From IMG/VR virus record IMGVR_UViG_3300037189_026210, positions 1 to 64,000 of that record: a stretch of DNA of 64,000 bases; one strand, 5' to 3'. Positions 1-64,000 of this stretch are shown here, piece by piece (position 1 is the stretch's first letter; each line of letters begins with the position of its first letter). The stretch is from a virus. The notes under the pieces were generated by a model. It was not told where the DNA came from, ran no database searches, and worked only from the letters and a program-made list of their open reading frames with translations. A program made the position numbers and the translations under genes.

Positions 1-692
1 CAAGTAGCGTTGATCTCACACCTTACGAAACGACTGGCTATGCACGTACATGCTACGTCACGACTGGCGAAACGGGATCGTTTGCAACTTTAAGTTCTAT
101 TTTTGAAACTGGTAACGGTATAAATTCACATGCTTTAAAAAATGCAAATAACCAAGCAATTGGAAGCTACGCTTTAGCAATTGGTTCTGGAAACATAGCT
201 TCTGGCAACTATTCGCAAACATTTGGCTCAAATATTATTACAAAACAGCATGGAGAAGTAGCTTTTTCGAACGGTAAATTTTCTGAAGATGGAGATTCTC
301 AATATTCTTTTGTAATAGGAAGAGTTGCAACAACAAATTCTTCGGCAACCAAAATTCTCATCAATGGACAAGATTCAATCATAAATTTAGATTTAAGAAA
401 TCACATATTATTTACCGCAAACATTGTTGGTGCTGGTAATGGTAAATATGCTTCGTTTGAATTGAAAGGAATGATTAAAAGATCAAATACTGAATCTGTT
501 TCTTTTGATTCTATTGATTTTACTAATAGTGTTTCAAAAGTAATTTTTGCGAGAACGAATTCTAGTTATGATGTTAATGCTATTGCAAGTAAAACTGATG
601 GATCTTTAAAGATCGAAGTGATTGGAGACTCTTCAAGTCAAATGAGATGGTTGGCTAAAATAGATCTATTGAAAATTAATTCAATTTATTAA
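1..692 (+). CDS. Tail fibre / adhesin, C-terminal part (5' end outside window)
   Basis: The frame is open from base 3 to a stop at 690-692, so the N-terminus lies upstream of the window. The visible part begins with YETTGYARTCYVTTGETG, the same repeat unit found several times in the next gene. It continues with short repeats of the YadA-head type (NNQAIGSYALAIGSGN, then ASGNYSQTFGSN), which are expected to form a trimeric beta-roll. The last roughly 120 residues look like a compact mixed beta domain. The shared repeat and adjacency to another fibre gene point to a receptor-binding or decoration fibre of the virion. The exact role and the missing N-terminus cannot be judged. Confidence 0.75.
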   Translation, partial: SSVDLTPYETTGYARTCYVTTGETGSFATLSSIFETGNGINSHALKNANNQAIGSYALAIGSGNIASGNYSQTFGSNIITKQHGEVAFSNGKFSEDGDSQYSFVIGRVATTNSSATKILINGQDSIINLDLRNHILFTANIVGAGNGKYASFELKGMIKRSNTESVSFDSIDFTNSVSKVIFARTNSSYDVNAIASKTDGSLKIEVIGDSSSQMRWLAKIDLLKINSIY

Positions 693-700
693 CACTCCTA

Positions 701-709
701 GTGTAAAAC
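701..709 (+). promoter_or_regulatory. GTGTAAAAC motif, candidate late promoter -10 element
   Basis: The sequence tagtgtaaaac lies nine bases before the ATG at 719. It is one of about ten copies of a TGTAA(A) motif found just upstream of first genes in this window. No -35 hexamer is recognisable. I infer a phage-specific promoter element. Confidence 0.4.
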
Positions 710-718
710 CTATATAGT

Positions 719-2995
719 ATGGCCATAAAGTTTAATCATGTAACAAATACAATCTCTTTTACGTCTGGCGCTTGCTCGTCGTCATTTGTTGATTCTTCAG
801 CTACTGGAATTTTTGAAACAACTGGTTATGCGCGTACATGCTATGTAACTAATGGGCAGACTGGTAACTTTGTAACTACGTCGCAAACGGGCGTATTCGC
901 ACTCTCCGCTAATACTGGTAACTTTGTAACTACGTCGCAAACGGGCGTGTATGAAACGACTGGCTATGCACGTAATTGTTACGTAACTACTGGACAGACA
1001 GGAAGTTTAAATTATGTTAAATGTCCATCTTCTCCAAGTGCTGGCTGTGTGATTTGTTATGATGGATCAAACTGGGTTGCTGGCACTTCCGCTGGCGGTG
1101 GTGGTGGCGGAACTACATTACCAAATGGTTCTACCGAAAATTCTGCATTATGCTGGAATGGTAGTTCTTGGACTACTGGACAAACCTATGTTGCGACTGG
1201 ACAAACTGGTGATTTTAATCCATTTATTTCTGATACTGTGAATTGTAATTTAAATTATAAATATGATTTAAATATAGTTTCTAATTCTACTGGTTCCGCT
1301 ATTTTTCAAGGCAACAATAACTCAATTAGTGGGCAATTAAATTCCCAAATAAATAATGGATCTTTTAATTCTATTAATACAAATGGATGTTATAACTATA
1401 TAGAAAATGGTTGTTTAAATTGTGTTGTTAGCGGTTCGTGTTTTTCAGAAATTTTAAACGGTATTTGCAATTCTATATCTGGAGGGTATTTTTCTGCAAT
1501 CGCAAATGGTAGTGGGAATTTAATTAGAGGAGGTTCCTCAATGGGCATATTTAATTCTCTTAGTTCGTGTATTTTGGGGACTACAGCATTTGCAAATACA
1601 ATACTTGGTGGATGCACCCATGTTATGTCAAGCGTTAACAGATCTATAGTTATTGGAGGGCTTTCGAATCATATTTGCGCTAGTTCAAATGATGCTGTTA
1701 TAAATGGTGGTCGCAGCAATATAATATGTGGTGCTGTAATTTCTGTACTGATAGGTGGAAATTGCAATAGATTATGTCATGGACCTGGAGCTTGTACTGC
1801 GACTGGCAGTATAATTATTGGTGGACAACAATCTGCAATTGTCGGATCTGGTTGTAGCGTTAATTTTAGCACATTGATTAATTCAGTTTCTGGATGCATT
1901 TCTTCTGGATGTATTAATACAATAATTAATGCTACATGTTCATGCATAGTTAGTGGAGCTTCAAATTCAGTAATTATTGGTTCTAGAAATACTATATCTG
2001 GTTACACAGGAGCTATTATCATTGGTTCTGGAATAACTGCAAATGCAAATAATACGTTGTTTGTTAGTAATTTACATTCTACTGGAATTATAAGTGGTGG
2101 TAGTATTTGTGGCACTGGCAATTTTGTTACAACATCGCAGACTGGAGCATTTGCTCCAGCTGTAGGAACTGGGATTTTTGTAACAACTGGACAAACTGGA
2201 TCTTTTTCATATGTCAGGTGTCCAAGTTCTCCAAGTGTTGGCTGTGTTATTTGTTATGATGGTTCAAATTGGGTGGCTGGAACTTCTGCTGGTGGCGGTG
2301 GTGGAACTACATTGCCAAACGGCACATCTGCAAATTCCGCTTTATGTTGGAATGGTAGTGCTTGGACAACTGGACAAACTTATGTTGCTACAGGTGCAAC
2401 TGGTAATTTTATAAATACATCTCAGACAGGAGGATTTGAAACAACTGGCTATGCGCGCTGTTGTTATGTAACAACTGGTCAAACTGGAAATTTTGGTGGA
2501 GGAGGAACTACGCTTCCTAATGGAACAGTTGCAAATTCTGCGATATGCTGGAATGGATCAGCGTGGACTACTGGACAAAGTTACGAAACAACTGGCTATG
2601 CACGCCGTTGTTACGTAACAACTGGTCAAACTGGAAATTTTTTAACTACAGCGGAAGTGCAAACTGGAAATTTTGCATTATTAAATCCAACTCCAATATC
2701 TACTACTTCTACAAATTATACTTTGGGCTTATCTGATAATGGAAAACCAATTATATTTAATACTAATGTTGTTACAAGTTTATTTGTTCCTCTTAATTCT
2801 GCAATTTCTTTTCCGTCTGGAGCCCAATTAACAATATTTCAAAAAGGAACTGGAATTGTGAATATAACTGGAAATGCAGGCGTTTCAATTTTATCAAATG
2901 GAAATAGATATAATTTAGTGGGTCAATATTCAATGGCTTCTCTTATTAAAATAACCACTAATGAATGGGCCTTGGGTGGCGATTTAACAGTTTAA
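719..2995 (+). CDS. Cysteine-rich repeat tail fibre with C-terminal beta domain
   Basis: This is a 758-residue low-complexity fibre. Units of the type TTGYARxCYVTTGQTG and FVTTSQTG recur from about residue 30 to 90 and again near 490-650. A larger module with two CxxC-like pairs, a Gly run and CWNGSxWTTGQTYVATG occurs at residues about 99-166 and 498-564, with a shortened third copy near 600-635. The centre (about 170-470) has irregular 7-10-residue repeats (NSISGG, NTIISG, IIIGG) typical of stacked beta-roll coils, with Cys at many turns. The last 100 residues resemble the terminal beta domain of many phage fibres and end WALGGDLTV. It is probably a virion receptor-binding fibre. No enzymatic motif is visible. 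Confidence 0.8.
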   Translation: MAIKFNHVTNTISFTSGACSSSFVDSSATGIFETTGYARTCYVTNGQTGNFVTTSQTGVFALSANTGNFVTTSQTGVYETTGYARNCYVTTGQTGSLNYVKCPSSPSAGCVICYDGSNWVAGTSAGGGGGGTTLPNGSTENSALCWNGSSWTTGQTYVATGQTGDFNPFISDTVNCNLNYKYDLNIVSNSTGSAIFQGNNNSISGQLNSQINNGSFNSINTNGCYNYIENGCLNCVVSGSCFSEILNGICNSISGGYFSAIANGSGNLIRGGSSMGIFNSLSSCILGTTAFANTILGGCTHVMSSVNRSIVIGGLSNHICASSNDAVINGGRSNIICGAVISVLIGGNCNRLCHGPGACTATGSIIIGGQQSAIVGSGCSVNFSTLINSVSGCISSGCINTIINATCSCIVSGASNSVIIGSRNTISGYTGAIIIGSGITANANNTLFVSNLHSTGIISGGSICGTGNFVTTSQTGAFAPAVGTGIFVTTGQTGSFSYVRCPSSPSVGCVICYDGSNWVAGTSAGGGGGTTLPNGTSANSALCWNGSAWTTGQTYVATGATGNFINTSQTGGFETTGYARCCYVTTGQTGNFGGGGTTLPNGTVANSAICWNGSAWTTGQSYETTGYARRCYVTTGQTGNFLTTAEVQTGNFALLNPTPISTTSTNYTLGLSDNGKPIIFNTNVVTSLFVPLNSAISFPSGAQLTIFQKGTGIVNITGNAGVSILSNGNRYNLVGQYSMASLIKITTNEWALGGDLTV

Positions 2996-2999
2996 TTTT

Positions 3000-5423
3000 A
3001 TGCCATTAAATACTTTAGGATCTTTATCGGGAAGTAGATCTAGATCACTGCCGCCTTATGCAATAAAAAGGCAACCTCAAAATTTGCAAAAAGTAGTAAA
3101 TGATCCAAATCCAAAATTTTTTGTTGAAGTGGCATCTAGAGTTGCAGTTAATTTAAATTATCAATGGAAAAGGGGTACTTCTTTATTGAATTTAACGAAT
3201 ATTCTTAATGCTAATAGTTCTTCATATTCTCCTCAAGATGATGCCGTTGGTGTTTATTATTATCAGTGTGAAATATCTTCATCAATTTATTCTACAATTC
3301 AAACGGAAATTAAAACATTTATTGTGAGTAATTTTTGGACTGCTAGAAATTCTGAAAGAAGTTATACTGCAATTGCGATGAGTAACGACGCAACAATACA
3401 AACTGCAACCGCTACAGTTCCTTATACTGGTGATAAAATTTATGTTTCAACAAATTCTGGAGTAACTTGGACGGCAAGAGATAGTAATAGAAATTGGTAT
3501 GGCATAGCCATGTCTTCAAATGGAGTTAGGCAAGCTGCAATAAATAGAGATGGAAGAATTTATCTTTCTACAAATTCTGGAACCACTTGGGGATCGACAA
3601 TAGGATTTGATAGAGTTTGGACGAGCGTGGCAATGAATCAAGATGGATCAATTATAGTCGCAACCACTAATGGATCACAAGGCATTCCGACTAGTAGAGT
3701 TTACATATCTTTGAATTCTGGATCTACTTGGACTGCAAAAGATCCAGCTATAGTAAATCCAACTACGCAATTTGAATATGATAGAAATTGGAATCAAGCT
3801 TCAATATCTGCAGATGGAACTAAAATAATTGTTGTTGGTGGAGCTTATGAGTACTCCTATTCAGGAGGTGTATTTCTTTCCGTAAATAGCGGAAGCACCT
3901 GGACACAAATATTAAATCTTACTGGTTTATCATATATAATAACGCAAATTAAGATATCAAGGGATGGAAATTTAATTTCCTACATAACTAATGACAAAAA
4001 AGTTTACAAAAGCACAAATTCAGGAGTTACATGGACAAGTGTTAATTTAGTAGATCCAGATGGAGCAACTAATTGGTGGCCTTCATCAATTTCACTATCG
4101 CTTGACGGTTCAAAACAATTTATTTCAACCTTCATGATAAATGGACAAGGATATAGCGATCGATCTAATATATTATTTAAATCTTCTGACTATGGAAATT
4201 CTTGGACAAAGCAATATATTGAATGGCCTTACACATGGACTGGTTCTGATATATCTTCTGATGGCTCAAAACAAACTATAATAGCAGGAAGAATATTTAC
4301 TTCTAGCGACTCTTCTACAAGAGTTAATCCTGCAACCCAAATTGGAGAATCGTTAGAAAAATCTACATCAAATGATGTTGCAGATATTAATAATGCAGGA
4401 GATAGATTAATTTTGGGAAATTTTCGGGCTCCCAACAATTTATTTGGTTGGGCAAAAGTTTATTCTTGGAATGGCGCAAGTTGGGTTCAATTAGGCTCAG
4501 ATATTACTGAATTAATTTCAAACCAAACTCAAGACAGCTCTTTTGGTTCGGGCGTTGCAATAAGTGGAGATGGAAATACAATAGGAATTTATGCATATAA
4601 ATATGACACTACTGCACGCATATTAACTTTTTCTTGGGATGGAGAAAAATGGAATAAAATTGGATCAACTTTAAATATTTCTGGACTTCCTTATGGATCG
4701 GTAGCTTACGGCGGAAAAATTATATTTAGTTCTTCTGGTAATAAAATGGCGGTTCAAAATTATAGTGTGCTTGGCAGCGTAAATGCTTATTCTTGGAGTG
4801 GATCAGATTGGGTACAGCTTGGCTCAACAATGAGTGGAGGAACTGTTGATAGTTTTGCTAAAGATATAGCCATGAATAATTTGGGAGATAAAATAATTAT
4901 TGGAGATTATCTTAATGACGGTGGAGGTACTAGTGGATCTAAGAGAGGTAGAGTTTTAATATACTCTTGGAATGGCTCAGATTGGGTACAATCTATTTTA
5001 AATGGATCAACTAATAATGATTCATTTGGAATGAAAGTTTCAATTAATGGCGATGGCACTAAAATAGTTGTAGCTTCAAATGCTGGAATTATAAGATCGT
5101 ATTCTTGGAATGGTTCAGCTTGGATTCAAATTGGTTCTGACATTAATTTATCCTCTTTATTGCCTATTGATTACGATAGATATATTGATATAAATGATAA
5201 TGGCGATAAAATTGCTATTGGATGTCCAAATGCTGACTATTCAGGATTTACTACTGGCGTTACTAAAATTTATTCTTTAGTTTCTGGAAACTGGGTGGAA
5301 AATGCTATTGATATCACATCATCGATAATGCAATATTCAGGAAAATCTGCAAAATTTAATTCTACTGGAACCGTACTACTTTCTATGGGAAATACTTTAG
5401 CTAAGGTATATTCTTTACCTTAA
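3000..5423 (+). CDS. Virion protein with Ig-like domain and two beta-propellers
   Basis: The 807-residue protein starts four bases after the previous stop. Residues about 30-108 look like an Ig-like sandwich (NLNYQWKRG ... GVYYYQCEIS). Residues about 110-455 carry at least six Asp-box/BNR signatures (STNSGVTWT, SLNSGSTWT, SSDYGNSWT and similar) separated by SxDG-type strands, as in sialidase and Vps10-type propellers. From about 465 to the end a different repeat appears (SWNGSDWVQLGS followed by FGxxVAISGDGxxI), five times, suggesting a second propeller. Its place after two fibre genes suggests a carbohydrate-binding adhesin on the tail or baseplate. Sialidase catalytic residues were not identified, so hydrolase activity is not claimed. 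Confidence 0.7.
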   Translation: MPLNTLGSLSGSRSRSLPPYAIKRQPQNLQKVVNDPNPKFFVEVASRVAVNLNYQWKRGTSLLNLTNILNANSSSYSPQDDAVGVYYYQCEISSSIYSTIQTEIKTFIVSNFWTARNSERSYTAIAMSNDATIQTATATVPYTGDKIYVSTNSGVTWTARDSNRNWYGIAMSSNGVRQAAINRDGRIYLSTNSGTTWGSTIGFDRVWTSVAMNQDGSIIVATTNGSQGIPTSRVYISLNSGSTWTAKDPAIVNPTTQFEYDRNWNQASISADGTKIIVVGGAYEYSYSGGVFLSVNSGSTWTQILNLTGLSYIITQIKISRDGNLISYITNDKKVYKSTNSGVTWTSVNLVDPDGATNWWPSSISLSLDGSKQFISTFMINGQGYSDRSNILFKSSDYGNSWTKQYIEWPYTWTGSDISSDGSKQTIIAGRIFTSSDSSTRVNPATQIGESLEKSTSNDVADINNAGDRLILGNFRAPNNLFGWAKVYSWNGASWVQLGSDITELISNQTQDSSFGSGVAISGDGNTIGIYAYKYDTTARILTFSWDGEKWNKIGSTLNISGLPYGSVAYGGKIIFSSSGNKMAVQNYSVLGSVNAYSWSGSDWVQLGSTMSGGTVDSFAKDIAMNNLGDKIIIGDYLNDGGGTSGSKRGRVLIYSWNGSDWVQSILNGSTNNDSFGMKVSINGDGTKIVVASNAGIIRSYSWNGSAWIQIGSDINLSSLLPIDYDRYIDINDNGDKIAIGCPNADYSGFTTGVTKIYSLVSGNWVENAIDITSSIMQYSGKSAKFNSTGTVLLSMGNTLAKVYSLP

Positions 5424-5427
5424 AATA

Positions 5428-6399
5428 TTACTGACCCATTAATTTCATCATTTGTTCCATATTTAAAGATCCACCATTCTTTTTTATTTCTTCAGAAAGG
5501 GAAACTTTTCTAGCAGATGGATCTAAAATATCCAAGTCTTTTGAAGTTGCGCCAAATACTGCAGTCGCACCATCTTTTGCTTGAGATTGAAAATTTTCTC
5601 TATTTTTCTTTGAATCAACAAAGTCAAAAATAGCTTTAGGATCTTTTCTTACATCATCTGGAATATCGTCGTGATATTGAAAAATATTATTAAATATTCT
5701 TCCATATAATAATAATTTCATTTGATATGCGGTTAATTCGTGAATAAATTTACCAAAGAAATTATATGGATTTTCACAAGCTGAAAGATATATGTTGAAG
5801 AAATCTTGTAATACTATATTTTGAATATTTAGATCCGATAAGTCGCTTGAAATGCGGAAGTAAGTTTTACTAAGTTCTGAAATTTCATCCGAAGTTAAAA
5901 TTCCAAAATCTTCATCTGAGTATTTTAATTTATTTAAATTATAATCTTCGTATATTAATGTGCGTAAGAATTCTTCGTTTGCCATTTTGTTGGCGTATGA
6001 TTCCGCGCTAGTTCCGACTAATTCGTTTTTTCTAGAGAGAAGAAAGTTTAATTCGCTTTCTTGCTCATTAATTGTTTTTTGATGAGCTTCTTTTTGCGAT
6101 GGAAGAAAAAGTTTTTCTTTTGTTTTTTTCAAATTAGAGATATAACTTTCTAATTCTGATATTTTTAGATCATCATTTGCAGACCAATCGCCATCATCTT
6201 TCAGTCTTTTATAAATCTGCTCTTCAGTTTCTATCCCTCTTTTGATTGCAACTCTCTTATACTTTTCGTAAAAAACCCCTATACAATTTTGGTCACGAAT
6301 TGTAAAGTGACGAAAAAACAACCTTTGACCGTTAAGATCAAAGGCTGTTCTTCCATCAAATATGTCTATTAAACTACTAGATAATGGATTATAATTCAC
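5428..6399 (-). CDS. Putative tail-assembly protein (chaperone-like)
   Basis: The 323-residue protein starts with GTG and overlaps the end of the 250-residue gene upstream by 11 bases, so the two are probably translationally coupled. It is acidic and mainly helical, with a likely coiled coil at about 80-130, and ends GGSLNMEQMMKLMGQ. I recognise no enzyme motif. Pairs of overlapping helical genes next to the tail tube and tape measure genes commonly encode tail-assembly chaperones. That assignment rests on context and is tentative. It converges on the 807-residue gene with a four-base gap and no visible terminator. Confidence 0.5.
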   Translation of the reverse strand: MNYNPLSSSLIDIFDGRTAFDLNGQRLFFRHFTIRDQNCIGVFYEKYKRVAIKRGIETEEQIYKRLKDDGDWSANDDLKISELESYISNLKKTKEKLFLPSQKEAHQKTINEQESELNFLLSRKNELVGTSAESYANKMANEEFLRTLIYEDYNLNKLKYSDEDFGILTSDEISELSKTYFRISSDLSDLNIQNIVLQDFFNIYLSACENPYNFFGKFIHELTAYQMKLLLYGRIFNNIFQYHDDIPDDVRKDPKAIFDFVDSKKNRENFQSQAKDGATAVFGATSKDLDILDPSARKVSLSEEIKKNGGSLNMEQMMKLMGQ

Positions 6400-7141
6400 C
6401 AGCTTCTATTTTTTTATCAAGATCTTCAAAATCTTCTTTTGTTGAAGCTTGATTGAAGAACCAAAAGGCAATTAATGTAGAAACTTTTTTTGAAATAACG
6501 CCATAATGCTCATCTGGAGATTCTTCTTTTAAATAAAAGTTTTGAAGTTTTTCCTCAAAATCAGTTCCTTGAAAATAAGCTTTTTCTTTTTCTTCACCGT
6601 CAGATTTAACATAAGTAAGATTAAGAATATACCAAAGCAATAATTTATTTTGAGCTTTTGAATCTGCAGTATGATCAAAGAGAGATCTGTAGTTAGATTC
6701 AATATCAATAATTTCTTTGCGAGTTTTTGTAAGGTCTTCTAATACTGCATCAATTTTTTCTTTATTTTCTTTCTTTTTAGTGGAACTTTCTAGGCGAATA
6801 TTTTCATTTTGAAGATCGTAGATTTTCTTATATAGATCCACTAATTTTTTAGATTCATTTTCGGAAAGCATTCCGCCAGTGTCCGAATACTTTTTTGCTA
6901 ACATGGCTTTTGTGAGAATGCCCTTTTTAATGCATTTACTCATTTCAACGCTATATTCTAAATCAGCTTCTTCGATTTGGCGACGGGTTGGCTTCTTTAG
7001 AGAAACTTGAAAAGGCACTTTTTCTATTACCTTTTTCATTACAATAATTTCCTCTTTCGTTTGTTCGTCTACTCTTTTCTCCTCTACTGTATTTTCCTTT
7101 TCTGAAAAAAGCGTAAAATTATATAAATTTTTTGATTCCAT
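6389..7141 (-). CDS. Putative tail-assembly chaperone
   Basis: This is a 250-residue charged protein. An N-terminal beta-rich part (1-55) is followed by a helical region containing RRQIEEADLEYSVEMSKCIK and GILTKAMLAKKYSDTGG (about 60-100), then a predicted coiled coil (about 105-150). The RRQIEEAD/AMLAKKY pattern is one I associate with conserved phage structural-module proteins that act in tail assembly, but I cannot confirm it here. It lies between a 96-residue protein and the 323-residue protein on the minus strand, facing the tail genes. The RBS is weak (AAGGA about 3 nt before ATG). Confidence 0.5.
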   Translation of the reverse strand: MESKNLYNFTLFSEKENTVEEKRVDEQTKEEIIVMKKVIEKVPFQVSLKKPTRRQIEEADLEYSVEMSKCIKKGILTKAMLAKKYSDTGGMLSENESKKLVDLYKKIYDLQNENIRLESSTKKKENKEKIDAVLEDLTKTRKEIIDIESNYRSLFDHTADSKAQNKLLLWYILNLTYVKSDGEEKEKAYFQGTDFEEKLQNFYLKEESPDEHYGVISKKVSTLIAFWFFNQASTKEDFEDLDKKIEAGEL

Positions 7142-7156
7142 ATTCCTTAACTTATA

Positions 7157-7447
7157 TTAATTTTTAAATACAAAACTTACACTAAAATCATTCATTTCTG
7201 TGTCAAATGATCTAATTGCTTCATTACCTAAATCTAAAACTCGCTTTCTAATTCTTGACATCTTTTCTTCATCAAATGTATCCGCATTATCAATTACATA
7301 ATGATATTCATATGGTATTTCTGATTTAATTTTTTTTAAATATTGATCATGTTCAAATTTTAAATCTTCAATAAGCATTAAGTATTGCTTAAAAAGTTGA
7401 CTTGTTGATTTTGATGATTTTTTTGCTAAAGATTCTTTTGCGTTCAT
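7157..7447 (-). CDS. Small conserved-looking structural-module protein, unknown function
   Basis: The 96-residue helical, charged protein is the first gene of the three-gene minus-strand block. It has no recognisable motif. It starts 45 bases from the divergent gene at 7493, so the short intergenic segment must hold promoters for both directions. Position suggests a role in head completion or tail assembly. Confidence 0.5.
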   Translation of the reverse strand: MNAKESLAKKSSKSTSQLFKQYLMLIEDLKFEHDQYLKKIKSEIPYEYHYVIDNADTFDEEKMSRIRKRVLDLGNEAIRSFDTEMNDFSVSFVFKN

Positions 7448-7478
7448 ACCTTGTACCTATTTTATAATAAAATTAAAA

Positions 7479-7487
7479 GTGTAAATA
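7479..7487 (+). promoter_or_regulatory. GTGTAAATA motif five bases before ATG
   Basis: GTGTAAATA is followed by five bases and the ATG at 7493. It overlaps TATAAATA, which is the T4 late promoter consensus, although that may be chance in AT-rich DNA. No -35 box is evident. The spacing predicts a leaderless transcript. Confidence 0.45.
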
Positions 7488-7492
7488 TAAAT

Positions 7493-7939
7493 ATGTCAGG
7501 CTTTTTAACGGAAAATCAAAAAGATAATATTAAAGATATTATCGATAGAATTCATGATACTTTTGCTAGGCAAATTACTGTTTATAAATTTGGACAAAAA
7601 GTCGCTATTGCAACAACTAATCAATACAATGCATTATACAAAACAAATGCAACTGCTAATCGTCAGCAGTTAACTCAAATTTCCAGAAATATAATGGCAA
7701 GAATTAAATATGAAAAATTTGATCAAACAAACTTTTATCAAGAAAAATCTCAAGAAAAAATTGTCATTCCAGAAGGTGCAGTTTACATAAAGGTTAATGA
7801 AGTAGACTACAATTATATTAAAGATGCTAAAACTATAGAATTAGATGGAAAAACTTTTGCCATTAGAAGTCCTGGAAAACCTGAAGGGATGTTCGGGCCT
7901 CAGTATTATCAATTTTTATTAATACCTCTTGAGAATTAA
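7493..7939 (+). CDS. Putative head-tail connector / neck protein
   Basis: An upstream TTG at 7451 is in frame, but the ATG at 7493 is preferred. It follows the GTGTAAATA element directly and the product then begins MSGFLTENQKDNIKDIIDRI. The 148-residue protein is helical at the N-terminus with a beta-rich C-terminal half (residues about 90-148). No catalytic motif is seen. It opens the plus-strand run joining-protein candidates, tail tube, tape measure, so a neck or head-tail joining role is likely from position alone. Confidence 0.5.
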   Translation: MSGFLTENQKDNIKDIIDRIHDTFARQITVYKFGQKVAIATTNQYNALYKTNATANRQQLTQISRNIMARIKYEKFDQTNFYQEKSQEKIVIPEGAVYIKVNEVDYNYIKDAKTIELDGKTFAIRSPGKPEGMFGPQYYQFLLIPLEN

Positions 7940-7941
7940 CA

Positions 7942-8595
7942 ATGAATGAAATTAAAATTAATTCTGCTTTAAGAAAAAAAATAAAAACTATTGCAATTAA
8001 AGAAGTCAAACAAAGAAAAAATAAAGACGTTCAGCAAATTGCACAGAAAGTGAAAGATGAAATGATAGCTGAGTTTTTAAAACATCCAGTTACAAAAGAG
8101 TTATTAGAAAAAAATACAGCTCAAAATTATAGTCAAACTTTAGTTGGATATGGAAATTTATATTCATTCATAGGCTTTGATTATCCAGAAGATCCAATAG
8201 TTCCAATTTTAGAAGTTTTAAATGCGACTAAAATAGATTTAAGATTTAATGGAAATAATCTTTTTTTATATGTTAAAATACCAACTCCAGAAGATATCTG
8301 GGCGGTAACGCCAATGCCTTGGGCAGATGGAAGAAGTTGGGCAAAAGGTATTGAATCTGGTATTTCTGGATTAAATTTTTACTTATCAATTCAAAAAGCT
8401 GGAATGAAAGCATTAAGAGCTTTCGAGGATTCTAGGTCTGGAGCTGCAATTCAGTCAAGCAAAACAATATCTCCATCTGCAAGATATAATCCAACTCAGT
8501 ATATAAGCACTTTATTAAAAAAATATAAAACAAAATTCTCTTCAATAGGAAAGAAGAGTAAAAACATATTTACAGAAGTAACGCCATTAGAATAA
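7942..8595 (+). CDS. Putative head-tail joining / tail completion protein
   Basis: The 217-residue protein starts two bases after the previous stop. A basic helical N-terminus (residues 1-60, rich in K and Q) is followed by a beta-rich section with PTPEDIWAVTPMPWADGRSW (about 113-132) and a basic tail. The size and position, two genes before the major tail tube, fit a gp10/neck-type or minor capsid joining protein. I do not recognise a specific family. Confidence 0.5.
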   Translation: MNEIKINSALRKKIKTIAIKEVKQRKNKDVQQIAQKVKDEMIAEFLKHPVTKELLEKNTAQNYSQTLVGYGNLYSFIGFDYPEDPIVPILEVLNATKIDLRFNGNNLFLYVKIPTPEDIWAVTPMPWADGRSWAKGIESGISGLNFYLSIQKAGMKALRAFEDSRSGAAIQSSKTISPSARYNPTQYISTLLKKYKTKFSSIGKKSKNIFTEVTPLE

Positions 8596-9437
8596 TGAAA
8601 CCTCAATTCCAACATAAACTCGCGACATCTTACTTGCTTTGGTTTGAGAATTTCTTCATGAAGAAATCAGAAGCTTATTCAATAAAAACTGGGATATTTA
8701 CTCATTTTGTAGATGATAGATTGCCAGTTGAGTATGAAAGTTTTGGTAGTCAATATAAGCAAATGGTTTACGACTCTTCTTTGCCGAATATTTATATACC
8801 TTCTGGTATATATGTTGACAATAGCTTTGTAGCTTTTGAAAGAGATAAGTATATGCTTGATTTTGATAATGGTAGATTTATCGCAAGCGGAGTCTCAAGT
8901 GGGAGTGCTGTTACAGGGCAATTTACAGTCAAAGATATAAACTTTTACTATACAAACGACACGGAAGAAAATATTGTTTTAAATGTACAAGAAAAAATAA
9001 ACCAGAGCGTTTCGAATGTTCATTTAGATTACTATCAACCTTACGAGCAAAAAATTCCAGCAATTTACATGTCAAATGATAGCATGAAAAACAAACCCTT
9101 TGCATTTGGCGGCATGAATGAAACTTTAACAAAAGCGAGGGCAACTATTATCGCAAACAATAGTTACGAATTAGATACTGCGTTGTCTATTTTTGCAGAT
9201 TCATATAATGAGAATATTTCATTAGTTGAATTCGAAGCTCATCCATTCAATGAATATTCTAGTTTAAAAACTGGATATTATTCTTACGAAGATATAAAAT
9301 CTACATATCCAAAAGAAATTTTTGTAAAAGAAGTTTATACGTCTAAACTTTCGGATAAATTAAAACAAAATTTATTGAAAGATTTATATATCGGCTTTAT
9401 AGATTTTGACTTATCTATTTTCAGATATAGATCTTAA
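8595..9437 (+). CDS. Putative tail terminator / neck protein
   Basis: The 280-residue protein overlaps the previous stop by one base (TAATG). It begins with a helix, is otherwise mainly beta, and contains GRFIASGVSSGSAVTGQFTV near residues 95-115, a pattern seen in phage structural proteins that pack as rings. It sits directly before the tail tube gene. A tail completion role is inferred from order only. Confidence 0.5.
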   Translation: MKPQFQHKLATSYLLWFENFFMKKSEAYSIKTGIFTHFVDDRLPVEYESFGSQYKQMVYDSSLPNIYIPSGIYVDNSFVAFERDKYMLDFDNGRFIASGVSSGSAVTGQFTVKDINFYYTNDTEENIVLNVQEKINQSVSNVHLDYYQPYEQKIPAIYMSNDSMKNKPFAFGGMNETLTKARATIIANNSYELDTALSIFADSYNENISLVEFEAHPFNEYSSLKTGYYSYEDIKSTYPKEIFVKEVYTSKLSDKLKQNLLKDLYIGFIDFDLSIFRYRS

Positions 9438-9460
9438 TTTTTCACATTTAAAATAGTAAA

Positions 9461-9469
9461 CTGTAAAAC
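9461..9469 (+). promoter_or_regulatory. CTGTAAAAC motif, candidate late promoter before tail tube gene
   Basis: CTGTAAAACCTA closely matches the element upstream of the fibre gene (GTGTAAAACCTA). It lies 23 bases before the ATG at 9493, so a short AT-rich leader would be transcribed. No -35 box is visible. Confidence 0.4.
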
Positions 9470-9492
9470 CTAACAAATAAATTTTTAATATT

Positions 9493-10671
9493 ATGTCACG
9501 TAATCGCGTAATTTATCAAAGTGAAGCTCTATATGTCAGCAAACATATTAATTCCACTGGTAGTGGAGAGCATGCTCAATTAAGAAGAGTTCAAAGTGCA
9601 AATTATAATTTCAGCATTGAACGTCAAGATGTTAACCAATTTGGTCAATTAGCACGTATTGACGCATTGGTTCTTAAATCTCCTACCGTTTCTTTAGATT
9701 TTACATATTATCCAACTGATGGATATAATGAAAAAGCGCTAGGATTTTATGTTCAAAACCTAGCCAGAGGGGATGCTCCAGAAGCAAACTTTGCTTCTGG
9801 TCAAATGGCTGGATCAAGTGGACAAAATTTTTATATCGTTACTGCAGAAGAGGGTTCTGATTTAAATACTCTTACTGGAGAGTATGCACTTTCTGGAAAA
9901 AATACTATTGCAATCGGAAACGGTTACTTGAGCAATTATACATTTAATGCAAGCGTAGGAAATCTTCCAACTGCCTCCGTTACAATTGAAGGTTTAAATA
10001 TTAAATCTTCAGTAATACTTGGAACAACTGGCAATGGAGATTCTGGAAATTTCGTACTTTCCCCAACAATTAATCCTATTTCTGGATCTGAAATAGCTCT
10101 CACTGGTAGAATTCCGAGTCCAGAAGAAACAACTGGAAAAAATGGAACTGCTTATATTGCTGCATTACGTCCAGGTGATATCACTTTAAGTTTTGGCGAT
10201 TATACTCTAGGCAGTGTCGCAACTGGCGCTCCAATCTCAACTCTTGATGGAGAAAATGGAATTAATATTCAAAGCGTATCAATTGCGCTTCCATTAAGCC
10301 GCACTCCAATTGAAAGATTGGGTTCTAGATTTGCATTTGCTAGGGTCGTTGACTTTCCAATCGTCTCCACATTAAATGTGAGTGCGGTGTTAAATGAAGT
10401 TCAAGCTAAAAGTGTAGCTCAAATGTTAGATGATAATAAAAAGAGGGATATTACGTTAACGATTAATAAGAACTCTAGTGAAAAGGCTCTCATCTTTAAA
10501 TTTAAAGGTTCGCAATTACAGAGCGAGTCGTTTTCATCAAGCATCGGCGCAAATAAAACTGTTGATCTTGTCTTTCAAACTCAAGTCGGTGGTCCGACAG
10601 ATACAAAAAATGGTATTTATTTGTCTGGAACTTATACAGATACGTTAGCTGGAAAATGGGGTTTAGCGTAA
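9493..10671 (+). CDS. Major tail tube protein
   Basis: The 392-residue protein sits alone between a promoter-like element and a strong terminator, as expected for an abundant structural protein. It is beta-rich and contains NYTFNASVGNLPTASVTIEG at about residues 148-167, a strand-loop-strand pattern shared with two other genes of the tail module (21026 and 27687). Codon use is richer in C-ending codons than its neighbours, consistent with high expression. It lies immediately upstream of the tape measure gene, the usual place of the tail tube protein. The Ala/Gly-rich central region (about 195-250) may be an added domain. Confidence 0.72.
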   Translation: MSRNRVIYQSEALYVSKHINSTGSGEHAQLRRVQSANYNFSIERQDVNQFGQLARIDALVLKSPTVSLDFTYYPTDGYNEKALGFYVQNLARGDAPEANFASGQMAGSSGQNFYIVTAEEGSDLNTLTGEYALSGKNTIAIGNGYLSNYTFNASVGNLPTASVTIEGLNIKSSVILGTTGNGDSGNFVLSPTINPISGSEIALTGRIPSPEETTGKNGTAYIAALRPGDITLSFGDYTLGSVATGAPISTLDGENGINIQSVSIALPLSRTPIERLGSRFAFARVVDFPIVSTLNVSAVLNEVQAKSVAQMLDDNKKRDITLTINKNSSEKALIFKFKGSQLQSESFSSSIGANKTVDLVFQTQVGGPTDTKNGIYLSGTYTDTLAGKWGLA

Positions 10672-10691
10672 ATAGTTACTACTTTAATTAT

Positions 10692-10726
10692 AAAAAAACC
10701 CGCCTTCAAAAGAGGCGGGTTTTTTA
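10692..10726 (+). terminator. Rho-independent terminator after tail tube gene
   Basis: The stem CCCGCCT / AGGCGGG (10699-10705 with 10713-10719) has a seven-base loop and is followed by TTTTTT. An A run on the left makes it potentially bidirectional. It separates tail tube from tape measure transcription. Confidence 0.9.
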
Positions 10727-10732
10727 TTTATT

Positions 10733-10758
10733 GTGTAACTAATATAAAGGATTAAGGA
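10733..10758 (+). promoter_or_regulatory. GTGTAACTA element plus strong ribosome binding site for tape measure gene
   Basis: GTGTAACTA (10733-10741) directly follows the terminator and is a member of the recurring GTGTAA family. Unlike most members, it is followed by a 17-base leader carrying AAAGGA and AAGGA before ATG 10759, so this giant gene has a Shine-Dalgarno sequence. Confidence 0.5.
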
Positions 10759-13700
10759 ATGGCAGAAGATATTCGTTTATCAGTAGGAGCGGACACAACG
10801 CAAATGGAATCGCAGATAGCTAACGCTGCGCGTAAGGCTACTGTCGTAATTAGACCAACTATTGATTCAAAAGGTCTTGAAAAGATTAGCGCTCCACTTG
10901 GTAGAATTACTGGTCAAGCAGACGAATTCTCAAAATCGATGGAAGCTGCAAACGCTCGCGTACTTGCGTTCGGCGCATCTGTTGGAGTATTAAATGCTGT
11001 AGCAAAAAGTTTTCAGAATATAGTTACTGCTAGTACTCAAGTTGAAGCTTCACTTAAAGAAATTCAAGTAGCCACTGGAGAAACAAGCGGTAATTTAGAA
11101 AAGCTTGGAAAGGGAATATTTGAAGTCGCAAGATCTACTGGGCTATCTTTTAAACAAGCATCTGAAGCTACGTTAGAATTTGCTCGTCAAGGTGGAACTT
11201 TAGAAGATTCCTTGATGAAGGCAAAGGCGGCACTAGTATTGACAAGAACTACTGGCTTGGATGCAGCAGAGGCAGTAAAGGGTCTTACAGCTGCTGTATT
11301 GTCATTTAATCAAGTTGGTTTAGATTACGAAACTGTCGTAAATAAACTTGCTGCAGTTGATACTAAGTTTGCAGTTAGTTCTAGAGATTTGATTGAAGGC
11401 ATTTCTCGTTCAGCTTCTGTTGCCCAAGAAGCTGGAGTTTCGTTTGATGAATTAACAGCTTTAATTACAACATTGCAAGAAAAAACTGCGCGTGGTGGAG
11501 CTGTAATTGGTAACGCTTTAAAAACAATTTTCCAAAGAGTTCAGACTACCGAAAATCTTGATTATATTAGAAATTTAGGCATCGCAGTAAATGATGTTAG
11601 TGGTGACATTCTTCCTGCTACTACAATCATTAAAAAACTTGCAGATGAATTTCAAAATTTAGATTCAGCAACAAGAAAAGGTCTTTTGATAAAGATTGGT
11701 GGTGGTTTTCAAATTGATAAATTAGCTGCACTTCTTAATGATATATCAAATGCTAATGGCACATTCAATAGAAGTTTAGAGCAATCATCTAACGCTGGAA
11801 ATCAAGGTTTTAAAAAGTTAGATGAACTAAATAAAACAGTTCAAGCTTCATTTGATAGGCTGACAACTTCTGGAACTCAGTTTGCCGCAACCATTGGTAA
11901 GGTTGCTTTTTCAGATGATTTTAGATCTATTTTAAATAAGACCTCTTCTTTTCTCGAATCTTTAAATGAAAGTATTTCTGGTGGAGAAGAAGGTGGCGCA
12001 ACAATCGGGAAGGCGATTATTAAAGGAGTAGGTGCAGTTATCACAGGTCCAGGTGCTCTTTTAATTGCTGGTCTTGGTATTAAACTTTTTGGTGATCTTG
12101 CTAAATTTGGAGTTGACAGTTTAAAGAATCAACTCGGCGTAACTAATGTTAAAAAAGAACAACAAGATATAGAAAAATCCATACTGGGTTTATTGCTTCA
12201 AAATACAGCAGTTCAAAGTAAAATTGTTTCTCTGGAAGGCAATAAAACCGCACAAGCTGAATATCTTTTAGGTTTATATTCTAAACAAGCTGCAACCTTG
12301 GAAAAAATGTCCAAACTAAGTAAGGACATTGGGCCATCAGTTTATCAGGGTGGAATTAGATTAACTGAGGAAGGCACAAAAAACGTTAAATCAAAAACTG
12401 CTGCTGGTGGCTACATGTCTAAAGATGCTGCCAGAAAAATGGAAATGCAAGAAGCTCCCGCTGGCGCTTCCATAAGAGAAATTTCTAATTTTAATTTTGG
12501 CCCAACAGAGGGCAGAGGAACGATGATTGTTAACTCAATGGAGTCAGTACATAAGACTCCAATGGGAGATTTTGTTATTCCATCTTACTCTAAAACTAGA
12601 ACTGGAAAGCCAACTTTATTTTCGGCTTCTGGATATGTGCCAAATTTTGCGGAAGAAAAGCAAAAAGAAAATCTATTAAAAAATTTAAACATTGATGGCG
12701 GTGCTTATTCATTCGCTGGATTAACTATAGGCGGAACTGGCTCTAAGGCTGTTAGAGCAAAAGAAGTAACTCCACAAGTTCTTTCGCAAATCAAAGACCC
12801 AGTTTTATCAGAAGCGTTATCTAAGTATAGCAAACTTAATTTTTCAAACGTAAATGTCGGAAACATTTACAGAAGGCGTGACGAGAATTTAGATTCTCTT
12901 GAAGCAAGCGAACAGGACATCAAAAATCATTTTGTCAAAAAGGCAAACGACGCTTTAAGTCCCCAAATAGGAACTTTCATAAAAGATGAACTAAGTTCAT
13001 TGGGTATAAAGCCAACTGCAACAATGCAGTTGATGATGAACAGGGGCAAAAAATTTGATTTAGTTAATGACAGCATGGCGGGAACATTTTTCGAGACGAT
13101 GCTCAAAATGGCAAACATGTCTGCTGAAGATGAAAATTTTGGTCAGTTTTTCAACGACTCAAATAGTAGATTCGATATTTATGGATTAAAGCCAGACATT
13201 GCAGAGCAATATGGATTGCCTAAAAAGTTTTGGGAATATGTTGAAATTAAATCTTCCGAAAAAGCTTTAAATGACGAGTTGGGTACAAAATTTATACAGC
13301 AGCTTTCTCAGTCTGGAGGTGAATCTTTAAAGTCTAAATTTTTAGCTCAAGCAAAAACTGGAGCTGGAGGATATGTGCCAAATTTTGCAAAAGAAAAAAT
13401 TTCTGCCCTTAAAAAGGGGGGCAAAGGTGGTGGCAATTTAGGATTTTATTATGATGATGGAGCTAAAGAATCTGATGATTATTTAGAATCTGGAAACGTA
13501 ACAATAAAAAGAAAAAAGAATAATAAAAATGCAATTGCGTATAGGAGCGATGCAAAGGAATTAATTAATGACGCGAGAAAAATAGGCAGTTATTCAAACA
13601 TTAAAAATACTTATGGATCTTATTTAAGCCCTAAATTTGAATATGATAAAATTTTAGATCCCAACACAAAAGAAAGTTCTTTGGGTGGTTTAATTAGCAA

Positions 13701-16700
13701 TTTACAGGGAGCGATTGCAGAAAAGGAATTTAAGGATCAATTTGCCGCTTATGTAAAAGTAGAAGATTTTAATGCTGGAATCGATTTTCATGATAGCAAT
13801 AAAAAAAGATTAGTAGAAATAAAAGCAAGAAGAGCTGCTCTGGGACAAAAAGAAGCCAATAACAAAGTTTTAGCTTTTTTAGGCTCTGAAGAAAAAGGAC
13901 AAAGAAAAAATAATCAATCTGAAAATTTAGATTCTTTATTGAAAGATATTGATTTTACAGTTTATGAATCTAATTATGATTTAAAAACAGCAGCAAAAGG
14001 TTATGTTCCCAATTTTGCGGGAACTACTAATTTTGAAGGTTCCGCATCTAGATACGGTTATAAAATCGGTCAAGTTTACAATAAAGGCGAAGAAGCAATT
14101 AAGGCCACATTTAATAATCCAACTACAGCTTTTAGTGGAACTGTAACTGGTAAAGAATCTTACGGGCGTAAATATGGAGTCACTGTTGATGAAAAAGGAA
14201 TTATCGCTTCAATTTTAGGAAATAATACTTTTGTTGCTGGAAAGGATCAAAGAAGAGTGTTAGAAAGTTTGGCCACCAGATTAAGTTCGCAAGGAGCAAT
14301 GGTAAAAGGATCTGGATTTAATATAGCTGGTCTTCAAGGAGGAAGACTAGCAACGAATCCAGATCAAGTAATAACTGCTAACATAAAAGGAAAATTTAAA
14401 AAAATTGATTATGAAAAACTTGATAAAATATTCCCCCGATTCTGGAAATCAAAAGGTTTAGGAGATGTCTGGGAAAAGACTAAACTCGCTGCTACGTACA
14501 AAGCCTCTCCAACCAGTTATTCTGAAATTATAAAAGATCGCCCAGATTTGCAAGAAACTTTAAGTTCTTCAAGCTTGCTTAGACAAAATAACACATTGCT
14601 GAGAGATGCTGCAGTAGAAGCTGTTTTAAAAAGAGATCCAAGTGTTGCTGGATTTTTAGTTGATATAGCTAATAGCGGTGATGAAGCTTTTTTAAAGCAA
14701 CAGGGGTATGGCGGCGCAGGTATTAAATATGCAATGCCGTTTTCTGGTAAGCCTTTTTCAGATATTGAAAATAAAGCCGTAAAAGAAGAAGAATACAAGT
14801 TAAGAAAAGAATATCAACAAAAAGGTGTATTCTACGGAGATTTCTTGGCTGAGAAAGAGAAATATTTAAAGTTTGGAAAGAATTGGAAATATGCTTCTGG
14901 AAGAAAATTCTTGCAACCAGATGGAGCTAAAACTGCAGCAAAAGGTTATGTTCCAAATTTTGCAAGTGGAGATGTTGATGGTGATGGAATAGTAACTAGA
15001 AACGATCCATTTATAAAAAAATTAATGGATAGTGCGAAGAAATTCTCTCCAGTTGGAAAAGAATTGGCAAATAATATCATTGGCAACTTATTAAATTTAC
15101 CTGAAGGTATAGACGTATTTGAAATAATTGAAAAATTAAAATTTGCAATGAAGGCTCAAGAGCCGTTTTCTGAATTGAACAGAATTAAAGAGCAGGCAGA
15201 ATTTGCAAGAAAATATCCTAAAAAAGCTGCAAGAATAAAAGAATATTTAGAAGCTGAAGAGGCGAGAAAAAGAAATAGAACTGCTGCCAAAGGTTATATT
15301 CCAAATTTTTCAAGAGAAGCTATTTTAGATGCTATAGGTCGCGAACAAAATGAATCTGGTTTGCCATTATCTGCAATTAAGGTAGTGCAAGACTCTCGCG
15401 TGCGTGGGCCTAGGAATCCCAATGGCTATGCAGTAATAAATAATCGTGATGAGCCAGATGGTAGAGTTCCAAACTTTGCTGTTCCATCTGGCGATTTAGA
15501 CCCAACTGCGGCTATAGAAGAATCTCTAAAGGGATTAAAAAATAGCTCATTAAGTCTTAATGACGCCTTTAAGAGAATTGCTGAAAATCTTAACGTAAGC
15601 GGAGAAAAGGTGGCTCAAGTTTTTGACAAGATGAATTTGAGCGGAAGTGATGTCACAAGCACTAATCAAACAGCCGCAGCAAATTCAGCTCAAAATACTA
15701 AACAGGAAACTAAAGAAGCTCAAAATAAAAAAACTACAAACGAAAAACAAAATAAAACAGTACAAGATTCTTTATACACTTTAATTAAGTGGCAAAGTGC
15801 AGTTTCTTTGGCGAGTGGAGTTATAAGTTCTTTTGGAGAGAATGGTAAAGTAGCTGCTGAAGTTTTAACTGAACTTTCTTCTATTGGTTTATTATTTACG
15901 CAAGGCAAGGAAGTATTAGAGGGGTTTACGAAAGATAGAAGTTCTGGAGCTGGAAAAGCTTTGAGGCTTGGCGGTGCTGGTAGGGACGGAGCTGCTTCAC
16001 TTTCATCTTCATTATCAATAGCTGGAAACTTTGGAAGAGTTGCTAATACTGCTGGTGTTGGTGTTGGCGGGGCAATTGGAGGTATTGCAGCAGGTTTAGC
16101 TGGTCCAGCAGCTGCAATTTATGCAACATATAAAATTATTGACATGGGAAATACCATATATAAAAAATATGGAGAAACTGCGGATAGAACTGCTGATGCC
16201 CTTGGAAGATTAAATGATATACAAAAAACCTACACTTTAAATTTAACTGAAGAACAAAAAGCCAAATCTGAATCTTTTGTTAAAAGAGTTGGAACTTTTG
16301 AAGCTGCAACAGCTTTTGATAGGGCGTTTAATTTTCAAAATTTAAATCCTTTAGATAAAACTACACAAACAAAAAATGCGCTTCAGTCTTTGGGTTTAGA
16401 GGGATCTGTAAATACAGGTATTCTTTCTGGTTTAACTCAAATTGTACAGCCTGAAGCAGAAAGAGAGTTTACAACAGAAAGAAAAAAGGGCAATAAACAA
16501 ATTACGCAAACTAAAATAATAGATAGAATGGTTGCTGAAAAAATAAATCAAATTGCAGAAGAATCAAAAACAAATTTTACAAATTCAAAAGAATTAGAAG
16601 ATTACAGAAGGAATCCTAAAACTGCAGCTTTTGATATTGTTTCTTTAATAAATCCGCAACTAGAAAAAATCGAAAAATCAAAAGAGTACATAGATAAAGT

Positions 16701-19700
16701 AAGTGAATTAGACAAGTTAGTGGCCGATAAATCGATTCCAAGAGAAGATGCAAAAATGCAGTTGAGAGATTTTATTGCTCAACGAATAAGTACTGGAAAA
16801 ATAGATTTTGATAAATTTTTTGCAAGTTTGCAAAAAAATTTCCAAGAGAATTCAAAAAAAGTTGGAGTAGATAATTTAGTAAAAAGTTTTATTGCTGAAT
16901 CATTTTTAATTCCAGCTGAAACTTTGAAAGCTCAAATAAATACGTTTGGTGAGCTTCAAAAAGTTATTCTCTCATATACTTCTGCGGAGGAAAATAATTT
17001 AGCTCTTAAAAAAGAATTATTAACAATAAATGCTCAAGAAAAAGCAAATATTGAAACTCAATTAAGATTAAAGCAAGAAGAAAGACAAACAAATGAACAA
17101 TTAGGAAATGCAGCTTTTGAATTTGTAAAAAACATACAAAATACTGCAATAACTAAATTGGGAACTTCTTTGCCAGAAAACTACAGTGCAACAAGAACTG
17201 CGGCAATGGAAAAATTTGCACAAAATGTATATAATCCGCAAACAACTGACGAGCAAAGGTTAAAATTTGCACAAGATGAAGTCAAAGCGATAAAATCTTC
17301 AGTTGACGCAAGTCAAGAAGTAAGTGCTGAAAAGCAACAATATTTAAATTATTTAGACCATGAAGTTAGACAGTTAGAATTTTCACAAAAACTTACTCGC
17401 AGTCAACAAGCCGCAAGAAGAGATATAATTCTAATAGAAAATCAAAGATTAGCAATTGCAACAAAAGACAATTTTATAGAAACAACTATAAGAGAATCTT
17501 TAACTGCAAAATTAAGCATAAATCAAAAATTATTAGATCAAGATAGGCAAAGGTTGGATATAGTTAGAAAAATAAGCGACATTCAATACGAAACAAAAAC
17601 CTTGGCAACGCCAAATCAAGATCCTTCTGTAAAAGAAAGATTGGATCTAGAAAGATCATTGGCTACAAGTGGGCCAAGACAAATGGAAGATTATCAGATC
17701 CAAAGGCAGTCAGCATTATTGGCTGATAGATTAAATGCATTAAATATTGCCTTTCAAAGAGGAGCAAACGCAAACGATGTTCAAAAAATAACAGAAGCCC
17801 AAGATTATCAATCTCTAGAACAGGCGCTTCAAACAGTTCTTAATAAGGAAGCGCAAAGCATAAATGATAGAGTCATTAAAGCTGGAGACGCATTTTTTAT
17901 TAAAGCGCAAGAAGCAGGAAGGGCAGTTGGAGAAGAAATATTTAAAATACTAAATTCGGTTTCTGAATCAGATATTCAAACTCAAATTAAGATTGCAAGA
18001 GGATTTGAATCATCAAATGATTATTTTGATCAAATAGAGCGTTCTAGCGCTGTTACACCAGCAGCGCGAATTGCCGCTAGTAGGGTTTTTGGAGATAAAT
18101 TGCCAACTGATCCCAGAACTGAATCTGGACTTCCTGCTTCCCCTGCTACTGCACGAAATGTACTTCTTGGTGGAACTCCTGTTCAAAATCCTAAAGATTT
18201 AATTAATGCTCAAGCGGAACAAACAATTAAACAATTAATTTTTGCACAAGAAAAAAGAGCATTAGATATAAAGTTGCAACTAACAACTGCTGAAATCGCA
18301 AACGCTCAGAAAGCAATTGATCTTAGAAAAGAAGAAAGAGATTGGCAGCAAAAATTAAGAGATTCTGCATTTGAATTTTATCAAACACAGTTGAGTCCAT
18401 ATCAATCTGAAAAAGCAGCCGCATATAGAAACATTGAAGAAGAAAAAACAAGAGGATTGCAGGAAAATACTGACAGAATGCAAGAAACATCGTTACGCAA
18501 TAGGCAAGCTGGACTTAACACTTTGATGTCCAAGGGCGCGTCTTCTTCTGAAATAAATAGCTATTTAACTGGAGAGAAAAAAGGTGGAGATATATTAAAA
18601 ACAATTGAAGATAGAAATATTGACAAAATGTATGGATTGGAAAAAGATCCATTTGCAGAACAAGTGGTAGAGGCGGCAAAAGAATTTAAACAAATCATAT
18701 TGGGTGCTGGGGCAGCATTCGTTGCAGGAAAAAAAGTTAAGCAAAATAATTTTACTAATGGAAGTTTGATCACAGACGATTTAGGCTTTAGCACAAAGCC
18801 AGAAAGTGAAAAAGCGCTTTCACCTCCAATTGATGGCGCAGTAAGCAACTTAAGAAATGAAGAATTAAAAGCTTCACTAAATAAAGCTAAACTAAATACT
18901 TATAGAGAAAATTTAGCTGCGGTATCTCCAGAAGTTGAAAGGATAAAAAGTATACCTGGACCAGTACCAATAAGTTCAGAAGAACAAGCCACATTGGACT
19001 ACGCTGAAGATTTAAAAAAATCAATAGAAGATCTTACTTCCGCTTTAAAAGAAAAAGCTCAACAAGAAAAAGATAAAAACACTTCAAACAACAACAGATT
19101 AATATTTGAAGCGGGTCAATCACCAATAACAGACAGATCGGGGCAGGTTACGCAGGTAGCTTCAAATAGAACAAAGACAGCTAATGAAAGATTTGCACAA
19201 GAAGAGCAATTCGGAAAAGGGTTTCGCGTTGGATTAAGAGATATAGATGACGAAATTACTAAATTCCAAGCAAAACTTGGAAAACAAATTCCAACAGATT
19301 TTAGAAATGGATTAGTTGATGCAATGAAAGCATTATCAGATCCTAATGCTACAACTTCATTAAGGGAAAGATTATTGGGAGTTGCCGCATCATTTCTCAA
19401 TAAAATCAATGATGCATTGATGAAAAATACCGCAGATAAAATTACTTCTGGAATAGGTTCTGGAATAGGTAGTATGTTCAATTTCGCTTCTGGAGGTCCA
19501 ATTAAGGGAGGCTCTGGGATTAAGGATGACGTTCCAGCAATGCTGATGGGTGGTGAATACGTTATTAAAAAGAATGTTGTCAATAAATATGGAAAAGATT
19601 TTTTTGATCAGATAAATTCTGGAAAAATGAAAGGTTTTGCAAGTGGCGGATTAGTTGGATTTCAAGAGGCGAACATTAAAGATACCGTAGTAAACGCAAA

Positions 19701-21024
19701 AAATTATATACCATTTGGTCAAACTAGAGTTGGCGATCTTTCATTCGACGAAAGTGGAAAAGTCATTGGACTATCAAGTTATACTGGTAAAGAGGAAAAT
19801 AAAGCTGACGCATTAGCAAAAGCTCAAACATCTTATTACGAAAAAAATGCTCAAAGTGGAGAAGGTGGATTTTTTATACCTGGAACATACGGACAAGGGG
19901 CAATAATGGGCCAAAGAGACTTACTTGCATACGCAACACAACAAACAGTTGGAACGCAATTTGATAAAATATCAAGCGGAAGAGATGGCGCTTCAGTAAA
20001 TCTTGCGGCTGGAAGTAGAAATTTATCTTTGTTCGGTTTAAGAAACCAAGACAATCCAATGACTGCCGATTATCTTGAATCGAAAAATAAAGCCAAGGAT
20101 CTTTATTTTGGAGGCGTTGAAGCTCAAAAACAAAAATTTTCAATAGAAGAAGAAGCTAGAAAAAGAATTGAAGAATATAAAGCTCAAATGGAAAAGGAAA
20201 AAAAAGCAGCCGAAAAAGCTTTTAGAAAATCAATTTTAACTAGCATAATTACTTCTGTTGCGATGGCTGGACTTTCTAAGATTGGCGATTCAATGGCTAG
20301 TGGTTGGGCTGCAACAGAAAATGCATCGCTAGCTTCTACTGGACAGAGCGCTTCTTTTGGAGATAAATTTTCTGGAATGTTTTCTGGCGGAATGGGCGCA
20401 GATGGAATGTCGTATGGTGGACTTTCAAATATATTCAATCAAAGAGGTTCAATGGATTTAAGTGTTATTGCTGGAGGTGGAAATGCGTATCAAATGAATC
20501 CATTAACAAAAAATTACGAATGGATCTCTAATGAAAAATACAATACAATGTTTCCAAGAGGAGCTAGTTATGGATCTTCTCCAAATGTCAATTGGGGCAC
20601 TGGTGTCAATGGAATGAAGATGTACACCCCAATGCGTAGGGCAGCTGGTGGTTATGTTGCTGGAAATGGAATGGGTGACAATGTGCCCGCAATGCTTAAT
20701 GGTGGTGAATTTGTGGTGTCTAAACAAGCTGCAGAAAAAATTGGATATGGAAATTTGCAAAATTTAAATTCAAGCCAAAAACCAACAACCGATTCAAGTG
20801 AATTAATAAGTAGATTGGAAGGGAAATTGGAAGAAATTTTTGATAAAGTTTCTGGAGTTGGAACAATTAATATTTCGGTAAGTTCAGATGGTAAAGGAAA
20901 AAATCAAGATTCGGAAACCAATTCTAACGAAGAAGAAAAAAATAGACAAATGGCAAGAAAAATCAAAGAAGTTGTAATGAATGTTTTGAAAGATGAAAAA
21001 AGATTAGGAGGCATGTTAAGGTAA
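10759..21024 (+). CDS. Giant tail tape measure protein with embedded effector-like cassettes
   Basis: The product has 3421 residues. Residues about 1-450 have the TP901-type tape measure layout (SMEAANARVLAFGASVGVLN; EFARQGGTLEDSLMKAKAAL; GGAVIGNALKTIFQRVQ), ending in a hydrophobic stretch near 425-445. Residues about 575-1575 hold six GYVPNFA-type motifs at 625, 871, 1081, 1396, 1512 and 1568 that delimit cassettes. Two cassettes have PD-(D/E)XK-like residues (E779, D806, E829-x-K831; E988, D1009, E1020-x-K1022) and one has a DxDxDG loop at 1405-1416. Residues about 1700-2900 are mostly long helices. Two copies of the D[DN]VPAMLxGGE motif lie near 2924 and 3307, common near tape measure C-termini. 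It sets tail length and probably delivers the cassettes. Cargo function is inferred. Confidence 0.9.
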   Translation: MAEDIRLSVGADTTQMESQIANAARKATVVIRPTIDSKGLEKISAPLGRITGQADEFSKSMEAANARVLAFGASVGVLNAVAKSFQNIVTASTQVEASLKEIQVATGETSGNLEKLGKGIFEVARSTGLSFKQASEATLEFARQGGTLEDSLMKAKAALVLTRTTGLDAAEAVKGLTAAVLSFNQVGLDYETVVNKLAAVDTKFAVSSRDLIEGISRSASVAQEAGVSFDELTALITTLQEKTARGGAVIGNALKTIFQRVQTTENLDYIRNLGIAVNDVSGDILPATTIIKKLADEFQNLDSATRKGLLIKIGGGFQIDKLAALLNDISNANGTFNRSLEQSSNAGNQGFKKLDELNKTVQASFDRLTTSGTQFAATIGKVAFSDDFRSILNKTSSFLESLNESISGGEEGGATIGKAIIKGVGAVITGPGALLIAGLGIKLFGDLAKFGVDSLKNQLGVTNVKKEQQDIEKSILGLLLQNTAVQSKIVSLEGNKTAQAEYLLGLYSKQAATLEKMSKLSKDIGPSVYQGGIRLTEEGTKNVKSKTAAGGYMSKDAARKMEMQEAPAGASIREISNFNFGPTEGRGTMIVNSMESVHKTPMGDFVIPSYSKTRTGKPTLFSASGYVPNFAEEKQKENLLKNLNIDGGAYSFAGLTIGGTGSKAVRAKEVTPQVLSQIKDPVLSEALSKYSKLNFSNVNVGNIYRRRDENLDSLEASEQDIKNHFVKKANDALSPQIGTFIKDELSSLGIKPTATMQLMMNRGKKFDLVNDSMAGTFFETMLKMANMSAEDENFGQFFNDSNSRFDIYGLKPDIAEQYGLPKKFWEYVEIKSSEKALNDELGTKFIQQLSQSGGESLKSKFLAQAKTGAGGYVPNFAKEKISALKKGGKGGGNLGFYYDDGAKESDDYLESGNVTIKRKKNNKNAIAYRSDAKELINDARKIGSYSNIKNTYGSYLSPKFEYDKILDPNTKESSLGGLISNLQGAIAEKEFKDQFAAYVKVEDFNAGIDFHDSNKKRLVEIKARRAALGQKEANNKVLAFLGSEEKGQRKNNQSENLDSLLKDIDFTVYESNYDLKTAAKGYVPNFAGTTNFEGSASRYGYKIGQVYNKGEEAIKATFNNPTTAFSGTVTGKESYGRKYGVTVDEKGIIASILGNNTFVAGKDQRRVLESLATRLSSQGAMVKGSGFNIAGLQGGRLATNPDQVITANIKGKFKKIDYEKLDKIFPRFWKSKGLGDVWEKTKLAATYKASPTSYSEIIKDRPDLQETLSSSSLLRQNNTLLRDAAVEAVLKRDPSVAGFLVDIANSGDEAFLKQQGYGGAGIKYAMPFSGKPFSDIENKAVKEEEYKLRKEYQQKGVFYGDFLAEKEKYLKFGKNWKYASGRKFLQPDGAKTAAKGYVPNFASGDVDGDGIVTRNDPFIKKLMDSAKKFSPVGKELANNIIGNLLNLPEGIDVFEIIEKLKFAMKAQEPFSELNRIKEQAEFARKYPKKAARIKEYLEAEEARKRNRTAAKGYIPNFSREAILDAIGREQNESGLPLSAIKVVQDSRVRGPRNPNGYAVINNRDEPDGRVPNFAVPSGDLDPTAAIEESLKGLKNSSLSLNDAFKRIAENLNVSGEKVAQVFDKMNLSGSDVTSTNQTAAANSAQNTKQETKEAQNKKTTNEKQNKTVQDSLYTLIKWQSAVSLASGVISSFGENGKVAAEVLTELSSIGLLFTQGKEVLEGFTKDRSSGAGKALRLGGAGRDGAASLSSSLSIAGNFGRVANTAGVGVGGAIGGIAAGLAGPAAAIYATYKIIDMGNTIYKKYGETADRTADALGRLNDIQKTYTLNLTEEQKAKSESFVKRVGTFEAATAFDRAFNFQNLNPLDKTTQTKNALQSLGLEGSVNTGILSGLTQIVQPEAEREFTTERKKGNKQITQTKIIDRMVAEKINQIAEESKTNFTNSKELEDYRRNPKTAAFDIVSLINPQLEKIEKSKEYIDKVSELDKLVADKSIPREDAKMQLRDFIAQRISTGKIDFDKFFASLQKNFQENSKKVGVDNLVKSFIAESFLIPAETLKAQINTFGELQKVILSYTSAEENNLALKKELLTINAQEKANIETQLRLKQEERQTNEQLGNAAFEFVKNIQNTAITKLGTSLPENYSATRTAAMEKFAQNVYNPQTTDEQRLKFAQDEVKAIKSSVDASQEVSAEKQQYLNYLDHEVRQLEFSQKLTRSQQAARRDIILIENQRLAIATKDNFIETTIRESLTAKLSINQKLLDQDRQRLDIVRKISDIQYETKTLATPNQDPSVKERLDLERSLATSGPRQMEDYQIQRQSALLADRLNALNIAFQRGANANDVQKITEAQDYQSLEQALQTVLNKEAQSINDRVIKAGDAFFIKAQEAGRAVGEEIFKILNSVSESDIQTQIKIARGFESSNDYFDQIERSSAVTPAARIAASRVFGDKLPTDPRTESGLPASPATARNVLLGGTPVQNPKDLINAQAEQTIKQLIFAQEKRALDIKLQLTTAEIANAQKAIDLRKEERDWQQKLRDSAFEFYQTQLSPYQSEKAAAYRNIEEEKTRGLQENTDRMQETSLRNRQAGLNTLMSKGASSSEINSYLTGEKKGGDILKTIEDRNIDKMYGLEKDPFAEQVVEAAKEFKQIILGAGAAFVAGKKVKQNNFTNGSLITDDLGFSTKPESEKALSPPIDGAVSNLRNEELKASLNKAKLNTYRENLAAVSPEVERIKSIPGPVPISSEEQATLDYAEDLKKSIEDLTSALKEKAQQEKDKNTSNNNRLIFEAGQSPITDRSGQVTQVASNRTKTANERFAQEEQFGKGFRVGLRDIDDEITKFQAKLGKQIPTDFRNGLVDAMKALSDPNATTSLRERLLGVAASFLNKINDALMKNTADKITSGIGSGIGSMFNFASGGPIKGGSGIKDDVPAMLMGGEYVIKKNVVNKYGKDFFDQINSGKMKGFASGGLVGFQEANIKDTVVNAKNYIPFGQTRVGDLSFDESGKVIGLSSYTGKEENKADALAKAQTSYYEKNAQSGEGGFFIPGTYGQGAIMGQRDLLAYATQQTVGTQFDKISSGRDGASVNLAAGSRNLSLFGLRNQDNPMTADYLESKNKAKDLYFGGVEAQKQKFSIEEEARKRIEEYKAQMEKEKKAAEKAFRKSILTSIITSVAMAGLSKIGDSMASGWAATENASLASTGQSASFGDKFSGMFSGGMGADGMSYGGLSNIFNQRGSMDLSVIAGGGNAYQMNPLTKNYEWISNEKYNTMFPRGASYGSSPNVNWGTGVNGMKMYTPMRRAAGGYVAGNGMGDNVPAMLNGGEFVVSKQAAEKIGYGNLQNLNSSQKPTTDSSELISRLEGKLEEIFDKVSGVGTINISVSSDGKGKNQDSETNSNEEEKNRQMARKIKEVVMNVLKDEKRLGGMLR
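12631..15480 (+). repeat. Six dispersed GYVPNFA-type protein repeats inside the tape measure gene
   Basis: The codons for G-Y/R-V/I-P-N-F-A/S start at 12631, 13369, 13999, 14944, 15292 and 15460. Three copies share the longer form TAAKGY[VI]PNF. Synonymous codons differ among copies, so they are maintained at protein level rather than recently copied. Intervals between copies are about 246, 210, 315, 116 and 56 residues, and each encloses a different domain. A role as linker, docking or cleavage site is inference. Confidence 0.85.
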
Positions 21025-21025
21025 T

Positions 21026-21853
21026 ATGATTGATCCTTCAAAATATAAAGTTTATTATTTAAGTGGAAATGTTAATAAAAAATTAATAGAACTTGATGGA
21101 ATAAATAATTTATCTGTAAATAAAAATATTTCATTTGAACCTTCTTTTTCACTAGGGGGAATTCAGTCCTCAAGCTCAATAAATGCCCCGCAAGAAATTG
21201 AATTAACATTTGATAGAACTTATACGCAAAAAGATCCATTGATTAATTTTACTGGAAATAATTTTATTGAAGAATTTTTTATTTTAAATGGAACTCAATA
21301 TTATCGATTAATGAATTTGTATTTGAAGAATTATTCTGTTGGCTTTTCTGTTGGAGAAATACCAAAAATTAATGTTTCGTTTGTTTCTTTTGGTGAAGAT
21401 GTTAATTTGATGGATCAAGTCCCATACTCTGATTTTTATCAGCTTAAATCTGAATTAGATATACCGAAACTTGGTTCTATATTTGTCAGTGGAATAAATA
21501 ATAATAATACATTTAAAGAAAACTTTAATATTTTTTCATTTGATTATTCTATAAATATAAATAGACAACCATACTATACGGTAGGAAGTTTAAAACCTAC
21601 TGAAGTATCTCCAGTTTTACCACTGGAAATTTCCACATCAATTAATTCAAAATTACCAAATTCTTCAAAAAATGCCGAAATGGCAAAGGATATATATTTA
21701 AATTATACTAATTTTGATATTATTATATCTGGAACAAGATCTATGTTTTCCCTTCCTTTTAGGAATGGAAAATTAATTAACACTTCTATTCAATTAGCAA
21801 GTCAAAATACCATAGAGGTAAAAAATAACTATTTAGGATATTATGGCTTATAG
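21026..21853 (+). CDS. Tail-tube-like / distal tail protein
   Basis: The 275-residue protein begins two bases after the tape measure stop, with AAGG upstream. It is beta-rich. Residues about 102-125 read NYSVGFSVGEIPKINVSFVS, matching the strand-loop-strand signature in the tail tube protein and in the gene at 27687. Position right after the tape measure is where siphophages place distal tail (Dit-like) proteins, whose core shares the tail-tube fold. It overlaps the next gene by 11 bases. The assignment comes from the shared motif and the order. Confidence 0.6.
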   Translation: MIDPSKYKVYYLSGNVNKKLIELDGINNLSVNKNISFEPSFSLGGIQSSSSINAPQEIELTFDRTYTQKDPLINFTGNNFIEEFFILNGTQYYRLMNLYLKNYSVGFSVGEIPKINVSFVSFGEDVNLMDQVPYSDFYQLKSELDIPKLGSIFVSGINNNNTFKENFNIFSFDYSININRQPYYTVGSLKPTEVSPVLPLEISTSINSKLPNSSKNAEMAKDIYLNYTNFDIIISGTRSMFSLPFRNGKLINTSIQLASQNTIEVKNNYLGYYGL

Positions 21854-22862
21854 AAATGATTTTTTTTACAATAGAGATTCTTCAGTAGACAGTAAGTATT
21901 CTTATGTAGCTGACTTATCTATCTATAAACCCATATATGGATCTTCCGTTGAATTTATTTCAAGATTAAATTTTTTAGAAACCGTAGATAATAGTTTAAA
22001 AATACTACCTTCTTCAGAAAATAATCTGACAGCAAAATATAATTTTATTTTTTTATTAAATGATAGCTTGCTTGGAAATTTATTGAAAACAATAGAAGTT
22101 GCTGGTGGATATAGATATTTAAAATTCATAGATCCATCTGGAATATACAAAGATATAGTTGGTCTTGTTGAAGATTATTCAATATCAAAAACAACAAGCA
22201 GCTTAAATGAATTGCGAATTACTGTGTCTTCATACATTAAAAGTCCTATTTTTACTTGGAGGACTAGTTCTTTTTTTAATGTAACAAACTCAAATACCAC
22301 GATAGCAAATAAAGCGTATAAAAAATATGAATTTATTTATGCAGAACCATCATTTATAAAAACTTCTTCGGGTCCAGATTTATATGATAGTGGAAATAAA
22401 ATGGATCATTTTTGGTTTGCTACTCAAGATTTTACTATGGACGGTTCTAAATATGCTCAATGGAAAACATTTTGGACAAAAAATTTTATATACGAAACGA
22501 AAATGCCATTTAATTTAGAAAACAAATTTGATGTTCATCAGCTTGAATACAAAAATTCTTTCATACAAAATATAAAACATAAAGATAATTCAAACTCCTT
22601 GAAGAAATTTGATGTAAAATTTGAAAATATAGACGATTTCACATGTAAATCTATTTTATTTTTTTTAGAAAAAAAATGCGGATATAGAAGGTTTATTTAT
22701 AAATTTCCTATATTTTTAAATACTAATAAAGTATTTATTTGCACTAGATGGAATCACGTTTTTAAATATAAAGACTCAAATGATATCAGTGCAACATTTA
22801 CAGAAGATCCAAATCCAAATGTTATAATAGATACGGCTGATAATTATTATTATTTAGTATAA
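21843..22862 (+). CDS. Minor tail protein, lambda gpM-like
   Basis: The 339-residue protein uses ATG within the end of the previous gene, with AGGA six bases upstream. The C-terminal part (about 265-325) has the layout of the lambda gpM / Phage_min_tail family: a helix ending FFLEKKCGYRRFIYKFP, then KVFICTRWNHVFKYKD and ISATFTEDPNP. The first 200 residues are an additional domain, with a duplicated strand-rich portion. In lambda-type tails gpM follows the tape measure and joins the tail tip, and the same order is seen here. This is the main sequence reason to predict a non-contractile tail. Confidence 0.65.
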   Translation: MAYRNDFFYNRDSSVDSKYSYVADLSIYKPIYGSSVEFISRLNFLETVDNSLKILPSSENNLTAKYNFIFLLNDSLLGNLLKTIEVAGGYRYLKFIDPSGIYKDIVGLVEDYSISKTTSSLNELRITVSSYIKSPIFTWRTSSFFNVTNSNTTIANKAYKKYEFIYAEPSFIKTSSGPDLYDSGNKMDHFWFATQDFTMDGSKYAQWKTFWTKNFIYETKMPFNLENKFDVHQLEYKNSFIQNIKHKDNSNSLKKFDVKFENIDDFTCKSILFFLEKKCGYRRFIYKFPIFLNTNKVFICTRWNHVFKYKDSNDISATFTEDPNPNVIIDTADNYYYLV

Positions 22863-22863
22863 T

Positions 22864-25800
22864 ATGGCAGAACCATTTCACAAATTAAATATAGATTGGG
22901 ATTTTGATGAAGAAAGCAAAAGTCTTTTATTTAATCCAGTTGTAAAAAGCACTGGAAATGATTTATTTTTTTCGTTTTGCGATTCAATGAAATCATTCTA
23001 TGAGGTTTCTGGATGCTCATATTTCAATATCTATGTAAACGAAATTTATCAAAACAATCCAATATTTATAAATGGTGTTACAAAGCCATTTATTTACATT
23101 AAAAATATTGGCTCTAGTGACGCAATTTTTATTGCCTCCAACTCTGGATTGAGTGGGGATTTTTTTAACTATAATAATTCAAAAATTTCTGGAATAGTTA
23201 ACTCTAGTTGTTGCAATTATATAATTTCCCCAAATCAATCTTTTGTTTTAACTATTCATGGAAACGTGGATGGGTCTAATTATTTTTCAAGTGGGTATTA
23301 TCCATTTGGATTCTATTATAATTTTAACAACATAACTGGAATAAATTTAAATTCAGAATTTCCAGCTTGCACTTTTAATTCAAAAAATATATTCTTGTAC
23401 GAAGAACTTAGCGGTGTTAATTACAACTTTATTGACACTGGTAGTTGCAATTTAAATATTGAAAATTGTTTAAATTTATCTTTTGATAAACCAATTTCAG
23501 GAAGTGGAGAAAGTTTATTTTTAAAAAATAATTCATATTTACTTTCAGAATGTTCAAATTTATTTAATGCTTCTTGCGAATGTTTTACTTTTGAAACTTG
23601 GTTTAAGGCTAAAAATAATTTTAGTCAAAATTGTATTGATGTAGCTGGACTTTTTGATTTGCATTATTTAAATTTATTATCAATAGATAAATTCGGATCA
23701 TTATCCGCTGGTACTTGTAGCGTTTCTGGAAAAAATGGCTACTGCTATTATAGCAATCAAAACTTTATTTGTTTTGGATTTGAAGCTGGAGGTGTTATTT
23801 CTACTGGTCAACTAGACGGAAAATTTTCATTAGATTCTTCTGAGTTTACTATTGAATTTTTTACTCAATTAAGATCTTCGCCTTCTCCAGATAATCATTC
23901 ATTAATTTCAATGAGTGGATTAGAGTTAAACTTGTATTCAAACAATCCATCTTGGCCTAGTTTTTTGATTGGTGATAATTGTTACTATTTTACAAGCTGC
24001 GAAATTGCCAATCATATTGGGATTGGCTCTGATTTTAAACATATAGCAATTTCAAAATATTCTGATTGTATTAAAATTTTTGTTGACGGCTGCACAATTT
24101 TTCAAACTGGATATACTGGAATCTTAAATTTTACTGGAGATTATTTAAACCTAGGTTCTAGCGCAAGCTCTTGTTGGCTTGCTGGCTCGATATCTAATTT
24201 TAGAATAATTAAAAATAAAGGATTATATAAAAAAGATTTTTTTAATTGCAAAGTGACTATGCCTTTGGGCGGTTATTTTTGTGGAGTATTTGGAGGCAAT
24301 TGTTATATAGATAATGTTTTTTATCAAGAAGCTGGCGCATTTCCAACTGGCGAGGTAATTGGTTATTCTGGAGTTGCATTTTTTAGAAATTGTAGTTTAG
24401 ATAATTTATTTTTAAATACTGGAAATTGGTTCAATGAATTAGATCTACCTATTTGTCAAATTCCAACTGGAAATTATTCCTGCATATACATATGCAATGA
24501 AACTGTACGCTCTTATGCACCCCTTTGTTTTCAAAATTTATTTTTGATAAATTCTTGTTTTTGTAATCTTGCTAATTTTAGTTATGGCAACATACTTGCA
24601 ATTGGAAATTCTGAAATAGAAAGAGTCGATAATTGTGGAGATGTAACACTTTGCGATAATTCTTGTATATCACTATCTAACATCTGGGGATATTCTTTAA
24701 ATATTTATCAAGATAGTGTAGCTAATAGCAATAATTGTTTAGCTGGCGAAGCTAAATTAATTGCTAGTGGATTTTCTGGAAGTAGATTTCAGTTATATTG
24801 CGGATCGTACCAGTATGTTTGCTACATTAATGGTAATGGAGGTGTCGCATGCTGTTTCGCGGAAAGATATAATTTTATAAAATTAAATAACAACGAATGC
24901 GTTGCATTTTTAGGGTTGACTGGTAGTAATTATGATTCTGGATTTCGTCAAGGGATAACTGGAGTACTGAATCCCAATGCTAATATATTTGAACCAATTG
25001 CAAGCCCAGTATTTACAGAATTTGATATTTTTAATTTTATTTCTGAAACTGGCTTAGTTAAAAATAACGAATGGAATCATTATGCCTTAACTGTTTCTGG
25101 CTTAAGTGGAAATATGTATTTAAATGGCTGCAAAGTTTTAGGGCCATGCGAAATATACAAAACTCCAATAATGAATGATTCTAGATTTATTTTAAATTGT
25201 TCTGTTTATTACAATACTGAAGAAGAGTATTTTTATGGTTTAGTGAATAATTTAAAATATATAAAAGATTGCATTTTATACACAGGTAATTTTTTAATCA
25301 ATAGTTGTTTTACAACTGGAGATTTTTTTGCACCAATAACTTTTACTTGCGAAAATTATTCGGATTTATTTATTAAATCTAATAGTTTTGATTCATTTGT
25401 TGATAATTGTGCAAATTTAAAAATTAAAACTTCTGGAGTAAATGAAATCATAGAAAGTGGATTATCTTTATTTTCTTCATACGGTTGTAATTGTTTTCAC
25501 TCTAATATAAAAATTAATAAAATATTACTTTACTTAAATAATGAACTTCAGTGTTCTTATGAGCAGCAATTTCCATCAAACTTGGTTGAAACTGTTATAA
25601 ATTCAAATTTAAATTATAAAATAGTATACTATCCAGAATTTATTTGTAATAAAGTATATAATTTTAAATATTTGAGATCTGGCACTGAAGGTGATTCTTG
25701 CCAATCAATATGCAAAAATAATTTAAATGAGATCAATTTAAATTTATCCGTTAATTGCTTGAATGAATTTTCAATTTGCGATAACACAAGCGATTTAATT

Positions 25801-27687
25801 TTAAAATTAAATTTAAATAATAATTTTTCTATAAAAGACGTTCGATCAAAGAATTTGATAAGAGATAATTTATTCATGCCAGTTTATGAAGATTTTAATT
25901 ATGATTATTCCTATTGTTTGGGAGATGTAAATAATGGTGCTGAAACTGGAAATTTTTCAAATTGGGCAAATTCTGCAATTGAAAATAATTATTCATTTAT
26001 TAATTGTGTTAATATAGTTAGTTGCGAAGATTTAAATTTTGTAAACAATAAGCCTATATTGCAACAGATATGTATAAATTTTGACGAGAATAGATTTAAT
26101 ACTAGTTCCTTATCTTTAAATAAAGACAAAAAATCATCAGAAAATTTCTACACAATAAAATCTACGGAAGAAAAATCATTTTTTTATAAAGGATTGGAGT
26201 TTAAGTATTTTCCAGTCTTGAAGGTTATTTACGATAATTTAATATTTGAAGTCCCAGATAAATGCGTAAATATTTGTTTAAGTGGAATTTATTGTTCTAT
26301 AAATTTTAATTTTCCAATTTCGGCTTTAAATGATAGTAAAATAGTTATTAATTCTGATTATGAAACAATTGAATTTGTTTGCTATAATAATTTATATTTA
26401 CAATATCCATTATTTTCTTTAAATTTAGTTTGTCAAAATTGTAATAATTTAAGTTATACTATTCCTAAAATTATAAGTGAAAATTTATGTAATTACGAAT
26501 CCCCCAATGCCAATATAAATGTTGATTTTGATATTACGCTTCAAAAAAGTATTTCTTTAAATATTAATCCATACGCAGACTTCACATACAATGATCCAAA
26601 TTATGGATTAACAAATTTATTATTTTTAATTTCTTCCGAGATAAATAGTGGCATAGCAAATCAACGCCAATATTCTTTTTATGATACTTCTAATCCAACA
26701 GTTGAAAATGGTGGGTTAATTGATGATGGATATGAAACTGGTGGATATATTTATAATTCAAGTTGGAGTGGAGTTTTATCTCCTTCTACTGGTTTTGGCT
26801 ATAAGGATATTGATTATAATTTTTTAATGATAGATTTATGGGATGAGATTACTCTTTGTTCATTTCAAACTCCAAGTGGAGATGGATGTTTTTTAATAGA
26901 TGAAAAAATATCTTTTGAAAAAATTAATTTAAATACAATTATTCCGTACAAATCTTTTTCTGGTGCTGGGTATAATTACCTTATACCAATCTCAAACTGC
27001 CTAACTTATGTTGATCAAACTGAATTCATGGAAACTGGATTGACATATAATTGCTTTACGTGTTTTAATAATTTAAATTATTTAAAATTTAATCATGTTT
27101 TTGAAAGTGGCGCTACTGGTTATGTATCAATAATAGATATTAGTGGAGAAGTTATTTGTTGTTGTGTGGATTTTTTAAAAAAATCAATATTTAATTATGA
27201 TTTAGGTAACTATAATATTAGATTTGACTGTTCTGACATTTCTCAATCTACTGGTGATAGACTTGTGTGCATAAATAAATTCTATGGATTTTCTGGAGTT
27301 CAACCTATTTGCATATATTCAAACTACCCACTTTCGGAAATGAAATCTCCAATAGTTTCAAAAAATTTAAATCCGTATGAATACGATGGATTTTCAAGCA
27401 ATGTTTCTGGGTATTATTATTATTTTTATTCTGTAAACGAACAAAAAGAAACAAACTTAAAATTTGTTTCTCCAGATTGTACTTGTTTCAGTCAAGCGCT
27501 CTGGTTTGATTTTGAATACGAAAAGAATATAAATTTATTTGAATCTAATTTAAACAATGGAATGATTCAAGAAAATACAAGTTTAATAAAATTTAATATA
27601 AAACCACTGTTAAATGAAAATCCTTTATTTTATGATGAAAGTTCAATTAAACAGTATATTTGTTTTTGTGTAGGAGGTTATTTATAA
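22864..27687 (+). CDS. Large cysteine-rich tail-tip protein with LamG-like domains
   Basis: The 1607-residue protein starts one base after the previous stop. At least two regions look like LamG/concanavalin-type jelly rolls: about 320-460 (FTIEFFTQLR ... KHIAISKYSDCIKIFVDGC ... YLNLGSSASSCWLAGSISNFRI) and about 690-830 (NHYALTVSGLSGNMYLNGC ... FYGLVNNLKYIKDC). A partial copy lies at about 235-290 (FTFETWFKAKNN). It is very rich in Cys (14 in the first 320 residues), Asn and Tyr, and lacks an obvious signal peptide. It probably forms part of the tail tip and binds surface glycans. It ends in a one-base overlap with the next ATG. Confidence 0.65.
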   Translation: MAEPFHKLNIDWDFDEESKSLLFNPVVKSTGNDLFFSFCDSMKSFYEVSGCSYFNIYVNEIYQNNPIFINGVTKPFIYIKNIGSSDAIFIASNSGLSGDFFNYNNSKISGIVNSSCCNYIISPNQSFVLTIHGNVDGSNYFSSGYYPFGFYYNFNNITGINLNSEFPACTFNSKNIFLYEELSGVNYNFIDTGSCNLNIENCLNLSFDKPISGSGESLFLKNNSYLLSECSNLFNASCECFTFETWFKAKNNFSQNCIDVAGLFDLHYLNLLSIDKFGSLSAGTCSVSGKNGYCYYSNQNFICFGFEAGGVISTGQLDGKFSLDSSEFTIEFFTQLRSSPSPDNHSLISMSGLELNLYSNNPSWPSFLIGDNCYYFTSCEIANHIGIGSDFKHIAISKYSDCIKIFVDGCTIFQTGYTGILNFTGDYLNLGSSASSCWLAGSISNFRIIKNKGLYKKDFFNCKVTMPLGGYFCGVFGGNCYIDNVFYQEAGAFPTGEVIGYSGVAFFRNCSLDNLFLNTGNWFNELDLPICQIPTGNYSCIYICNETVRSYAPLCFQNLFLINSCFCNLANFSYGNILAIGNSEIERVDNCGDVTLCDNSCISLSNIWGYSLNIYQDSVANSNNCLAGEAKLIASGFSGSRFQLYCGSYQYVCYINGNGGVACCFAERYNFIKLNNNECVAFLGLTGSNYDSGFRQGITGVLNPNANIFEPIASPVFTEFDIFNFISETGLVKNNEWNHYALTVSGLSGNMYLNGCKVLGPCEIYKTPIMNDSRFILNCSVYYNTEEEYFYGLVNNLKYIKDCILYTGNFLINSCFTTGDFFAPITFTCENYSDLFIKSNSFDSFVDNCANLKIKTSGVNEIIESGLSLFSSYGCNCFHSNIKINKILLYLNNELQCSYEQQFPSNLVETVINSNLNYKIVYYPEFICNKVYNFKYLRSGTEGDSCQSICKNNLNEINLNLSVNCLNEFSICDNTSDLILKLNLNNNFSIKDVRSKNLIRDNLFMPVYEDFNYDYSYCLGDVNNGAETGNFSNWANSAIENNYSFINCVNIVSCEDLNFVNNKPILQQICINFDENRFNTSSLSLNKDKKSSENFYTIKSTEEKSFFYKGLEFKYFPVLKVIYDNLIFEVPDKCVNICLSGIYCSINFNFPISALNDSKIVINSDYETIEFVCYNNLYLQYPLFSLNLVCQNCNNLSYTIPKIISENLCNYESPNANINVDFDITLQKSISLNINPYADFTYNDPNYGLTNLLFLISSEINSGIANQRQYSFYDTSNPTVENGGLIDDGYETGGYIYNSSWSGVLSPSTGFGYKDIDYNFLMIDLWDEITLCSFQTPSGDGCFLIDEKISFEKINLNTIIPYKSFSGAGYNYLIPISNCLTYVDQTEFMETGLTYNCFTCFNNLNYLKFNHVFESGATGYVSIIDISGEVICCCVDFLKKSIFNYDLGNYNIRFDCSDISQSTGDRLVCINKFYGFSGVQPICIYSNYPLSEMKSPIVSKNLNPYEYDGFSSNVSGYYYYFYSVNEQKETNLKFVSPDCTCFSQALWFDFEYEKNINLFESNLNNGMIQENTSLIKFNIKPLLNENPLFYDESSIKQYICFCVGGYL

Positions 27688-28871
27688 TGAAATTAAAAAG
27701 CGATTCAGTTATATTTGCCGTTGTTGATGATTTAAGTTTGGATAATCATGAATATTTGACATACATTCAATCTTTAGAATTGCAAAGTTCAATAAATAGA
27801 AATTTCCAAAAATCCGTCGGAAGCAGTCTGTCGGATCAAGTTATGTTTGTAAATCCAGAAATAGTTTTAAATATTTCTTATTTATACAGAACTGATTTTT
27901 TTAATGAAAAAATGTTTAAGTTTTTTATTAGAAATAATAGAGTGGATGCTAAATCCATCCTATGGAACATGGTGACAAATTCTTCTATAAAATCTGCTTT
28001 TTTAATTTTTTCAGAAAAAGAGGGTTCTTCGATTATTTCCGATATCCTTCATCCAACTGGAGGATTTAATGAAAATATGATTGGAATTTATTTAGAAAAT
28101 TTATTTATAAATTCTTATTCGTTTTCATTTTCAATAGGAAAAATACCATCCGTTAATGTTTCATTAAGTGTAGATGATTTAAAAATTTCAAATATTAGTA
28201 AACAAGCAACTACTTTTTATGTGAATAAGTTAACCAGTGCAAGACTTCAACTATTAAAAGAAAAAGTAAACAACTTATATTATAGAACGAGTTCTGAAAC
28301 ACAAAATTTCACAAGCAGCTTACTAAATTTAAAAAATATTTCAATAATAAACAATAAAATAAATGAGACTCAAGCTCCAGTTATAGATTTAACAAATTTC
28401 TTATCTGGAAATATAACTGATTTAAATATTTCTATAGATTTTGGACGTAATAAATTTTATTTTTTTGAAAAAGGAAACAAGGCAACAAATAGAGAATTCA
28501 TACTACCATGCAAGGGCTCTTTAGAGTTTTCTGGAATTAGTGCGAACTTTACAAAAAAACAATTGGACGACTTTACGAAAAACGACAAGAAATTTTCATT
28601 AGAATTAACTGTTGGAGTTGAAAAAGGGAATTTTGATTACGCCGTAATAATGATTTCAAACATTATTTTAGAAGATTTTTCCTATTCAATTGATATTAAT
28701 AATTTTATAACATATTCAGTTAAATGTCTATTTGAAATTAATGAAACAGGTGGTTTTATCATTGATCAATATAAAATTCAAGGAAATTTAAACATTCCGA
28801 ATAGCGCATTTTCATCAGAAGGTGTTGTATTGAAGGTTGCAGAAACAAATCAAACAATAAATTTTATATAG
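27687..28871 (+). CDS. Third tail-tube-like protein of the tail module
   Basis: The start is placed at ATG 27687, after GGAGG about nine bases upstream. A longer in-frame extension to 27660 uses TTG and lies inside the previous gene. The 394-residue product has NSYSFSFSIGKIPSVNVSLS at about residues 142-161, the same signature as the proteins at 9493 and 21026, and is otherwise beta-rich with a helical insertion (about 170-215). A tail-tip ring or hub element with a tube-like fold is likely. It ends back to back with the minus-strand gene at 28872, with no terminator between them. Confidence 0.6.
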   Translation: MKLKSDSVIFAVVDDLSLDNHEYLTYIQSLELQSSINRNFQKSVGSSLSDQVMFVNPEIVLNISYLYRTDFFNEKMFKFFIRNNRVDAKSILWNMVTNSSIKSAFLIFSEKEGSSIISDILHPTGGFNENMIGIYLENLFINSYSFSFSIGKIPSVNVSLSVDDLKISNISKQATTFYVNKLTSARLQLLKEKVNNLYYRTSSETQNFTSSLLNLKNISIINNKINETQAPVIDLTNFLSGNITDLNISIDFGRNKFYFFEKGNKATNREFILPCKGSLEFSGISANFTKKQLDDFTKNDKKFSLELTVGVEKGNFDYAVIMISNIILEDFSYSIDINNFITYSVKCLFEINETGGFIIDQYKIQGNLNIPNSAFSSEGVVLKVAETNQTINFI

Positions 28872-29261
28872 TTAAAGTTCTATTTTGACATTTTTTGTTT
28901 CGAAGGTTTTTTTGAATGTATCTGGATGTTTTGCGCCTCTTCTATTTTTGCTATATTCTTTATAATAATTTTGTTTAACTGGATCTACGCCACCCATTAC
29001 AGAGGCTCTTTTCTCGCTCAATTCCTTGCTGTAATCTAGCATATTTCCATAAGTTCCTTTTTTAGATTTTGTTCTATCTAAGAAATCATTTGTACTAAAT
29101 GGATCTTGTTTTGTATCAATTGATGCTTGAGGTATTGTGAAAATTCTTTTCCAACTTTTTTCACTTCCCTTTTCGCCATTATATTCATGGACTTCGTTCA
29201 TTGATTGGAGAATTTCTCTAATTTCTCCAGTTTTTTCATTTTGATAAAGATACAATGGCAT
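28872..29261 (-). CDS. FmdB-like phage protein lacking the zinc cysteines
   Basis: The 129-residue protein has an N-terminus (MPLYLYQNEKTGEIREILQS) that follows the FmdB-type zinc-ribbon start (MPxYxYxCxxCG), but both Cys positions are replaced and the whole protein has no Cys. The rest is charged, with short conserved-looking segments (SVMGGVDPVKQNYYKEY). Cysteine-free relatives occur in other large phages to my knowledge, of unknown function. It is the last gene on the minus strand before the tail module and is separated from Hsp20 by a terminator. Confidence 0.5.
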   Translation of the reverse strand: MPLYLYQNEKTGEIREILQSMNEVHEYNGEKGSEKSWKRIFTIPQASIDTKQDPFSTNDFLDRTKSKKGTYGNMLDYSKELSEKRASVMGGVDPVKQNYYKEYSKNRRGAKHPDTFKKTFETKNVKIEL

Positions 29262-29275
29262 AGCTATTATAAAAA

Positions 29276-29310
29276 GAAAACCCGTCGATTTCGACGGGTT
29301 TCTTATTTTT
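29276..29310 (-). terminator. Bidirectional-looking hairpin terminator downstream of hsp20
   Basis: The stem CCCGTCG / CGACGGG (29281-29287 with 29292-29298) has loop ATTT. T-rich runs lie on the right and an A-rich run on the left, so minus-strand transcripts leaving hsp20 would end in U residues. Confidence 0.85.
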
Positions 29311-29326
29311 TTATTTTTTAGATTGA

Positions 29327-29683
29327 TTAATCAAGATCAATTTGAATTGTCTTATTATTTGTGCTGCAGCTAATTGTCAAAATGCCATTCTTTAGCGAAG
29401 CCTTGATTGAAGATTCGTCAACGGTAGAGCTTAAAGTTTCTGAAATTTTCAGAATTCCAAATTCTTTATTTTCAGCTTTAATGTTTAGAATTTTTTTACC
29501 GTGATGCCCTTTGTCAATACTGAGCTTAATTTCTGGCTTTTCATATCCAGGTACTCTAAATTTAATTTTAGAAATACCATTTTCATCAGCGTATCCTTGA
29601 CTTGCTAATGTAGACAATGAATTTGAGTTTAGATTGCTTTTTAATCCAAAAGCTTGATTAATTATTTCGTCTGTTAAATACAT
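29327..29683 (-). CDS. Small heat shock protein (Hsp20 / alpha-crystallin)
   Basis: The 118-residue protein has an alpha-crystallin core at about residues 35-115. It includes the characteristic end LSSTVDESSIKASLKNGILTISC (about 84-106), which matches the family's L-P-x-x-V-D-x-x-x-I-x-A-x-L-x-N-G-V-L-T-I pattern. The N-terminal arm is short and the C-terminal IxI-type tail reads IQID. Phage Hsp20 proteins probably act as holdases during virion assembly or stress. It is followed by a terminator. Confidence 0.85.
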   Translation of the reverse strand: MYLTDEIINQAFGLKSNLNSNSLSTLASQGYADENGISKIKFRVPGYEKPEIKLSIDKGHHGKKILNIKAENKEFGILKISETLSSTVDESSIKASLKNGILTISCSTNNKTIQIDLD

Positions 29684-29704
29684 ATAATTTTATTTAAGCA
29701 AATG

Positions 29705-30769
29705 CTATGCCAACCCAATTATGCTTAAAATTTCATCAGTAGCACGTTTATATGTGAAAGTTTGTCCCAGTAATGAGCCATGAGAATTAATTTGTCCCAC
29801 TTTTGTCTCAGCAATTTCCATTGCTGAAATGAGATTTTGCTCATCAAAAGTTAAAAATGTTCCTTGATTAAAAGCTGCTCCATTTTTAAAAAACATTCCA
29901 TCTTCCGAATCTTGCTCTCCATTTGGCTCAACAAGAATACAATTATCTTCATTGGCCCACTCTTTATGCGCAGTGCCATTTAAAACAATACTCCACTTCC
30001 CAAGGCATGTAGCATTAAATGCTGGTAAATTCCAACCTTCTCCACCACTCATTCCAGTTAAATCAATATCAATAGCATTTAACACTTCGTTCATTTCTTT
30101 ATTTGTCTTAAGCCAAGGAATAAAGTTAATGTTTGAATAATGCCTCCCTTCTAAGCATGAAGCGATAATTTGCTGCATACCTTCTGGTTTAACAAACGGA
30201 TTTGTAATACAACAAGAAAGTAAATATTTATTATTATTTCCATATTTTTTTAACCATATTTTTATTAACTTTTCTGTATGTTTTCTTTTTTCAAACTTTC
30301 CAAAAAGTCCAAAATGAACAACATTTTCTAAGTATTTTCTACCAGTAATATGGAAATCTTCATCAAAACCAAGTTTAAACGTATCTTTAGTTTCAAATAA
30401 ATCTGAAGCATGTCTTGAGGAGAAGATTGTTTTATTTTGTAATTTCGCAATTATTTTTTCAATTTCCGTTGGTTTATTGCTTTCGTAAAATGTTAATAAA
30501 TATTGCTCTCTTGAACGCAATGAATCAGATCCATTTAAATGCCAAAGCTTTAACGTTTTTAAGTTTTGTCCAAGAGCTTCATAGCGTCTGTTACCAGCTT
30601 CATTAAGCCATTGCATAAATTCTTGCGTTGGCTGCATTGCAGATAAATCAGGTTCTCCAATTGGAAAATAAGCAATTTTACGTCCAGCTTTAAAAAGTTC
30701 TCTTAATATGTTGTAAGAGACATTTCCAAAACTTAAAGAATTAAGTGGCGCTTCTACTATTAAATCCAT
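29705..30769 (-). CDS. Glycosyltransferase, GT-B fold (GT4-like)
   Basis: The 354-residue protein has two Rossmann-like halves. The C-terminal donor-binding half contains GMSGGEGWNLPAFNA near residue 245 and CILVEPNG further on, matching the E-x7-E / GEGFGLP region of GT4 enzymes. The N-terminal half starts MDLIVEAPLNSLSFGNVSYN, like acceptor-binding domains. It lies between SSB and Hsp20 on the minus strand rather than with the sugar cluster, and three bases separate it from SSB. Donor and acceptor are unknown. Confidence 0.75.
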   Translation of the reverse strand: MDLIVEAPLNSLSFGNVSYNILRELFKAGRKIAYFPIGEPDLSAMQPTQEFMQWLNEAGNRRYEALGQNLKTLKLWHLNGSDSLRSREQYLLTFYESNKPTEIEKIIAKLQNKTIFSSRHASDLFETKDTFKLGFDEDFHITGRKYLENVVHFGLFGKFEKRKHTEKLIKIWLKKYGNNNKYLLSCCITNPFVKPEGMQQIIASCLEGRHYSNINFIPWLKTNKEMNEVLNAIDIDLTGMSGGEGWNLPAFNATCLGKWSIVLNGTAHKEWANEDNCILVEPNGEQDSEDGMFFKNGAAFNQGTFLTFDEQNLISAMEIAETKVGQINSHGSLLGQTFTYKRATDEILSIIGLA

Positions 30770-30771
30770 AA

Positions 30772-31167
30772 TTAAAATGGGACTTCTGAATCATCTTCTA
30801 CTGATTTTTGTTTTGTTGGCTTGCTTTCTTCTTTAGTAGAATTTTGCTCTCCTTTTTCTGCTTTAGATCCAACGTTAGAAAATCTAATTTCTTGAGCTTT
30901 TACAAAAATTTTAGTTTCTTTTTTTCCATCCTTTTCCCAAGAATCCATGCACAATCTTCCATCAACAATAATTCCAGATCCTTTTTTAAGCCATTTGCTT
31001 GCAAAATTAGCTTGATCGCCCCAAGCTTCACAATCAATATATACTGTATTTTTTTCTCTAAATGGATCATCAATAGCCAATCTTAATTTTGCCACAGATG
31101 AATCTTTCAATTGTTTAATCTCCACATCTTTAACGACGTTACCTATTAATATTACTTTGTTATACAT
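30772..31167 (-). CDS. ssb: Single-stranded DNA-binding protein
   Basis: The 131-residue protein has a bacterial-type OB fold at residues 1-105 (MYNKVILIGNVVKDVEI; AKLRLAID; KGSGIIVDGRL; ETKIFVKAQEI). This is followed by a flexible charged linker and the acidic tip DDSEVPF, the equivalent of the DDDIPF tip that recruits host repair and replication proteins. The start ATG overlaps the end of the sigma factor gene by eight bases. It coats single-stranded DNA during phage replication alongside the helicase, primase and polymerase at 46-54 kb. Confidence 0.93.
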   Translation of the reverse strand: MYNKVILIGNVVKDVEIKQLKDSSVAKLRLAIDDPFREKNTVYIDCEAWGDQANFASKWLKKGSGIIVDGRLCMDSWEKDGKKETKIFVKAQEIRFSNVGSKAEKGEQNSTKEESKPTKQKSVEDDSEVPF

Positions 31168-31735
31168 AGTTTATTTCTTTCTTTACTTCTTCTAAAAATT
31201 TATTGTGGATGTTTATACATCCTTGAATGCTAATGTCAATCTCTTTTGCAATTTTTTTCCAAGACATGGTTTTATTTCCGTTTCCTATTTTATATCTTAA
31301 TGATAAAATTTTATGAATTCTTTTATCTGGATTTTCTTTTGCAATTTCAAAAATTTTATTTAGTATTTCTTTTGATGAAATTTCATTAGTTTTATCAGAT
31401 TCAGAAAATCTAAAGTCTTCTTTATATTCTTCGATATCGTTATATTGATATTTTATCCCCCTATTGAATAAATTCAAACACTTCCATCTAGTTTCATTTC
31501 CAAGGTATGTTGAAAATTTTGCTTTTTTATTTGGATCAAAGTTTAATATTGCTTTATATATCGATATAAACTTGTCTTCTATTAAATCATTTTTATCAAG
31601 AAAGGTGCAGTTATTAGGTATAACTGAATTTACCATTTCTAAATAAATTCCAGAATGTCTTTCAATCAAAAGATTTAGACTGTTTGTGTCATTTTCTTTT
31701 TTTACTTTTTCTATTAAATTTAAATCGCTTTCCAT
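31160..31735 (-). CDS. Sigma-70 family RNA polymerase sigma factor
   Basis: The 191-residue protein has a sigma region 2 at about residues 20-90 (LIEDKFISIYKAILNFDPNKK, then KFSTYLGNETRWKCLNLF, the 2.3-2.4 part). A region 4 helix-turn-helix lies at about 125-187 (LSLRYKI ... MSWKKIAKEIDISIQGC). Regions 1.1 and 3 are missing, as in small alternative sigma factors. It overlaps the dNMP kinase by 16 bases and SSB by eight. It probably redirects host RNA polymerase to phage promoters, and the GTGTAAA element upstream of late genes is the best candidate target (inference). Confidence 0.82.
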   Translation of the reverse strand: MESDLNLIEKVKKENDTNSLNLLIERHSGIYLEMVNSVIPNNCTFLDKNDLIEDKFISIYKAILNFDPNKKAKFSTYLGNETRWKCLNLFNRGIKYQYNDIEEYKEDFRFSESDKTNEISSKEILNKIFEIAKENPDKRIHKILSLRYKIGNGNKTMSWKKIAKEIDISIQGCINIHNKFLEEVKKEINYV

Positions 31736-32307
31736 GATTGTAGTTTTCGAGTTAGATCTTCACAGCTACAAATAAGCGATTCAACAATCTGATCTATTGT
31801 TTCTTCATCTACGATTCCATTATTTTCGATTGTTTGCCAAGTCATTTTAAGAGAAGCTAAACTAGCAACTTTAGGATTATTTTCCGCTTCTTGTTCATTC
31901 GGAGCTTCGACATAAAAATTTTCTTTTATTTGTCGAGTTATATGGATTAAAAATCCATCGTTATCAATAATCCATTTTGCTTCATTTTCATAACGAACAT
32001 CAGTAATTATTGTTAGTTTATTTTTTAAGTTTTTTTCAATTTGTTTTATCCAATAATTTGGATCTTGATTTCTTTTTGACTCTCCATATGCAACCAACAT
32101 CGGTCGTATCAATATTTTTTCAGAATCTTTTTTTGTGAATGCTGAAATATTAAATTTTTTTAAAAGAAATTCATCTATATCAAATTTTAAAACATTTGCA
32201 AAAGCATCTATGCTTGATTCAATTTTAAAATTTTTTAAAATTCTTTGCAACGACAAGCCAAAGGTGTCTTTTCCACTCCTTGCATAGCCAGAAATTCCAA
32301 TAATCAT
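31720..32307 (-). CDS. Deoxynucleoside monophosphate kinase
   Basis: The start is placed at ATG 32307, one base after the dUTPase stop. A longer GTG reading would extend into dUTPase. The 195-residue product begins MIIGISGYARSGKDT, a P-loop (residues 7-15). It has RPMLVAYGESKRNQDPNYW near 70-88 and TIITDVRYENEA near 100-111, the layout of T4 gp1-type dNMP kinases. It phosphorylates dNMPs to dNDPs and so feeds polymerase precursors together with dUTPase and ribonucleotide reductase. Confidence 0.85.
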   Translation of the reverse strand: MIIGISGYARSGKDTFGLSLQRILKNFKIESSIDAFANVLKFDIDEFLLKKFNISAFTKKDSEKILIRPMLVAYGESKRNQDPNYWIKQIEKNLKNKLTIITDVRYENEAKWIIDNDGFLIHITRQIKENFYVEAPNEQEAENNPKVASLASLKMTWQTIENNGIVDEETIDQIVESLICSCEDLTRKLQSWKAI

Positions 32308-32308
32308 T

Positions 32309-32824
32309 TTATTTTCCAGTGCTCCCGAAACCACCTCTACCAGTTTCCATTAATTGTTCCACATATTGAATATCTAAATTTAAATTTTTACTAAAAACTA
32401 GCTGGCAGATTTTATCTCCTATTTTATATATCTTTTCCATATCGGGTTTTATGTAAAATTTGTCATATAAAACAACAATGTCATTCGGCTGATAAATATA
32501 TTTAAATCTGCATTTAATTGACTCCCTCCATTCGGGATCTATTAATCCAATTCCATTTGCTAGAATTAAATTTTTATTGCTTATGCTAGATCTGGGAAAG
32601 ATCATTGTGAATATATCCTCTTCACCATTCTTCTGAATAGTGTCAAGTTTTATTCCTGTATCATATTCAATATAATCAATGCTTGAATAACAATCGTTAA
32701 ATTTAGATCCAACAATAATCGGGTCACTGACTGCTTTAACATCAAAGCCAATATCTCTTTGCCACGTTTTCGTTTCTAGTTTAAAATTTTTCTGAATAAA
32801 AATTTTGTTTTTGTTATTGTTCAT
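32309..32824 (-). CDS. dut: dUTP diphosphatase (trimeric dUTPase)
   Basis: The 171-residue protein shows all five dUTPase motifs: DIGFDVKA (24-31), PRSS (77-80), GIGLIDPEWRESIKC (91-105), GDKICQLVF (136-144) and RGGFGSTG (163-170). It converts dUTP to dUMP, preventing uracil incorporation and supplying dTMP synthesis. It overlaps the upstream 100-residue gene by 11 bases and touches the dNMP kinase, so the three are co-transcribed. Confidence 0.95.
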   Translation of the reverse strand: MNNNKNKIFIQKNFKLETKTWQRDIGFDVKAVSDPIIVGSKFNDCYSSIDYIEYDTGIKLDTIQKNGEEDIFTMIFPRSSISNKNLILANGIGLIDPEWRESIKCRFKYIYQPNDIVVLYDKFYIKPDMEKIYKIGDKICQLVFSKNLNLDIQYVEQLMETGRGGFGSTGK

Positions 32825-33116
32825 TTTCTTTTTTTTCTAAAAAATCCATTAATTTTATTGCCTCATTATGAAAGCCAGCATCTGCTAAAATCATAGGAGT
32901 AAAAAAAGTTTGACTTTCAAAAACTTCATTTGTTAAGTCTTCTGTTATTTTTTTTATTAAAATCAAAGCTGCTAATCCTTTTTTTTCTGGTTCATTCATT
33001 GTTAATTCAAGGCTTTTTGAAGCTGCCGAAAGTTCATCCTCTGCAAGAACGACCCTTTGCCAACTTGCAGTTTGACAAAGGAAAAAGCGCATTCCATCTG
33101 TAATTTCTCTTATCAC
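32814..33116 (-). CDS. Small protein of unknown function, first gene of the minus-strand nucleotide operon
   Basis: The 100-residue helical protein has two Cys-free helices at about 25-60 and 70-97 and no recognisable motif. The GTG at 33116 is chosen because a TTGACT/TATCTT promoter ends seven bases upstream. An internal ATG eight codons later is the alternative. It leads the operon dUTPase, dNMP kinase, sigma factor, SSB, glycosyltransferase, Hsp20. Function is unknown. Confidence 0.6.
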   Translation of the reverse strand: MIREITDGMRFFLCQTASWQRVVLAEDELSAASKSLELTMNEPEKKGLAALILIKKITEDLTNEVFESQTFFTPMILADAGFHNEAIKLMDFLEKKENEQ

Positions 33117-33123
33117 TTTAAAG

Positions 33124-33151
33124 AAGATAATATTTTTTTTGGAAAAGTCAA
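33124..33151 (-). promoter_or_regulatory. Sigma-70-type promoter for the minus-strand nucleotide operon
   Basis: Read on the minus strand: TTGACT (33151-33146), 16-base spacer, TATCTT (33129-33124), then seven bases to the GTG start. The spacing predicts a leaderless or nearly leaderless mRNA. A second TTGACT occurs farther upstream near 33252. Confidence 0.5.
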
Positions 33152-33289
33152 TATATATTTTTGATTTTCACGAAGTGGAAATCTTTCTGAGCAAAGCGAA
33201 GAAAAGTTTGTGTGTCTTTAATATTTTAATAATAGGCTACACAAAAAGTCAAGCTTTTTTTTAAAAAAACTACAACTTGAAAAATAACG
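33152..33289. other. Divergent intergenic region with short inverted repeats
   Basis: This is the core of the longest gene-free stretch (33117-33329). It contains imperfect dyads such as TTTCACGAAGTGGAAA near 33167-33182 and CTTTCTGAGCAAAGCGAAGAAAAG near 33183-33207, plus a poly-T run near 33254-33262. These could be operator or RNA structure elements between the two divergent promoters. No coding sequence is visible. Confidence 0.35.
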
Positions 33290-33317
33290 TTGACCGATAC
33301 ATTGTTTCGTGTAAAAT
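33290..33317 (+). promoter_or_regulatory. Sigma-70-type promoter for the ribonucleotide reductase operon
   Basis: TTGACC (33290-33295), 16-base spacer, then TAAAAT (33312-33317) preceded by GTG, giving an extended -10. The ATG of nrdB follows 12 bases later, so the leader would be about six bases with no Shine-Dalgarno sequence. Confidence 0.65.
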
Positions 33318-33329
33318 TCTATCACAGCT

Positions 33330-34301
33330 ATGATTTTTAATGAACAAGTATCTCGCAAACCTAATTTATATCCTTGGGCTGAAGAAGCAAAGCAAGCAAT
33401 GCATAATGGTTTTTGGACCGATAAAGTTTTTACATTTGTTGCTGATGTTCAAGACTTTAAGTCTACCTTAAACGATAAAGAAAGAGAGATTGTTGTTCGA
33501 ACTCTTTCTGCTATCGGTCAAATTGAAGTTGCTGTAAAATCCTTTTGGGCCAAACTAGGAGAAAATCTACCTCATCCATCACTTGCTGATCTCGGTTATG
33601 TGATGGCAAACGTTGAGGTTATTCACAACGATGCATACGAACGACTACTTTCAGTACTCGGTTTGGAAGATATTTTTGAGCAAAATCTAAAATTGGAATG
33701 GATTCAAGGAAGAGTTAAGTATTTAAAAAAGTATACCCATAAGTTTTATAAAGACAGCAAGAAGCAATATCTCTATGCTTTGATCCTTTTCACTCTGTTC
33801 GTAGAAAATGTATCTTTGTTTTCCCAATTCTATGTCATCAATTGGTTTAATCGTTTCAGGAATGTTTTACCAGACACTGACACTCAAGTAAAATACACTA
33901 GGAACGAAGAGACAATTCATGCTATGGTTGGCATGAAGCTAGTTAATACAATCAGAGAAGAATATCCTGAACTTTTTGATTATGATTTTGAAATGAAGAT
34001 CCTAGAAGAAGCTGAACAGGCATTCTTGGCTGAATCTAAAATTATTGATTGGATGGTTAATGGAATTCAAGAAGAAAATCTTAGCGCTGATATTTTAAAG
34101 GAGTTCATAAAATCAAGAATAAATGACTCCTTAAAAGAAATAGGATTTAAGCAAATTTTCCGCTTAGATGAAAGTCTTATAGAGAAGACTTCGTGGTTCA
34201 AGGAAGAATTACTTGCAAACACATTAACTGATTTCTTTAAGAAAAGACCAACGGAATATTCCAAAAACAATCAATCATTCACAGAAGACGATCTATTTTA
34301 A
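33330..34301 (+). CDS. nrdB: Ribonucleoside-diphosphate reductase, beta subunit (class I)
   Basis: The 323-residue protein is the radical-generating subunit that pairs with the next gene. Metal ligands and radical Tyr fit the family: D42, E96-x-x-H99 followed by Y103 (EVIHNDAY, like the E. coli E115/H118/Y122 segment), E159, and E194-x-x-H197 (RNEETIHAM). The Tyr is retained, so a class Ia/Ib-type Tyr radical is expected. It supplies dNDPs in the cytoplasm during infection. It is the first gene of the operon and lies one base before nrdA. Confidence 0.93.
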   Translation: MIFNEQVSRKPNLYPWAEEAKQAMHNGFWTDKVFTFVADVQDFKSTLNDKEREIVVRTLSAIGQIEVAVKSFWAKLGENLPHPSLADLGYVMANVEVIHNDAYERLLSVLGLEDIFEQNLKLEWIQGRVKYLKKYTHKFYKDSKKQYLYALILFTLFVENVSLFSQFYVINWFNRFRNVLPDTDTQVKYTRNEETIHAMVGMKLVNTIREEYPELFDYDFEMKILEEAEQAFLAESKIIDWMVNGIQEENLSADILKEFIKSRINDSLKEIGFKQIFRLDESLIEKTSWFKEELLANTLTDFFKKRPTEYSKNNQSFTEDDLF

Positions 34302-34302
34302 T

Positions 34303-35949
34303 ATGTCAGAAATATACTGGTTAAACAAAGAGTCTAGAAATTTTTTAAGCAAAGGATATTTAATCGAAGGAGAAAGTGCCGAAAATAGATTGCATCAAAT
34401 TGCAGATACAGCTCAAAAATATTTACCAGAAATAAAATTCTATGACAAGTTCATGGAGTATTTAAAATCTGGTTTTTACTCTCTAAGTTCTCCAGTTTGG
34501 TCAAATTTCGGAAGAAAAAGAGGTCTTCCAATTTCCTGCTTTGGCTCATGCGTTGAAGATACAATGGATAGTATTTTAGGCAAAGCCGCCGAAGTTGGAA
34601 AAATGTCTCAAATGGGAGGTGGAACTAGTGGATACTTTGGAAATTTACGCCCAAGAGGAGCAAAAATCTCAAGCGGTGGAGAAACATCTGGAGCTGTTCA
34701 TTTCATGAAAATGTTTGAGACGAACACTAATGTCATCTCTCAAGGAAATACTAGAAGAGGTAGCTTTGCAGCTTATCTTCCAATAGATCATCCCGATATT
34801 GAAGAATTGCTTCAAATTAAAGATGAAGGTTCAACTATACAGGAAATATCAATCGGAGTTTGTATTTCTGACGAATGGATGAAATCAATGATTGATGGAG
34901 ATAAAGATAAAAGAAGTCTTTGGGGCAAAATAATTAAAAAGAAATATGCAAGTGGATATCCATATATATTCTTTTCCGATAACGCCAACAATCAAGCTCC
35001 AGAAGTCTATAAAGACAAAGGTTTAAAAATTAAACATTCAAATCTTTGTTCTGAAATAATGCTTCCGAATAATGAAGATGAGTCATTTGTTTGCTGTTTG
35101 TCTTCTATGAATTTGGCAAAGTGGGATCAATGGAAAGATACGGATGCCGTACAGATGATGATTTACTTCCTAGATACAGTGATGGAAGAATTCATTATTA
35201 AAACTGAGGGCATGAAATACATGGAAGCCGCACGTAACTTTGCGGTACGTCATAGAGCATTAGGGCTTGGCGGTCTTGGGTGGAGCACATATCTCCAAGA
35301 CAACATGATTGCCTTTGAATCTTTCGAGGCAAAAATGTTAAATGCTCAAATTTGGAAATCAATAAAAGAAAAAGCAACTAACGCTAGTCAATTTTTAGCG
35401 ACAGTAAAAGGCGAGCCAGAATTGTTAAAAGGTTATGGTCGAAGAAATTCTACTCTACTGGCAGTAGCTCCAACCACATCAAGTTCTTTTATTCTTGGGC
35501 AAGTTTCCCCAAGCATTGAGCCGTTGAAAGATAATTACTTCATAAAAGACTTGGCTAAAACAAGATCAACTTACAAAAATCCAAGTCTTAAAAAATTCCT
35601 TTCTTCAATAGATAAAGATACCATGGAAGTATGGGATACAGTTCTTCAAAAAGCTGGAAGTGTTCAGCATCTTGATTTTTTAACCCAAGAACAAAAGGAT
35701 GTATTTAAAACATTTGGCGAAATTTCCCAAAAAGAAATAATTATTCAAGCTGCGCAAAGGCAAAAACATATTGATCAAGGTCAGTCCTTAAATATTCATA
35801 TTCCTCCAGATACTAAACCAAAAGACGTTAGCGATCTAATGATTTTTGCTTGGGAACAGGGCATTAAATCTCTTTATTACCAAAGAAGCGCTAACCCAGC
35901 ACAAGAATTAGCTAGATCTATTTTAGGATGTAAATCTTGTGAAGCGTAA
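34303..35949 (+). CDS. nrdA: Ribonucleoside-diphosphate reductase, alpha subunit (compact)
   Basis: The 548-residue catalytic subunit is shorter than cellular NrdA (about 750) and lacks an N-terminal ATP cone, so dATP feedback is probably lost. Active-site N247-x-C249-x-E251 (NLCSE) is present. C79 or C83 (SCFGSC) and C264/C265 can form the redox pair. SLYYQRS carries the radical-transfer Tyr pair, and the tail ends C543-K-S-C546 for thioredoxin or glutaredoxin reduction. Compact NrdA proteins of this kind are common in phages. Confidence 0.93.
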   Translation: MSEIYWLNKESRNFLSKGYLIEGESAENRLHQIADTAQKYLPEIKFYDKFMEYLKSGFYSLSSPVWSNFGRKRGLPISCFGSCVEDTMDSILGKAAEVGKMSQMGGGTSGYFGNLRPRGAKISSGGETSGAVHFMKMFETNTNVISQGNTRRGSFAAYLPIDHPDIEELLQIKDEGSTIQEISIGVCISDEWMKSMIDGDKDKRSLWGKIIKKKYASGYPYIFFSDNANNQAPEVYKDKGLKIKHSNLCSEIMLPNNEDESFVCCLSSMNLAKWDQWKDTDAVQMMIYFLDTVMEEFIIKTEGMKYMEAARNFAVRHRALGLGGLGWSTYLQDNMIAFESFEAKMLNAQIWKSIKEKATNASQFLATVKGEPELLKGYGRRNSTLLAVAPTTSSSFILGQVSPSIEPLKDNYFIKDLAKTRSTYKNPSLKKFLSSIDKDTMEVWDTVLQKAGSVQHLDFLTQEQKDVFKTFGEISQKEIIIQAAQRQKHIDQGQSLNIHIPPDTKPKDVSDLMIFAWEQGIKSLYYQRSANPAQELARSILGCKSCEA

Positions 35950-35976
35950 AAAAATTTCTCTTACTTTATTTTCTCT

Positions 35977-35985
35977 GTGTAAAGA
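35977..35985 (+). promoter_or_regulatory. GTGTAAAGA motif six bases before ATG
   Basis: GTGTAAAGA is followed by six bases and ATG 35992, with no Shine-Dalgarno sequence. It belongs to the recurring GTGTAA family, with no clear -35 box. Confidence 0.4.
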
Positions 35986-35991
35986 TAAAAA

Positions 35992-37134
35992 ATGGAATTC
36001 GACTTTTCAGAAAAAATTAAAGAACTTTTAAAGCTAAAAGCTTCATCTTCATTACATTCTTCAAATGCAGAAGAAACTGAAATGGAAGACGATAAGAATT
36101 GTGAAGAGTGTGGTAAACCCATGCCAGAATGTGAATGTAAAGATGAAGAAGATGAAGAAGAGGAAACTGAAGAGTCTGGAGAAATGAAAGAGGATGAAGC
36201 GTCAAAACAAAAGAAAAATAAAATTGTTGCTTTTTTGATGAAGAAGGTCTCAAATCATAATGATCGCAACAATCCATTTTTAATTTCATTAGATCAGTTG
36301 TTAAAAGTTTATGCTAGAGGCTTGGAAGAAGCGACTAAAAATTTTAGACCTGGAAAATCACAGGACGAATGGGCATTTGCTAGAGTTAATTTGTTTTTAA
36401 AAATGGCTTCTGGTCAAAATGTTTTAGCTTCTTACGCTAAAGCTGATTCCGACATATTAAATAATCAAAATTTATCTGAAAATTTTTCATTCGCAGAGTT
36501 TAAAGATATTGAATTTCAATTAGCTAAATTAGCTTGCGTTGAAGCTGGTTTGAGCAATTCAGAATTAGAATTATCTTCTGCGGAAGATAAAAAAAAAAGT
36601 AAGACTTTAAATAAACCATTCAGGCTTCCTTCTGGATCTAAGAAGAAGTTTGGAGTTTATGTGAAAAACGACAAAGGTAACGTTGTTATGGTTAAGTTTG
36701 GAGATCCAAACATGAGCATTAAACGTGACGATCCAGAACGCAGAAAAGCGTATAGATCAAGACATGGGTGCGATAACCCTGGACCTAAATGGAAAGCGAA
36801 TTATTGGTCGTGCAAAAACTGGAGTAGTAAACCAGTCAGTAAAATAACTTCTTCTGAAGAATGTGATTGTGGATGCGAAGAAAAAGATATTGAAAATTTA
36901 ATTGATATTGAAGGCGCTAAAAAAGGTCTTTGGGATAATATCAGAGAAAAAAAGAAAAGAATGGGCAAAAAATATAAGCCTGCAAAAGTTGGAGATAAAG
37001 ATCGCCCAGATCCAGAAGCTTGGAAAAAAGCTCAAGCAGATGAATACGAATGGGATGGAGAAGAAGAATTTTCTCAAGAAGAATTATTAAAAATTGATCC
37101 ATCGTTAGCTTCTGTAGAAATTATTGAGGAATAG
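35992..37134 (+). CDS. Conserved phage protein with acidic Cys-containing N-terminus, unknown function
   Basis: The 380-residue protein has an acidic N-terminus with a CEECGKPMPECEC cluster (about 37-49) that could bind a metal. A helical middle follows (about 75-180). Next comes a segment of the type FGVYVKNDKGNVVMVKFGDP ... RDDPERRKAYRSRHGCDNPGPKWKANYWSCKNW (about 223-282). The C-terminus has GLWDNIREKKKRMGKKYKP. The last two segments are ones I associate with conserved proteins of large phages, sometimes linked to prohead proteins. Function is not established. The gene has its own GTGTAAA element. Confidence 0.6.
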   Translation: MEFDFSEKIKELLKLKASSSLHSSNAEETEMEDDKNCEECGKPMPECECKDEEDEEEETEESGEMKEDEASKQKKNKIVAFLMKKVSNHNDRNNPFLISLDQLLKVYARGLEEATKNFRPGKSQDEWAFARVNLFLKMASGQNVLASYAKADSDILNNQNLSENFSFAEFKDIEFQLAKLACVEAGLSNSELELSSAEDKKKSKTLNKPFRLPSGSKKKFGVYVKNDKGNVVMVKFGDPNMSIKRDDPERRKAYRSRHGCDNPGPKWKANYWSCKNWSSKPVSKITSSEECDCGCEEKDIENLIDIEGAKKGLWDNIREKKKRMGKKYKPAKVGDKDRPDPEAWKKAQADEYEWDGEEEFSQEELLKIDPSLASVEIIEE

Positions 37135-37146
37135 CTTATTATCTGA

Positions 37147-37920
37147 GTGATTTCAGTATATCATTCAGCATTTAATCTAAATAAACATGGATTTACTGGT
37201 TGGCAAGAATGCTTGCGCAGATCTTGTGAGTTTGCAGATCAAGTTGTAGTTGCAGTAAATACTTCAGAAGATGATACTCATGACACAGTATCTTCTATTC
37301 TAAAAGAAAGCGCCAAGAGCAGCATTCTTTTAAAAACAAGCTTTGATTATCAAGATCCTTGGCTTGATGGCAAAATTAAAAACGCCGCACTCCAAGAGTG
37401 CAATTGCGAATTTAAAGTTCAATTAGATTTGGATGAATATATACCATCTTGGCAGCGTCCGCTTTGGGATGCGATGTTTTTTAGATTAAAATTTGATTCT
37501 GTACAATGTTATGCGATTCCATCTATTGATCTTTATAAAGATTTAAATCATTACAAATCAATAAATCACAAACAATATGCGCACAAAGGGCTTGCGTATA
37601 GAGCGCCTCAAAAGGGAGCTAGAAAAACTGATGGAACAATAAATACTATGCTTAGTGATGGATGCGACTTGGTTGACGATCAAGGTAATTTTGTATCAAC
37701 TGCTGGGATCACTAAAGATATAAATATTCTCGAAAGCAATCAATCTCCATTTGTAGTTCATCTTGGATATGTAGATTTAAATTCCAGATTAAAAAGAAAT
37801 CACGAATTCTGGAATGAACACTGGCATGTAGAAGGCGGAGGACAATCACCAGCTCATAAAATACACATGAAAGATGAAGATTTCGACTATCCATATATAC
37901 AACATAAATTAAAAATATGA
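37147..37920 (+). CDS. Glycosyltransferase, GT2-like (GT-A fold)
   Basis: The 257-residue protein starts at GTG 37147, twelve bases after the previous stop. It begins ISVYHSAFNLNKHGFTGWQE and has VVVAVNTSEDDT (about 32-43) and QLDLDEYIPSWQ (about 96-107), where DLDEY takes the place of the DxD metal site. The pattern resembles GT2-type enzymes of surface glycan clusters. It is the first gene of the sugar cassette and overlaps the next by four bases. Acceptor and donor are unknown. Confidence 0.65.
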   Translation: MISVYHSAFNLNKHGFTGWQECLRRSCEFADQVVVAVNTSEDDTHDTVSSILKESAKSSILLKTSFDYQDPWLDGKIKNAALQECNCEFKVQLDLDEYIPSWQRPLWDAMFFRLKFDSVQCYAIPSIDLYKDLNHYKSINHKQYAHKGLAYRAPQKGARKTDGTINTMLSDGCDLVDDQGNFVSTAGITKDINILESNQSPFVVHLGYVDLNSRLKRNHEFWNEHWHVEGGGQSPAHKIHMKDEDFDYPYIQHKLKI

Positions 37921-38624
37921 TTAAATTAATGTCCGATCAGCATGGACTTGGCGATACATTACTTTTTACTCCAGTAATTAAACATTTAAAAGCTAGAAAT
38001 ATTGATTGTGAATTTTTCCTTCCAATAGAAAAGGAAAGATTTAAAATTATTTTTGATGGCTTATGTAATGTAAATTTGATTTCAAAAGAAGAAGAGTCTA
38101 AAATGGAAGCTACAAAAAATATAGGTTTTAGTGGGACTTATATTTTAAGAAAATTAAAAAATTTTTTTGAAGATTCAGAATGTCTGGATATTAGACCTTT
38201 AGTATTGCATACGAAACAAGAGTCCGAATTGTGGGCATTTAATTTCACTAAAGAAATTAAAAAACCAGTAATTTTTGTGCCTAATTGTTCTAAACAGTGG
38301 CATCACGCAAGAAGTTTAAATGAAAAATCATCAGCTTCAATACTTAATGATTTGTTAAAAAATGGATTTACTCCAATTATATGCGAAAGTTCAGACAATC
38401 CTTGTAGCTTAAATTATAAATTAAAATTAACGGACTTGGATTTAAGTAAGTATATTTCACTGCTTAGGAGAGTTGGAATTTATTTTGGATGCAACACTGG
38501 GGACATGAATTTAGCTATTAGTGTTGGAGCAATATGTCACGTTTTTGAACCAGTAAATAATCCATTTTTTAATAAAGCTGAATACGACTACAATCATCCA
38601 TCTATAATTTATTACGATATTTAA
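37917..38624 (+). CDS. Glycosyltransferase, GT9 / heptosyltransferase-like
   Basis: The 235-residue protein starts MIKLMSDQHGLGDTLLFTPVIKHL, the typical GT9 N-terminus (G-x-G-D at about 10-13). Later come VIFVPNCSKQWHHARS and a C-terminal YFGCNTGDMNLAISVGA segment, which matches the GT9 donor-binding GxDTGxxHLAAA pattern. It is shorter than cellular heptosyltransferases (about 320). It probably transfers a sugar to a surface glycan or virion component. It overlaps both neighbours by one to four bases. Confidence 0.75.
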   Translation: MIKLMSDQHGLGDTLLFTPVIKHLKARNIDCEFFLPIEKERFKIIFDGLCNVNLISKEEESKMEATKNIGFSGTYILRKLKNFFEDSECLDIRPLVLHTKQESELWAFNFTKEIKKPVIFVPNCSKQWHHARSLNEKSSASILNDLLKNGFTPIICESSDNPCSLNYKLKLTDLDLSKYISLLRRVGIYFGCNTGDMNLAISVGAICHVFEPVNNPFFNKAEYDYNHPSIIYYDI

Positions 38625-39520
38625 TGTCAAAAATCCTAATATTAAATCCAATATCGGAAATTTGTGGAGTCTATCAATACGGATTGTCATTGCAATCAAT
38701 TTTAAAAAAATCAAATAAACATGAATATACAATAAGTTCAAACATTGAAGAGATTAAAAATCATGATATAATTATTTTTAATTATCACGAAAAACTTTTT
38801 AACTGGTTAAATGACAATTATATAAGTTATATAAATAAACCCTGCCTAGCAATAGGGGGTCACGATTGCACACCTACTTTTCAAAATATAAAATTTGTAT
38901 TAAATTGCGATTCAACATCTGAATTAAGTGGAAAAAATATTCCTATAACTAGACCAATTAAAAATTTTCTTCCATTAGAAAATCCTAAAAGATTAACTAT
39001 TGGATCTATTGGATTTTCTTATTCTTCAAAAAACTTTGAAAAAATTTATTCAATTGTCTCTGAATATTATGACGACGCTTTAATTAGAATTCATGTACCA
39101 CAACATCCAAATGGGGAAAGCTTGCAGTATATAATGCAAAAAATTAAATTAAATTATCAGATTGATAAATCTAATAATATTGATATTCAAATAACATCTA
39201 ATTTTCTATCGGATGACGACTTGATAAGTTTCTTGTCATCAAATACTGTAAATATATTTCTTTTACCCCCAATGAAAGGAGAGGGAAGAGGTTTATCTAG
39301 TTCTATAGATAAAGCTCTTTCAGCAAGAAAACCAATTGCAATTTCAGATTCCGAAATGTATAGACATATAAATAGTGAGAATAAATTTCTTTTATCGAAA
39401 AATACACTACCAGAAATAATATCTTATGGAACTGCTCATCTCCAGCCATTCTTGGAGTTTCATTCAGAAGAAAAATTAATTAATTTGTTTGATGAAACGA
39501 TAGAAAAAATAAATCTCTGA
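38624..39520 (+). CDS. Glycosyltransferase-like protein (GT-B), paralogue of the gene at 42100
   Basis: The 298-residue protein shares its whole layout with the 322-residue product at 42100: ILILNPISEICGVYQYG versus ILFISQPNTERSSCGIYLIG, IIIFNYHEKLFNWLN versus CIIYNYHEITTPWLN, DALIRIHVPQHPNGES versus EAIIRLHIPNSFYGDP, and a GxGLSSSIDKALSARKPIA segment versus GAGLASSPDYALATNRPIA. The last resembles the donor-binding helix of GT4 enzymes. The family is not one I can name precisely. Confidence 0.65.
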   Translation: MSKILILNPISEICGVYQYGLSLQSILKKSNKHEYTISSNIEEIKNHDIIIFNYHEKLFNWLNDNYISYINKPCLAIGGHDCTPTFQNIKFVLNCDSTSELSGKNIPITRPIKNFLPLENPKRLTIGSIGFSYSSKNFEKIYSIVSEYYDDALIRIHVPQHPNGESLQYIMQKIKLNYQIDKSNNIDIQITSNFLSDDDLISFLSSNTVNIFLLPPMKGEGRGLSSSIDKALSARKPIAISDSEMYRHINSENKFLLSKNTLPEIISYGTAHLQPFLEFHSEEKLINLFDETIEKINL

Positions 39521-39558
39521 TATAGATTTAACAAATTTAAATTTTATAATTTTAAAAT

Positions 39559-40803
39559 ATGCACGTAAAAAAACATAAAAAATGTAGAATTTGTGGTAAT
39601 ACAAATTTAACAGACGTTTTAGATCTTGGTCTGCAGCACATACAAGGAGCTTTTGAACATCCAGAAAGTCCAAAACCTCCATACAGAAAAGTTCAAAATA
39701 AAATTGTAAGATGTGATACTGACAAATACGAAAACGGTTGTGGGTTGATTCAATCCGAATGTTCCGCTTCTCCAGAAATTCTTTATAGAAATTATTGGTA
39801 TCAATCTGGAATTAGTCAAACTATGACGAAACATTTGCATAATATTGCAAAAGAAGCTGTAAATATTTTAAATACAAGCGAAGCCTTAGATGTTTTGGAT
39901 ATCGCCGCAAACGATGGAACTTTATTGAGAGGTTATCCAGAATCTTTTAATAGAATTGGAATTGACCCATCTGACATTGCATCCAAGCAAAAAGATTTAA
40001 AAATTATAAATGAAGTATATCCAAATAAAAATTTAAAAAATAAAAAATTTGATATAATTACATCCATAGCATGTTTTTATGATGTTAATGAACCGCAGGA
40101 ATTTGTTTCCGAGGTTAAGAAAAATTTAAAAGAAAATGGCATATGGATAGCTGAGTTTGCGTATTGGCCATTAATGTTAGATAATCTCGCCTTTGATCAA
40201 GTACTCCTTGAACACTCTTGCCATTATTATTTATTTCCATTTGAACAATTATTAAAACAAAGTGGATTAAAATTATTCAGAGCTGAAAAAACTCAAACCA
40301 ATGGTGGCTCTATAATGATATACGCTTGCAATGAAGAATGCGATTTATATGAAAAACAAGAATGGAAAGTTAATTTATCAACTTTAAGATTTGAAGAATT
40401 TGAAAAAGAATTAGATGAAAATAAAACTTACGAAAATTTTAGAAATAAAGTCAAAGATTATCTTAGTAAATTAAAAAATGTTCTATTAGAATACAAAAAT
40501 AATAATAAAGTTGTGCATCTATATGCCGCATCAACTAAAATGAATGTAGTTTTAGAAGCTGCGGAAATTAATTCTGACTTAATTCCATATGCCGCAGAAA
40601 GAAGTAGTGAAAAATGGGGAGCAAAAACATTATCTGGAATTAAAATAATTTCAGAAGAGGACTCTAGAAAAATGAAACCTAACGCATACATATGCTCGTT
40701 GATTGGTTTCAAAAAAGAAATCATTGAAAGAGAAATGGAATACCTGAATGCTGGTGGTGAGATTATATTTTTACCAACATTTGAAGTGATTAAAAATGAT
40801 TAA
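39559..40803 (+). CDS. Sugar C-methyltransferase (NDP-hexose C-methyltransferase-like)
   Basis: The 414-residue protein has the three-part architecture of deoxysugar C-methyltransferases. An N-terminal zinc site comprises C9-x-x-C12 with C52 and C61. A SAM-binding Rossmann domain contains VLDIAANDGTLL (112-123). The C-terminal half has VHLYAASTKMNVVLEAA and IPYAAERSSEKWGAKTLSG, matching the Methyltransf_14 region. Substrate is probably a keto-deoxyhexose nucleotide, which Gmd at 43075 could supply. The H/Y/E catalytic set (LEHSCHYYLF) resembles the EHxxYF region of the family. Confidence 0.85.
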   Translation: MHVKKHKKCRICGNTNLTDVLDLGLQHIQGAFEHPESPKPPYRKVQNKIVRCDTDKYENGCGLIQSECSASPEILYRNYWYQSGISQTMTKHLHNIAKEAVNILNTSEALDVLDIAANDGTLLRGYPESFNRIGIDPSDIASKQKDLKIINEVYPNKNLKNKKFDIITSIACFYDVNEPQEFVSEVKKNLKENGIWIAEFAYWPLMLDNLAFDQVLLEHSCHYYLFPFEQLLKQSGLKLFRAEKTQTNGGSIMIYACNEECDLYEKQEWKVNLSTLRFEEFEKELDENKTYENFRNKVKDYLSKLKNVLLEYKNNNKVVHLYAASTKMNVVLEAAEINSDLIPYAAERSSEKWGAKTLSGIKIISEEDSRKMKPNAYICSLIGFKKEIIEREMEYLNAGGEIIFLPTFEVIKND

Positions 40804-41143
40804 AGTCTCAGTAGATGAAGCTCATGCATTCGACATGCTTGCGATATCAATTGTAAAAAAAAATAAAAATAGTTCAGAAATAAATATTTCAAATTTTTTA
40901 AATTTAGAAAATGAAATTAAAAAACAAGTTGGAAAAATTTACGACTCAATATTAGATTCTAGTATTTTTTTAAAATTAATTAAAATAAATACTGAAATTT
41001 TTGATGCAGTAGATTTAGTTAAAGAAGATAAAGTGTCAGGATCAACAGTTGACAAATTAAACTATCAAAGATTTTTGGCAAAAAAAGAAATTCAAAATAT
41101 TTATTTTAAAAATAGTTTATCAGAACAAAAAATAGGATATTAA
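40796..41143 (+). CDS. Small protein of sugar cassette, unknown
   Basis: The 115-residue helical protein begins MIKVSVDEAHAFDMLAIS. It overlaps the methyltransferase by eight bases and stops one base before the epimerase, so it is co-translated with them. VDEAHAFDMLAI recalls small unannotated proteins found beside sugar-nucleotide genes. No catalytic motif is visible. A role in regulating or assisting the neighbouring enzymes is a guess. Confidence 0.5.
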   Translation: MIKVSVDEAHAFDMLAISIVKKNKNSSEINISNFLNLENEIKKQVGKIYDSILDSSIFLKLIKINTEIFDAVDLVKEDKVSGSTVDKLNYQRFLAKKEIQNIYFKNSLSEQKIGY

Positions 41144-41144
41144 A

Positions 41145-42107
41145 ATGTATAAAAAAAACGCATTAGTTTTAGGAGCTGGAGGTTTCATAGGTTCGCATTT
41201 AGCAAATAGATTAAAAAAATTAAATTACTTTGTAAGATCTGTAGATATCAAAAATTCAAATCATTTAAAAAACAATTCTGATGAATTTTTTATCGGGGAT
41301 CTCAGATCTAATGAATTTTGTGAGAAAATCTTCTCTTTAAGTGATGGTTTTTTTGATGAGGTATATCAATTAGCTGCCGACATGGGCGGAGCAACTTATA
41401 TTAATGGTGGAGAACATGACGCAGACGTTATGTCGAATTCTGTTTTAATAAACTTAAATGTTGCTAAATCTTGTATAAAATACAAAGTAAAATCTTTATT
41501 TTTTTCTTCTAGTGCTTGCATTTATCCAAAAAATAACGAAATAGCTACATGTATTGAATCGGAAGCTTATCCAGCATTTCCAGATAATGAATACGGATGG
41601 GAGAAACTTTTTTCAGAAAGAATGTTTAAGGCTTTTGAAAAAAATTATAATTTAAATGTTAAAATAGCAAGATTTCACAGTATTGTTGGACCATATTCGG
41701 AATGGAATAGCGGAAAAGAAAAAGCTCATTCGGCATTGGCTAGAAAAGTTTCAAACGTACAAAATGGCGGATATATAGATGTGATAGGCGATGGTACTCA
41801 AAAAAGAACTTTTCTATATGTAGAAGATTGCGTTGATGCAGTTTTACTTTTAATGCAAAGCGACACAAAAGAAATTATAAATATAGGTTCTGATTATTTA
41901 ATTTCAATAAATGAATACATAGATATTTTAAAACAAATTTCAAATAAAGAATTTAATATTAATTACGTACTTGGTCCAACTGGAGTTCTAAGTAGATATT
42001 GCAGTATAAAAAAAGCAAAAGAAATTTTAAACTGGAATCCAAAAACTTCTCTTCAAGAGGCTACAGAAATAACTTATAATTGGATAAACAATTTTAAAAA
42101 TGAATAA
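41145..42107 (+). CDS. GDP-mannose 3,5-epimerase-like NAD-dependent epimerase
   Basis: The 320-residue extended SDR protein has NAD site GAGGFIGSH (10-18). It has AADMGG (77-82), SSSACIYP with C125, YGWEK (150-154), RFHSIVGPYSEWNSGKEKA and IGDGTQKRTFLYVEDC. These are the segments that distinguish GDP-mannose 3,5-epimerases, in which the Cys of SACIYP and the Lys of the GGREKA segment act as acid/base. Both residues are present. Predicted reaction: GDP-D-mannose to GDP-L-galactose (or the 5-epimer). A related sugar epimerase of different specificity is possible. Confidence 0.8.
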   Translation: MYKKNALVLGAGGFIGSHLANRLKKLNYFVRSVDIKNSNHLKNNSDEFFIGDLRSNEFCEKIFSLSDGFFDEVYQLAADMGGATYINGGEHDADVMSNSVLINLNVAKSCIKYKVKSLFFSSSACIYPKNNEIATCIESEAYPAFPDNEYGWEKLFSERMFKAFEKNYNLNVKIARFHSIVGPYSEWNSGKEKAHSALARKVSNVQNGGYIDVIGDGTQKRTFLYVEDCVDAVLLLMQSDTKEIINIGSDYLISINEYIDILKQISNKEFNINYVLGPTGVLSRYCSIKKAKEILNWNPKTSLQEATEITYNWINNFKNE

Positions 42108-43068
42108 AATTTTATTTATATCTCAACCAAATACAGAAAGATCTTCTTGCGGTATCTATTTAATAGGAAAACTATTATCTGAAACTTTGCAGAAATCTAG
42201 TAAATTTGATGTAAAAACATATTTTATAAATAATTATTTAGATTTACATAATGCAATACTGGAACACGATCCAATTTGCATTATTTATAACTATCATGAA
42301 ATTACTACCCCTTGGTTGAATGGGTATGCGTTGAATAAAAATTACCCAAAAATCAAACATGTTATTATTCATCATGACATGCATCAACAGAAAATAAATT
42401 CTTATGATCCATCACAGATAGTCGGATTTGAAAATATAATTTGTCCAGATCCGACATTAAAAGGAAATAGAAATGTATTTCCAGTAAATAGATTGATTCC
42501 TCCATATAGACCTAGTAGTTATGTAAAAAATGAAATACCAATAATTGGATTTCAAGGATTTGGCGCAGAACACAAGGGAATAAAAAAAATAGCTCATATT
42601 GTGCAAGAAGAATTTGATGAGGCAATTATAAGATTACATATCCCAAATTCTTTTTATGGTGATCCAAATGGATGGGCAGCGATGCAAAGGGTCGAAGAAG
42701 TAAAATCAATAATAAGAAAACCAAATATAAAAATACAACATTCTCACAATTTACTTTCGACAAATGAAGTTATTGACTTTTTAAATGAAAATACTATAAA
42801 TTGTTATTTTTATGATTATTTAAATGGCGCTGGATTAGCATCTTCTCCAGATTACGCATTAGCTACAAATAGACCTATTGCAGTAACAAAATCGCATCAA
42901 TTAAGAAATTTTTTAAATTTAAAACCATCTATTTGCATAGAGGATAATTCTTTAAAAGATATAATTTCCTTTGGGCTAGAACCATTAAAAAACATAAAAG
43001 AACAATATTCTGAAAAAAACGTAATCAACGATTATGAACTTGCAATTCAAAATTTATTAAATAATTAA
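42100..43068 (+). CDS. Glycosyltransferase-like protein (GT-B), paralogue of the gene at 38624
   Basis: The 322-residue protein overlaps the epimerase by eight bases. It contains the NYHE segment (about 65-68), an HHDMHQQK stretch, and a C-terminal half GFQGFGAEHKGIKKIAHIV, EAIIRLHIPN and GAGLASSPDYALATNRPIAV, as in GT-B donor domains. The colinear similarity to the gene at 38624 indicates an old duplication inside the cassette. The two probably add different sugars or act on successive acceptors. Confidence 0.65.
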   Translation: MNKILFISQPNTERSSCGIYLIGKLLSETLQKSSKFDVKTYFINNYLDLHNAILEHDPICIIYNYHEITTPWLNGYALNKNYPKIKHVIIHHDMHQQKINSYDPSQIVGFENIICPDPTLKGNRNVFPVNRLIPPYRPSSYVKNEIPIIGFQGFGAEHKGIKKIAHIVQEEFDEAIIRLHIPNSFYGDPNGWAAMQRVEEVKSIIRKPNIKIQHSHNLLSTNEVIDFLNENTINCYFYDYLNGAGLASSPDYALATNRPIAVTKSHQLRNFLNLKPSICIEDNSLKDIISFGLEPLKNIKEQYSEKNVINDYELAIQNLLNN

Positions 43069-43074
43069 AATAAT

Positions 43075-44127
43075 ATGAAAAAAGTATTAATAACAGGAAT
43101 TACTGGTCAAGACGGAAGTTTAATGGCTGAGTATCTTTTATGTAAATATCAAGATATAGAAGTATATGGCGCTCATAGGAGATTGAGTGTACCAAATCAT
43201 TCCAATATTCAACACTTAAAATCAAATCCAAGATTTAAAGTGGTTGAAATGGATGTTACAGATCCAGAAAGCGTAAACAATGTATTTGCTGAAATATTTC
43301 CAGAATATTTTATTAATTTTGCGGCTAATTCTTTTGTTGGCAATAGTTGGAAAATGCCAAGTAATCATATGCAAACAAATGCAATGGGTGTGCTTTATTG
43401 TCTTGAGGCAATTAAAAATATTAATCCAGAAACTAAATTTTATAACGCTGGAAGTTCAGAGCAATTTGGAGATGTGGATTATGCTCCGCAAGATATTAAA
43501 CATCCATTTAAGCCTAGATCTCCATATGGAGTTTCAAAATGCACAGCCCATCATTTGGTAAAAGTATATAGAGAGTCTTATAATATTTTTGCAGTTCAAG
43601 GAATTTTATTTAATCATGAAGGCGTTCGCAGAGGAGAGGAATTTGTAACTAGAAAAATTACAAAAAATGTAGCAAGAATACACAAGGCAATAAAAGAAGG
43701 AAAAACATTTGAGCCATTAAAACTCGGTAATATTTTATCACAAAGAGATTGGAGTGATGCTGAAGATTTTGTTCGCGGAGTATGGCTAATGCTAAATCAA
43801 GAAAAGCCAAAAGATTACGTACTCTCTTCAAATGAGACTCATACAATTAAAGAATTTGTCGAATTAGCATTCAAGCACGCAAAAATTGATGGCGAATGGA
43901 TTGGAGACGGAAAGAATAAAAAATATATTGTGCCAAATTATGTACATGATATTTCAGATATCAAAAGTAGCGTTTTAATGGAAATAGATTCTCAATTCTA
44001 CAGACCAGCAGAAGTTGATTTACTTCTTGGAGATTCAACGCCAGCAAGGGAAGAACTTGGATGGTTGCCAGAAACATCATTTCAAAAATTAGTAGAGAAA
44101 ATGGTAGACAACGACTTATCGTCATGA
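43075..44127 (+). CDS. gmd: GDP-mannose 4,6-dehydratase
   Basis: The 350-residue extended SDR protein has TGITGQDGS (7-15), NFAANSFVGNSWKMP (81-95), GSSEQFGDV (116-124) and YGVSK (151-155). It also has FNHEGVRRGEEFVTRK, RDWSDAEDFV and a C-terminal YRPAEVDLLLGD...ELGW segment, all diagnostic of Gmd. It converts GDP-D-mannose to GDP-4-keto-6-deoxy-D-mannose, the precursor of fucose, rhamnose, perosamine and C-methylated sugars. No reductase or aminotransferase that would complete such a pathway is in the window. The 3' end contains the promoter of the next operon. Confidence 0.95.
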   Translation: MKKVLITGITGQDGSLMAEYLLCKYQDIEVYGAHRRLSVPNHSNIQHLKSNPRFKVVEMDVTDPESVNNVFAEIFPEYFINFAANSFVGNSWKMPSNHMQTNAMGVLYCLEAIKNINPETKFYNAGSSEQFGDVDYAPQDIKHPFKPRSPYGVSKCTAHHLVKVYRESYNIFAVQGILFNHEGVRRGEEFVTRKITKNVARIHKAIKEGKTFEPLKLGNILSQRDWSDAEDFVRGVWLMLNQEKPKDYVLSSNETHTIKEFVELAFKHAKIDGEWIGDGKNKKYIVPNYVHDISDIKSSVLMEIDSQFYRPAEVDLLLGDSTPAREELGWLPETSFQKLVEKMVDNDLSS

Positions 44128-44133
44128 TATAAT
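44105..44133 (+). promoter_or_regulatory. Sigma-70-type promoter predicting a leaderless mRNA (recombination operon)
   Basis: TAGACA (44105-44110), 17-base spacer, perfect TATAAT (44128-44133), five bases, then ATG 44139. The -35 lies inside gmd, and the gmd stop TGA directly abuts the -10. The start codon falls at about +1 and no Shine-Dalgarno sequence is possible. Confidence 0.8.
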
Positions 44134-44138
44134 GCTTC

Positions 44139-44483
44139 ATGGCAAAAAAATTGAATAAAAAAAATTTGCTTAAGAAGTTTTTGGAAATCCCTAGATCTGC
44201 ATCTAGGGATTTTTATTCTCGTGAAATGAAGATGCTAAATTCTTTAATAGAAAGATATTCAGAAGAGTTTGTGTTTAAACTTAATTTTGCTAAAAAATTT
44301 GACAGCATGGCGGTTATTATATGTGACGCATTCAAGTTGGAGTTGGATAAAAAATTTAGAAACTTCAATTATGAAATTGATTTTTCAAAATATGAAATTT
44401 ATAAAGTTGATGGAAATAAGCATGGACAAGATTTAATCGTAAAAAGAAAAATTAAAACAATTAGAGATTTTTTAAATGGCTAA
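44139..44483 (+). CDS. Small basic protein preceding RecA-like gene, unknown
   Basis: The 114-residue Lys-rich protein has a likely helical middle (residues 25-70) and no recognised motif. The start is fixed by a TATAAT box five bases upstream. It overlaps the RecA-like gene by eight bases (ATGGCTAA-type), so translation is coupled. The basic character and partner suggest a DNA-binding accessory to recombination. This is inference. Confidence 0.6.
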   Translation: MAKKLNKKNLLKKFLEIPRSASRDFYSREMKMLNSLIERYSEEFVFKLNFAKKFDSMAVIICDAFKLELDKKFRNFNYEIDFSKYEIYKVDGNKHGQDLIVKRKIKTIRDFLNG

Positions 44484-45612
44484 AAAAGACGAAAAAATTA
44501 TTACTTCAAATGAAATTCTTTCAAATTTCTTGAAGACAAACAAAGAAGATCACTTCAATTTCGAGGAGGATTTTTCTTATAAGGTTTCGAGTGGATCTCT
44601 TCAGTTGGATCTGCATATGAATGGGGGATTTGGTCCAGGTCTTCACAGATTTTGTGGAATCAATGAAGGAGGTAAAACTTCTCAAGCTCTTGAGGTAATG
44701 AAGAACTTCCTTAAAACAGTTCCAAATGCCAAAGGATTTTACATTAAAGCTGAAGGTAGGCTTTCTCCAGAAATGAAAGAAAGATCTGGAGTGCCTTTTG
44801 TTTCTAATGCTGACGATTGGAATGTGGGAACTTGTTTTGTTTTTGAAAGCAATATCTACGAAACTGTCGTAGATGCAATGAGGTCTTTGGTTGCAAACAA
44901 TCAAGAAGGCATTAAATATTACTTTCTTCTTGATGCTGTAGATGGTCTTATTTCCAAATGCGATTTAGATAAAACATTCGAAGATTCAAATAAAGTTGCT
45001 GGAGGCGCTGTAATCGCTGCAAACTTCATGAAGCGCATGTCTATCGCCTTGGCAAAGAGAGGGCATATGGCAGTCTTTATATCGCAAGTGCGAGCCGATA
45101 TTAAACTAGATCCATACTCCAAAGCTCCAATCAGACAAACTTCTGCAACTGGAGGTAATGCACTTCTTCATTTTGCGAATTGGATTTTGGAATTTGAACC
45201 AAGATTCAATGGTGATATGATTCTTCAAGATCCAAATAATAAAAAAATAGATCTTGAAAAGAATCCTCCAATTGGACATTGGGCAAAAGTAACTGTAAAA
45301 AAATCTCCCAATGAGAAGACCAACTTAACAATTCCATATCCAATTAGGTATGGAAGAAAGAATGGTAATTCTATTTGGATAGAAAAGGAAATTGTGGACT
45401 TACTTTACGCTTGGGAATTTATGACTAGAAGTGGCGCATGGGTAAAACCTTCTGAAGAGTTTTTGGAACTAGTTAAAGAAGTGGGCATTGAAATTCCAGA
45501 AAACTTCTCTGGGGAAAAGGGTTTATTTAAATTCATTGAAGATAACTCAAATCTCTGTAAATTTTTAATCACTTACTTCAAAAATTCCATTAATGAAATT
45601 CAAAACGCTTGA
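44476..45612 (+). CDS. RecA/UvsX-like recombinase
   Basis: The 378-residue RecA-fold ATPase has Walker A GINEGGKT (61-68), an unusual but valid G-x4-GKT. Walker B is in YYFLLDAVDGL (about 147-157). A region MAVFISQVRADI corresponds to the RecA L1/motif C glutamine segment, followed by RQTSATGGNALLHFANWILEF, like the RecA/UvsX L2 region. It probably catalyses strand exchange for recombination-dependent replication. A nuclease gene overlaps its 3' end by 20 bases. Confidence 0.85.
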   Translation: MAKKDEKIITSNEILSNFLKTNKEDHFNFEEDFSYKVSSGSLQLDLHMNGGFGPGLHRFCGINEGGKTSQALEVMKNFLKTVPNAKGFYIKAEGRLSPEMKERSGVPFVSNADDWNVGTCFVFESNIYETVVDAMRSLVANNQEGIKYYFLLDAVDGLISKCDLDKTFEDSNKVAGGAVIAANFMKRMSIALAKRGHMAVFISQVRADIKLDPYSKAPIRQTSATGGNALLHFANWILEFEPRFNGDMILQDPNNKKIDLEKNPPIGHWAKVTVKKSPNEKTNLTIPYPIRYGRKNGNSIWIEKEIVDLLYAWEFMTRSGAWVKPSEEFLELVKEVGIEIPENFSGEKGLFKFIEDNSNLCKFLITYFKNSINEIQNA

Positions 45613-46000
45613 TGGAAAAGATAGAGTTGTTAAGAATCTAAAAGACTCACTTATTAAGTGGGATGGAAAAAGCAGAAGCAAGCTTCAGCAAGGAGTTAAA
45701 TTATTCTTAAAAAAGTATTGGCAAGGAGATGTAGTGTTCGAAGAAATGAGGGTAGCTGGCACTAGGTTATCCTTGGATTTTTATAACGCTAATAAAAAAA
45801 TAGCAATCGAAGTTCAGGGAGAGCAACATTTTAAATTTGTTCCTTTCTTCCATAATACTAGAGGAAGTTATTTAAAACAAATAAAAAGAGATGTAAAAAA
45901 GATAGAATTTTGCGAACTGAATCAGATTCAACTTATAGAGATTTTTCCAAACGATGAGTTAAGCAAAGAATATTTTGAAAATCTTGGAGTTTATTTATAG
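45593..46000 (+). CDS. PD-(D/E)XK-family endonuclease, Vsr/DUF559-like
   Basis: The 135-residue protein has the compact nuclease core with E50/E51, RLSLDFYN (D62), IAIEVQGEQH (E73-x-Q75, H79) and a C-terminal helix-strand IKRDVKKIEFCELNQIQLIEIF. This is the layout of Vsr-like and DUF559 endonucleases, where Gln replaces the usual Lys. Its position between RecA and helicase genes suggests a DNA repair or recombination junction role. Its stop TAG overlaps the next promoter element. Confidence 0.75.
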   Translation: MKFKTLDGKDRVVKNLKDSLIKWDGKSRSKLQQGVKLFLKKYWQGDVVFEEMRVAGTRLSLDFYNANKKIAIEVQGEQHFKFVPFFHNTRGSYLKQIKRDVKKIEFCELNQIQLIEIFPNDELSKEYFENLGVYL

Positions 46001-46008
46001 TGTAAATA
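46000..46008 (+). promoter_or_regulatory. GTGTAAATA motif five bases before ATG
   Basis: tagtgtaaata overlaps the nuclease stop codon and is followed by exactly five bases and ATG 46014. No -35 hexamer matches at 16-17 bases. The same arrangement occurs at 7479 and 53798. Confidence 0.45.
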
Positions 46009-46013
46009 AAAAT

Positions 46014-46301
46014 ATGGCCAAAAAGAAGGTAAAATTCAATAAATTTGAAATTCCAGAGAATTTTTTGAATACCTTGTATGAGCTAACTGGTTCAGAAAAT
46101 AAAAATAAAGGTTATATTGTTTGCTATATAGACGAAGATGGAAATGGTCAAATCAAACAAAAATTTGATTCTCAAGCTACGGAATTTGCTTTGACTAAAT
46201 TTTTAGAAATTTTCATGAACGATAATGCTGAAATGCACGGAATTGAATTTCAGGGAGATGCATTTGAGAATAATGACGGAGAAGACGAAGAAGAGGATTG
46301 A
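46014..46301 (+). CDS. Small acidic protein preceding DnaB helicase, unknown
   Basis: An in-frame ATG at 45975 lies inside the nuclease gene. The ATG at 46014 right after the GTGTAAATA element is preferred, giving 95 residues. The basic start MAKKKVKFNKFEIPENFLN leads to a helix-strand core and a strongly acidic tail (NNDGEDEEED). The stop TGA lies inside the TTGACA box of the helicase promoter. No family was recognised. The acidic tail could mimic DNA or contact replication proteins, but this is speculative. Confidence 0.6.
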   Translation: MAKKKVKFNKFEIPENFLNTLYELTGSENKNKGYIVCYIDEDGNGQIKQKFDSQATEFALTKFLEIFMNDNAEMHGIEFQGDAFENNDGEDEEED

Positions 46302-46325
46302 CAACGACTATGGTCATGCTATCAT
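46298..46325 (+). promoter_or_regulatory. Sigma-70-type promoter predicting a leaderless dnaB mRNA
   Basis: Perfect TTGACA (46298-46303), 16-base spacer, TATCAT (46320-46325), five bases, then ATG 46331. The upstream stop TGA is part of TTGACA. This fixes the helicase start at 46331, since the longer in-frame reading begins inside the -35. Confidence 0.8.
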
Positions 46326-46330
46326 TTGGT

Positions 46331-47848
46331 ATGATCTATTCTTATGAACTAGAAAAACAGCTTTTAGCTGGATTGATTAAAAATCCTAACTCTTTCATTG
46401 ACATTTGCTCTTTCGTTTCTGAAAGAGATTTTTATTCTGAAGATTCTGTCTTAAACAAGACTATCTTCACTGTCATCAAACAAGCAATAGAGAACGCTGA
46501 AGATGTTGATGATGTTATTATCGCCCAGAGAATCCAATCTCTGGGCTTGTCTTTTGAGGATAATATCAATGTAGCAGATTACATTCGCTCATTGGGAATG
46601 AGGAAGGTATCTGAATCCAGTACTGTTAAGGCCGCAAAGGAACTGAAGAAGTATACAATTCGTAGAGAAATCTACGAATCTTCCATAGACGTTGGAAGAA
46701 AAATGAAGACGATGGCTCCAGAAAGTTCTTATCTGGATATTGTTAATACTGCTGACAAGATCTATAACTCAAAAATAAATCATTACGAGATCGGTGCCGA
46801 TACTCCAGAAAATATCTATGAAGATATGGAGTCGGTTATTGAAGAGAGGGGTAATAATCCAATTAAAGAATTTGGCTTGATGGGTCCACACAAGAAGGTG
46901 AATGATATCTATGGATCTCTACTTCGCCCAGGCAATATAACCGTCATTGTTGCCAGATCTGGAGTTGGTAAAACCCAGTTTTGCATGGACTATTCGACCA
47001 AAGTCGCTGCGCAATACGATATACCAGTTCTTCACTTTGATAATGGAGAAATGAGTAGAGAGGAATTGATGATGCGTCAATGTACAGCCTTATCTGGAGT
47101 TCCAATGCATTTGCTAGAGAGTGGACAGTGGAGACAGTGCGGCGAAGCAGTTGTGGAGAAGGTTAGATCAGTTTGGCCAAAGGTAAAAAAGATGAAGTTC
47201 TTTTATTACAATGTTGGTGGAATGGATGTCGATGCAATGATCAATACTCTAAAAAGATTTTATTATTCTCAAGTTGGAAGGGGAAATAAGATGATTTTTA
47301 GTTTCGACTACATTAAAACTACATCAGAGAAAAGTGATAAAAATGAATGGCAAGTAGTCGGAGAAATGGTTGACAAGTTTAAAAAATGCATTCAAAAAGA
47401 AATGCTGATCGATGGAAAACCAATCATTCCGATGATTACATCAGTTCAAAGTAATCGAAGTGGGATCACAAACAATAGAAACTCACAAAATATTGTAGAC
47501 GATGAAAGCATTGTCTCGTTATCAGATAGGATTATTCAGTTTTGTTCTCATATGTTTATCTTGAGAAAGAAAACTACTGATGAAGTGCAGCAGGAAGCAA
47601 ATCAATTTGGCACTCACAAATTGATAAATATTAAAGCTAGACATTTGGGATCAGACTTGGTAGGAGCATTAGAGCCAGTTTTACTTGGCGACACTTTGAG
47701 AAATAATTTCATCAATCTAGAATTTAAAAATTTTGCTATCACAGAAAAGGGCGATTTGAGAGATGTCGTTCAATTCTTGAATGGTAGAGAAGACTTAGAT
47801 GATTCAGAATTTAACGGAAGATTAATACCAGATTTCAATGAACTCTAA
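46331..47848 (+). CDS. Replicative DNA helicase (DnaB-like)
   Basis: The start at 46331 yields 505 residues beginning MIYSYELEKQLLAGLIKNP, the usual DnaB opening. The N-terminal helical domain spans about 1-110. The RecA-like motor has Walker A ARSGVGKTQ (208-216), LHFDNGEMSREELMMR (motif H1a region) and a Walker B strand MIFSFDYIKT. The glutamine-type sensor is ITSVQSN, and the C-terminal arginine segment is INIKARHLGSD. It unwinds DNA at the fork and pairs with the adjacent primase, which overlaps it by 11 bases. Confidence 0.93.
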   Translation: MIYSYELEKQLLAGLIKNPNSFIDICSFVSERDFYSEDSVLNKTIFTVIKQAIENAEDVDDVIIAQRIQSLGLSFEDNINVADYIRSLGMRKVSESSTVKAAKELKKYTIRREIYESSIDVGRKMKTMAPESSYLDIVNTADKIYNSKINHYEIGADTPENIYEDMESVIEERGNNPIKEFGLMGPHKKVNDIYGSLLRPGNITVIVARSGVGKTQFCMDYSTKVAAQYDIPVLHFDNGEMSREELMMRQCTALSGVPMHLLESGQWRQCGEAVVEKVRSVWPKVKKMKFFYYNVGGMDVDAMINTLKRFYYSQVGRGNKMIFSFDYIKTTSEKSDKNEWQVVGEMVDKFKKCIQKEMLIDGKPIIPMITSVQSNRSGITNNRNSQNIVDDESIVSLSDRIIQFCSHMFILRKKTTDEVQQEANQFGTHKLINIKARHLGSDLVGALEPVLLGDTLRNNFINLEFKNFAITEKGDLRDVVQFLNGREDLDDSEFNGRLIPDFNEL

Positions 47849-48848
47849 AATTTATTCATCATTGGTCGAATTAGGCTATGAGCTTTCGGACTTTGGTAAT
47901 CACTGGAGAACTAAGGCTATTTATAGAGGTGGAGATAATCCTACTTCAGTAATGATCTATAAAGATACTGGAGTTTGGAAAGACTTTGTAGCCAATAAGG
48001 GCGCAATGCCATTCAAGAAACTTGTTGAATTAACGTTAAATACTACTGATTATTCAGTGATCAAGAAGTATATAGAAGATTATGCTGACTACAAAGCAGA
48101 AGAGCCAAAAGAAAAATTAGAGATGGAAAAAATTTATCCAGAAGAGTGTTTAAAAAAGCTTTTTTCAAACTATGCTTTTTATGAAAAGCGCGGCATTTCA
48201 CAATCTATCCAAATGATGTATAAATGCGGTTTAGCTTCTGCTGGAAGAATGTATAGACGAATTGTTTTTCCTATTTATAATCTAAATAATCAAATTTGTG
48301 GATTTAGTGGAAGAAAATTAGATGAAGACAAAGAAGCTCCAAAATGGAAGCATATTGGATCTAAAAATAATTGGGTTTATCCAGCCTGCATTCCCAATTT
48401 TCCAGAGATAAATGATGAAGTGATACTTGTCGAAAGTATTGGAGATAGCATGGCTCTAACTCAAAATGGCTATGAGAACAATTTAGTAATGTTTGGACTA
48501 GACTGTAGCAACGCTTTAATAAATTTCTTAATTTCCAAGAATTTAAAATCTATTTATATATCAAATAATAATGACTCTTCAAGTGAGAAAAATAGAGGCT
48601 TGATTTCATCAATCAAGGCTTTCATTAAACTTTCTTCATATTTTGATCTTGACATTTTAAAAATTAAACCTCCATTATTAAATGATTTTGGAGAAATGCA
48701 GCAGTCAGAAAATTCACTTTTATTTTGCGAGTGGAACAAAAGAGAATCTTTATCAATTAAAGATATCTTGAAGTTCGTAAAGGAAAATGAATCAGAATTC
48801 AACAAAACAAAGTTAACAAAATTTTATAAAAAATGTCTGAACGAGTAA
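47838..48848 (+). CDS. DnaG-like DNA primase lacking the zinc finger cysteines
   Basis: The 336-residue protein has an N-terminus (FGNHWRTKAIYRGGDNPTSV ... GVWKDFV) with the strand order of the CHC2 zinc-ribbon domain but none of its Cys or His ligands. The catalytic core follows: FYEKRGISQSI, GLASAGRMYRRIVFPIYNLNNQICGFSGRKL (about 130-165), and a TOPRIM domain with ILVESIGDSMAL (E199). The second metal motif reads NNND (243-246) instead of DxD, so one acidic ligand is replaced by Asn. It overlaps both dnaB and the next nuclease gene. Confidence 0.82.
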   Translation: MNSKIYSSLVELGYELSDFGNHWRTKAIYRGGDNPTSVMIYKDTGVWKDFVANKGAMPFKKLVELTLNTTDYSVIKKYIEDYADYKAEEPKEKLEMEKIYPEECLKKLFSNYAFYEKRGISQSIQMMYKCGLASAGRMYRRIVFPIYNLNNQICGFSGRKLDEDKEAPKWKHIGSKNNWVYPACIPNFPEINDEVILVESIGDSMALTQNGYENNLVMFGLDCSNALINFLISKNLKSIYISNNNDSSSEKNRGLISSIKAFIKLSSYFDLDILKIKPPLLNDFGEMQQSENSLLFCEWNKRESLSIKDILKFVKENESEFNKTKLTKFYKKCLNE

Positions 48849-49837
48849 CGCTATCTGCAAGTAGGATCAAAACAGCTCAATCTTGCAGCTGGCTTTACTG
48901 GTTCAAGTATATTCTTAAAGCTCCAGACAAAAGCAATGATGGAGCAAAAAGAGGCACTATATGCCATCTAGTTTTCGAATTGCTCGGAGATGAAAAAGAA
49001 AAAAAGAACTATGAAAAAATCATAGAAAAACAAGATGTCTTTGCAAGTGCAAAAGTTAAAAAACTTATATTAACAGAAGCCAAGAATTCAAACGTCGATG
49101 ATCAAGAAAATCTTGATTTAATTAAAAAGATGACGCTGAATGGATTGAATTACGATTTCTTCGGCGAATCAATGGGAGAAATAGATGAGTCATTCTCCGA
49201 AAGAGATTTTGACTTTGATGTTGATGACGGAGAAGTTTCGTATAAAACAAAAGGATTTATCGATAAACTTTTTATTAAAAATGAAAAAGCAATTATTAGA
49301 GATTTTAAATCAAGCAAAGATGTGTTTAAGGGAAAAGATTTAGAAGATAATCTACAAGATCTGATGTATACTTTGGCGGTAAGAAAACTTTTTCCAAAAC
49401 TAAAAAAGATTTATAGTGAGTTTGTATTTTTGAAATTCTCTCCAGAGAAAGGTGTTATAAAAATGTCGCCCGTATCGGATGAAGAATTGAGAGGATTTGA
49501 ATATCAATTAACTTCAATCCAAAAATACTTGGACAATTTCAATGAAAAGATCGCGATGAAAAATTTTGCTGCAAAAGCGGACTTCCCTAAAGATAATTCT
49601 TTTGGGGGACCGCTGCTTTGTGGGTACGCTAAATCTGCGGACGAGAAAAAAGTAGATGGATCTCCTAAATGGTTTTGTCCAGCCAAATTTGCTTTTGAGT
49701 TTTATCAAATTAAAAAAGACGGCAAGATTGTGGACTCCTGTTTCATTAAAGAGAAAAAAGAATATGAAAAGAAGTATGCCGAACATGAATTCTTACTTTT
49801 TAAGTATGAGGGATGTCCTGCTCACAAAAAGCGTTGA
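48833..49837 (+). CDS. RecB/Cas4-type PD-(D/E)XK nuclease with possible Fe-S cluster
   Basis: The 334-residue protein opens with SASRIKTAQSCSWLYWFKYI (8-27) and has GTICHLVFE (H45), GFIDKLFI (D144), IIRDFKSSK (D157-x-K159) and QDLMYTLA, the ordered motifs of the PDDEXK_1 / RecB-type nuclease family. C18 with C263, C282 and C328 are spaced as in Cas4 and AddB, where four Cys hold a 4Fe-4S cluster. It probably processes DNA ends for recombination. The stop TGA lies within the -35 box of the next promoter. Confidence 0.8.
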   Translation: MSERVTLSASRIKTAQSCSWLYWFKYILKAPDKSNDGAKRGTICHLVFELLGDEKEKKNYEKIIEKQDVFASAKVKKLILTEAKNSNVDDQENLDLIKKMTLNGLNYDFFGESMGEIDESFSERDFDFDVDDGEVSYKTKGFIDKLFIKNEKAIIRDFKSSKDVFKGKDLEDNLQDLMYTLAVRKLFPKLKKIYSEFVFLKFSPEKGVIKMSPVSDEELRGFEYQLTSIQKYLDNFNEKIAMKNFAAKADFPKDNSFGGPLLCGYAKSADEKKVDGSPKWFCPAKFAFEFYQIKKDGKIVDSCFIKEKKEYEKKYAEHEFLLFKYEGCPAHKKR

Positions 49838-49861
49838 CATTTAAGATTAATCATCCATACT
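49834..49861 (+). promoter_or_regulatory. Sigma-70-type promoter predicting a leaderless polymerase-operon mRNA
   Basis: Perfect TTGACA (49834-49839), 16-base spacer, CATACT (49856-49861), six bases, then ATG 49868. It has the same geometry as the dnaB promoter, and again the upstream stop TGA sits inside the -35 hexamer. Confidence 0.75.
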
Positions 49862-49867
49862 CGATTC

Positions 49868-50638
49868 ATGATACCTATCTTTAAGTCAAACTTTTCCATA
49901 GGAAAAAGTATACTGACATTAGATGCTCCAGAGTCTTGCCCAGATGAAGATGCAGCAGATTCAATTTTACAGATAGTTAAGGAAAATAATTTATCTCAAC
50001 TTGTTCTTGTCGAAGACTCGATGATTGGTTTTTTGGAAGCTCACAAGGCTGCAAAAAATTTAAATATTCATTTAGTTTATGGTTTAAGAATAAATTGCTG
50101 CAACGATGTCTCTGATGAGAAAAAAGAGCAATCAAAACATAAAATTATTATCTTTGCAAAAGATGACAATGGCTGTAAATTGTTAAATAAAATTTATTCC
50201 AAAGCATTTTGTGATCATTCTGGATATGTTGACTGTAAAATATTAATGGAGCTTTGGAATGAAAGTTCATTGAAATTAGCAATTCCATTTTATGACTCTT
50301 ACGTCCATAATAACAGCTTTGGATTTGGAACTTGTTTGCCTAACTTTATTTTCACTAGTCCACATTATTTCATCGAGCGTAATCATCTACCTTTTGATTC
50401 GTTGCTCGAAAGACAAATAAGCGAAATGACAAAAGATCCGATTTTAGTAAAAACAATTCTTTATAAGAATAAAAAAGATGTTTTTGCATTTCAAACTTAC
50501 AAATGTCTAACTAATAGATCGTTTGGAAAGGAATCTTCATTATCAAGTCCAAATTTAAACCATTTTGGATCTGATGAATTTTGCTGGGAAAGCTTCTTAG
50601 AAGAAAGTAAAAAATATGGAAGACCTGCTACGGTTTAA
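49868..50638 (+). CDS. DNA polymerase III alpha PHP-domain protein (separate gene, metal ligands lost)
   Basis: The 256-residue protein follows the N-terminal PHP domain of DnaE step by step. LVEDSMIGFLEAHKAAKNLNIHLVYGLRI (about 46-74) corresponds to the TDHGxMxGxxEFYxAxKxxGIKPIIGxE segment. KIIIFAKDDNGCKLLNKIYSKAF (about 90-112) corresponds to the LAKNxxGYxNLxxLxSxAY segment. KKDVFAFQTYKCLTNRSFG matches the end of the domain. The HxH, TDHG and E ligand positions are all replaced, so PHP phosphatase or nuclease activity is unlikely. It probably acts as a scaffold for the polymerase core encoded two genes downstream. Confidence 0.75.
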   Translation: MIPIFKSNFSIGKSILTLDAPESCPDEDAADSILQIVKENNLSQLVLVEDSMIGFLEAHKAAKNLNIHLVYGLRINCCNDVSDEKKEQSKHKIIIFAKDDNGCKLLNKIYSKAFCDHSGYVDCKILMELWNESSLKLAIPFYDSYVHNNSFGFGTCLPNFIFTSPHYFIERNHLPFDSLLERQISEMTKDPILVKTILYKNKKDVFAFQTYKCLTNRSFGKESSLSSPNLNHFGSDEFCWESFLEESKKYGRPATV

Positions 50639-51245
50639 ATTTGATCAAAAGTATTTAATTCTCGATACTGAAACTGAAGGTCTTAATTTAGTGTCTTCAA
50701 GACCTTGGCAAGTTTCATGGATCACTGCTCAAGGAAAAACGATCAAATCTAAAAATGATAGATTTGTCAAATGGCCTAATCTAAACGTTAGTCCAGATGC
50801 CGCAAGAATAACTGGATTTAATCAATTTGATTACGAATCTAAAGCCGAAGATCCCCTAAAGGTTCTAAAAGATTTATGGTCAGTTATAACTGATCCAAGC
50901 TACATAATTGTCGGACAAAACTTACTTAATTTTGATGTTTATATTTTAAATGTTTTGCGAAAGCATTGCAATTTAAATTGTGATTATTCTTATGTTCATA
51001 GGATTCTAGACACCAGAGCATTGGCAATGTCTATCGCTATGGGCAACAAAGATATTGACAAGAATGATATTTTAACACAGTATAAATACATCTCTCATCG
51101 AGATAAAAAAATCAAAACAAGTCAAGCTGCATTATTGAAACAGTACGAAATTGAGCATGATCCATCAAAGTTACATAACGCTCTTTACGATATTGAGATG
51201 ACGTTCAAAATCTTCTTAAGGCAAATACAAGAAATTAATATTTAA
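50616..51245 (+). CDS. DEDDh 3'-5' exonuclease, proofreading subunit-like
   Basis: The 209-residue protein has all five DEDDh residues: D17-x-E19 (LILDTETEGL), D107 (NLLNFDVYIL), H187 and D192 (LHNALYDIE). The fold order matches DnaQ/PolC-type proofreading exonucleases. It overlaps the PHP gene by 23 bases and ends immediately before the polymerase core gene. Gene order PHP, exonuclease, polymerase therefore mirrors the domain order of PolC. It probably proofreads for the phage replicase. Confidence 0.88.
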   Translation: MEDLLRFKFDQKYLILDTETEGLNLVSSRPWQVSWITAQGKTIKSKNDRFVKWPNLNVSPDAARITGFNQFDYESKAEDPLKVLKDLWSVITDPSYIIVGQNLLNFDVYILNVLRKHCNLNCDYSYVHRILDTRALAMSIAMGNKDIDKNDILTQYKYISHRDKKIKTSQAALLKQYEIEHDPSKLHNALYDIEMTFKIFLRQIQEINI

Positions 51246-53798
51246 ATGTTCTCAGATTTTCAAAAATATCAAAGCCCAACTGCTGCTGGGGTTCTTTTGC
51301 CAAAAATTAAAATTGAAGATAAATATTACAAGATGTTGAGTACTCCAAACTCAATATCAAATTATGACTTTTTAAGACGGCTGGCATTCAAAGGAGTTAA
51401 AGATAAAAAAATTGATTCTTTTGAAAATAAACAGGAATATTATGATAGGGCAAAAACTGAATTAACGATTCTTGAAGATCTTGGTTTTATTGATTATATT
51501 CTATTAAACTGGGATATTTTAAATTTTTGCCATGAGAATGAAATTCCTACTGGTGCTGGACGAGGTAGTGCAGCGGGAAGTTTAATTTTATATCTTATTG
51601 GTGTAACTAAAGTAGACCCTATTAAATATGGATTATTCTTTGAAAGATTTGTTTCTAAAAGTCGTGCAAGAAAAATCGTCGATAATAATGTTGTTTATCT
51701 TGACGGTTCTCTGCTTGCGGATGTTGACAACGATATTGCTTACGAAAGAAGAAAAGAGGTTATCCAATATATTGAAAACAAATTTAAAGGTAAAACGTGC
51801 AAAATTCTTACGATGAACACATTGAGCGGAAAGCTCTGTATTAAAGAATGTGGTAAAATCGTTGGAGAATTAGAAGAATCAAAAGTCAATGAAGTTAGCG
51901 AATCTATTCCTAAAAAATTTGGCAAAGTAGCTCCATTAACTCAAGCCTTTCAAGAAAGCGATAAGTTTAGAGAGTTCTGTAATGAACATCCAATGGTTTA
52001 TGCGGTAGCTAGAAAACTTGAAAATTTAAATAAAAATACTGGAGTGCATCCTTCTGGTATTGCAATTTCTCATGATGAATTGACAGATTTAATGCCAGTT
52101 CAAAAAACTGGAGATGGCGATTTAGTTTCTGGATACGATATGAATAACGTATCAGAACTAACGGTTAAATTTGATATTCTTGGATTAAGAACTCTTTCAG
52201 TATTACAAGATGTCTGCAAACAAACTGGAGTAAATTTGATGGATATTGATTTGTCTTCAAATTTAATTTATGACTATTTAAAAGATCTTCAGAACCCACA
52301 AGGATTATTTCAAATTGAAGCAGATACAAACTTTAGAGTTTGCCAAAAGGTTAAACCAAGAAGTCTCGAAGAATTATCTGCAGTAGTTGCTATTGCTCGT
52401 CCAGGTGCTTTAGAATTTTTACAAAATTATGCGACTTATATTGAAAGTGGAAACTTTCAAAGCGTCAATCCATTCTTTGATGAAGAACTCTCCTATACTG
52501 GAGGAATTCCACTATATCAAGAACAATTGATGAAAATGGCCGTTAAGGTTGGTTTTACATTAGATGAATCTGAGCAGTTGAGACGAATTGTCGGTAAAAA
52601 GAAAGTCGATCAAATTGAAGCTTGGAAACAAAAAATTGAAGACAAAATAAAAGAAAACAATTTGACAGAAGAAATCGGCAATGTTCTCTGGAAGGTTGCA
52701 GAAGATAGCGCTAACTATAGCTTTAATAAATCGCATAGTATTTCTTATGCAATTCTTGCAGCATGGACAGTTTACCTTAAGTTTAATTATCCAAAAGAGT
52801 TTTTCTTGAGCCTCCTCAAATCAACTCAATACGAACCAGATCCCCATGAAGAAATATCAAAGATCTCAAAAGAATTGATATACTTTGATATGAGATTACT
52901 GGCACCAGACTTAATTAAATCTGATTCTGATTTCAAAATTGAAAATCGTGACATAAGATACGGTTTGAATTCAATCAAGGGAATATCTACCAAAGTGCTG
53001 GAATCGTTAATTGATTTTAGGCAAAATAGTTTTTCAAATAAATATGATTTATTTATTGCTGCAAAAGAGTCTGGTTTAAATATAGGGGCTCTGTCAGCAT
53101 TGATTCAAGCTGGAGCTTTAGATAGCCTTTCAAGCGATAGATGCAGATTGGTATTGGAGGCTCAGACCTTTAATATTCTTACTGATAGAGAGAAAATACA
53201 ATTTGTTAATATTGGATCAATATATAACTTTGATATTCTTAATTCTATAAAAGACGTTGTGTCGAAAGATATGATTGGAGATGATAATAAAAAAATCATG
53301 ACCCCTAAAAGATTTGAGACTTTCAAAAAGAAATACGAGCCATATAAGGAAATCTACGAAAAAAATATCAAACATCATAAATTCGCTAATTGGTTCTTTG
53401 AAAAGAAACTCCTTGGTTATAGTTACTCTTATAACATTCGAGATATCTTTAAAGATTCTGATGATAAAAGATTCACTAGTAGTCTAGAATTTAGGGCTAC
53501 CGAGAACAACTCTAACATTAGAGTAGTTGGATGGGTTTCAGAAGCAGAGAAAAGAACTAGTCGCAATCAAAACAAATACTTGAAAATAAATCTTCAAGAT
53601 GAACTGGGATCAATAACGGGTATGCTAATGGATGGAAGGGATAACAAAATGACTCAATATTTTGAAAATGGTGGGAAAATACCAAAAGAGGATAGCGTAG
53701 TAGTATTGACAGGTCGAAAATCAAACGATACAATGTTCTTGGACAATCTTTTCATTTTGGATGAGAAGATTTATATGAAATTGTCTGAATTGAAATAG
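51246..53798 (+). CDS. DNA polymerase III alpha subunit, polymerase core without PHP domain
   Basis: The 850-residue C-family polymerase has GAGRGSAAGSL (103-113) in the palm, catalytic D159-x-D161 (LLADVDNDI) and third Asp D310 (VKFDILGLRTL). It also has the fingers segment GGIPLYQEQLMKMA, FNKSHSISYAILAAWT, helix-hairpin-helix YGLNSIKGISTKVLESLI, and a C-terminal OB fold (IRVVGWVSEAEKR ... LGSITGML, about 755-800). All three catalytic Asp are kept. The N-terminal PHP part found in cellular DnaE is encoded separately at 49868. It synthesises phage DNA. No clamp or clamp loader gene is in the window. Confidence 0.92.
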   Translation: MFSDFQKYQSPTAAGVLLPKIKIEDKYYKMLSTPNSISNYDFLRRLAFKGVKDKKIDSFENKQEYYDRAKTELTILEDLGFIDYILLNWDILNFCHENEIPTGAGRGSAAGSLILYLIGVTKVDPIKYGLFFERFVSKSRARKIVDNNVVYLDGSLLADVDNDIAYERRKEVIQYIENKFKGKTCKILTMNTLSGKLCIKECGKIVGELEESKVNEVSESIPKKFGKVAPLTQAFQESDKFREFCNEHPMVYAVARKLENLNKNTGVHPSGIAISHDELTDLMPVQKTGDGDLVSGYDMNNVSELTVKFDILGLRTLSVLQDVCKQTGVNLMDIDLSSNLIYDYLKDLQNPQGLFQIEADTNFRVCQKVKPRSLEELSAVVAIARPGALEFLQNYATYIESGNFQSVNPFFDEELSYTGGIPLYQEQLMKMAVKVGFTLDESEQLRRIVGKKKVDQIEAWKQKIEDKIKENNLTEEIGNVLWKVAEDSANYSFNKSHSISYAILAAWTVYLKFNYPKEFFLSLLKSTQYEPDPHEEISKISKELIYFDMRLLAPDLIKSDSDFKIENRDIRYGLNSIKGISTKVLESLIDFRQNSFSNKYDLFIAAKESGLNIGALSALIQAGALDSLSSDRCRLVLEAQTFNILTDREKIQFVNIGSIYNFDILNSIKDVVSKDMIGDDNKKIMTPKRFETFKKKYEPYKEIYEKNIKHHKFANWFFEKKLLGYSYSYNIRDIFKDSDDKRFTSSLEFRATENNSNIRVVGWVSEAEKRTSRNQNKYLKINLQDELGSITGMLMDGRDNKMTQYFENGGKIPKEDSVVVLTGRKSNDTMFLDNLFILDEKIYMKLSELK

Positions 53799-53806
53799 TG
53801 TAAAAT
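53798..53806 (+). promoter_or_regulatory. GTGTAAAAT motif overlapping polymerase stop, before Clp gene
   Basis: tagtgtaaaat overlaps the polymerase stop codon TAG. If TAAAAT is a -10 hexamer, transcription would begin near 53813, exactly at the second in-frame ATG of the Clp gene rather than the first (53807). Confidence 0.45.
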
Positions 53807-56218
53807 ATGGAGATGGAAAAATATAATCTTGTTCCTAGAGTTAAAAAAGTTATTGAGTCGGCCATAGAATTAGGTAATAAATATAAACATAAAAAAATAA
53901 ATAATGCCCATATATTATGCGCCATACTAGAACATGCGTCTTTGCCAATTAAAGCTGTTTTTTCAAACTTTAAAATAAATAATGATGGTTTAAAAAAATC
54001 ATTACTATTGGAACTTCCAGTAGCTGAACCTAATTTATTTTTAAGAGAAGATGATGAAGATTGGTGGAGTTCAGATATCGAACAAGCTCTAAAATCTTCT
54101 TTTAAATTATCAAAAAGTTTGGGCCATGAATTCATAGGTATTGAACATTTAACATACTCAATACTTAAGAATGATAAAGTTTTAAATAAATTTTTATTAT
54201 TTAAAGAGTTTCCATTAGATGAAATTGCAGAAGCAGTAATTAATCTTTTAGATCCAAATGAAAAATCATCATCTGATAAAAAAAATGAAGAAAGTGAAAA
54301 TTTAAATGAAGAGAAATTTGAAAAAAAATTCTGTACAAAATATTGCCATAATCTAAATGATTCAGTACTCAAATACGAATGTAAAATTGAAGGTAGGGAC
54401 GAAGAGATTTCAAAACTAATAGAAATCTTATCTTGTAAAATTAAAAATAATGCTATATTAGTTGGCGAAGCTGGAGTTGGAAAAACTGCAATTGTAGAAA
54501 GATTAGCTCAAATAATTAATGCAAATGAGTGTCCAATTTTCTTTTCTGGCTATAAGATTTATTCTTTAGATCTTGGATTAATGGTAGCTGGTACAAAGTA
54601 TAGGGGTCAATTTGAAGAACGATTCAAAGGTCTTATGGAAGAATTAAAAGAAGACAAACAATCAATTTTATTTATCGACGAGATTCATTCTATAGTTGGG
54701 GCTGGATCTACAGAAGGATCGTTGGATTTAGCAAATATGATTAAACCCGCCTTAGCGAGAGGTGAAATCAAATGTATAGGCGCAACAACCCAAGCAGAAT
54801 ATAAAAAATATTTTGAAAAAGATTCCGCTTTAAATAGAAGGTTCCAAGTCATTAATATTGAAGAGCCTAATAAAAAACAAACTTTTGAAATTCTAAAAAA
54901 GGCTAAAGACTCTTATGAAACATTTCATGGAGTTACTTATGACGATTTAATTATTGATAAAATTATTACTTTATCTGAAAAATATATGCCTTATAGAAAA
55001 TTTCCAGATAAAGCTTTTGATATTTTGGATAGGATAGGAGCAAAAGGAAAAATTCAAAAATTTGAAGTTCCCCAAAATTTAAAAAACAAAGAAAGTGAAA
55101 TAATTGATTCAATGGAAAAGTTTGATCTTTCTTTGCAAGAGAATAAAGATAAATGCGAAAAAATGCTTAGAAGTTTCTTAACTAAAAGGAATGCTTGGAT
55201 AAAAAAAACAGCAAATTCAGTTTTTACAATTAATGAACAGCATATTTTAGAAATATTCTCTAAGATTAGTGGGCTAAATGTAGATAAAATAAAAACAGAA
55301 TGTACGGATAATTTCTTATCGTTAAAAGAAGAAATTGAATCAAAAATATTTGATCAGTCGCAAGTAATAAATAAAATTTATGAAGTTCTTTTGTGCGCAA
55401 AAGCGGGAATAAAAAAAACAAAAAAAACAATAGCTAATTTTTTATTTATTGGTTCGACGGGAGTCGGTAAAACGTATACAGCTAAAGTTATAGCTGAAAA
55501 ATTCTACAATAAACCAAACTCATTTCTCCAAATAGATATGGCAGAATATGTTGACAAGAATTCAATATCTAAATTAATTGGAGCAACAGCAGGATACGTT
55601 GGATATGAAGAAGGTGGTCTTTTATCCGAGTTTGTTCGCAATAATCCATTTTCTTTAATTCTTTTTGATGAGGTTGAAAAAGCTCATCCAGATATAGTTA
55701 ATATTTTATTAAAAATCATGGACGAAGGATCAATTGTGGACAACTTTAGCCGTAAGATTGATTTTTCTAACACTATAATTGTGTTAACTGGAAATATTGG
55801 TGCAGAAACTGAAACGACGCGCTCAATGGGCTTTGTGAATCTACAGTCAGCCGAAAATAGAAACAATGATTACGAAAAAGCAGTAAAGAAACAATTTAAA
55901 CCAGAATTAATATCAAGACTCGATGAAATTTTAGTATTCAATAGTAAATTTTCAAAAGAAGGTTTATTTAAAATGATTTCAGAAACAATTTCCGAAATTC
56001 AAGACTCCCTAAAGAATAAAGATATAAAATTAGAAACTTCAAATGAAATTAAAAATTATTTATATTCTTTGATTGAAAAAGAAGGTAATAATGCAAGATC
56101 AGTACAAAAAATATTAAAAAATAATTTTGAATTGCCGCTATGCAAATTTTTAGTTTCGAATCAAAATTTAAATAAAATTTCTCTAAAATTAGTTGACAAT
56201 GATATCTGCTTCATGTAG
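53807..56218 (+). CDS. ClpA/ClpC-type AAA+ unfoldase
   Basis: The 803-residue protein (801 if it starts at ATG 53813) has a Clp N domain at about 1-150 (HILCAILEH; GIEHLTYSIL). AAA1 has Walker A GEAGVGKT (220-227) and Walker B FIDEIH (D291-E292). A short helical connector follows, without the long ClpB coiled coil. AAA2 has GSTGVGKT (549-556) and FDEVEKAHP (D621-E622). In AAA2 the loop RSMGFVNL places MGF (674-676) where ClpA and ClpC carry the [LIV]G[FL] ClpP-docking tripeptide. No clpP gene is in the window, so it may use host ClpP. Targets are unknown. Confidence 0.9.
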   Translation: MEMEKYNLVPRVKKVIESAIELGNKYKHKKINNAHILCAILEHASLPIKAVFSNFKINNDGLKKSLLLELPVAEPNLFLREDDEDWWSSDIEQALKSSFKLSKSLGHEFIGIEHLTYSILKNDKVLNKFLLFKEFPLDEIAEAVINLLDPNEKSSSDKKNEESENLNEEKFEKKFCTKYCHNLNDSVLKYECKIEGRDEEISKLIEILSCKIKNNAILVGEAGVGKTAIVERLAQIINANECPIFFSGYKIYSLDLGLMVAGTKYRGQFEERFKGLMEELKEDKQSILFIDEIHSIVGAGSTEGSLDLANMIKPALARGEIKCIGATTQAEYKKYFEKDSALNRRFQVINIEEPNKKQTFEILKKAKDSYETFHGVTYDDLIIDKIITLSEKYMPYRKFPDKAFDILDRIGAKGKIQKFEVPQNLKNKESEIIDSMEKFDLSLQENKDKCEKMLRSFLTKRNAWIKKTANSVFTINEQHILEIFSKISGLNVDKIKTECTDNFLSLKEEIESKIFDQSQVINKIYEVLLCAKAGIKKTKKTIANFLFIGSTGVGKTYTAKVIAEKFYNKPNSFLQIDMAEYVDKNSISKLIGATAGYVGYEEGGLLSEFVRNNPFSLILFDEVEKAHPDIVNILLKIMDEGSIVDNFSRKIDFSNTIIVLTGNIGAETETTRSMGFVNLQSAENRNNDYEKAVKKQFKPELISRLDEILVFNSKFSKEGLFKMISETISEIQDSLKNKDIKLETSNEIKNYLYSLIEKEGNNARSVQKILKNNFELPLCKFLVSNQNLNKISLKLVDNDICFM

Positions 56219-56221
56219 TAT
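56193..56221 (+). promoter_or_regulatory. Sigma-70-type promoter inside the end of the Clp gene
   Basis: Perfect TTGACA (56193-56198), 17-base spacer, TAGTAT (56216-56221), nine bases, then ATG 56231. The Clp stop TAG forms the first half of the -10. A leader of only about three bases is predicted. Confidence 0.75.
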
Positions 56222-56230
56222 CTTGTGTAT

Positions 56231-56449
56231 ATGAGAACCAGAAATACTACAACTAGCAAAAGAACGACAGCTCTATTTGACCGTATTGCAAATACTGCGG
56301 GTCGTTTTTTTGGAGTAACCCTGCAGAATGGTGAACGCATTAATGCCCAATATCGCAGCCAATCGGAGCGATATTTGGTAGTTTATGATCGTAATCAAGC
56401 TCGCAACCGTCGCCTCCTAAAAACCAATGTTAGTGCAGCCACTGTCTAA
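56231..56449 (+). CDS. Small basic protein, possible phage/plasmid-type conserved family
   Basis: The start at ATG 56231 is preferred over GTG 56225 because of promoter spacing, giving 72 residues. The pattern GRFFGVTLQNGERINAQYRSQ ... YLVVYDRNQARNRRLLKTNVSAA resembles a small family seen in phages and bacteria with GKFFxVTFxKxDG and YLxVYDxxxxGYR segments, probably a compact beta-barrel. It is strongly basic (Arg-rich) with higher GC than its neighbours, consistent with a nucleic-acid binder. Own promoter and terminator make it a single-gene transcription unit. Confidence 0.65.
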   Translation: MRTRNTTTSKRTTALFDRIANTAGRFFGVTLQNGERINAQYRSQSERYLVVYDRNQARNRRLLKTNVSAATV

Positions 56450-56470
56450 TAATTAAATTAGGTTAATTTA

Positions 56471-56503
56471 AACCCCGTCAAGTTTACTTGACGGGGTTTT
56501 TAT
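56471..56503 (+). terminator. Strong rho-independent terminator
   Basis: The stem CCCCGTCAAG / CTTGACGGGG (56473-56482 with 56487-56496) is ten perfect pairs with loop TTTA. TTTTT-ATTT follows. Confidence 0.93.
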
Positions 56504-56508
56504 TTATA

Positions 56509-56517
56509 ATGTAATAT
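56509..56517 (+). promoter_or_regulatory. ATGTAATAT motif five bases before ATG
   Basis: TTTATAATGTAATAT directly after the terminator is followed by five bases and ATG 56523. It is a variant of the GTGTAAA element and the only one whose core reads TAATAT. Confidence 0.4.
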
Positions 56518-56522
56518 ATAGA

Positions 56523-57608
56523 ATGAATATTACTACAGCTTTCAACAATAGATGTTTTTTAATACCAAGAGCTGATTTTTCAAGTTCTTCTCACGAGGAA
56601 TTGATTAAATTAATATTTCAAAAACATGGTGAATCAAAAATAGATAAAATTAAAATTATTGATGAAAATGACGATTATGATTCTTTTCTAGTAGAGATAG
56701 GAGACAAAGGATTTTGTTTAAAAATTTCATTTGATCAAGTTCCAATCTTCTATGAATTCATGGTCTTGAAAGGTATAGAACATTTAAATATCGCTCCAAC
56801 AGCGATAGATAGAAATGAAATAGATTTTGGAAAAACTGTTTATTACACAATTCAAACTTTTGAATATTCAGAAAATTTAATGAGTATTGGTGGTTCAAAT
56901 ATTCTGGAAAAAAAATATATAGATTTTAATAAAGCTTTATCTAAAATGCATTCTTATACTCCGCCAGAATTTGCAATTCCACATTTAGATGATACATTAT
57001 CTTTTTTAGAATATCAAAATGTAAATTTTGATAAAATAATTTCTTATGTAGATAATGGGGAAGAAGAGATTTATGAATTTATAAAAAATGTATATAAAGA
57101 AACTTATGAAGAAATGATGCATATTCACGAATCCCTAAAAAATAAATTAACTTTAAAAAAACTAGTGCATGGGAATTTAGATACAAGTACTGTCATAACA
57201 AATTCTTTTAAATTTAAATTTATTAATTTTGAAAATTGTTTTGTTGGAAATCCTTTTTTCGATTTAAGTAATTTAGTTTTTGAATTACAAATGGATGGAT
57301 TGAATGAATTTGATTTTGTAACAAAAAAAATGGAAGATTCTGGTCTAGTAAAAAATAGACTGAAAGCTTCAAGCTATATAAATGAATATAAAATATGCAA
57401 GCAAATATGGACCAGAAAAAGATTTTTAGATATCTTAAAGGAATATACAAAAGAAATTATTGTTCTAAATGGATCTAGAATTGGAAAAATGAGCAAATTA
57501 GCGCATGAATTTTCAAATCATTTTTATCGATTTGATGAAATTGATTGCTTTAATAGAAATAAAGATGTTTTTGTTAAAAAGTTTTCAGATTTAATTTTGA
57601 ACGAATAA
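56523..57608 (+). CDS. Aminoglycoside/choline kinase-fold protein with altered catalytic residues
   Basis: The 361-residue protein has the APH-type kinase outline: N-lobe Lys in GFCLKISF (about 81-88) and VLKGIEHLNIAPTAI. The catalytic loop region reads LVHGNLDTSTV, and FINFENCFVGNPFFDLSNLVFEL follows. The conserved catalytic Asp (HGD) is N218, the loop Asn is T223 and the metal-binding Asp of the next strand is N235. All three phosphotransfer residues are replaced, so it is probably a pseudokinase. It lies before a convergent fibre-assembly gene, overlapping it by 18 bases. Its role is unknown. Confidence 0.65.
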   Translation: MNITTAFNNRCFLIPRADFSSSSHEELIKLIFQKHGESKIDKIKIIDENDDYDSFLVEIGDKGFCLKISFDQVPIFYEFMVLKGIEHLNIAPTAIDRNEIDFGKTVYYTIQTFEYSENLMSIGGSNILEKKYIDFNKALSKMHSYTPPEFAIPHLDDTLSFLEYQNVNFDKIISYVDNGEEEIYEFIKNVYKETYEEMMHIHESLKNKLTLKKLVHGNLDTSTVITNSFKFKFINFENCFVGNPFFDLSNLVFELQMDGLNEFDFVTKKMEDSGLVKNRLKASSYINEYKICKQIWTRKRFLDILKEYTKEIIVLNGSRIGKMSKLAHEFSNHFYRFDEIDCFNRNKDVFVKKFSDLILNE

Positions 57609-58028
57609 AAATATTTCGGCAAGTATCAATGGGTAATATTCTAGTAATATCTTCCAATCTAATGGGAACGATATTTCAGTTATATTTCTTAATAAATTTT
57701 TATAATTTATTATTTTATTTTTTAATTCTTCATTATTCAACTCTAGAGCCTTGACAAAAGCTATATCTAGTTTTTCAAATAAAAATTCTCTGATAGTTCT
57801 TAACTCTTCCTTTTTTAATTCTATAGCGATATTTATATTAATATCTGGAGATTTTTTATCATTATTCCAAAAGAAAGCTGGGTAAAATTGCATTGGCAAT
57901 TGATTTTCTGTTTTTACATATTTATAAGCTTTTGGATTTACCTTTTGCACAAAAGCAATGCATTCATCTATAGAATTAAACTGATTTATCGTTAAACCAT
58001 AATTTGTATTTGTGTATAAAGTATACAT
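57591..58028 (-). CDS. Putative tail fibre assembly chaperone (DUF4376/XkdW-like C-terminus)
   Basis: The 145-residue protein has a C-terminal half (about 70-118) reading ELKKEELRTIREFLFEKLDI, AFVKALELNN and KIINYKNLLRNITE. This follows the R-x2-R-x3-L-x3-D ... Y-R/K-x2-LR-D/N-I pattern of small proteins encoded next to phage fibre genes. The N-terminal half looks like a small beta domain. It immediately follows the 715-residue fibre gene on the same strand, two bases from its stop, which is the usual position of a fibre-folding helper. Confidence 0.6.
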   Translation of the reverse strand: MYTLYTNTNYGLTINQFNSIDECIAFVQKVNPKAYKYVKTENQLPMQFYPAFFWNNDKKSPDININIAIELKKEELRTIREFLFEKLDIAFVKALELNNEELKNKIINYKNLLRNITEISFPLDWKILLEYYPLILAEIFLFVQN

Positions 58029-58030
58029 AA

Positions 58031-60178
58031 TTAATAGCTAAAAATTGTAAAAGTCCCTGTTCCATTTAAAGAGTTATTACCTATAGAGTAATAATCTCTA
58101 CGAGATACTGTAGTGCAGGCTGGAAGTAAATTAAATATTATTTCTCCATAGCTATTGCCGTAAGTTATTTTTTCAAAGTTTCCAGTAATATAATTCCCAA
58201 CTGAAGAAACATTTTTGCCAGCACAATTAACTAAAGTGGAAAACAATGGAACTTGCACAGAACAACCGTAAGATCCTAATGGACCCCAAGAAGCAGCTAA
58301 CCCACTAGTTCCATTTGCGAATCCAGTTGAAATTATACCACTTTGTAAATCTGCAATATTTCCACTACTTCCAGAATAATAACCAAATCCAGTTCTTAAA
58401 TATCCAGACATTTCACTGAGTGAACTGTAGCCAGTTCGAACTCCACCAAAAGCGTCAAAACATCCTACGGGATGAAATTGTAAATCAAAAGTAAATGGAG
58501 CTTTTACAGTTTCATTTAAAGCTAAACCATACAAAACATATGGATTATTCCATTGACCAGTTAATCCAGCTCCAGTTGGAAGATATCTCAAAGGGGTAGT
58601 TCCAGATGCCGCAATACCAGTTATTGGTAAAGTTACTCTGCAAACATTATATCCAGTCAATAAAGTAGGAATACCACTTTTTAAAGAAAACACGCCCCAA
58701 GCTTTTGCTACGTTTGCAGCTTTAATATATCCAGCGCAATTTGTTCCAATATGTAATCCAGAAGCCCCAAGGCATGTGATTGCAGTTCCCCTCTGACAAA
58801 CTGTTTGAAATACGCCCAAGTCCCCAGATACATAAGTAGCTCCAACAATACATTGTCCACAGGTTAAAGAGCTTGCATAAATATTTGGAGCGCATAGAAA
58901 GGAGTTTGGTGTTACTAAACATGTGCATCCATTAAATGAATTTAAAGAAGTCGCTGTTCCAGTAGTGCAAATATTATTAAATATACCACTACCAGTCGTA
59001 CTCATATTGCCACTCCAGCAAACATTTCCTTGAAATGATTGACTAAATCCATCTCCAGCAGCTCTGGAAACAAAAGTATCGCCAACAATTACATGATTTA
59101 AAATTTGACCTGCAAATCGACAAACTTGCATACATCCATACATTTCAAATTTACCAGATAACTCAATATTTCCTCCAGATACGCGCAAACTAACTCCAGT
59201 AGCTTTAGAAAAGCAAGTATCACACAAACGAGAAGATCCAGTATTTACTATTCCATTAAAAAAACAAGTCAATCCAGAAATTACATTGCAATCAGCTGAT
59301 GACCCAGTAACTCTCAATGATCTAAAACATTGAGATGGTTGAGTATAAATAATATTTTTTGCTAAAAAGATGTCGCAAAAATATCCAGTTGCTCCAGATA
59401 TGCAATTTTTTGTAGTTAAACAATTATTATAAACATCAATTCCAGAACAAAAATAAGCACACTTTCTAAAAACAGACATTGAATCTACGTCAAAACCAGT
59501 TGAAAGAGCACCCTTAGAAATTATACATCCAGTTCCGCTAATAGTATTTATGCATTGCAAAAAAGTATTTCCATAATTAGTGAATGAATAATTCGATAAG
59601 GGAAATCCACTTAAAGCGACACTATTGCCACTAATGCAAACTGAATCTCTTAATCTACTATTTAAAATTAAATCTCCACTTCCAGAAATATTTACCTTTG
59701 TAGATTGTTGACAAATTAAAAAAATTAAATTATCTTCAGTTTCAGAATTAAAAAATCTTAATGAATGAGTTGGCGCTGGATTAGTATCTTTTAAAAAAAG
59801 AGTTGGTTCAGCGCCATATACTTGTAAACCTTTAAAATTTGTGTTTATTCCACTGCCAAGTGAAAAAGTTCCATCATTAGAAAAACTATAAACTGATCCA
59901 TTTCCAGATAAATTTAAACATCTAGCGCTTGGAATATTTAAAAAAACGTCAGCACAAGTTTCTTTAAAATCTATTTTATTTTTAAAACTCAGCAATGCAC
60001 AGTTAGCTACACATAAGCCAACATCTCGATTACCATCTTGTATTAAAAATCCAGAAAGAGGCTCAATTGACTGACACTCCCTTAAAGGTCCAATTAAACC
60101 TCCAGTTAAATTAGCAAACGTGCATCTGATTGACAAATCTATTTGTCCAGAATTGTTACTTAAAAATAATTCAGCCAT
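58031..60178 (-). CDS. Cysteine-rich tail fibre protein
   Basis: The 715-residue protein is rich in Gly, Ser, Asn and Cys. Its N-terminus (AELFLSNNSGQIDLSIRCTF) may attach to the virion. The middle (about 150-480) has irregular beta-helix-like repeats with Cys at turns (SISGTGC, VSGLTCFFNGIVNTGS, CCATG-type units). The C-terminus ends GTGTFTIFSY after IGNNSLN. Composition resembles the fibre at 719 without detailed repeat identity. It overlaps a holin-like gene by eight bases and is followed by a fibre-assembly-type protein, so it is probably a distinct receptor-binding fibre. Confidence 0.7.
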   Translation of the reverse strand: MAELFLSNNSGQIDLSIRCTFANLTGGLIGPLRECQSIEPLSGFLIQDGNRDVGLCVANCALLSFKNKIDFKETCADVFLNIPSARCLNLSGNGSVYSFSNDGTFSLGSGINTNFKGLQVYGAEPTLFLKDTNPAPTHSLRFFNSETEDNLIFLICQQSTKVNISGSGDLILNSRLRDSVCISGNSVALSGFPLSNYSFTNYGNTFLQCINTISGTGCIISKGALSTGFDVDSMSVFRKCAYFCSGIDVYNNCLTTKNCISGATGYFCDIFLAKNIIYTQPSQCFRSLRVTGSSADCNVISGLTCFFNGIVNTGSSRLCDTCFSKATGVSLRVSGGNIELSGKFEMYGCMQVCRFAGQILNHVIVGDTFVSRAAGDGFSQSFQGNVCWSGNMSTTGSGIFNNICTTGTATSLNSFNGCTCLVTPNSFLCAPNIYASSLTCGQCIVGATYVSGDLGVFQTVCQRGTAITCLGASGLHIGTNCAGYIKAANVAKAWGVFSLKSGIPTLLTGYNVCRVTLPITGIAASGTTPLRYLPTGAGLTGQWNNPYVLYGLALNETVKAPFTFDLQFHPVGCFDAFGGVRTGYSSLSEMSGYLRTGFGYYSGSSGNIADLQSGIISTGFANGTSGLAASWGPLGSYGCSVQVPLFSTLVNCAGKNVSSVGNYITGNFEKITYGNSYGEIIFNLLPACTTVSRRDYYSIGNNSLNGTGTFTIFSY

Positions 60179-60350
60179 TATTATCCTTATCCTTCCAGTT
60201 TTTCATTAAATGCGCTATCTTAAGAACGGTGTATAAAAAAGCAGCAGTTAAACCCGCCAACCTTAATCCATTTTCCAAAGAGGTAAAAGATGCCCCTAGA
60301 GCTACTATATTAGCCCCTATTACTTTTACACTATCTGGTATATTATCCAT
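60171..60350 (-). CDS. Small membrane protein, holin-like (59 residues)
   Basis: The short gene begins ATG at 60350 and ends TGA at 60171, overlapping the fibre start (ATGGCTGA). The product starts MDNIPDSVKVIGANIVALG. It has one or two hydrophobic helices (about 9-22 and 31-46, GLTAAFLYTVLKIAHLM) and a charged tail KNWKDKDNNG. Size, helix arrangement and the K-N-W-K end are typical of small phage holins. Other small inner membrane proteins cannot be excluded. The GTGTAAAAA element five bases upstream of ATG supports it as a real late gene. Confidence 0.65.
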   Translation of the reverse strand: MDNIPDSVKVIGANIVALGASFTSLENGLRLAGLTAAFLYTVLKIAHLMKNWKDKDNNG

Positions 60351-60355
60351 GTTTA

Positions 60356-60364
60356 TTTTTACAC
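60356..60364 (-). promoter_or_regulatory. GTGTAAAAA motif five bases before holin-like ATG (minus strand)
   Basis: On the minus strand aatgtgtaaaaa is followed by five bases and the ATG at 60350. It is the only clear copy of the GTGTAAA element on the minus strand and precedes the holin-fibre-chaperone operon. Confidence 0.45.
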
Positions 60365-60385
60365 ATTATAATTTATTATTCATAA

Positions 60386-61261
60386 ATGAAGAACATTATT
60401 TTTCAAGTAAATGGTGGAATTGGTAAATCTATTATTGCTACAGCGGTATGTAGGGCTATTAAGAAAGCCTATCCAGATTATCGATTAATTGTACTTTCTG
60501 GATTTCCAGAAGTTTTTATTAATAATCCAAATATTTATAGATTTTATAGATTGGGTGCTGCGCCATATTTTTATGAAGATTTTGTCAAAGGTGGGGATAC
60601 AATTTTTATGGTAGACGAGCCATATCTTTCTAAAGGTTACTTATCAAAAAATAAGCATTTATCTGAAGCTTGGTGTGAGATTTTAAATATAAAATACGAT
60701 GGTCCAAAACCAGATATTTTTTTAAATCCATTAGAAATTAATAAAACTCGCTTCCAATCTCCAGATGGAAGGCCGTTAATGATTTTTCAGCCTTTTGGAG
60801 GTGGCTCGAAAGAAGTTCAATATAGTTGGAATAGGGACATTCCTCCACATCAAGCTCAAGCTATTGTAAATGTCCTATCTCAAAAATATTACATAATGCA
60901 ATTTTGTAGAGAGGATCAAATTAAATTGCAAAACGTGCAACATATTCATGCGCCATTTAGAGATATGTTTGGATTAATTTACTCTAGTCAAGCTAGATTA
61001 GGGATAGATAGCTTCATGCAACATGCCGCTGCAGCTTTTGACAAAAAAACAACTGTTGCTTGGGTAACAAACACTCCAATTGTTTTTGGTTATAAAAATC
61101 ATAAAAATATCAATCCAGATCCAAAATTAAAACCGCTATCAAGTCAAGCTGTTGTGGAAGGTTATGTTGAAGAATATGATTTTTCTGGACACAGAATGCA
61201 TGATTATCCATATCCAAGCCCAGATGTTTTTGATTTAAATGAAATAATTAAATCTTTTTAA
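60386..61261 (+). CDS. Glycosyltransferase, GT9 / heptosyltransferase-like
   Basis: The 291-residue protein starts KNIIFQVNGGIGKSIIATAVCRAIKKAYPDY, the GT9 N-terminal pattern. LMIFQPFGGGSKEVQYSWNRDIP lies at the domain junction. The C-terminal segment RLGIDSFMQHAAAAFDKKTTVAWVTNTP matches the family's GxDSxxMHxAAAxxxPxVAIxGxTxP donor region. It diverges from the holin-like gene across 35 bp. The 3' end converges on a sulfotransferase one base away. Confidence 0.75.
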   Translation: MKNIIFQVNGGIGKSIIATAVCRAIKKAYPDYRLIVLSGFPEVFINNPNIYRFYRLGAAPYFYEDFVKGGDTIFMVDEPYLSKGYLSKNKHLSEAWCEILNIKYDGPKPDIFLNPLEINKTRFQSPDGRPLMIFQPFGGGSKEVQYSWNRDIPPHQAQAIVNVLSQKYYIMQFCREDQIKLQNVQHIHAPFRDMFGLIYSSQARLGIDSFMQHAAAAFDKKTTVAWVTNTPIVFGYKNHKNINPDPKLKPLSSQAVVEGYVEEYDFSGHRMHDYPYPSPDVFDLNEIIKSF

Positions 61262-61262
61262 A

Positions 61263-61874
61263 TTATTTAATATAATTAAATCTATCAAATACATATTTTT
61301 CATTTTGATATATAATATCTTTAGAAGCCTCGGATATTTCTCTAGAATAAGTTTGTTTATTTGACCATCTTATAAGATACTCATCAGTTAGGCGACTTGC
61401 AATTAAATCTTGAAATCTACTTTCTTCAAATACTTCACCAGCGTTTACAAGAGCTGCATGTAGATCTTCGAAGATATTTTCAATTTTACCAATAAAATGC
61501 ATCTTTATATCTGACGCATATATTGGATCTTCGCCTATATATCTTTTTATTAATTTTGTGTATAAGCCCATCCAAAATGGACCGTAATCTTGAATCCATG
61601 TATCAAAATCGGGGCATTGTCGTTCCATTTCATCAAATCTATTACCTTTAGACCAGTGATAAAATGAAGGCCACCATGTATATGGATGCCTAACAAATGT
61701 AAAATTATAAGTATTTGCACTTTTAGTCATTTGATGCAAAAATAAATGGCCATACTGCGGTTCCGTGTATCGATATTTTAGCAAATTAAGTTTATTTATA
61801 AATGCTTGTAAAAATGTACCAGCGCATTTCGGTATATGTATTACGCTAGATTTTGGTAGTAATAAATTGCTCAT
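61263..61874 (-). CDS. PAPS-dependent sulfotransferase
   Basis: The 203-residue protein has the 5'-phosphosulfate loop VIHIPKCAGTFLQAF (11-25) and the 3'-phosphate segment FVRHPYTWWPSFYHW (60-74), both standard for carbohydrate sulfotransferases. The C-terminal part ends DIIYQNEKYVFDRFNY, also family-like. It would transfer sulfate from host PAPS to a glycan, probably one made by the neighbouring glycosyltransferases. The start overlaps the end of the next gene by four bases (ATGA). Confidence 0.85.
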   Translation of the reverse strand: MSNLLLPKSSVIHIPKCAGTFLQAFINKLNLLKYRYTEPQYGHLFLHQMTKSANTYNFTFVRHPYTWWPSFYHWSKGNRFDEMERQCPDFDTWIQDYGPFWMGLYTKLIKRYIGEDPIYASDIKMHFIGKIENIFEDLHAALVNAGEVFEESRFQDLIASRLTDEYLIRWSNKQTYSREISEASKDIIYQNEKYVFDRFNYIK

Positions 61875-62740
61875 AAAAATTGATTTAATTTTTTTAAATC
61901 CTCTAATAAAGGCTTTGTCCAGTTTAAATATTCAGGAAAGTTCTTAATATTATCATAATCTGCTAATTTAAAAGGAGCAATTGTTTTATTATATAATTCT
62001 TTAGTATATTTTTGCTCTTCATTAAAATTGCATAAACCTGTAAATAATGTAATGTTTGCAGCATGTCTTACATAAACAGACATTATATTATCAAATAAAT
62101 TTTCTTTAATGTTTAATTGAGAAAGAGGTTCTTCCCTTATAAGACCTCTAATCAATGAATGTCTTTGTAATAATTGCTGCAATGTATTAATTGCATTAAT
62201 ATTTATTAAATGTTTAATTACATATGCAGGAATGCATTGACAATTTGACAGCAACCCCCTTGATAGTTGAACCTCTTCTGGGGTTAGGTTACTAAATGGA
62301 AGTTCTTTATTTTTAATATGTTCAAATATAGTAATACGCTGTTTGTGACTGAATTGAGCTGTATTCCAGCAATTCAAACATCCTTCTTTAAATTTTAAAT
62401 TTTTTATATCAGGAGAAAACCAATCATCATCATCTATAGGTATAATCCAATCATCATCATTTAATTCGTTAAGCTGATTTATTGTGTTTTTTTGCAAAAC
62501 ACTAAAAGTTTTTTGTTCAGGAGATGTCGGTTTATTATAAATTATTCTATTAGAAATAGCAGAAAGAGATTTGAGCTGAATATTATGTAATTCTTTTCTA
62601 TAATCTTCAACAGATATATTTGAATATTTTTTAAATGCTTGCGTTAATTTTAATACGTCTGGTTTATTTGTTATTTCATTTCCAGGCATAATGCTTTCAT
62701 GAAATAATGCTCTTACATAAAATACTATTTTATTGTTCAT
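61871..62740 (-). CDS. Glycosyltransferase-like protein with DDDD motif
   Basis: In this 289-residue protein, DDDWIIPIDDDDWFSPDI around residues 95-112 is like the DDDD metal site of GT2-type enzymes that handle nucleotide sugars (D103-D106). The remainder is helical and not recognised. It is translationally coupled at both ends by ATGA overlaps. Acceptor and donor are unknown. Confidence 0.6.
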   Translation of the reverse strand: MNNKIVFYVRALFHESIMPGNEITNKPDVLKLTQAFKKYSNISVEDYRKELHNIQLKSLSAISNRIIYNKPTSPEQKTFSVLQKNTINQLNELNDDDWIIPIDDDDWFSPDIKNLKFKEGCLNCWNTAQFSHKQRITIFEHIKNKELPFSNLTPEEVQLSRGLLSNCQCIPAYVIKHLININAINTLQQLLQRHSLIRGLIREEPLSQLNIKENLFDNIMSVYVRHAANITLFTGLCNFNEEQKYTKELYNKTIAPFKLADYDNIKNFPEYLNWTKPLLEDLKKLNQFL

Positions 62741-63930
62741 TGATTGTTTTCGTAATTCTTAATAAGAAAATTATTTATAAAATTTATTTTAGTGATCGCA
62801 TCCAATGGAGGCGCAGTAAAATGTAATAATATTTTTTGTTTTAGACTATATAAGTTATTGAAAACAGTAGATATTAAAGCAACCTTGTCATTAAGAGTGG
62901 CATCTGTAATTTTGGCTTTACAGAAATAATGACACATAAATGCTTGTTCAAAAAAATAACCTCCAGGCCATTCGCGCATAAACCAATTTAAATTATTAAA
63001 ATGTTCGCGCATTTTAATAGAATTGCGAAATATAAATTGACCAGCATTAAACGGATACTGTTTAGCTTCAGTCATTTCAAGAATAAAATCTTGTTTAACT
63101 ATATCAAATCCATGATGAAAAAATCTATGATGATTAAATATAATATTTTCACCTCTAGCGGTATAAAATTTTTCATGACAAATACATACATTAAATATGT
63201 CAGCTACATCGCCAACTGCAATAATATCGCAATCTAGAAATAAAATTTTATCGTACATATCAATGTCTACATAATCATATATTAATGTTTTATTTTTTGA
63301 TGCTTCTACGCCATCTACTGGCGTTTCTGTAATGTGATATTTTGGTTGAATATGTTTAGTAAACGATTGTTTACTAATTAAATTTTGAGTCACTTTATCA
63401 GTAATGAAAAGCACATCAAAATCAAATGTAGAGTGTTTTATAATAGAATTTAAACTATTATTCATTAATTCTACATAACCTTTATCAAAATAAACAGAAA
63501 AATATATAAGATTTTTTGTTCCCTTTGGAGCATCAATAGATTTAGAAGTATTTAATATCAATTTTTCTATAGCTGACAAGCATTCAATTTTGCCTTTATT
63601 TGTATCTTGAAAAATATTTGATGTATTGCTTTTTATACAATTTTTTACTAGCGCCAATGTTTTAGGTGGCATTAATAGAGCGCTTAAGCTTTCTATAACT
63701 TCTGAAATATGTTCAACTTCTGAATCTGAAATTTTTTGCGTTATACAAAATTCCAAATCATCATAGTCATCAAAATTCTCAGCATCCACTTCAACAAGAA
63801 TGTCAATATTTGGTATTTGAACAATAGTTTCTAAGTTATTTTTTTTTATTTTAATAGAGAGAGAGGTTATACTCTCTCGATTCATAATAATATGCGAAGG
63901 TAAAAATATATTTATATTATTATTAATCAT
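62737..63930 (-). CDS. Glycosyltransferase, GT8-like
   Basis: The 397-residue protein has an N-terminal extension of about 140 residues, then a GT8 core. This comprises YFDKGYVELMNNSLNSIIKH, MYDKILFLDCDIIAVGDVADIF (DxD near residue 232), PFNAGQFIFRN, and LLHFTAPP near the C-terminus, the usual His-containing metal/donor motif. It is first in the minus-strand operon with the DDDD protein and the sulfotransferase. It probably adds a hexose to a surface or virion glycan. Confidence 0.78.
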   Translation of the reverse strand: MINNNINIFLPSHIIMNRESITSLSIKIKKNNLETIVQIPNIDILVEVDAENFDDYDDLEFCITQKISDSEVEHISEVIESLSALLMPPKTLALVKNCIKSNTSNIFQDTNKGKIECLSAIEKLILNTSKSIDAPKGTKNLIYFSVYFDKGYVELMNNSLNSIIKHSTFDFDVLFITDKVTQNLISKQSFTKHIQPKYHITETPVDGVEASKNKTLIYDYVDIDMYDKILFLDCDIIAVGDVADIFNVCICHEKFYTARGENIIFNHHRFFHHGFDIVKQDFILEMTEAKQYPFNAGQFIFRNSIKMREHFNNLNWFMREWPGGYFFEQAFMCHYFCKAKITDATLNDKVALISTVFNNLYSLKQKILLHFTAPPLDAITKINFINNFLIKNYENNQ

Positions 63931-64000
63931 ATCAAATTAAAATGTCTAATGTTTTTTATTTAATTTTGTCGTATTCCCACGTATTAAACTATACATTATT

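What the first reader, a model, noticed from the sequence alone, without database searches (positions are those of the whole stretch)
12631..15480. Tape measure protein carries a string of GYVPNFA-delimited cassettes
Six copies of G-Y/R-V/I-P-N-F-A/S occur within residues 625-1574 of the tape measure protein. They bracket segments of very different sequence and length (about 246, 210, 315, 116 and 56 residues). Three copies share the extended TAAKGY[VI]PNF. Codons differ between copies, so the motif is held by protein-level selection. The region sits between a normal tape-measure N-terminal domain and the long helical body. I infer a cargo-loading or cleavage-site system in which domains riding in the tail tube are released into the host with the DNA. 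I know of no established name for this arrangement.
Basis: partly seen in the sequence, partly recalled or inferred. Interest (0 to 1): 0.85.

Follow-up and report, generated by a model that had tools for sequence, protein, structure and literature searches.

The report
Swappable cargo slots in phage tape-measure protein
In a large group of uncultured phages, the protein that sets tail length carries a row of interchangeable enzyme-like domains, each bounded by the same ten-residue tag and swapped between phages exactly at that tag, which suggests a modular way of delivering helper proteins with the phage DNA.

Summary
Six G[YR][VI]PNF[AS] copies lie in the tape measure protein (TMP, window 10759-21024), between a PF10145 N-terminal domain and the long C-terminal body. 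The full motif is A-A-x-G-[YF]-[IV]-P-N-F-A. A motif matrix scores 750 times in TMP ORFs of related environmental contigs, 0 times in shuffled TMPs and once in 491,000 residues of other ORFs. It is absent from three named-phage TMPs checked. At least 312 IMG/VR stretches encode the linked terminal domain; none was found in 50,697 phage records.

The motif marks cassette borders. Two phages with 96% identical TMP N-termini carry different cassettes, with DNA homology starting and stopping at the motif. One cassette is 97% identical between otherwise diverged TMPs, cut at the motif at both ends. A P-loop cassette fetched without using the motif is motif-flanked in every complete TMP copy. 532 cassettes form 132 clusters. 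They include a CCA-adding enzyme, a staphylococcal-nuclease domain, acetyltransferases and a dominant family with a PD-(D/E)XK-like triad, shared by window cassette 1.

Cargo delivery is the best reading but remains inferred. Cleavage at the motif is untested. Fold searches of the window's cassettes found nothing. I found no description of this arrangement.

The parts
10759..21024 (+). Tape measure protein (TMP), 3421 aa, carrying the cassette array
   Evidence: ORF; PF10145 3e-28; PHROG tail length tape measure families to 7e-48
11122..11703 (+). PhageMin_Tail (PF10145) domain of the TMP N-terminus, aa 122-315; the array follows it
   Evidence: same domain N-terminal to the array in five other motif TMPs
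12631..12651 (+). Motif copy 1, GYVPNFA (context SASGYVPNFA)
12652..13368 (+). Cassette 1 (239 aa), PD-(D/E)XK-like: E779 (13093), D806 (13174), E829/K831 (13243/13249)
   Evidence: Triad invariant or nearly so in 63 sequences at about 18% identity; profile match to the largest variable cassette family, prob 93. No Pfam, PDB or Foldseek match
13369..13389 (+). Motif copy 2, GYVPNFA
13390..13998 (+). Cassette 2 (203 aa), possible second PD-(D/E)XK domain: E988/E990, D1009, E1020/K1022 (13720-13824)
   Evidence: Signature GAIAEKEF..GIDF..LVEIKAR conserved in L006; alpha-beta-beta-alpha-beta order in the AF2 model. Two homologues only, no fold match
13999..14019 (+). Motif copy 3, TAAKGYVPNFA
14020..14943 (+). 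Cassette 3 (308 aa), unknown; relatives in L061, L024 and, remotely, L006/L007
   Evidence: no family match
14944..14964 (+). Motif copy 4, TAAKGYVPNFA
14965..15291 (+). Cassette 4 (109 aa), unknown, begins with a DVDGDGIVTRND calcium-loop-like stretch; absent from relative L007
15292..15312 (+). Motif copy 5, TAAKGYIPNFS
15313..15459 (+). Terminal conserved domain (49 aa; RE..G.P...I.V..D..........NP.G.AV.N.RDEP), last slot in 71 of 92 near-complete arrays
   Evidence: AF2 pLDDT 93-96; at least 312 IMG/VR stretches
15460..15480 (+). Motif copy 6, degenerate DGRVPNFA, end of the array
15481..21021 (+). TMP body and C-terminus, no recognised cargo
   Evidence: Tape-measure PHROG 1.4e-11 in its C-terminal part

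Best explanation
The TMP of this phage, and of a large environmental family of phages, is a carrier with a row of exchangeable cargo slots between its N-terminal tape-measure domain and its C-terminal body. Each slot is bounded by A-A-x-G-[YF]-[IV]-P-N-F-A. The cargo is mostly small enzymes, predominantly nuclease-like. The cargo would travel with the TMP in the tail, leave with it at infection and act in the cell envelope or cytoplasm early on, for example against host or competitor nucleic acids and defences. The motif is held by protein-level selection because a common partner, such as a processing protease, a chaperone or the tube wall, must recognise every slot border. Its recurrence also gives short homologies where cassettes recombine. 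Shown here: the motif, the cassette borders, the swapping, and enzyme families in some cassettes. Inferred: packaging of intact cassettes, delivery, action in the host, and the partner of the motif.
For: (1) The motif is confined to TMPs and absent from three named-phage TMPs. (2) In this phage versus L006 and L007, homology blocks break and resume on motif DNA. (3) Among deduplicated block ends inside arrays, 67% lie within 30 nt of a motif centre against 18% expected. (4) One 699-bp cassette is 96.9% identical between TMPs that are 69% identical elsewhere, cut at the motif at both ends. (5) A P-loop cassette fetched without the motif is motif-flanked in 34 of 35 loci upstream and 33 of 35 downstream; the failures are a contig end and a 126-aa non-TMP ORF. 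(6) Cassettes include a CCA-adding enzyme (1.2e-41), an SNase (1.9e-9), GNAT and P-loop proteins. (7) E, D and K of a PD-(D/E)XK-like triad persist in 63 sequences of about 18% identity. (8) TMP-related effectors with a nuclease domain exist in contractile injection systems (PMC11126660).
Against: No proteomic or infection data. None of the window's own cassettes matches a known family, and those tested match no PDB sequence or PDB fold; AF2 confidence is modest (mean pLDDT 75 and 58). Folded domains of 150-300 aa, in several TMP copies, may not fit in a tail lumen, so cassettes may be threaded unfolded or not delivered active. Alignment ends are drawn to conserved motifs to some extent, which inflates the breakpoint figure, although it cannot produce the 97% single-cassette transfer. 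The loci were fetched by motif or homology, so true prevalence is not measured.
Confidence: 0.62

Rival explanations
1. Polyprotein version: the motif is a protease site, and cassettes are freed one by one during virion maturation or after entry.
For: A nearly identical ten-residue sequence recurs at every border whatever the neighbours, with near-random codons. AF2 gives it low confidence in both models, as for an exposed linker. Published polyvalent proteins are thought to be separated by their own peptidases (PMC5512222). One cassette (L073:2572-3222) carries an HEMGH metallopeptidase-like signature.
Against: No protease tied to the system was identified. The ATP-dependent protease homologue in the window (53807-56215) lies far from the TMP. 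Low pLDDT does not show cleavage.
Confidence: 0.3
2. Docking version: the motif binds the tube wall, a tail chaperone or another TMP copy and holds each cassette in register; it is never cut.
For: Conserved Y/F, P, N, F look like a bound peptide. The motif also frames the conserved terminal domain present in most arrays. Borders need a common partner even if uncut.
Against: Copy spacing varies from about 50 to over 800 residues, so there is no periodic match to tube rings. No partner identified.
Confidence: 0.35
3. Recombination-site version: the motif persists mainly because its DNA provides crossover points, and cassettes hitch-hike.
For: Breakpoints sit on motif DNA; different copies cross-match by blastn over 37 nt; codon identity between copies is slightly above expectation, 53.7 versus 47.6%.
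Against: Codons are close to random while residues are nearly invariant across TMPs whose N-termini have a median identity of 38%. A DNA site would conserve bases, not residues.
Confidence: 0.1
4. Structural version: cassettes are filler or length elements of the tape measure and are not cargo.
For: TMP length tracks tail length in general (established knowledge). Some cassettes are short, helical or unknown.
Against: Cassettes contain recognisable enzymes and a conserved catalytic-type triad. Array length runs from 190 to 1879 aa in 92 arrays and changes between phages with 96% identical N-termini.
Confidence: 0.12

Closest known systems
Polyvalent proteins of phages and conjugative elements (PMC5512222)
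   Same: Single long polypeptides with several unrelated enzyme domains, thought to be injected with DNA and to act early.
   Different: 'Tape' occurs 0 times in the main text, and the passages read describe no border motif; separation is ascribed to embedded metallopeptidases.
Tme, TMP-related nuclease effector of the Streptomyces davawensis contractile injection system (PMC11126660)
   Same: A TMP-like protein loaded in a phage-tail-like particle and carrying a nuclease domain.
   Different: One C-terminal EndA-like domain plus DUF4157, in a bacterial system rather than a virion; no row of motif-bounded cassettes is described in the passages read.
Sle1-type effectors of actinobacterial contractile systems (PMC13277306)
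   Same: TMP-related carrier whose functional domain varies between species and can be replaced.
   Different: A single C-terminal functional domain after an N-terminal coiled coil; no repeated border motif described in the passages read.
TMPs with peptidoglycan-hydrolase domains, e.g. mycobacteriophage TM4 (PMC1796659)
   Same: Enzyme motif embedded in a phage TMP.
   Different: Wall-acting motif that promotes infection of stationary-phase cells; not an exchangeable row, and not nuclease-like or tRNA-modifying.
Bacterial polymorphic toxins (PMC3482391)
   Same: Effector cassettes exchanged by recombination behind a conserved carrier.
   Different: C-terminal toxin domains with immunity genes; here several internal cassettes in a virion structural protein.

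Membership tests
Phage tape measure protein | TMP domain homology and position upstream of tail-tip genes | tested here: met
   PF10145 3e-28, PHROG TMP families; downstream gene 21843-22862 matches Phage_min_tail PF05939, 8.6e-7, below that family's curated cutoff
Polyvalent proteins | Two or more unrelated effector/enzyme domains in one polypeptide | tested here: met
   L097 TMP holds a CCA-adding enzyme plus several other cassettes; L039 holds a GNAT and a P-loop cassette. For the window itself this rests on active-site signatures only
Polyvalent proteins | Injected with the element's DNA | not testable with these tools
   Inferred from TMP ejection
Polyvalent proteins | Characteristic domains of that class (zincin peptidase, ART, SWI2/SNF2 and others) | tested here: inconclusive
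   HEMGH signature in one cassette without a Pfam match; ART-like sequence seen by eye only
PD-(D/E)XK nuclease superfamily (cassette 1) | E...D...(D/E)xK catalytic triad | tested here: met
   E779, D806, E829-x-K831; E, D and K invariant or nearly so in A2
PD-(D/E)XK nuclease superfamily (cassette 1) | alpha-beta-beta-beta-alpha-beta core fold | tested here: inconclusive
   AF2 mean pLDDT 75, Foldseek best E 1.2
CIS TMP-related effectors (Tme/Sle1) | Encoded in a contractile injection system locus, with or beside DUF4157 | tested here: not met
   The window is a virus record of 71,164 bases with RNR, DnaB and DNA polymerase genes; no DUF4157 hit in the TMP

The most novel reading that the evidence does not exclude
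A virion polyprotein: the tail-length protein of a major uncultured phage lineage is an evolving delivery rail whose A-A-x-G-[YF]-[IV]-P-N-F-A borders are recognised by a dedicated factor, so that any domain placed between two motifs is loaded, injected and released individually in the host.
Probability: 0.3. Interest if true: 0.93.

Novelty: new variant of a known kind. Interest (0 to 1): 0.82.

Why it matters
Which proteins phages inject through their tails, and how such cargo is loaded, is poorly known. A single short tag that marks cargo borders in hundreds of environmental phages would allow injected effectors to be listed from sequence alone, many of them with no known family. It would also give a natural, modular example of protein delivery through a phage tail.

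Tried and rejected
Pfam and PHROGs found nothing for the window's cassettes, nor did PDB sequence searches with profiles of cassettes 1 and 2. Foldseek of both AF2 models found nothing. tblastn of the array, of the terminal domain and of a nuclease-like cassette against 50,697 phage records gave no match, so no isolate is at hand. The scan of bacterial genomes gave mostly single chance matches; only two contigs, binned with a Verrucomicrobiales and a Flavobacteriaceae MAG, have multi-copy motif ORFs. I tested whether the terminal unit is a version of the C-terminal DVPAMLxxGEYV element of these TMPs; profile comparison gave no support. Drawing relatives of the virus record is not possible. Full-text searches for the motif string and for TMP cargo arrangements found no description; most subscription papers, and preprints, are not covered.
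Full report
OBSERVATION. The ORF at 10759-21024 encodes 3421 aa. The N-terminal 625 aa match PhageMin_Tail (3e-28) and many PHROG tape-measure families (best 7e-48). The gene two downstream resembles the lambda-type minor tail protein (PF05939, 8.6e-7, below its curated cutoff). The window belongs to a virus record of 71,164 bases, in which a DNA pattern for the motif occurs five times, all in this gene.

THE MOTIF IS A FAMILY TRAIT. The fetched loci gave 202 distinct motif ORFs, most 1000-3500 aa long, with up to ten matrix-scored copies. The consensus is A-A-x-G-[YF]-[IV]-P-N-F-A. A matrix built from it scores 750 times in 369,596 aa of these ORFs, never in shuffled versions and once in 491,208 aa of other ORFs. 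In 92 ORFs with both ends present the median first copy is at aa 626. Five other N-termini checked all match PF10145. The 109 N-termini long enough to compare all detect each other, at a median identity of 38%. Three TMPs from among the nearest named-phage matches (Bacillus Slash and FADO, Lactococcus 949; about 25% identity over the N-terminus) have no motif above threshold. The terminal domain occurs in at least 312 IMG/VR stretches but was not found in 50,697 phage records.

THE MOTIF MARKS CASSETTE BORDERS. L006 and L007 have TMP N-termini 96% identical to the window's over 420 aa but different arrays. Motif starts in the window gene are at nt 1873, 2611, 3241, 4186, 4534 and 4702. Window and L006 are homologous over 1-3260 and again from 4171. 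Window and L007 are homologous over 1-2586 and again from 4521. L006 and L007 are homologous over 1-2604, 3258-4518 and from 4833 in L006 coordinates. All these ends lie on or within about 40 nt of a motif. Over 150 genes, 200 deduplicated block ends inside arrays fall within 30 nt of a motif centre in 67% of cases against 18% expected. Alignment ends are attracted to conserved sequence, so this figure alone is soft. The stronger evidence is L024 versus L131: one 699-bp cassette at 96.9% identity, starting at the motif in both genes and ending about 20 nt into the next, in genes that are 69% identical over the N-terminal 1.9 kb. As an independent test I fetched a P-loop cassette by its own sequence. 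34 of 35 loci have the motif directly upstream and 33 directly downstream. One of the missing is cut by the contig end and the other is a 126-aa ORF that is not a TMP. Pairs with N-termini 90-99% identical share the same cassette string in only 42% of cases (12 pairs).

PROTEIN-LEVEL SELECTION. Codons at equal residues of motif copies in one gene agree in 53.7% of comparisons, against 47.6% expected from the gene's codon usage. The motif is therefore kept as protein. The small excess fits occasional exchange between copies.

WHAT THE CASSETTES ARE. 532 cassettes fall into 132 clusters, 82 of them singletons, in 48 distinct strings among 92 near-complete arrays. Most give no family match. Clear exceptions are a CCA-adding enzyme (L097:7575-8981; NCBIfam 1.2e-41, Pfam 9e-15, PDB 2e-15) and a staphylococcal nuclease (L204:8760-9344; 1.9e-9, PDB thermonuclease). 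GNAT acetyltransferase matches are weaker (one above Pfam's cutoff). A P-loop family carries GPAGxGKST. The commonest variable cassette, in 57 of 92 arrays before the last slot, is related to window cassette 1 (HHalign probability 93). In 63 aligned sequences of about 18% identity, E159, D186 and K211 (window E779, D806, K831) are invariant or nearly so, in the pattern GxxFE...FD...(D/E)xK. That is a PD-(D/E)XK-type signature. Cassette 2 shows a second one, AIAEKEF...GIDF...VEIKAR. Neither is confirmed by fold: AF2 mean pLDDT was 75 for cassette 1 and 58 for the long construct with cassettes 2-5, and Foldseek found nothing. The last slot usually holds a small conserved domain that AF2 models confidently (pLDDT 93-96).

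THE MOTIF IN STRUCTURE. In both models most motif copies fall in low-confidence stretches between better-modelled domains. The motif thus behaves as a linker-like peptide, not as a core element of one fold. This is weak evidence, because low pLDDT also comes from thin alignments.

MECHANISM. Shown: a TMP-confined, protein-selected motif that delimits exchangeable, partly enzymatic cassettes. From established knowledge: TMPs lie in the tail and leave it at infection, some carry wall hydrolases (PMC1796659), and TMP-related proteins are injected effectors in contractile systems, one with a nuclease domain (PMC11126660, PMC13277306). Inferred: the cassettes are cargo delivered with the TMP, and the motif is recognised by a common partner. 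Whether that partner cuts or holds the motif is open; I weigh the two about equally. Which target the nuclease-like cassettes attack is unknown.

NOVELTY. Polyvalent proteins (PMC5512222) are the nearest concept, but the main text of that paper does not mention tape measure proteins. I found no report of the motif or of motif-bounded TMP cassettes in open full texts. I class it as a new variant of a known kind, a virion-delivered multidomain effector carrier, with a plausible claim to be more.

Noticed in passing
window 19525-19563 and 20677-20715: Two C-terminal TMP elements of the form DxVPAMLxxGE[YF]V preceded by AxGG; 107 such elements occur in 73 of 150 motif TMPs. They begin like the cassette motif, but no homology could be shown.
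   Followed up: partly
window 12514-12546: RGTMIVNSMES just before the array resembles the RGTMVANTSE element that forms a short first cassette in 28 other TMPs; in those, an extra motif copy precedes it.
   Followed up: partly
window 53807-56215: 803-aa homologue of a phage ATP-dependent protease family (phrog_4871, 5e-204), a possible processing or unfolding factor.
   Followed up: no
L391:5980-6357: 126-aa ORF, a stand-alone relative (37% identity) of the P-loop cassette outside any TMP; a possible donor form.
   Followed up: partly
L073:2572-3222: Cassette with HEMGH and a downstream EAIADIFAD, metallopeptidase-like, without a Pfam match.
   Followed up: partly
L103:5535-6191: Cassette with LYRGQ...SFSTS, reminiscent of ADP-ribosyltransferases; judged by eye only.
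   Followed up: no
window 22864-27687: 1607-aa protein downstream of the TMP with a laminin-G-like lectin domain (1e-10), possibly the host-binding tail protein.
   Followed up: no

What the first reader, a model, noticed from the sequence alone, without database searches (positions are those of the whole stretch)
44105..56231. Family of sigma-70-type promoters positioned to make leaderless mRNAs
Four plus-strand promoters (44105, 46298, 49834, 56193) and one minus-strand promoter (33151-33124) have TTGACA-like and TATNNT-like hexamers 16-17 bases apart. The start codon comes only 5, 5, 6, 9 and 7 bases after the -10. Transcription would begin at or within about three bases of the start codon, leaving no room for a Shine-Dalgarno site. 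The first genes are a small basic protein (recA operon), dnaB, the PHP subunit, another small basic protein and the dUTPase operon leader. Genes inside operons often do have AGGA-type sites, so the two modes coexist. The phage may rely on leaderless initiation for early gene expression.
Basis: partly seen in the sequence, partly recalled or inferred. Interest (0 to 1): 0.75.

Follow-up and report, generated by a model that had tools for sequence, protein, structure and literature searches.

The report
Phage promoters making leaderless messenger RNAs
A widespread group of uncultured viruses of bacteria places its promoters so close to the first gene of each replication operon that the messenger RNA should begin at the start codon, with no room for the usual ribosome-binding site, and this layout is conserved across dozens of distantly related viral genomes.

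Summary
All five promoters are at the stated positions. In the 71 kb phage record, 6 of 57 gene starts have a TTGACA/TATAAT-type promoter ending 4-10 bases before the start codon; dinucleotide shuffles give 0.49 (maximum 3 in 300 runs) and shifted windows 0.22. Across 80 related IMG/VR loci, TTGACA peaks sharply 34-36 bases before ATG, and the -10 ends 5-9 bases (mode 6) before it. The sites recur at the same genes: PHP 62/80 loci, the 44139 gene 29/54, the 56231 gene 28/45, dnaB 22/72, and 17 of 18 dUTPase loci. Genes inside operons almost never have one (0/76, 0/67, 0/73, 0/74). With standard sigma-70 geometry, transcription would start on or within about 3 bases of the start codon. Shine-Dalgarno sites are nearly absent in the family, so the claim that operon genes often have them is weak; operon genes abut or overlap instead. 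The mechanism is known (a -10 element adjacent to the ORF), so this is a new, strongly conserved instance. The host is unresolved: Patescibacteria are compatible, but MAG binning conflicts. No 5'-end data exist.

The parts
44105..44133 (+). Leaderless-type promoter TAGACA-17-TATAAT (TG before the -10), 5 bases from ATG 44139 (small protein heading the recA/HNH operon)
   Evidence: same architecture at 29 of 54 related loci
44139..44483 (+). Small protein, 114 aa, no family match; first gene of the RecA-like operon
46298..46325 (+). Leaderless-type promoter TTGACA-16-TATCAT, 5 bases from ATG 46331; its -35 contains the TGA stop of the upstream gene
   Evidence: 22 of 72 related loci
46331..47848 (+). 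DnaB-like replicative helicase (DnaB N and C domains)
49834..49861 (+). Leaderless-type promoter TTGACA-16-CATACT, 6 bases from ATG 49868; its -35 contains the TGA stop of the upstream gene
   Evidence: 62 of 80 related loci
49868..50638 (+). PHP-domain protein heading the PHP/exonuclease/DnaE operon
   Evidence: PHP 26.0 bits, just under the 26.4 cut-off; conserved across the family
51246..53798 (+). DnaE-like DNA polymerase III alpha subunit, used to find relatives; operon-internal gene with no conserved promoter of its own
   Evidence: 3 of 84
56193..56221 (+). Leaderless-type promoter TTGACA-17-TAGTAT, 9 bases from ATG 56231
   Evidence: 28 of 45 related loci
56231..56449 (+). Small protein, 72 aa, no family match (scanned from 56234)
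56470..56517 (+). Terminator-like hairpin (56470-56499) overlapping a compact promoter TTGACG-18-TAATAT (56488-56517), 5 bases from ATG 56523
   Evidence: 13 of 24 related loci have a promoter there, often with TTGAAA in the hairpin loop
33124..33151 (-). Leaderless-type promoter TTGACT-16-TATCTT, 7 bases from GTG 33116 (100-aa leader gene of the dUTPase operon)
   Evidence: 17 of 18 loci L243-L260 have a promoter 6-9 bases before the leader gene
33290..33317 (+). Divergent promoter TTGACC-16-TAAAAT, 12 bases from ATG 33330 (ribonucleotide reductase small chain); very short leader rather than strictly leaderless here
   Evidence: 4 of 5 related loci have d = 6-7
31160..31735 (-). Sigma-factor-like protein in the dUTPase operon; candidate regulator of a later promoter class
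   Evidence: Sigma70_r2, 23.6 bits, cut-off 24; phrog_351, E=6.6e-10

Best explanation
The replication and nucleotide-metabolism operons of this phage clade are driven by host sigma-70-type promoters fused to the start codon of the first gene. The -10 element ends 5-9 bases (mode 6) before ATG/GTG, so RNA polymerase, which normally starts about 7 bases after the -10, begins the transcript on or within about 3 bases of the start codon. The mRNA is leaderless and is presumably started by a ribosome (70S, or 30S-fMet-tRNA) binding the 5'-terminal AUG without Shine-Dalgarno pairing. Downstream genes have neither promoter nor, mostly, a Shine-Dalgarno site and overlap or abut (-23 to +13 bases), so they are probably translated by coupling or re-initiation. 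Shown: the sequence architecture, its position enrichment, conservation, operon-head restriction and the rarity of Shine-Dalgarno motifs. Inferred: the actual start sites, the mode of initiation, use of host sigma-70, and early timing.
For: TTGACA peak at -34 to -36 from ATG in 1,176 genes of the family. Histogram of -10-to-ATG distance: 107 sites at d=5-9 in several gene families, near zero at most other distances. 95 of 1,015 distinct upstream regions have the promoter, against 4-19 in shuffles and a mean of 9.9 in shifted windows. Same genes in divergent relatives: PHP 62/80, 44139 gene 29/54, 56231 gene 28/45, dnaB 22/72, RNR small chain 4/5, dUTPase-operon leader 17/18. Operon-internal genes: 0/76, 0/67, 0/73, 0/74, 1/60, 1/64, 1/81, 3/84. 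Codons right after the ATG are conserved (MIP.F in PHP, MIYS in DnaB), so the start codons are very likely correct. Only 30 of 100 promoters have the upstream gene's TGA inside TTGACA, so stop codons do not explain the -35. Shine-Dalgarno-like motifs precede about 5% of starts. TA-like signals about 12 bases before the start are taken as the sequence signature of leaderless genes (PMC3160421), and a -10 motif adjacent to the ORF is reported as an experimentally validated leaderless promoter in Deinococcus (PMC12340547).
Against: No 5'-end mapping exists, and start-site choice in the unknown host could shift. dnaB has the strict promoter in only about 30% of relatives. Some -10 hexamers are weak (CATACT, TAGTAT). 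The genomes are related, so sequence counts are not independent events. The 33330 promoter has d=12, which would leave a leader of a few bases. One relative (L084) has an AGGAG-type site before its PHP gene.
Confidence: 0.87

Rival explanations
1. Chance: AT-rich sequence before start codons gives TATNNT-like hexamers near ATG, and TTGACA-like hexamers turn up at random.
For: Promoter-like matches as such are not enriched in the region, and the exact TTGACA/TATNNT pattern occurs only twice in the genome, as in the reversed control.
Against: Position enrichment in the record itself (6 against 0.49), the family-wide register of TTGACA at -34 to -36, and conservation at orthologous operon heads but not operon-internal genes.
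Confidence: 0.02
2. The promoters are real, but transcription starts further upstream or at several sites, so the RNAs carry short leaders and are translated by another Shine-Dalgarno-independent route such as A-rich or unstructured 5' ends.
For: No RNA data; d varies from 5 to 12; some starts lack any promoter.
Against: A -10 element ending 6 bases before ATG fixes the start near the ATG by standard sigma-70 geometry, and few other aligned promoters were found within 60 bases upstream of family genes.
Confidence: 0.08
3. The conserved TTGAC reflects the TGA stop codon of the upstream gene rather than a -35 element.
For: In 30 of 100 distinct promoters the TGA inside TTGACA is the upstream gene's stop, including the window sites 46298 and 49834.
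Against: 70 of 100 have no such overlap; the hexamer extends to TTGAC(A/T) and keeps 16-18 bases to a -10.
Confidence: 0.02

Closest known systems
Bacterial leaderless genes with a TANNNT -10 box about 12 bases before the start (Actinobacteria, Deinococcus-Thermus; PMC3160421, PMC12340547)
   Same: A -10 element directly upstream of the start codon, no leader, no Shine-Dalgarno site
   Different: Here it is in a phage clade, with a well-conserved TTGACA-type -35, and concentrated at operon heads of replication and nucleotide genes
Leaderless phage transcripts such as lambda cI (PMC3160421 says leaderless initiation was found in lambda phage; PMC5312081 states that phage transcripts are often leaderless)
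   Same: Phage mRNA beginning at the AUG
   Different: As known to me, lambda cI is one maintenance transcript; here many operons share the architecture and it is conserved across a large uncultured clade
Leaderless transcripts of Thermus phages (from memory, not tested here)
   Same: As I recall, several phage operons make leaderless RNA
   Different: Different phages and hosts; I did not read that work here
Mycobacterial leaderless transcripts (title and abstract of PMC4633059, not read in full)
   Same: Leaderless expression as a common mode in a bacterium
   Different: Cellular genes of mycobacteria, not an uncultured phage clade

Membership tests
Leaderless gene with a -10 motif adjacent to the ORF | TANNNT-like -10 element about 6-12 bases before the start codon | tested here: met
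   d=5-9 at the five sites (one with C at the first -10 position); family-wide peak with mode 6
Leaderless gene with a -10 motif adjacent to the ORF | No Shine-Dalgarno site between promoter and start | tested here: met
   no room for one; SD-like motifs in leaderless-promoter genes are not above control windows (10% against 3-21%)
Leaderless gene with a -10 motif adjacent to the ORF | 5' end of the mRNA at the start codon | not testable with these tools
   needs 5'-end mapping in infected host cells
Sigma-70-type promoter | TTGACA and TATAAT hexamers 16-18 bases apart | tested here: met
   95 distinct sites: TTGAC(A/T) and TATNNT, spacer 16-18; hexamer matches were also the selection criterion, so the register relative to ATG is the independent part
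Host is a member of the Patescibacteria | Consistent presence of family contigs in MAGs of one phylum | tested here: inconclusive
   family contigs in one Patescibacteria (Woesebacteria) MAG, one Flavobacteriaceae MAG and one Lokiarchaeota MAG; tetranucleotide profiles undecided
Host is a member of the Patescibacteria | Host genome itself shows the leaderless promoter signal | tested here: inconclusive
   present in some genomes (G003, G110), absent in others (G119); TTGACW-N16/17-TATNNT-N5/7-ATG 405 against 301 for the d=20-22 control over 145 genomes

The most novel reading that the evidence does not exclude
A cosmopolitan clade of uncultured phages runs its replication programme almost without Shine-Dalgarno sites: leaderless initiation at the head of each operon and translational coupling within it. 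This copies the leaderless mode of Patescibacteria hosts, so the promoter layout could help assign hosts to such phages.
Probability: 0.3. Interest if true: 0.7.

Novelty: new member of a known kind. Interest (0 to 1): 0.5.

Why it matters
It extends leaderless expression from isolated phage genes and a few bacterial phyla to the core replication operons of a widespread uncultured phage clade, with a built-in internal control (operon heads against internal genes). It gives a sequence-only way to predict transcript starts in phages that cannot be cultured. In some Patescibacteria genomes the same signal sits before up to about a third of sampled genes, which is worth testing and might help in host assignment.

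Tried and rejected
A shared operator in the 44105 and 46298 promoters (GACAACGACT....GTCATG) was considered; a strict search found only the 44105 site in the window and nothing in IMG/VR, so it was not pursued. GTGTAAA as a candidate late promoter motif: not enriched overall (8 found, 8.7 expected). Recoded stop codons in relatives: the apparent in-frame TGA in the L084/G001 PHP match lies at the end of the open frame, not inside it. Host from MAG binning: conflicting. Host from tetranucleotides: undecided. Flavobacteriaceae show no sign of this pattern: 164 hits at d=5-7 against 155 at d=20-22 in 61 genomes, and start codons in the one Flavobacteriaceae MAG sampled have Shine-Dalgarno sites but no TANNNT peak, so such a host looks unlikely but is not excluded. 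Cultured relatives: none close in INPHARED.

Full report
Setting. The window is 64,000 of the 71,164 bases of an uncultured virus record, 31% G+C. Genes around the sites encode a RecA-like protein, an HNH endonuclease, DnaB, a DnaG-like primase, an exonuclease (phrog_69), a PHP protein, an RNase T-type exonuclease, DnaE and a Clp-like AAA protein; dUTPase, a nucleotide-kinase-like protein, a sigma-like protein and SSB lie on the minus strand near 31-33 kb, and ribonucleotide reductase diverges from them. No close cultured relative was found by tblastn with DnaE, RNR, a structural protein or PHP.

The sites. Reading the DNA confirms all five. The distance d from the end of the -10 to the start codon is 5, 5, 6, 9 and 7. 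A scan of the whole record finds a sixth at 56523 (d=5, overlapping a terminator hairpin) and a near case at the RNR gene 33330 (d=12). Six of 57 gene starts have a promoter with d=4-10; 300 dinucleotide shuffles give a mean of 0.49 and a maximum of 3; shifted windows give 0.22. The total number of promoter-like matches in the region is not above chance: the signal is in position, not number.

Conservation. A DnaE search gave 80 related IMG/VR loci, 96% to 60% identical. In 1,176 predicted genes of these loci and the window TTGACA peaks at -34 to -36 from ATG and the -10 ends 5-9 bases before ATG, mode 6. Counting distinct upstream regions only, 95 of 1,015 have such a promoter against 4-19 in shuffles and 9.9 on average in shifted windows; a few shifted windows reach 17-27, probably because single gene families carry a second aligned site. 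By gene: PHP 62 of 80, the 44139 gene 29 of 54, the 56231 gene 28 of 45, the 56523 gene 13 of 24, dnaB 22 of 72, RNR small chain 4 of 5; operon-internal genes 0 of 76, 0 of 67, 0 of 73, 0 of 74, 1 of 60, 1 of 64, 1 of 81, 3 of 84. Those per-gene counts accept any in-frame ATG/GTG near the N terminus, the same rule for operon heads and internal genes. Two further searches, with the sigma-like protein and with dUTPase, gave 18 loci, of which 17 have a promoter 6-9 bases before a ~100-aa leader gene. Residues straight after the ATG are conserved, so the start codons are very likely right.

Shine-Dalgarno sites. In genes with a leaderless-type promoter SD-like motifs are not above control windows; in other family genes 8% against 5-10%; in the window 11% against about 5%. 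With another motif set 52 of 1,134 family starts have one, and a modest peak before the start remains visible. So two modes may coexist, but the second is minor. Genes inside operons overlap or abut, from -23 to +13 bases, which suggests translational coupling (inference).

Mechanism. Standard sigma-70 geometry puts the start about 7 bases after the -10, that is on the A of ATG when d=6. TA-like signals about 12 bases before the start are taken as the signature of leaderless genes in bacteria (PMC3160421), and a -10 motif adjacent to the ORF is reported as validated by experiment in Deinococcus (PMC12340547). In 30 of 100 distinct promoters the TGA of TTGACA is also the stop codon of the upstream gene, including 46298 and 49834, an economy of space but not the cause of the -35.

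Host. A GTDB scan found family members in three MAGs, labelled Flavobacteriaceae, Lokiarchaeota and Woesebacteria; the first and last each hold two or more such contigs, so binning cannot decide. In the Woesebacteria MAG, contigs other than the recognised phage ones show TATAAT peaking at -15 to -11 and promoters at d=6-10, alongside Shine-Dalgarno sites. Another Patescibacteria genome, G110, has TANNNT starting at -12 to -10 before 46 of 137 genes, against about 14 per bin elsewhere; G119 shows none; the Flavobacteriaceae MAG shows Shine-Dalgarno sites only. Over 145 Patescibacteria the d=5-7 pattern exceeds the d=20-22 control 405 to 301; over 61 Flavobacteriaceae it does not, 164 to 155 (per-genome counts were copied by hand from those tables). 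Patescibacteria are therefore compatible, not shown. Library searches for leaderless expression in Patescibacteria or CPR found no paper that treats it; that covers open-licence papers only.

Verdict. Observation confirmed; main interpretation supported by sequence and conservation; direct RNA evidence lacking; mechanism known; distribution and conservation in this clade appear to be new.

Noticed in passing
window 31160-31735 (-): Sigma-factor-like protein in the dUTPase operon (phrog_351 E=6.6e-10; Sigma70_r2 just under its cut-off); only one IMG/VR relative was found (77% identity, in the contig with 96% DnaE identity). It may serve a later promoter class.
   Followed up: partly
window 45593-46000: HNH-type endonuclease gene between recA-like and dnaB regions kept in most relatives (50-57% identity in MAG contigs); its fixed place suggests a replication or recombination role rather than a mobile homing enzyme.
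   Followed up: no
window 56470-56523 and the same place in relatives: Terminator hairpin and leaderless-type promoter overlap, with the -35-like hexamer in or next to the hairpin loop and the -10 just after the T-run.
   Followed up: partly
window 46298, 49834 and relatives: The upstream gene's TGA stop codon is embedded in the TTGACA of the next promoter in 30 of 100 distinct cases.
   Followed up: yes
window 701, 33309, 35977, 46000, 53798: GTGTAAA lies 9-21 bases before five gene starts, although the motif is not enriched overall; possibly part of another promoter class.
   Followed up: partly
window gene starts 10759 (+), 7447 (-), 7141 (-), 60178 (-): Several structural or other genes have AAGGA/AAGGT-type sites before the start, unlike the replication genes.
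   Followed up: no
L197, L199, L202 (G003) and L084, L304 (G001): Two GTDB MAGs each contain several contigs of this phage clade, so these bins are partly phage; neither label can be taken as the host.
   Followed up: partly
L261-L270 (G110): A Patescibacteria genome with TANNNT 10-12 bases before about a third of sampled genes, suggesting common leaderless expression in some of that phylum.
   Followed up: partly
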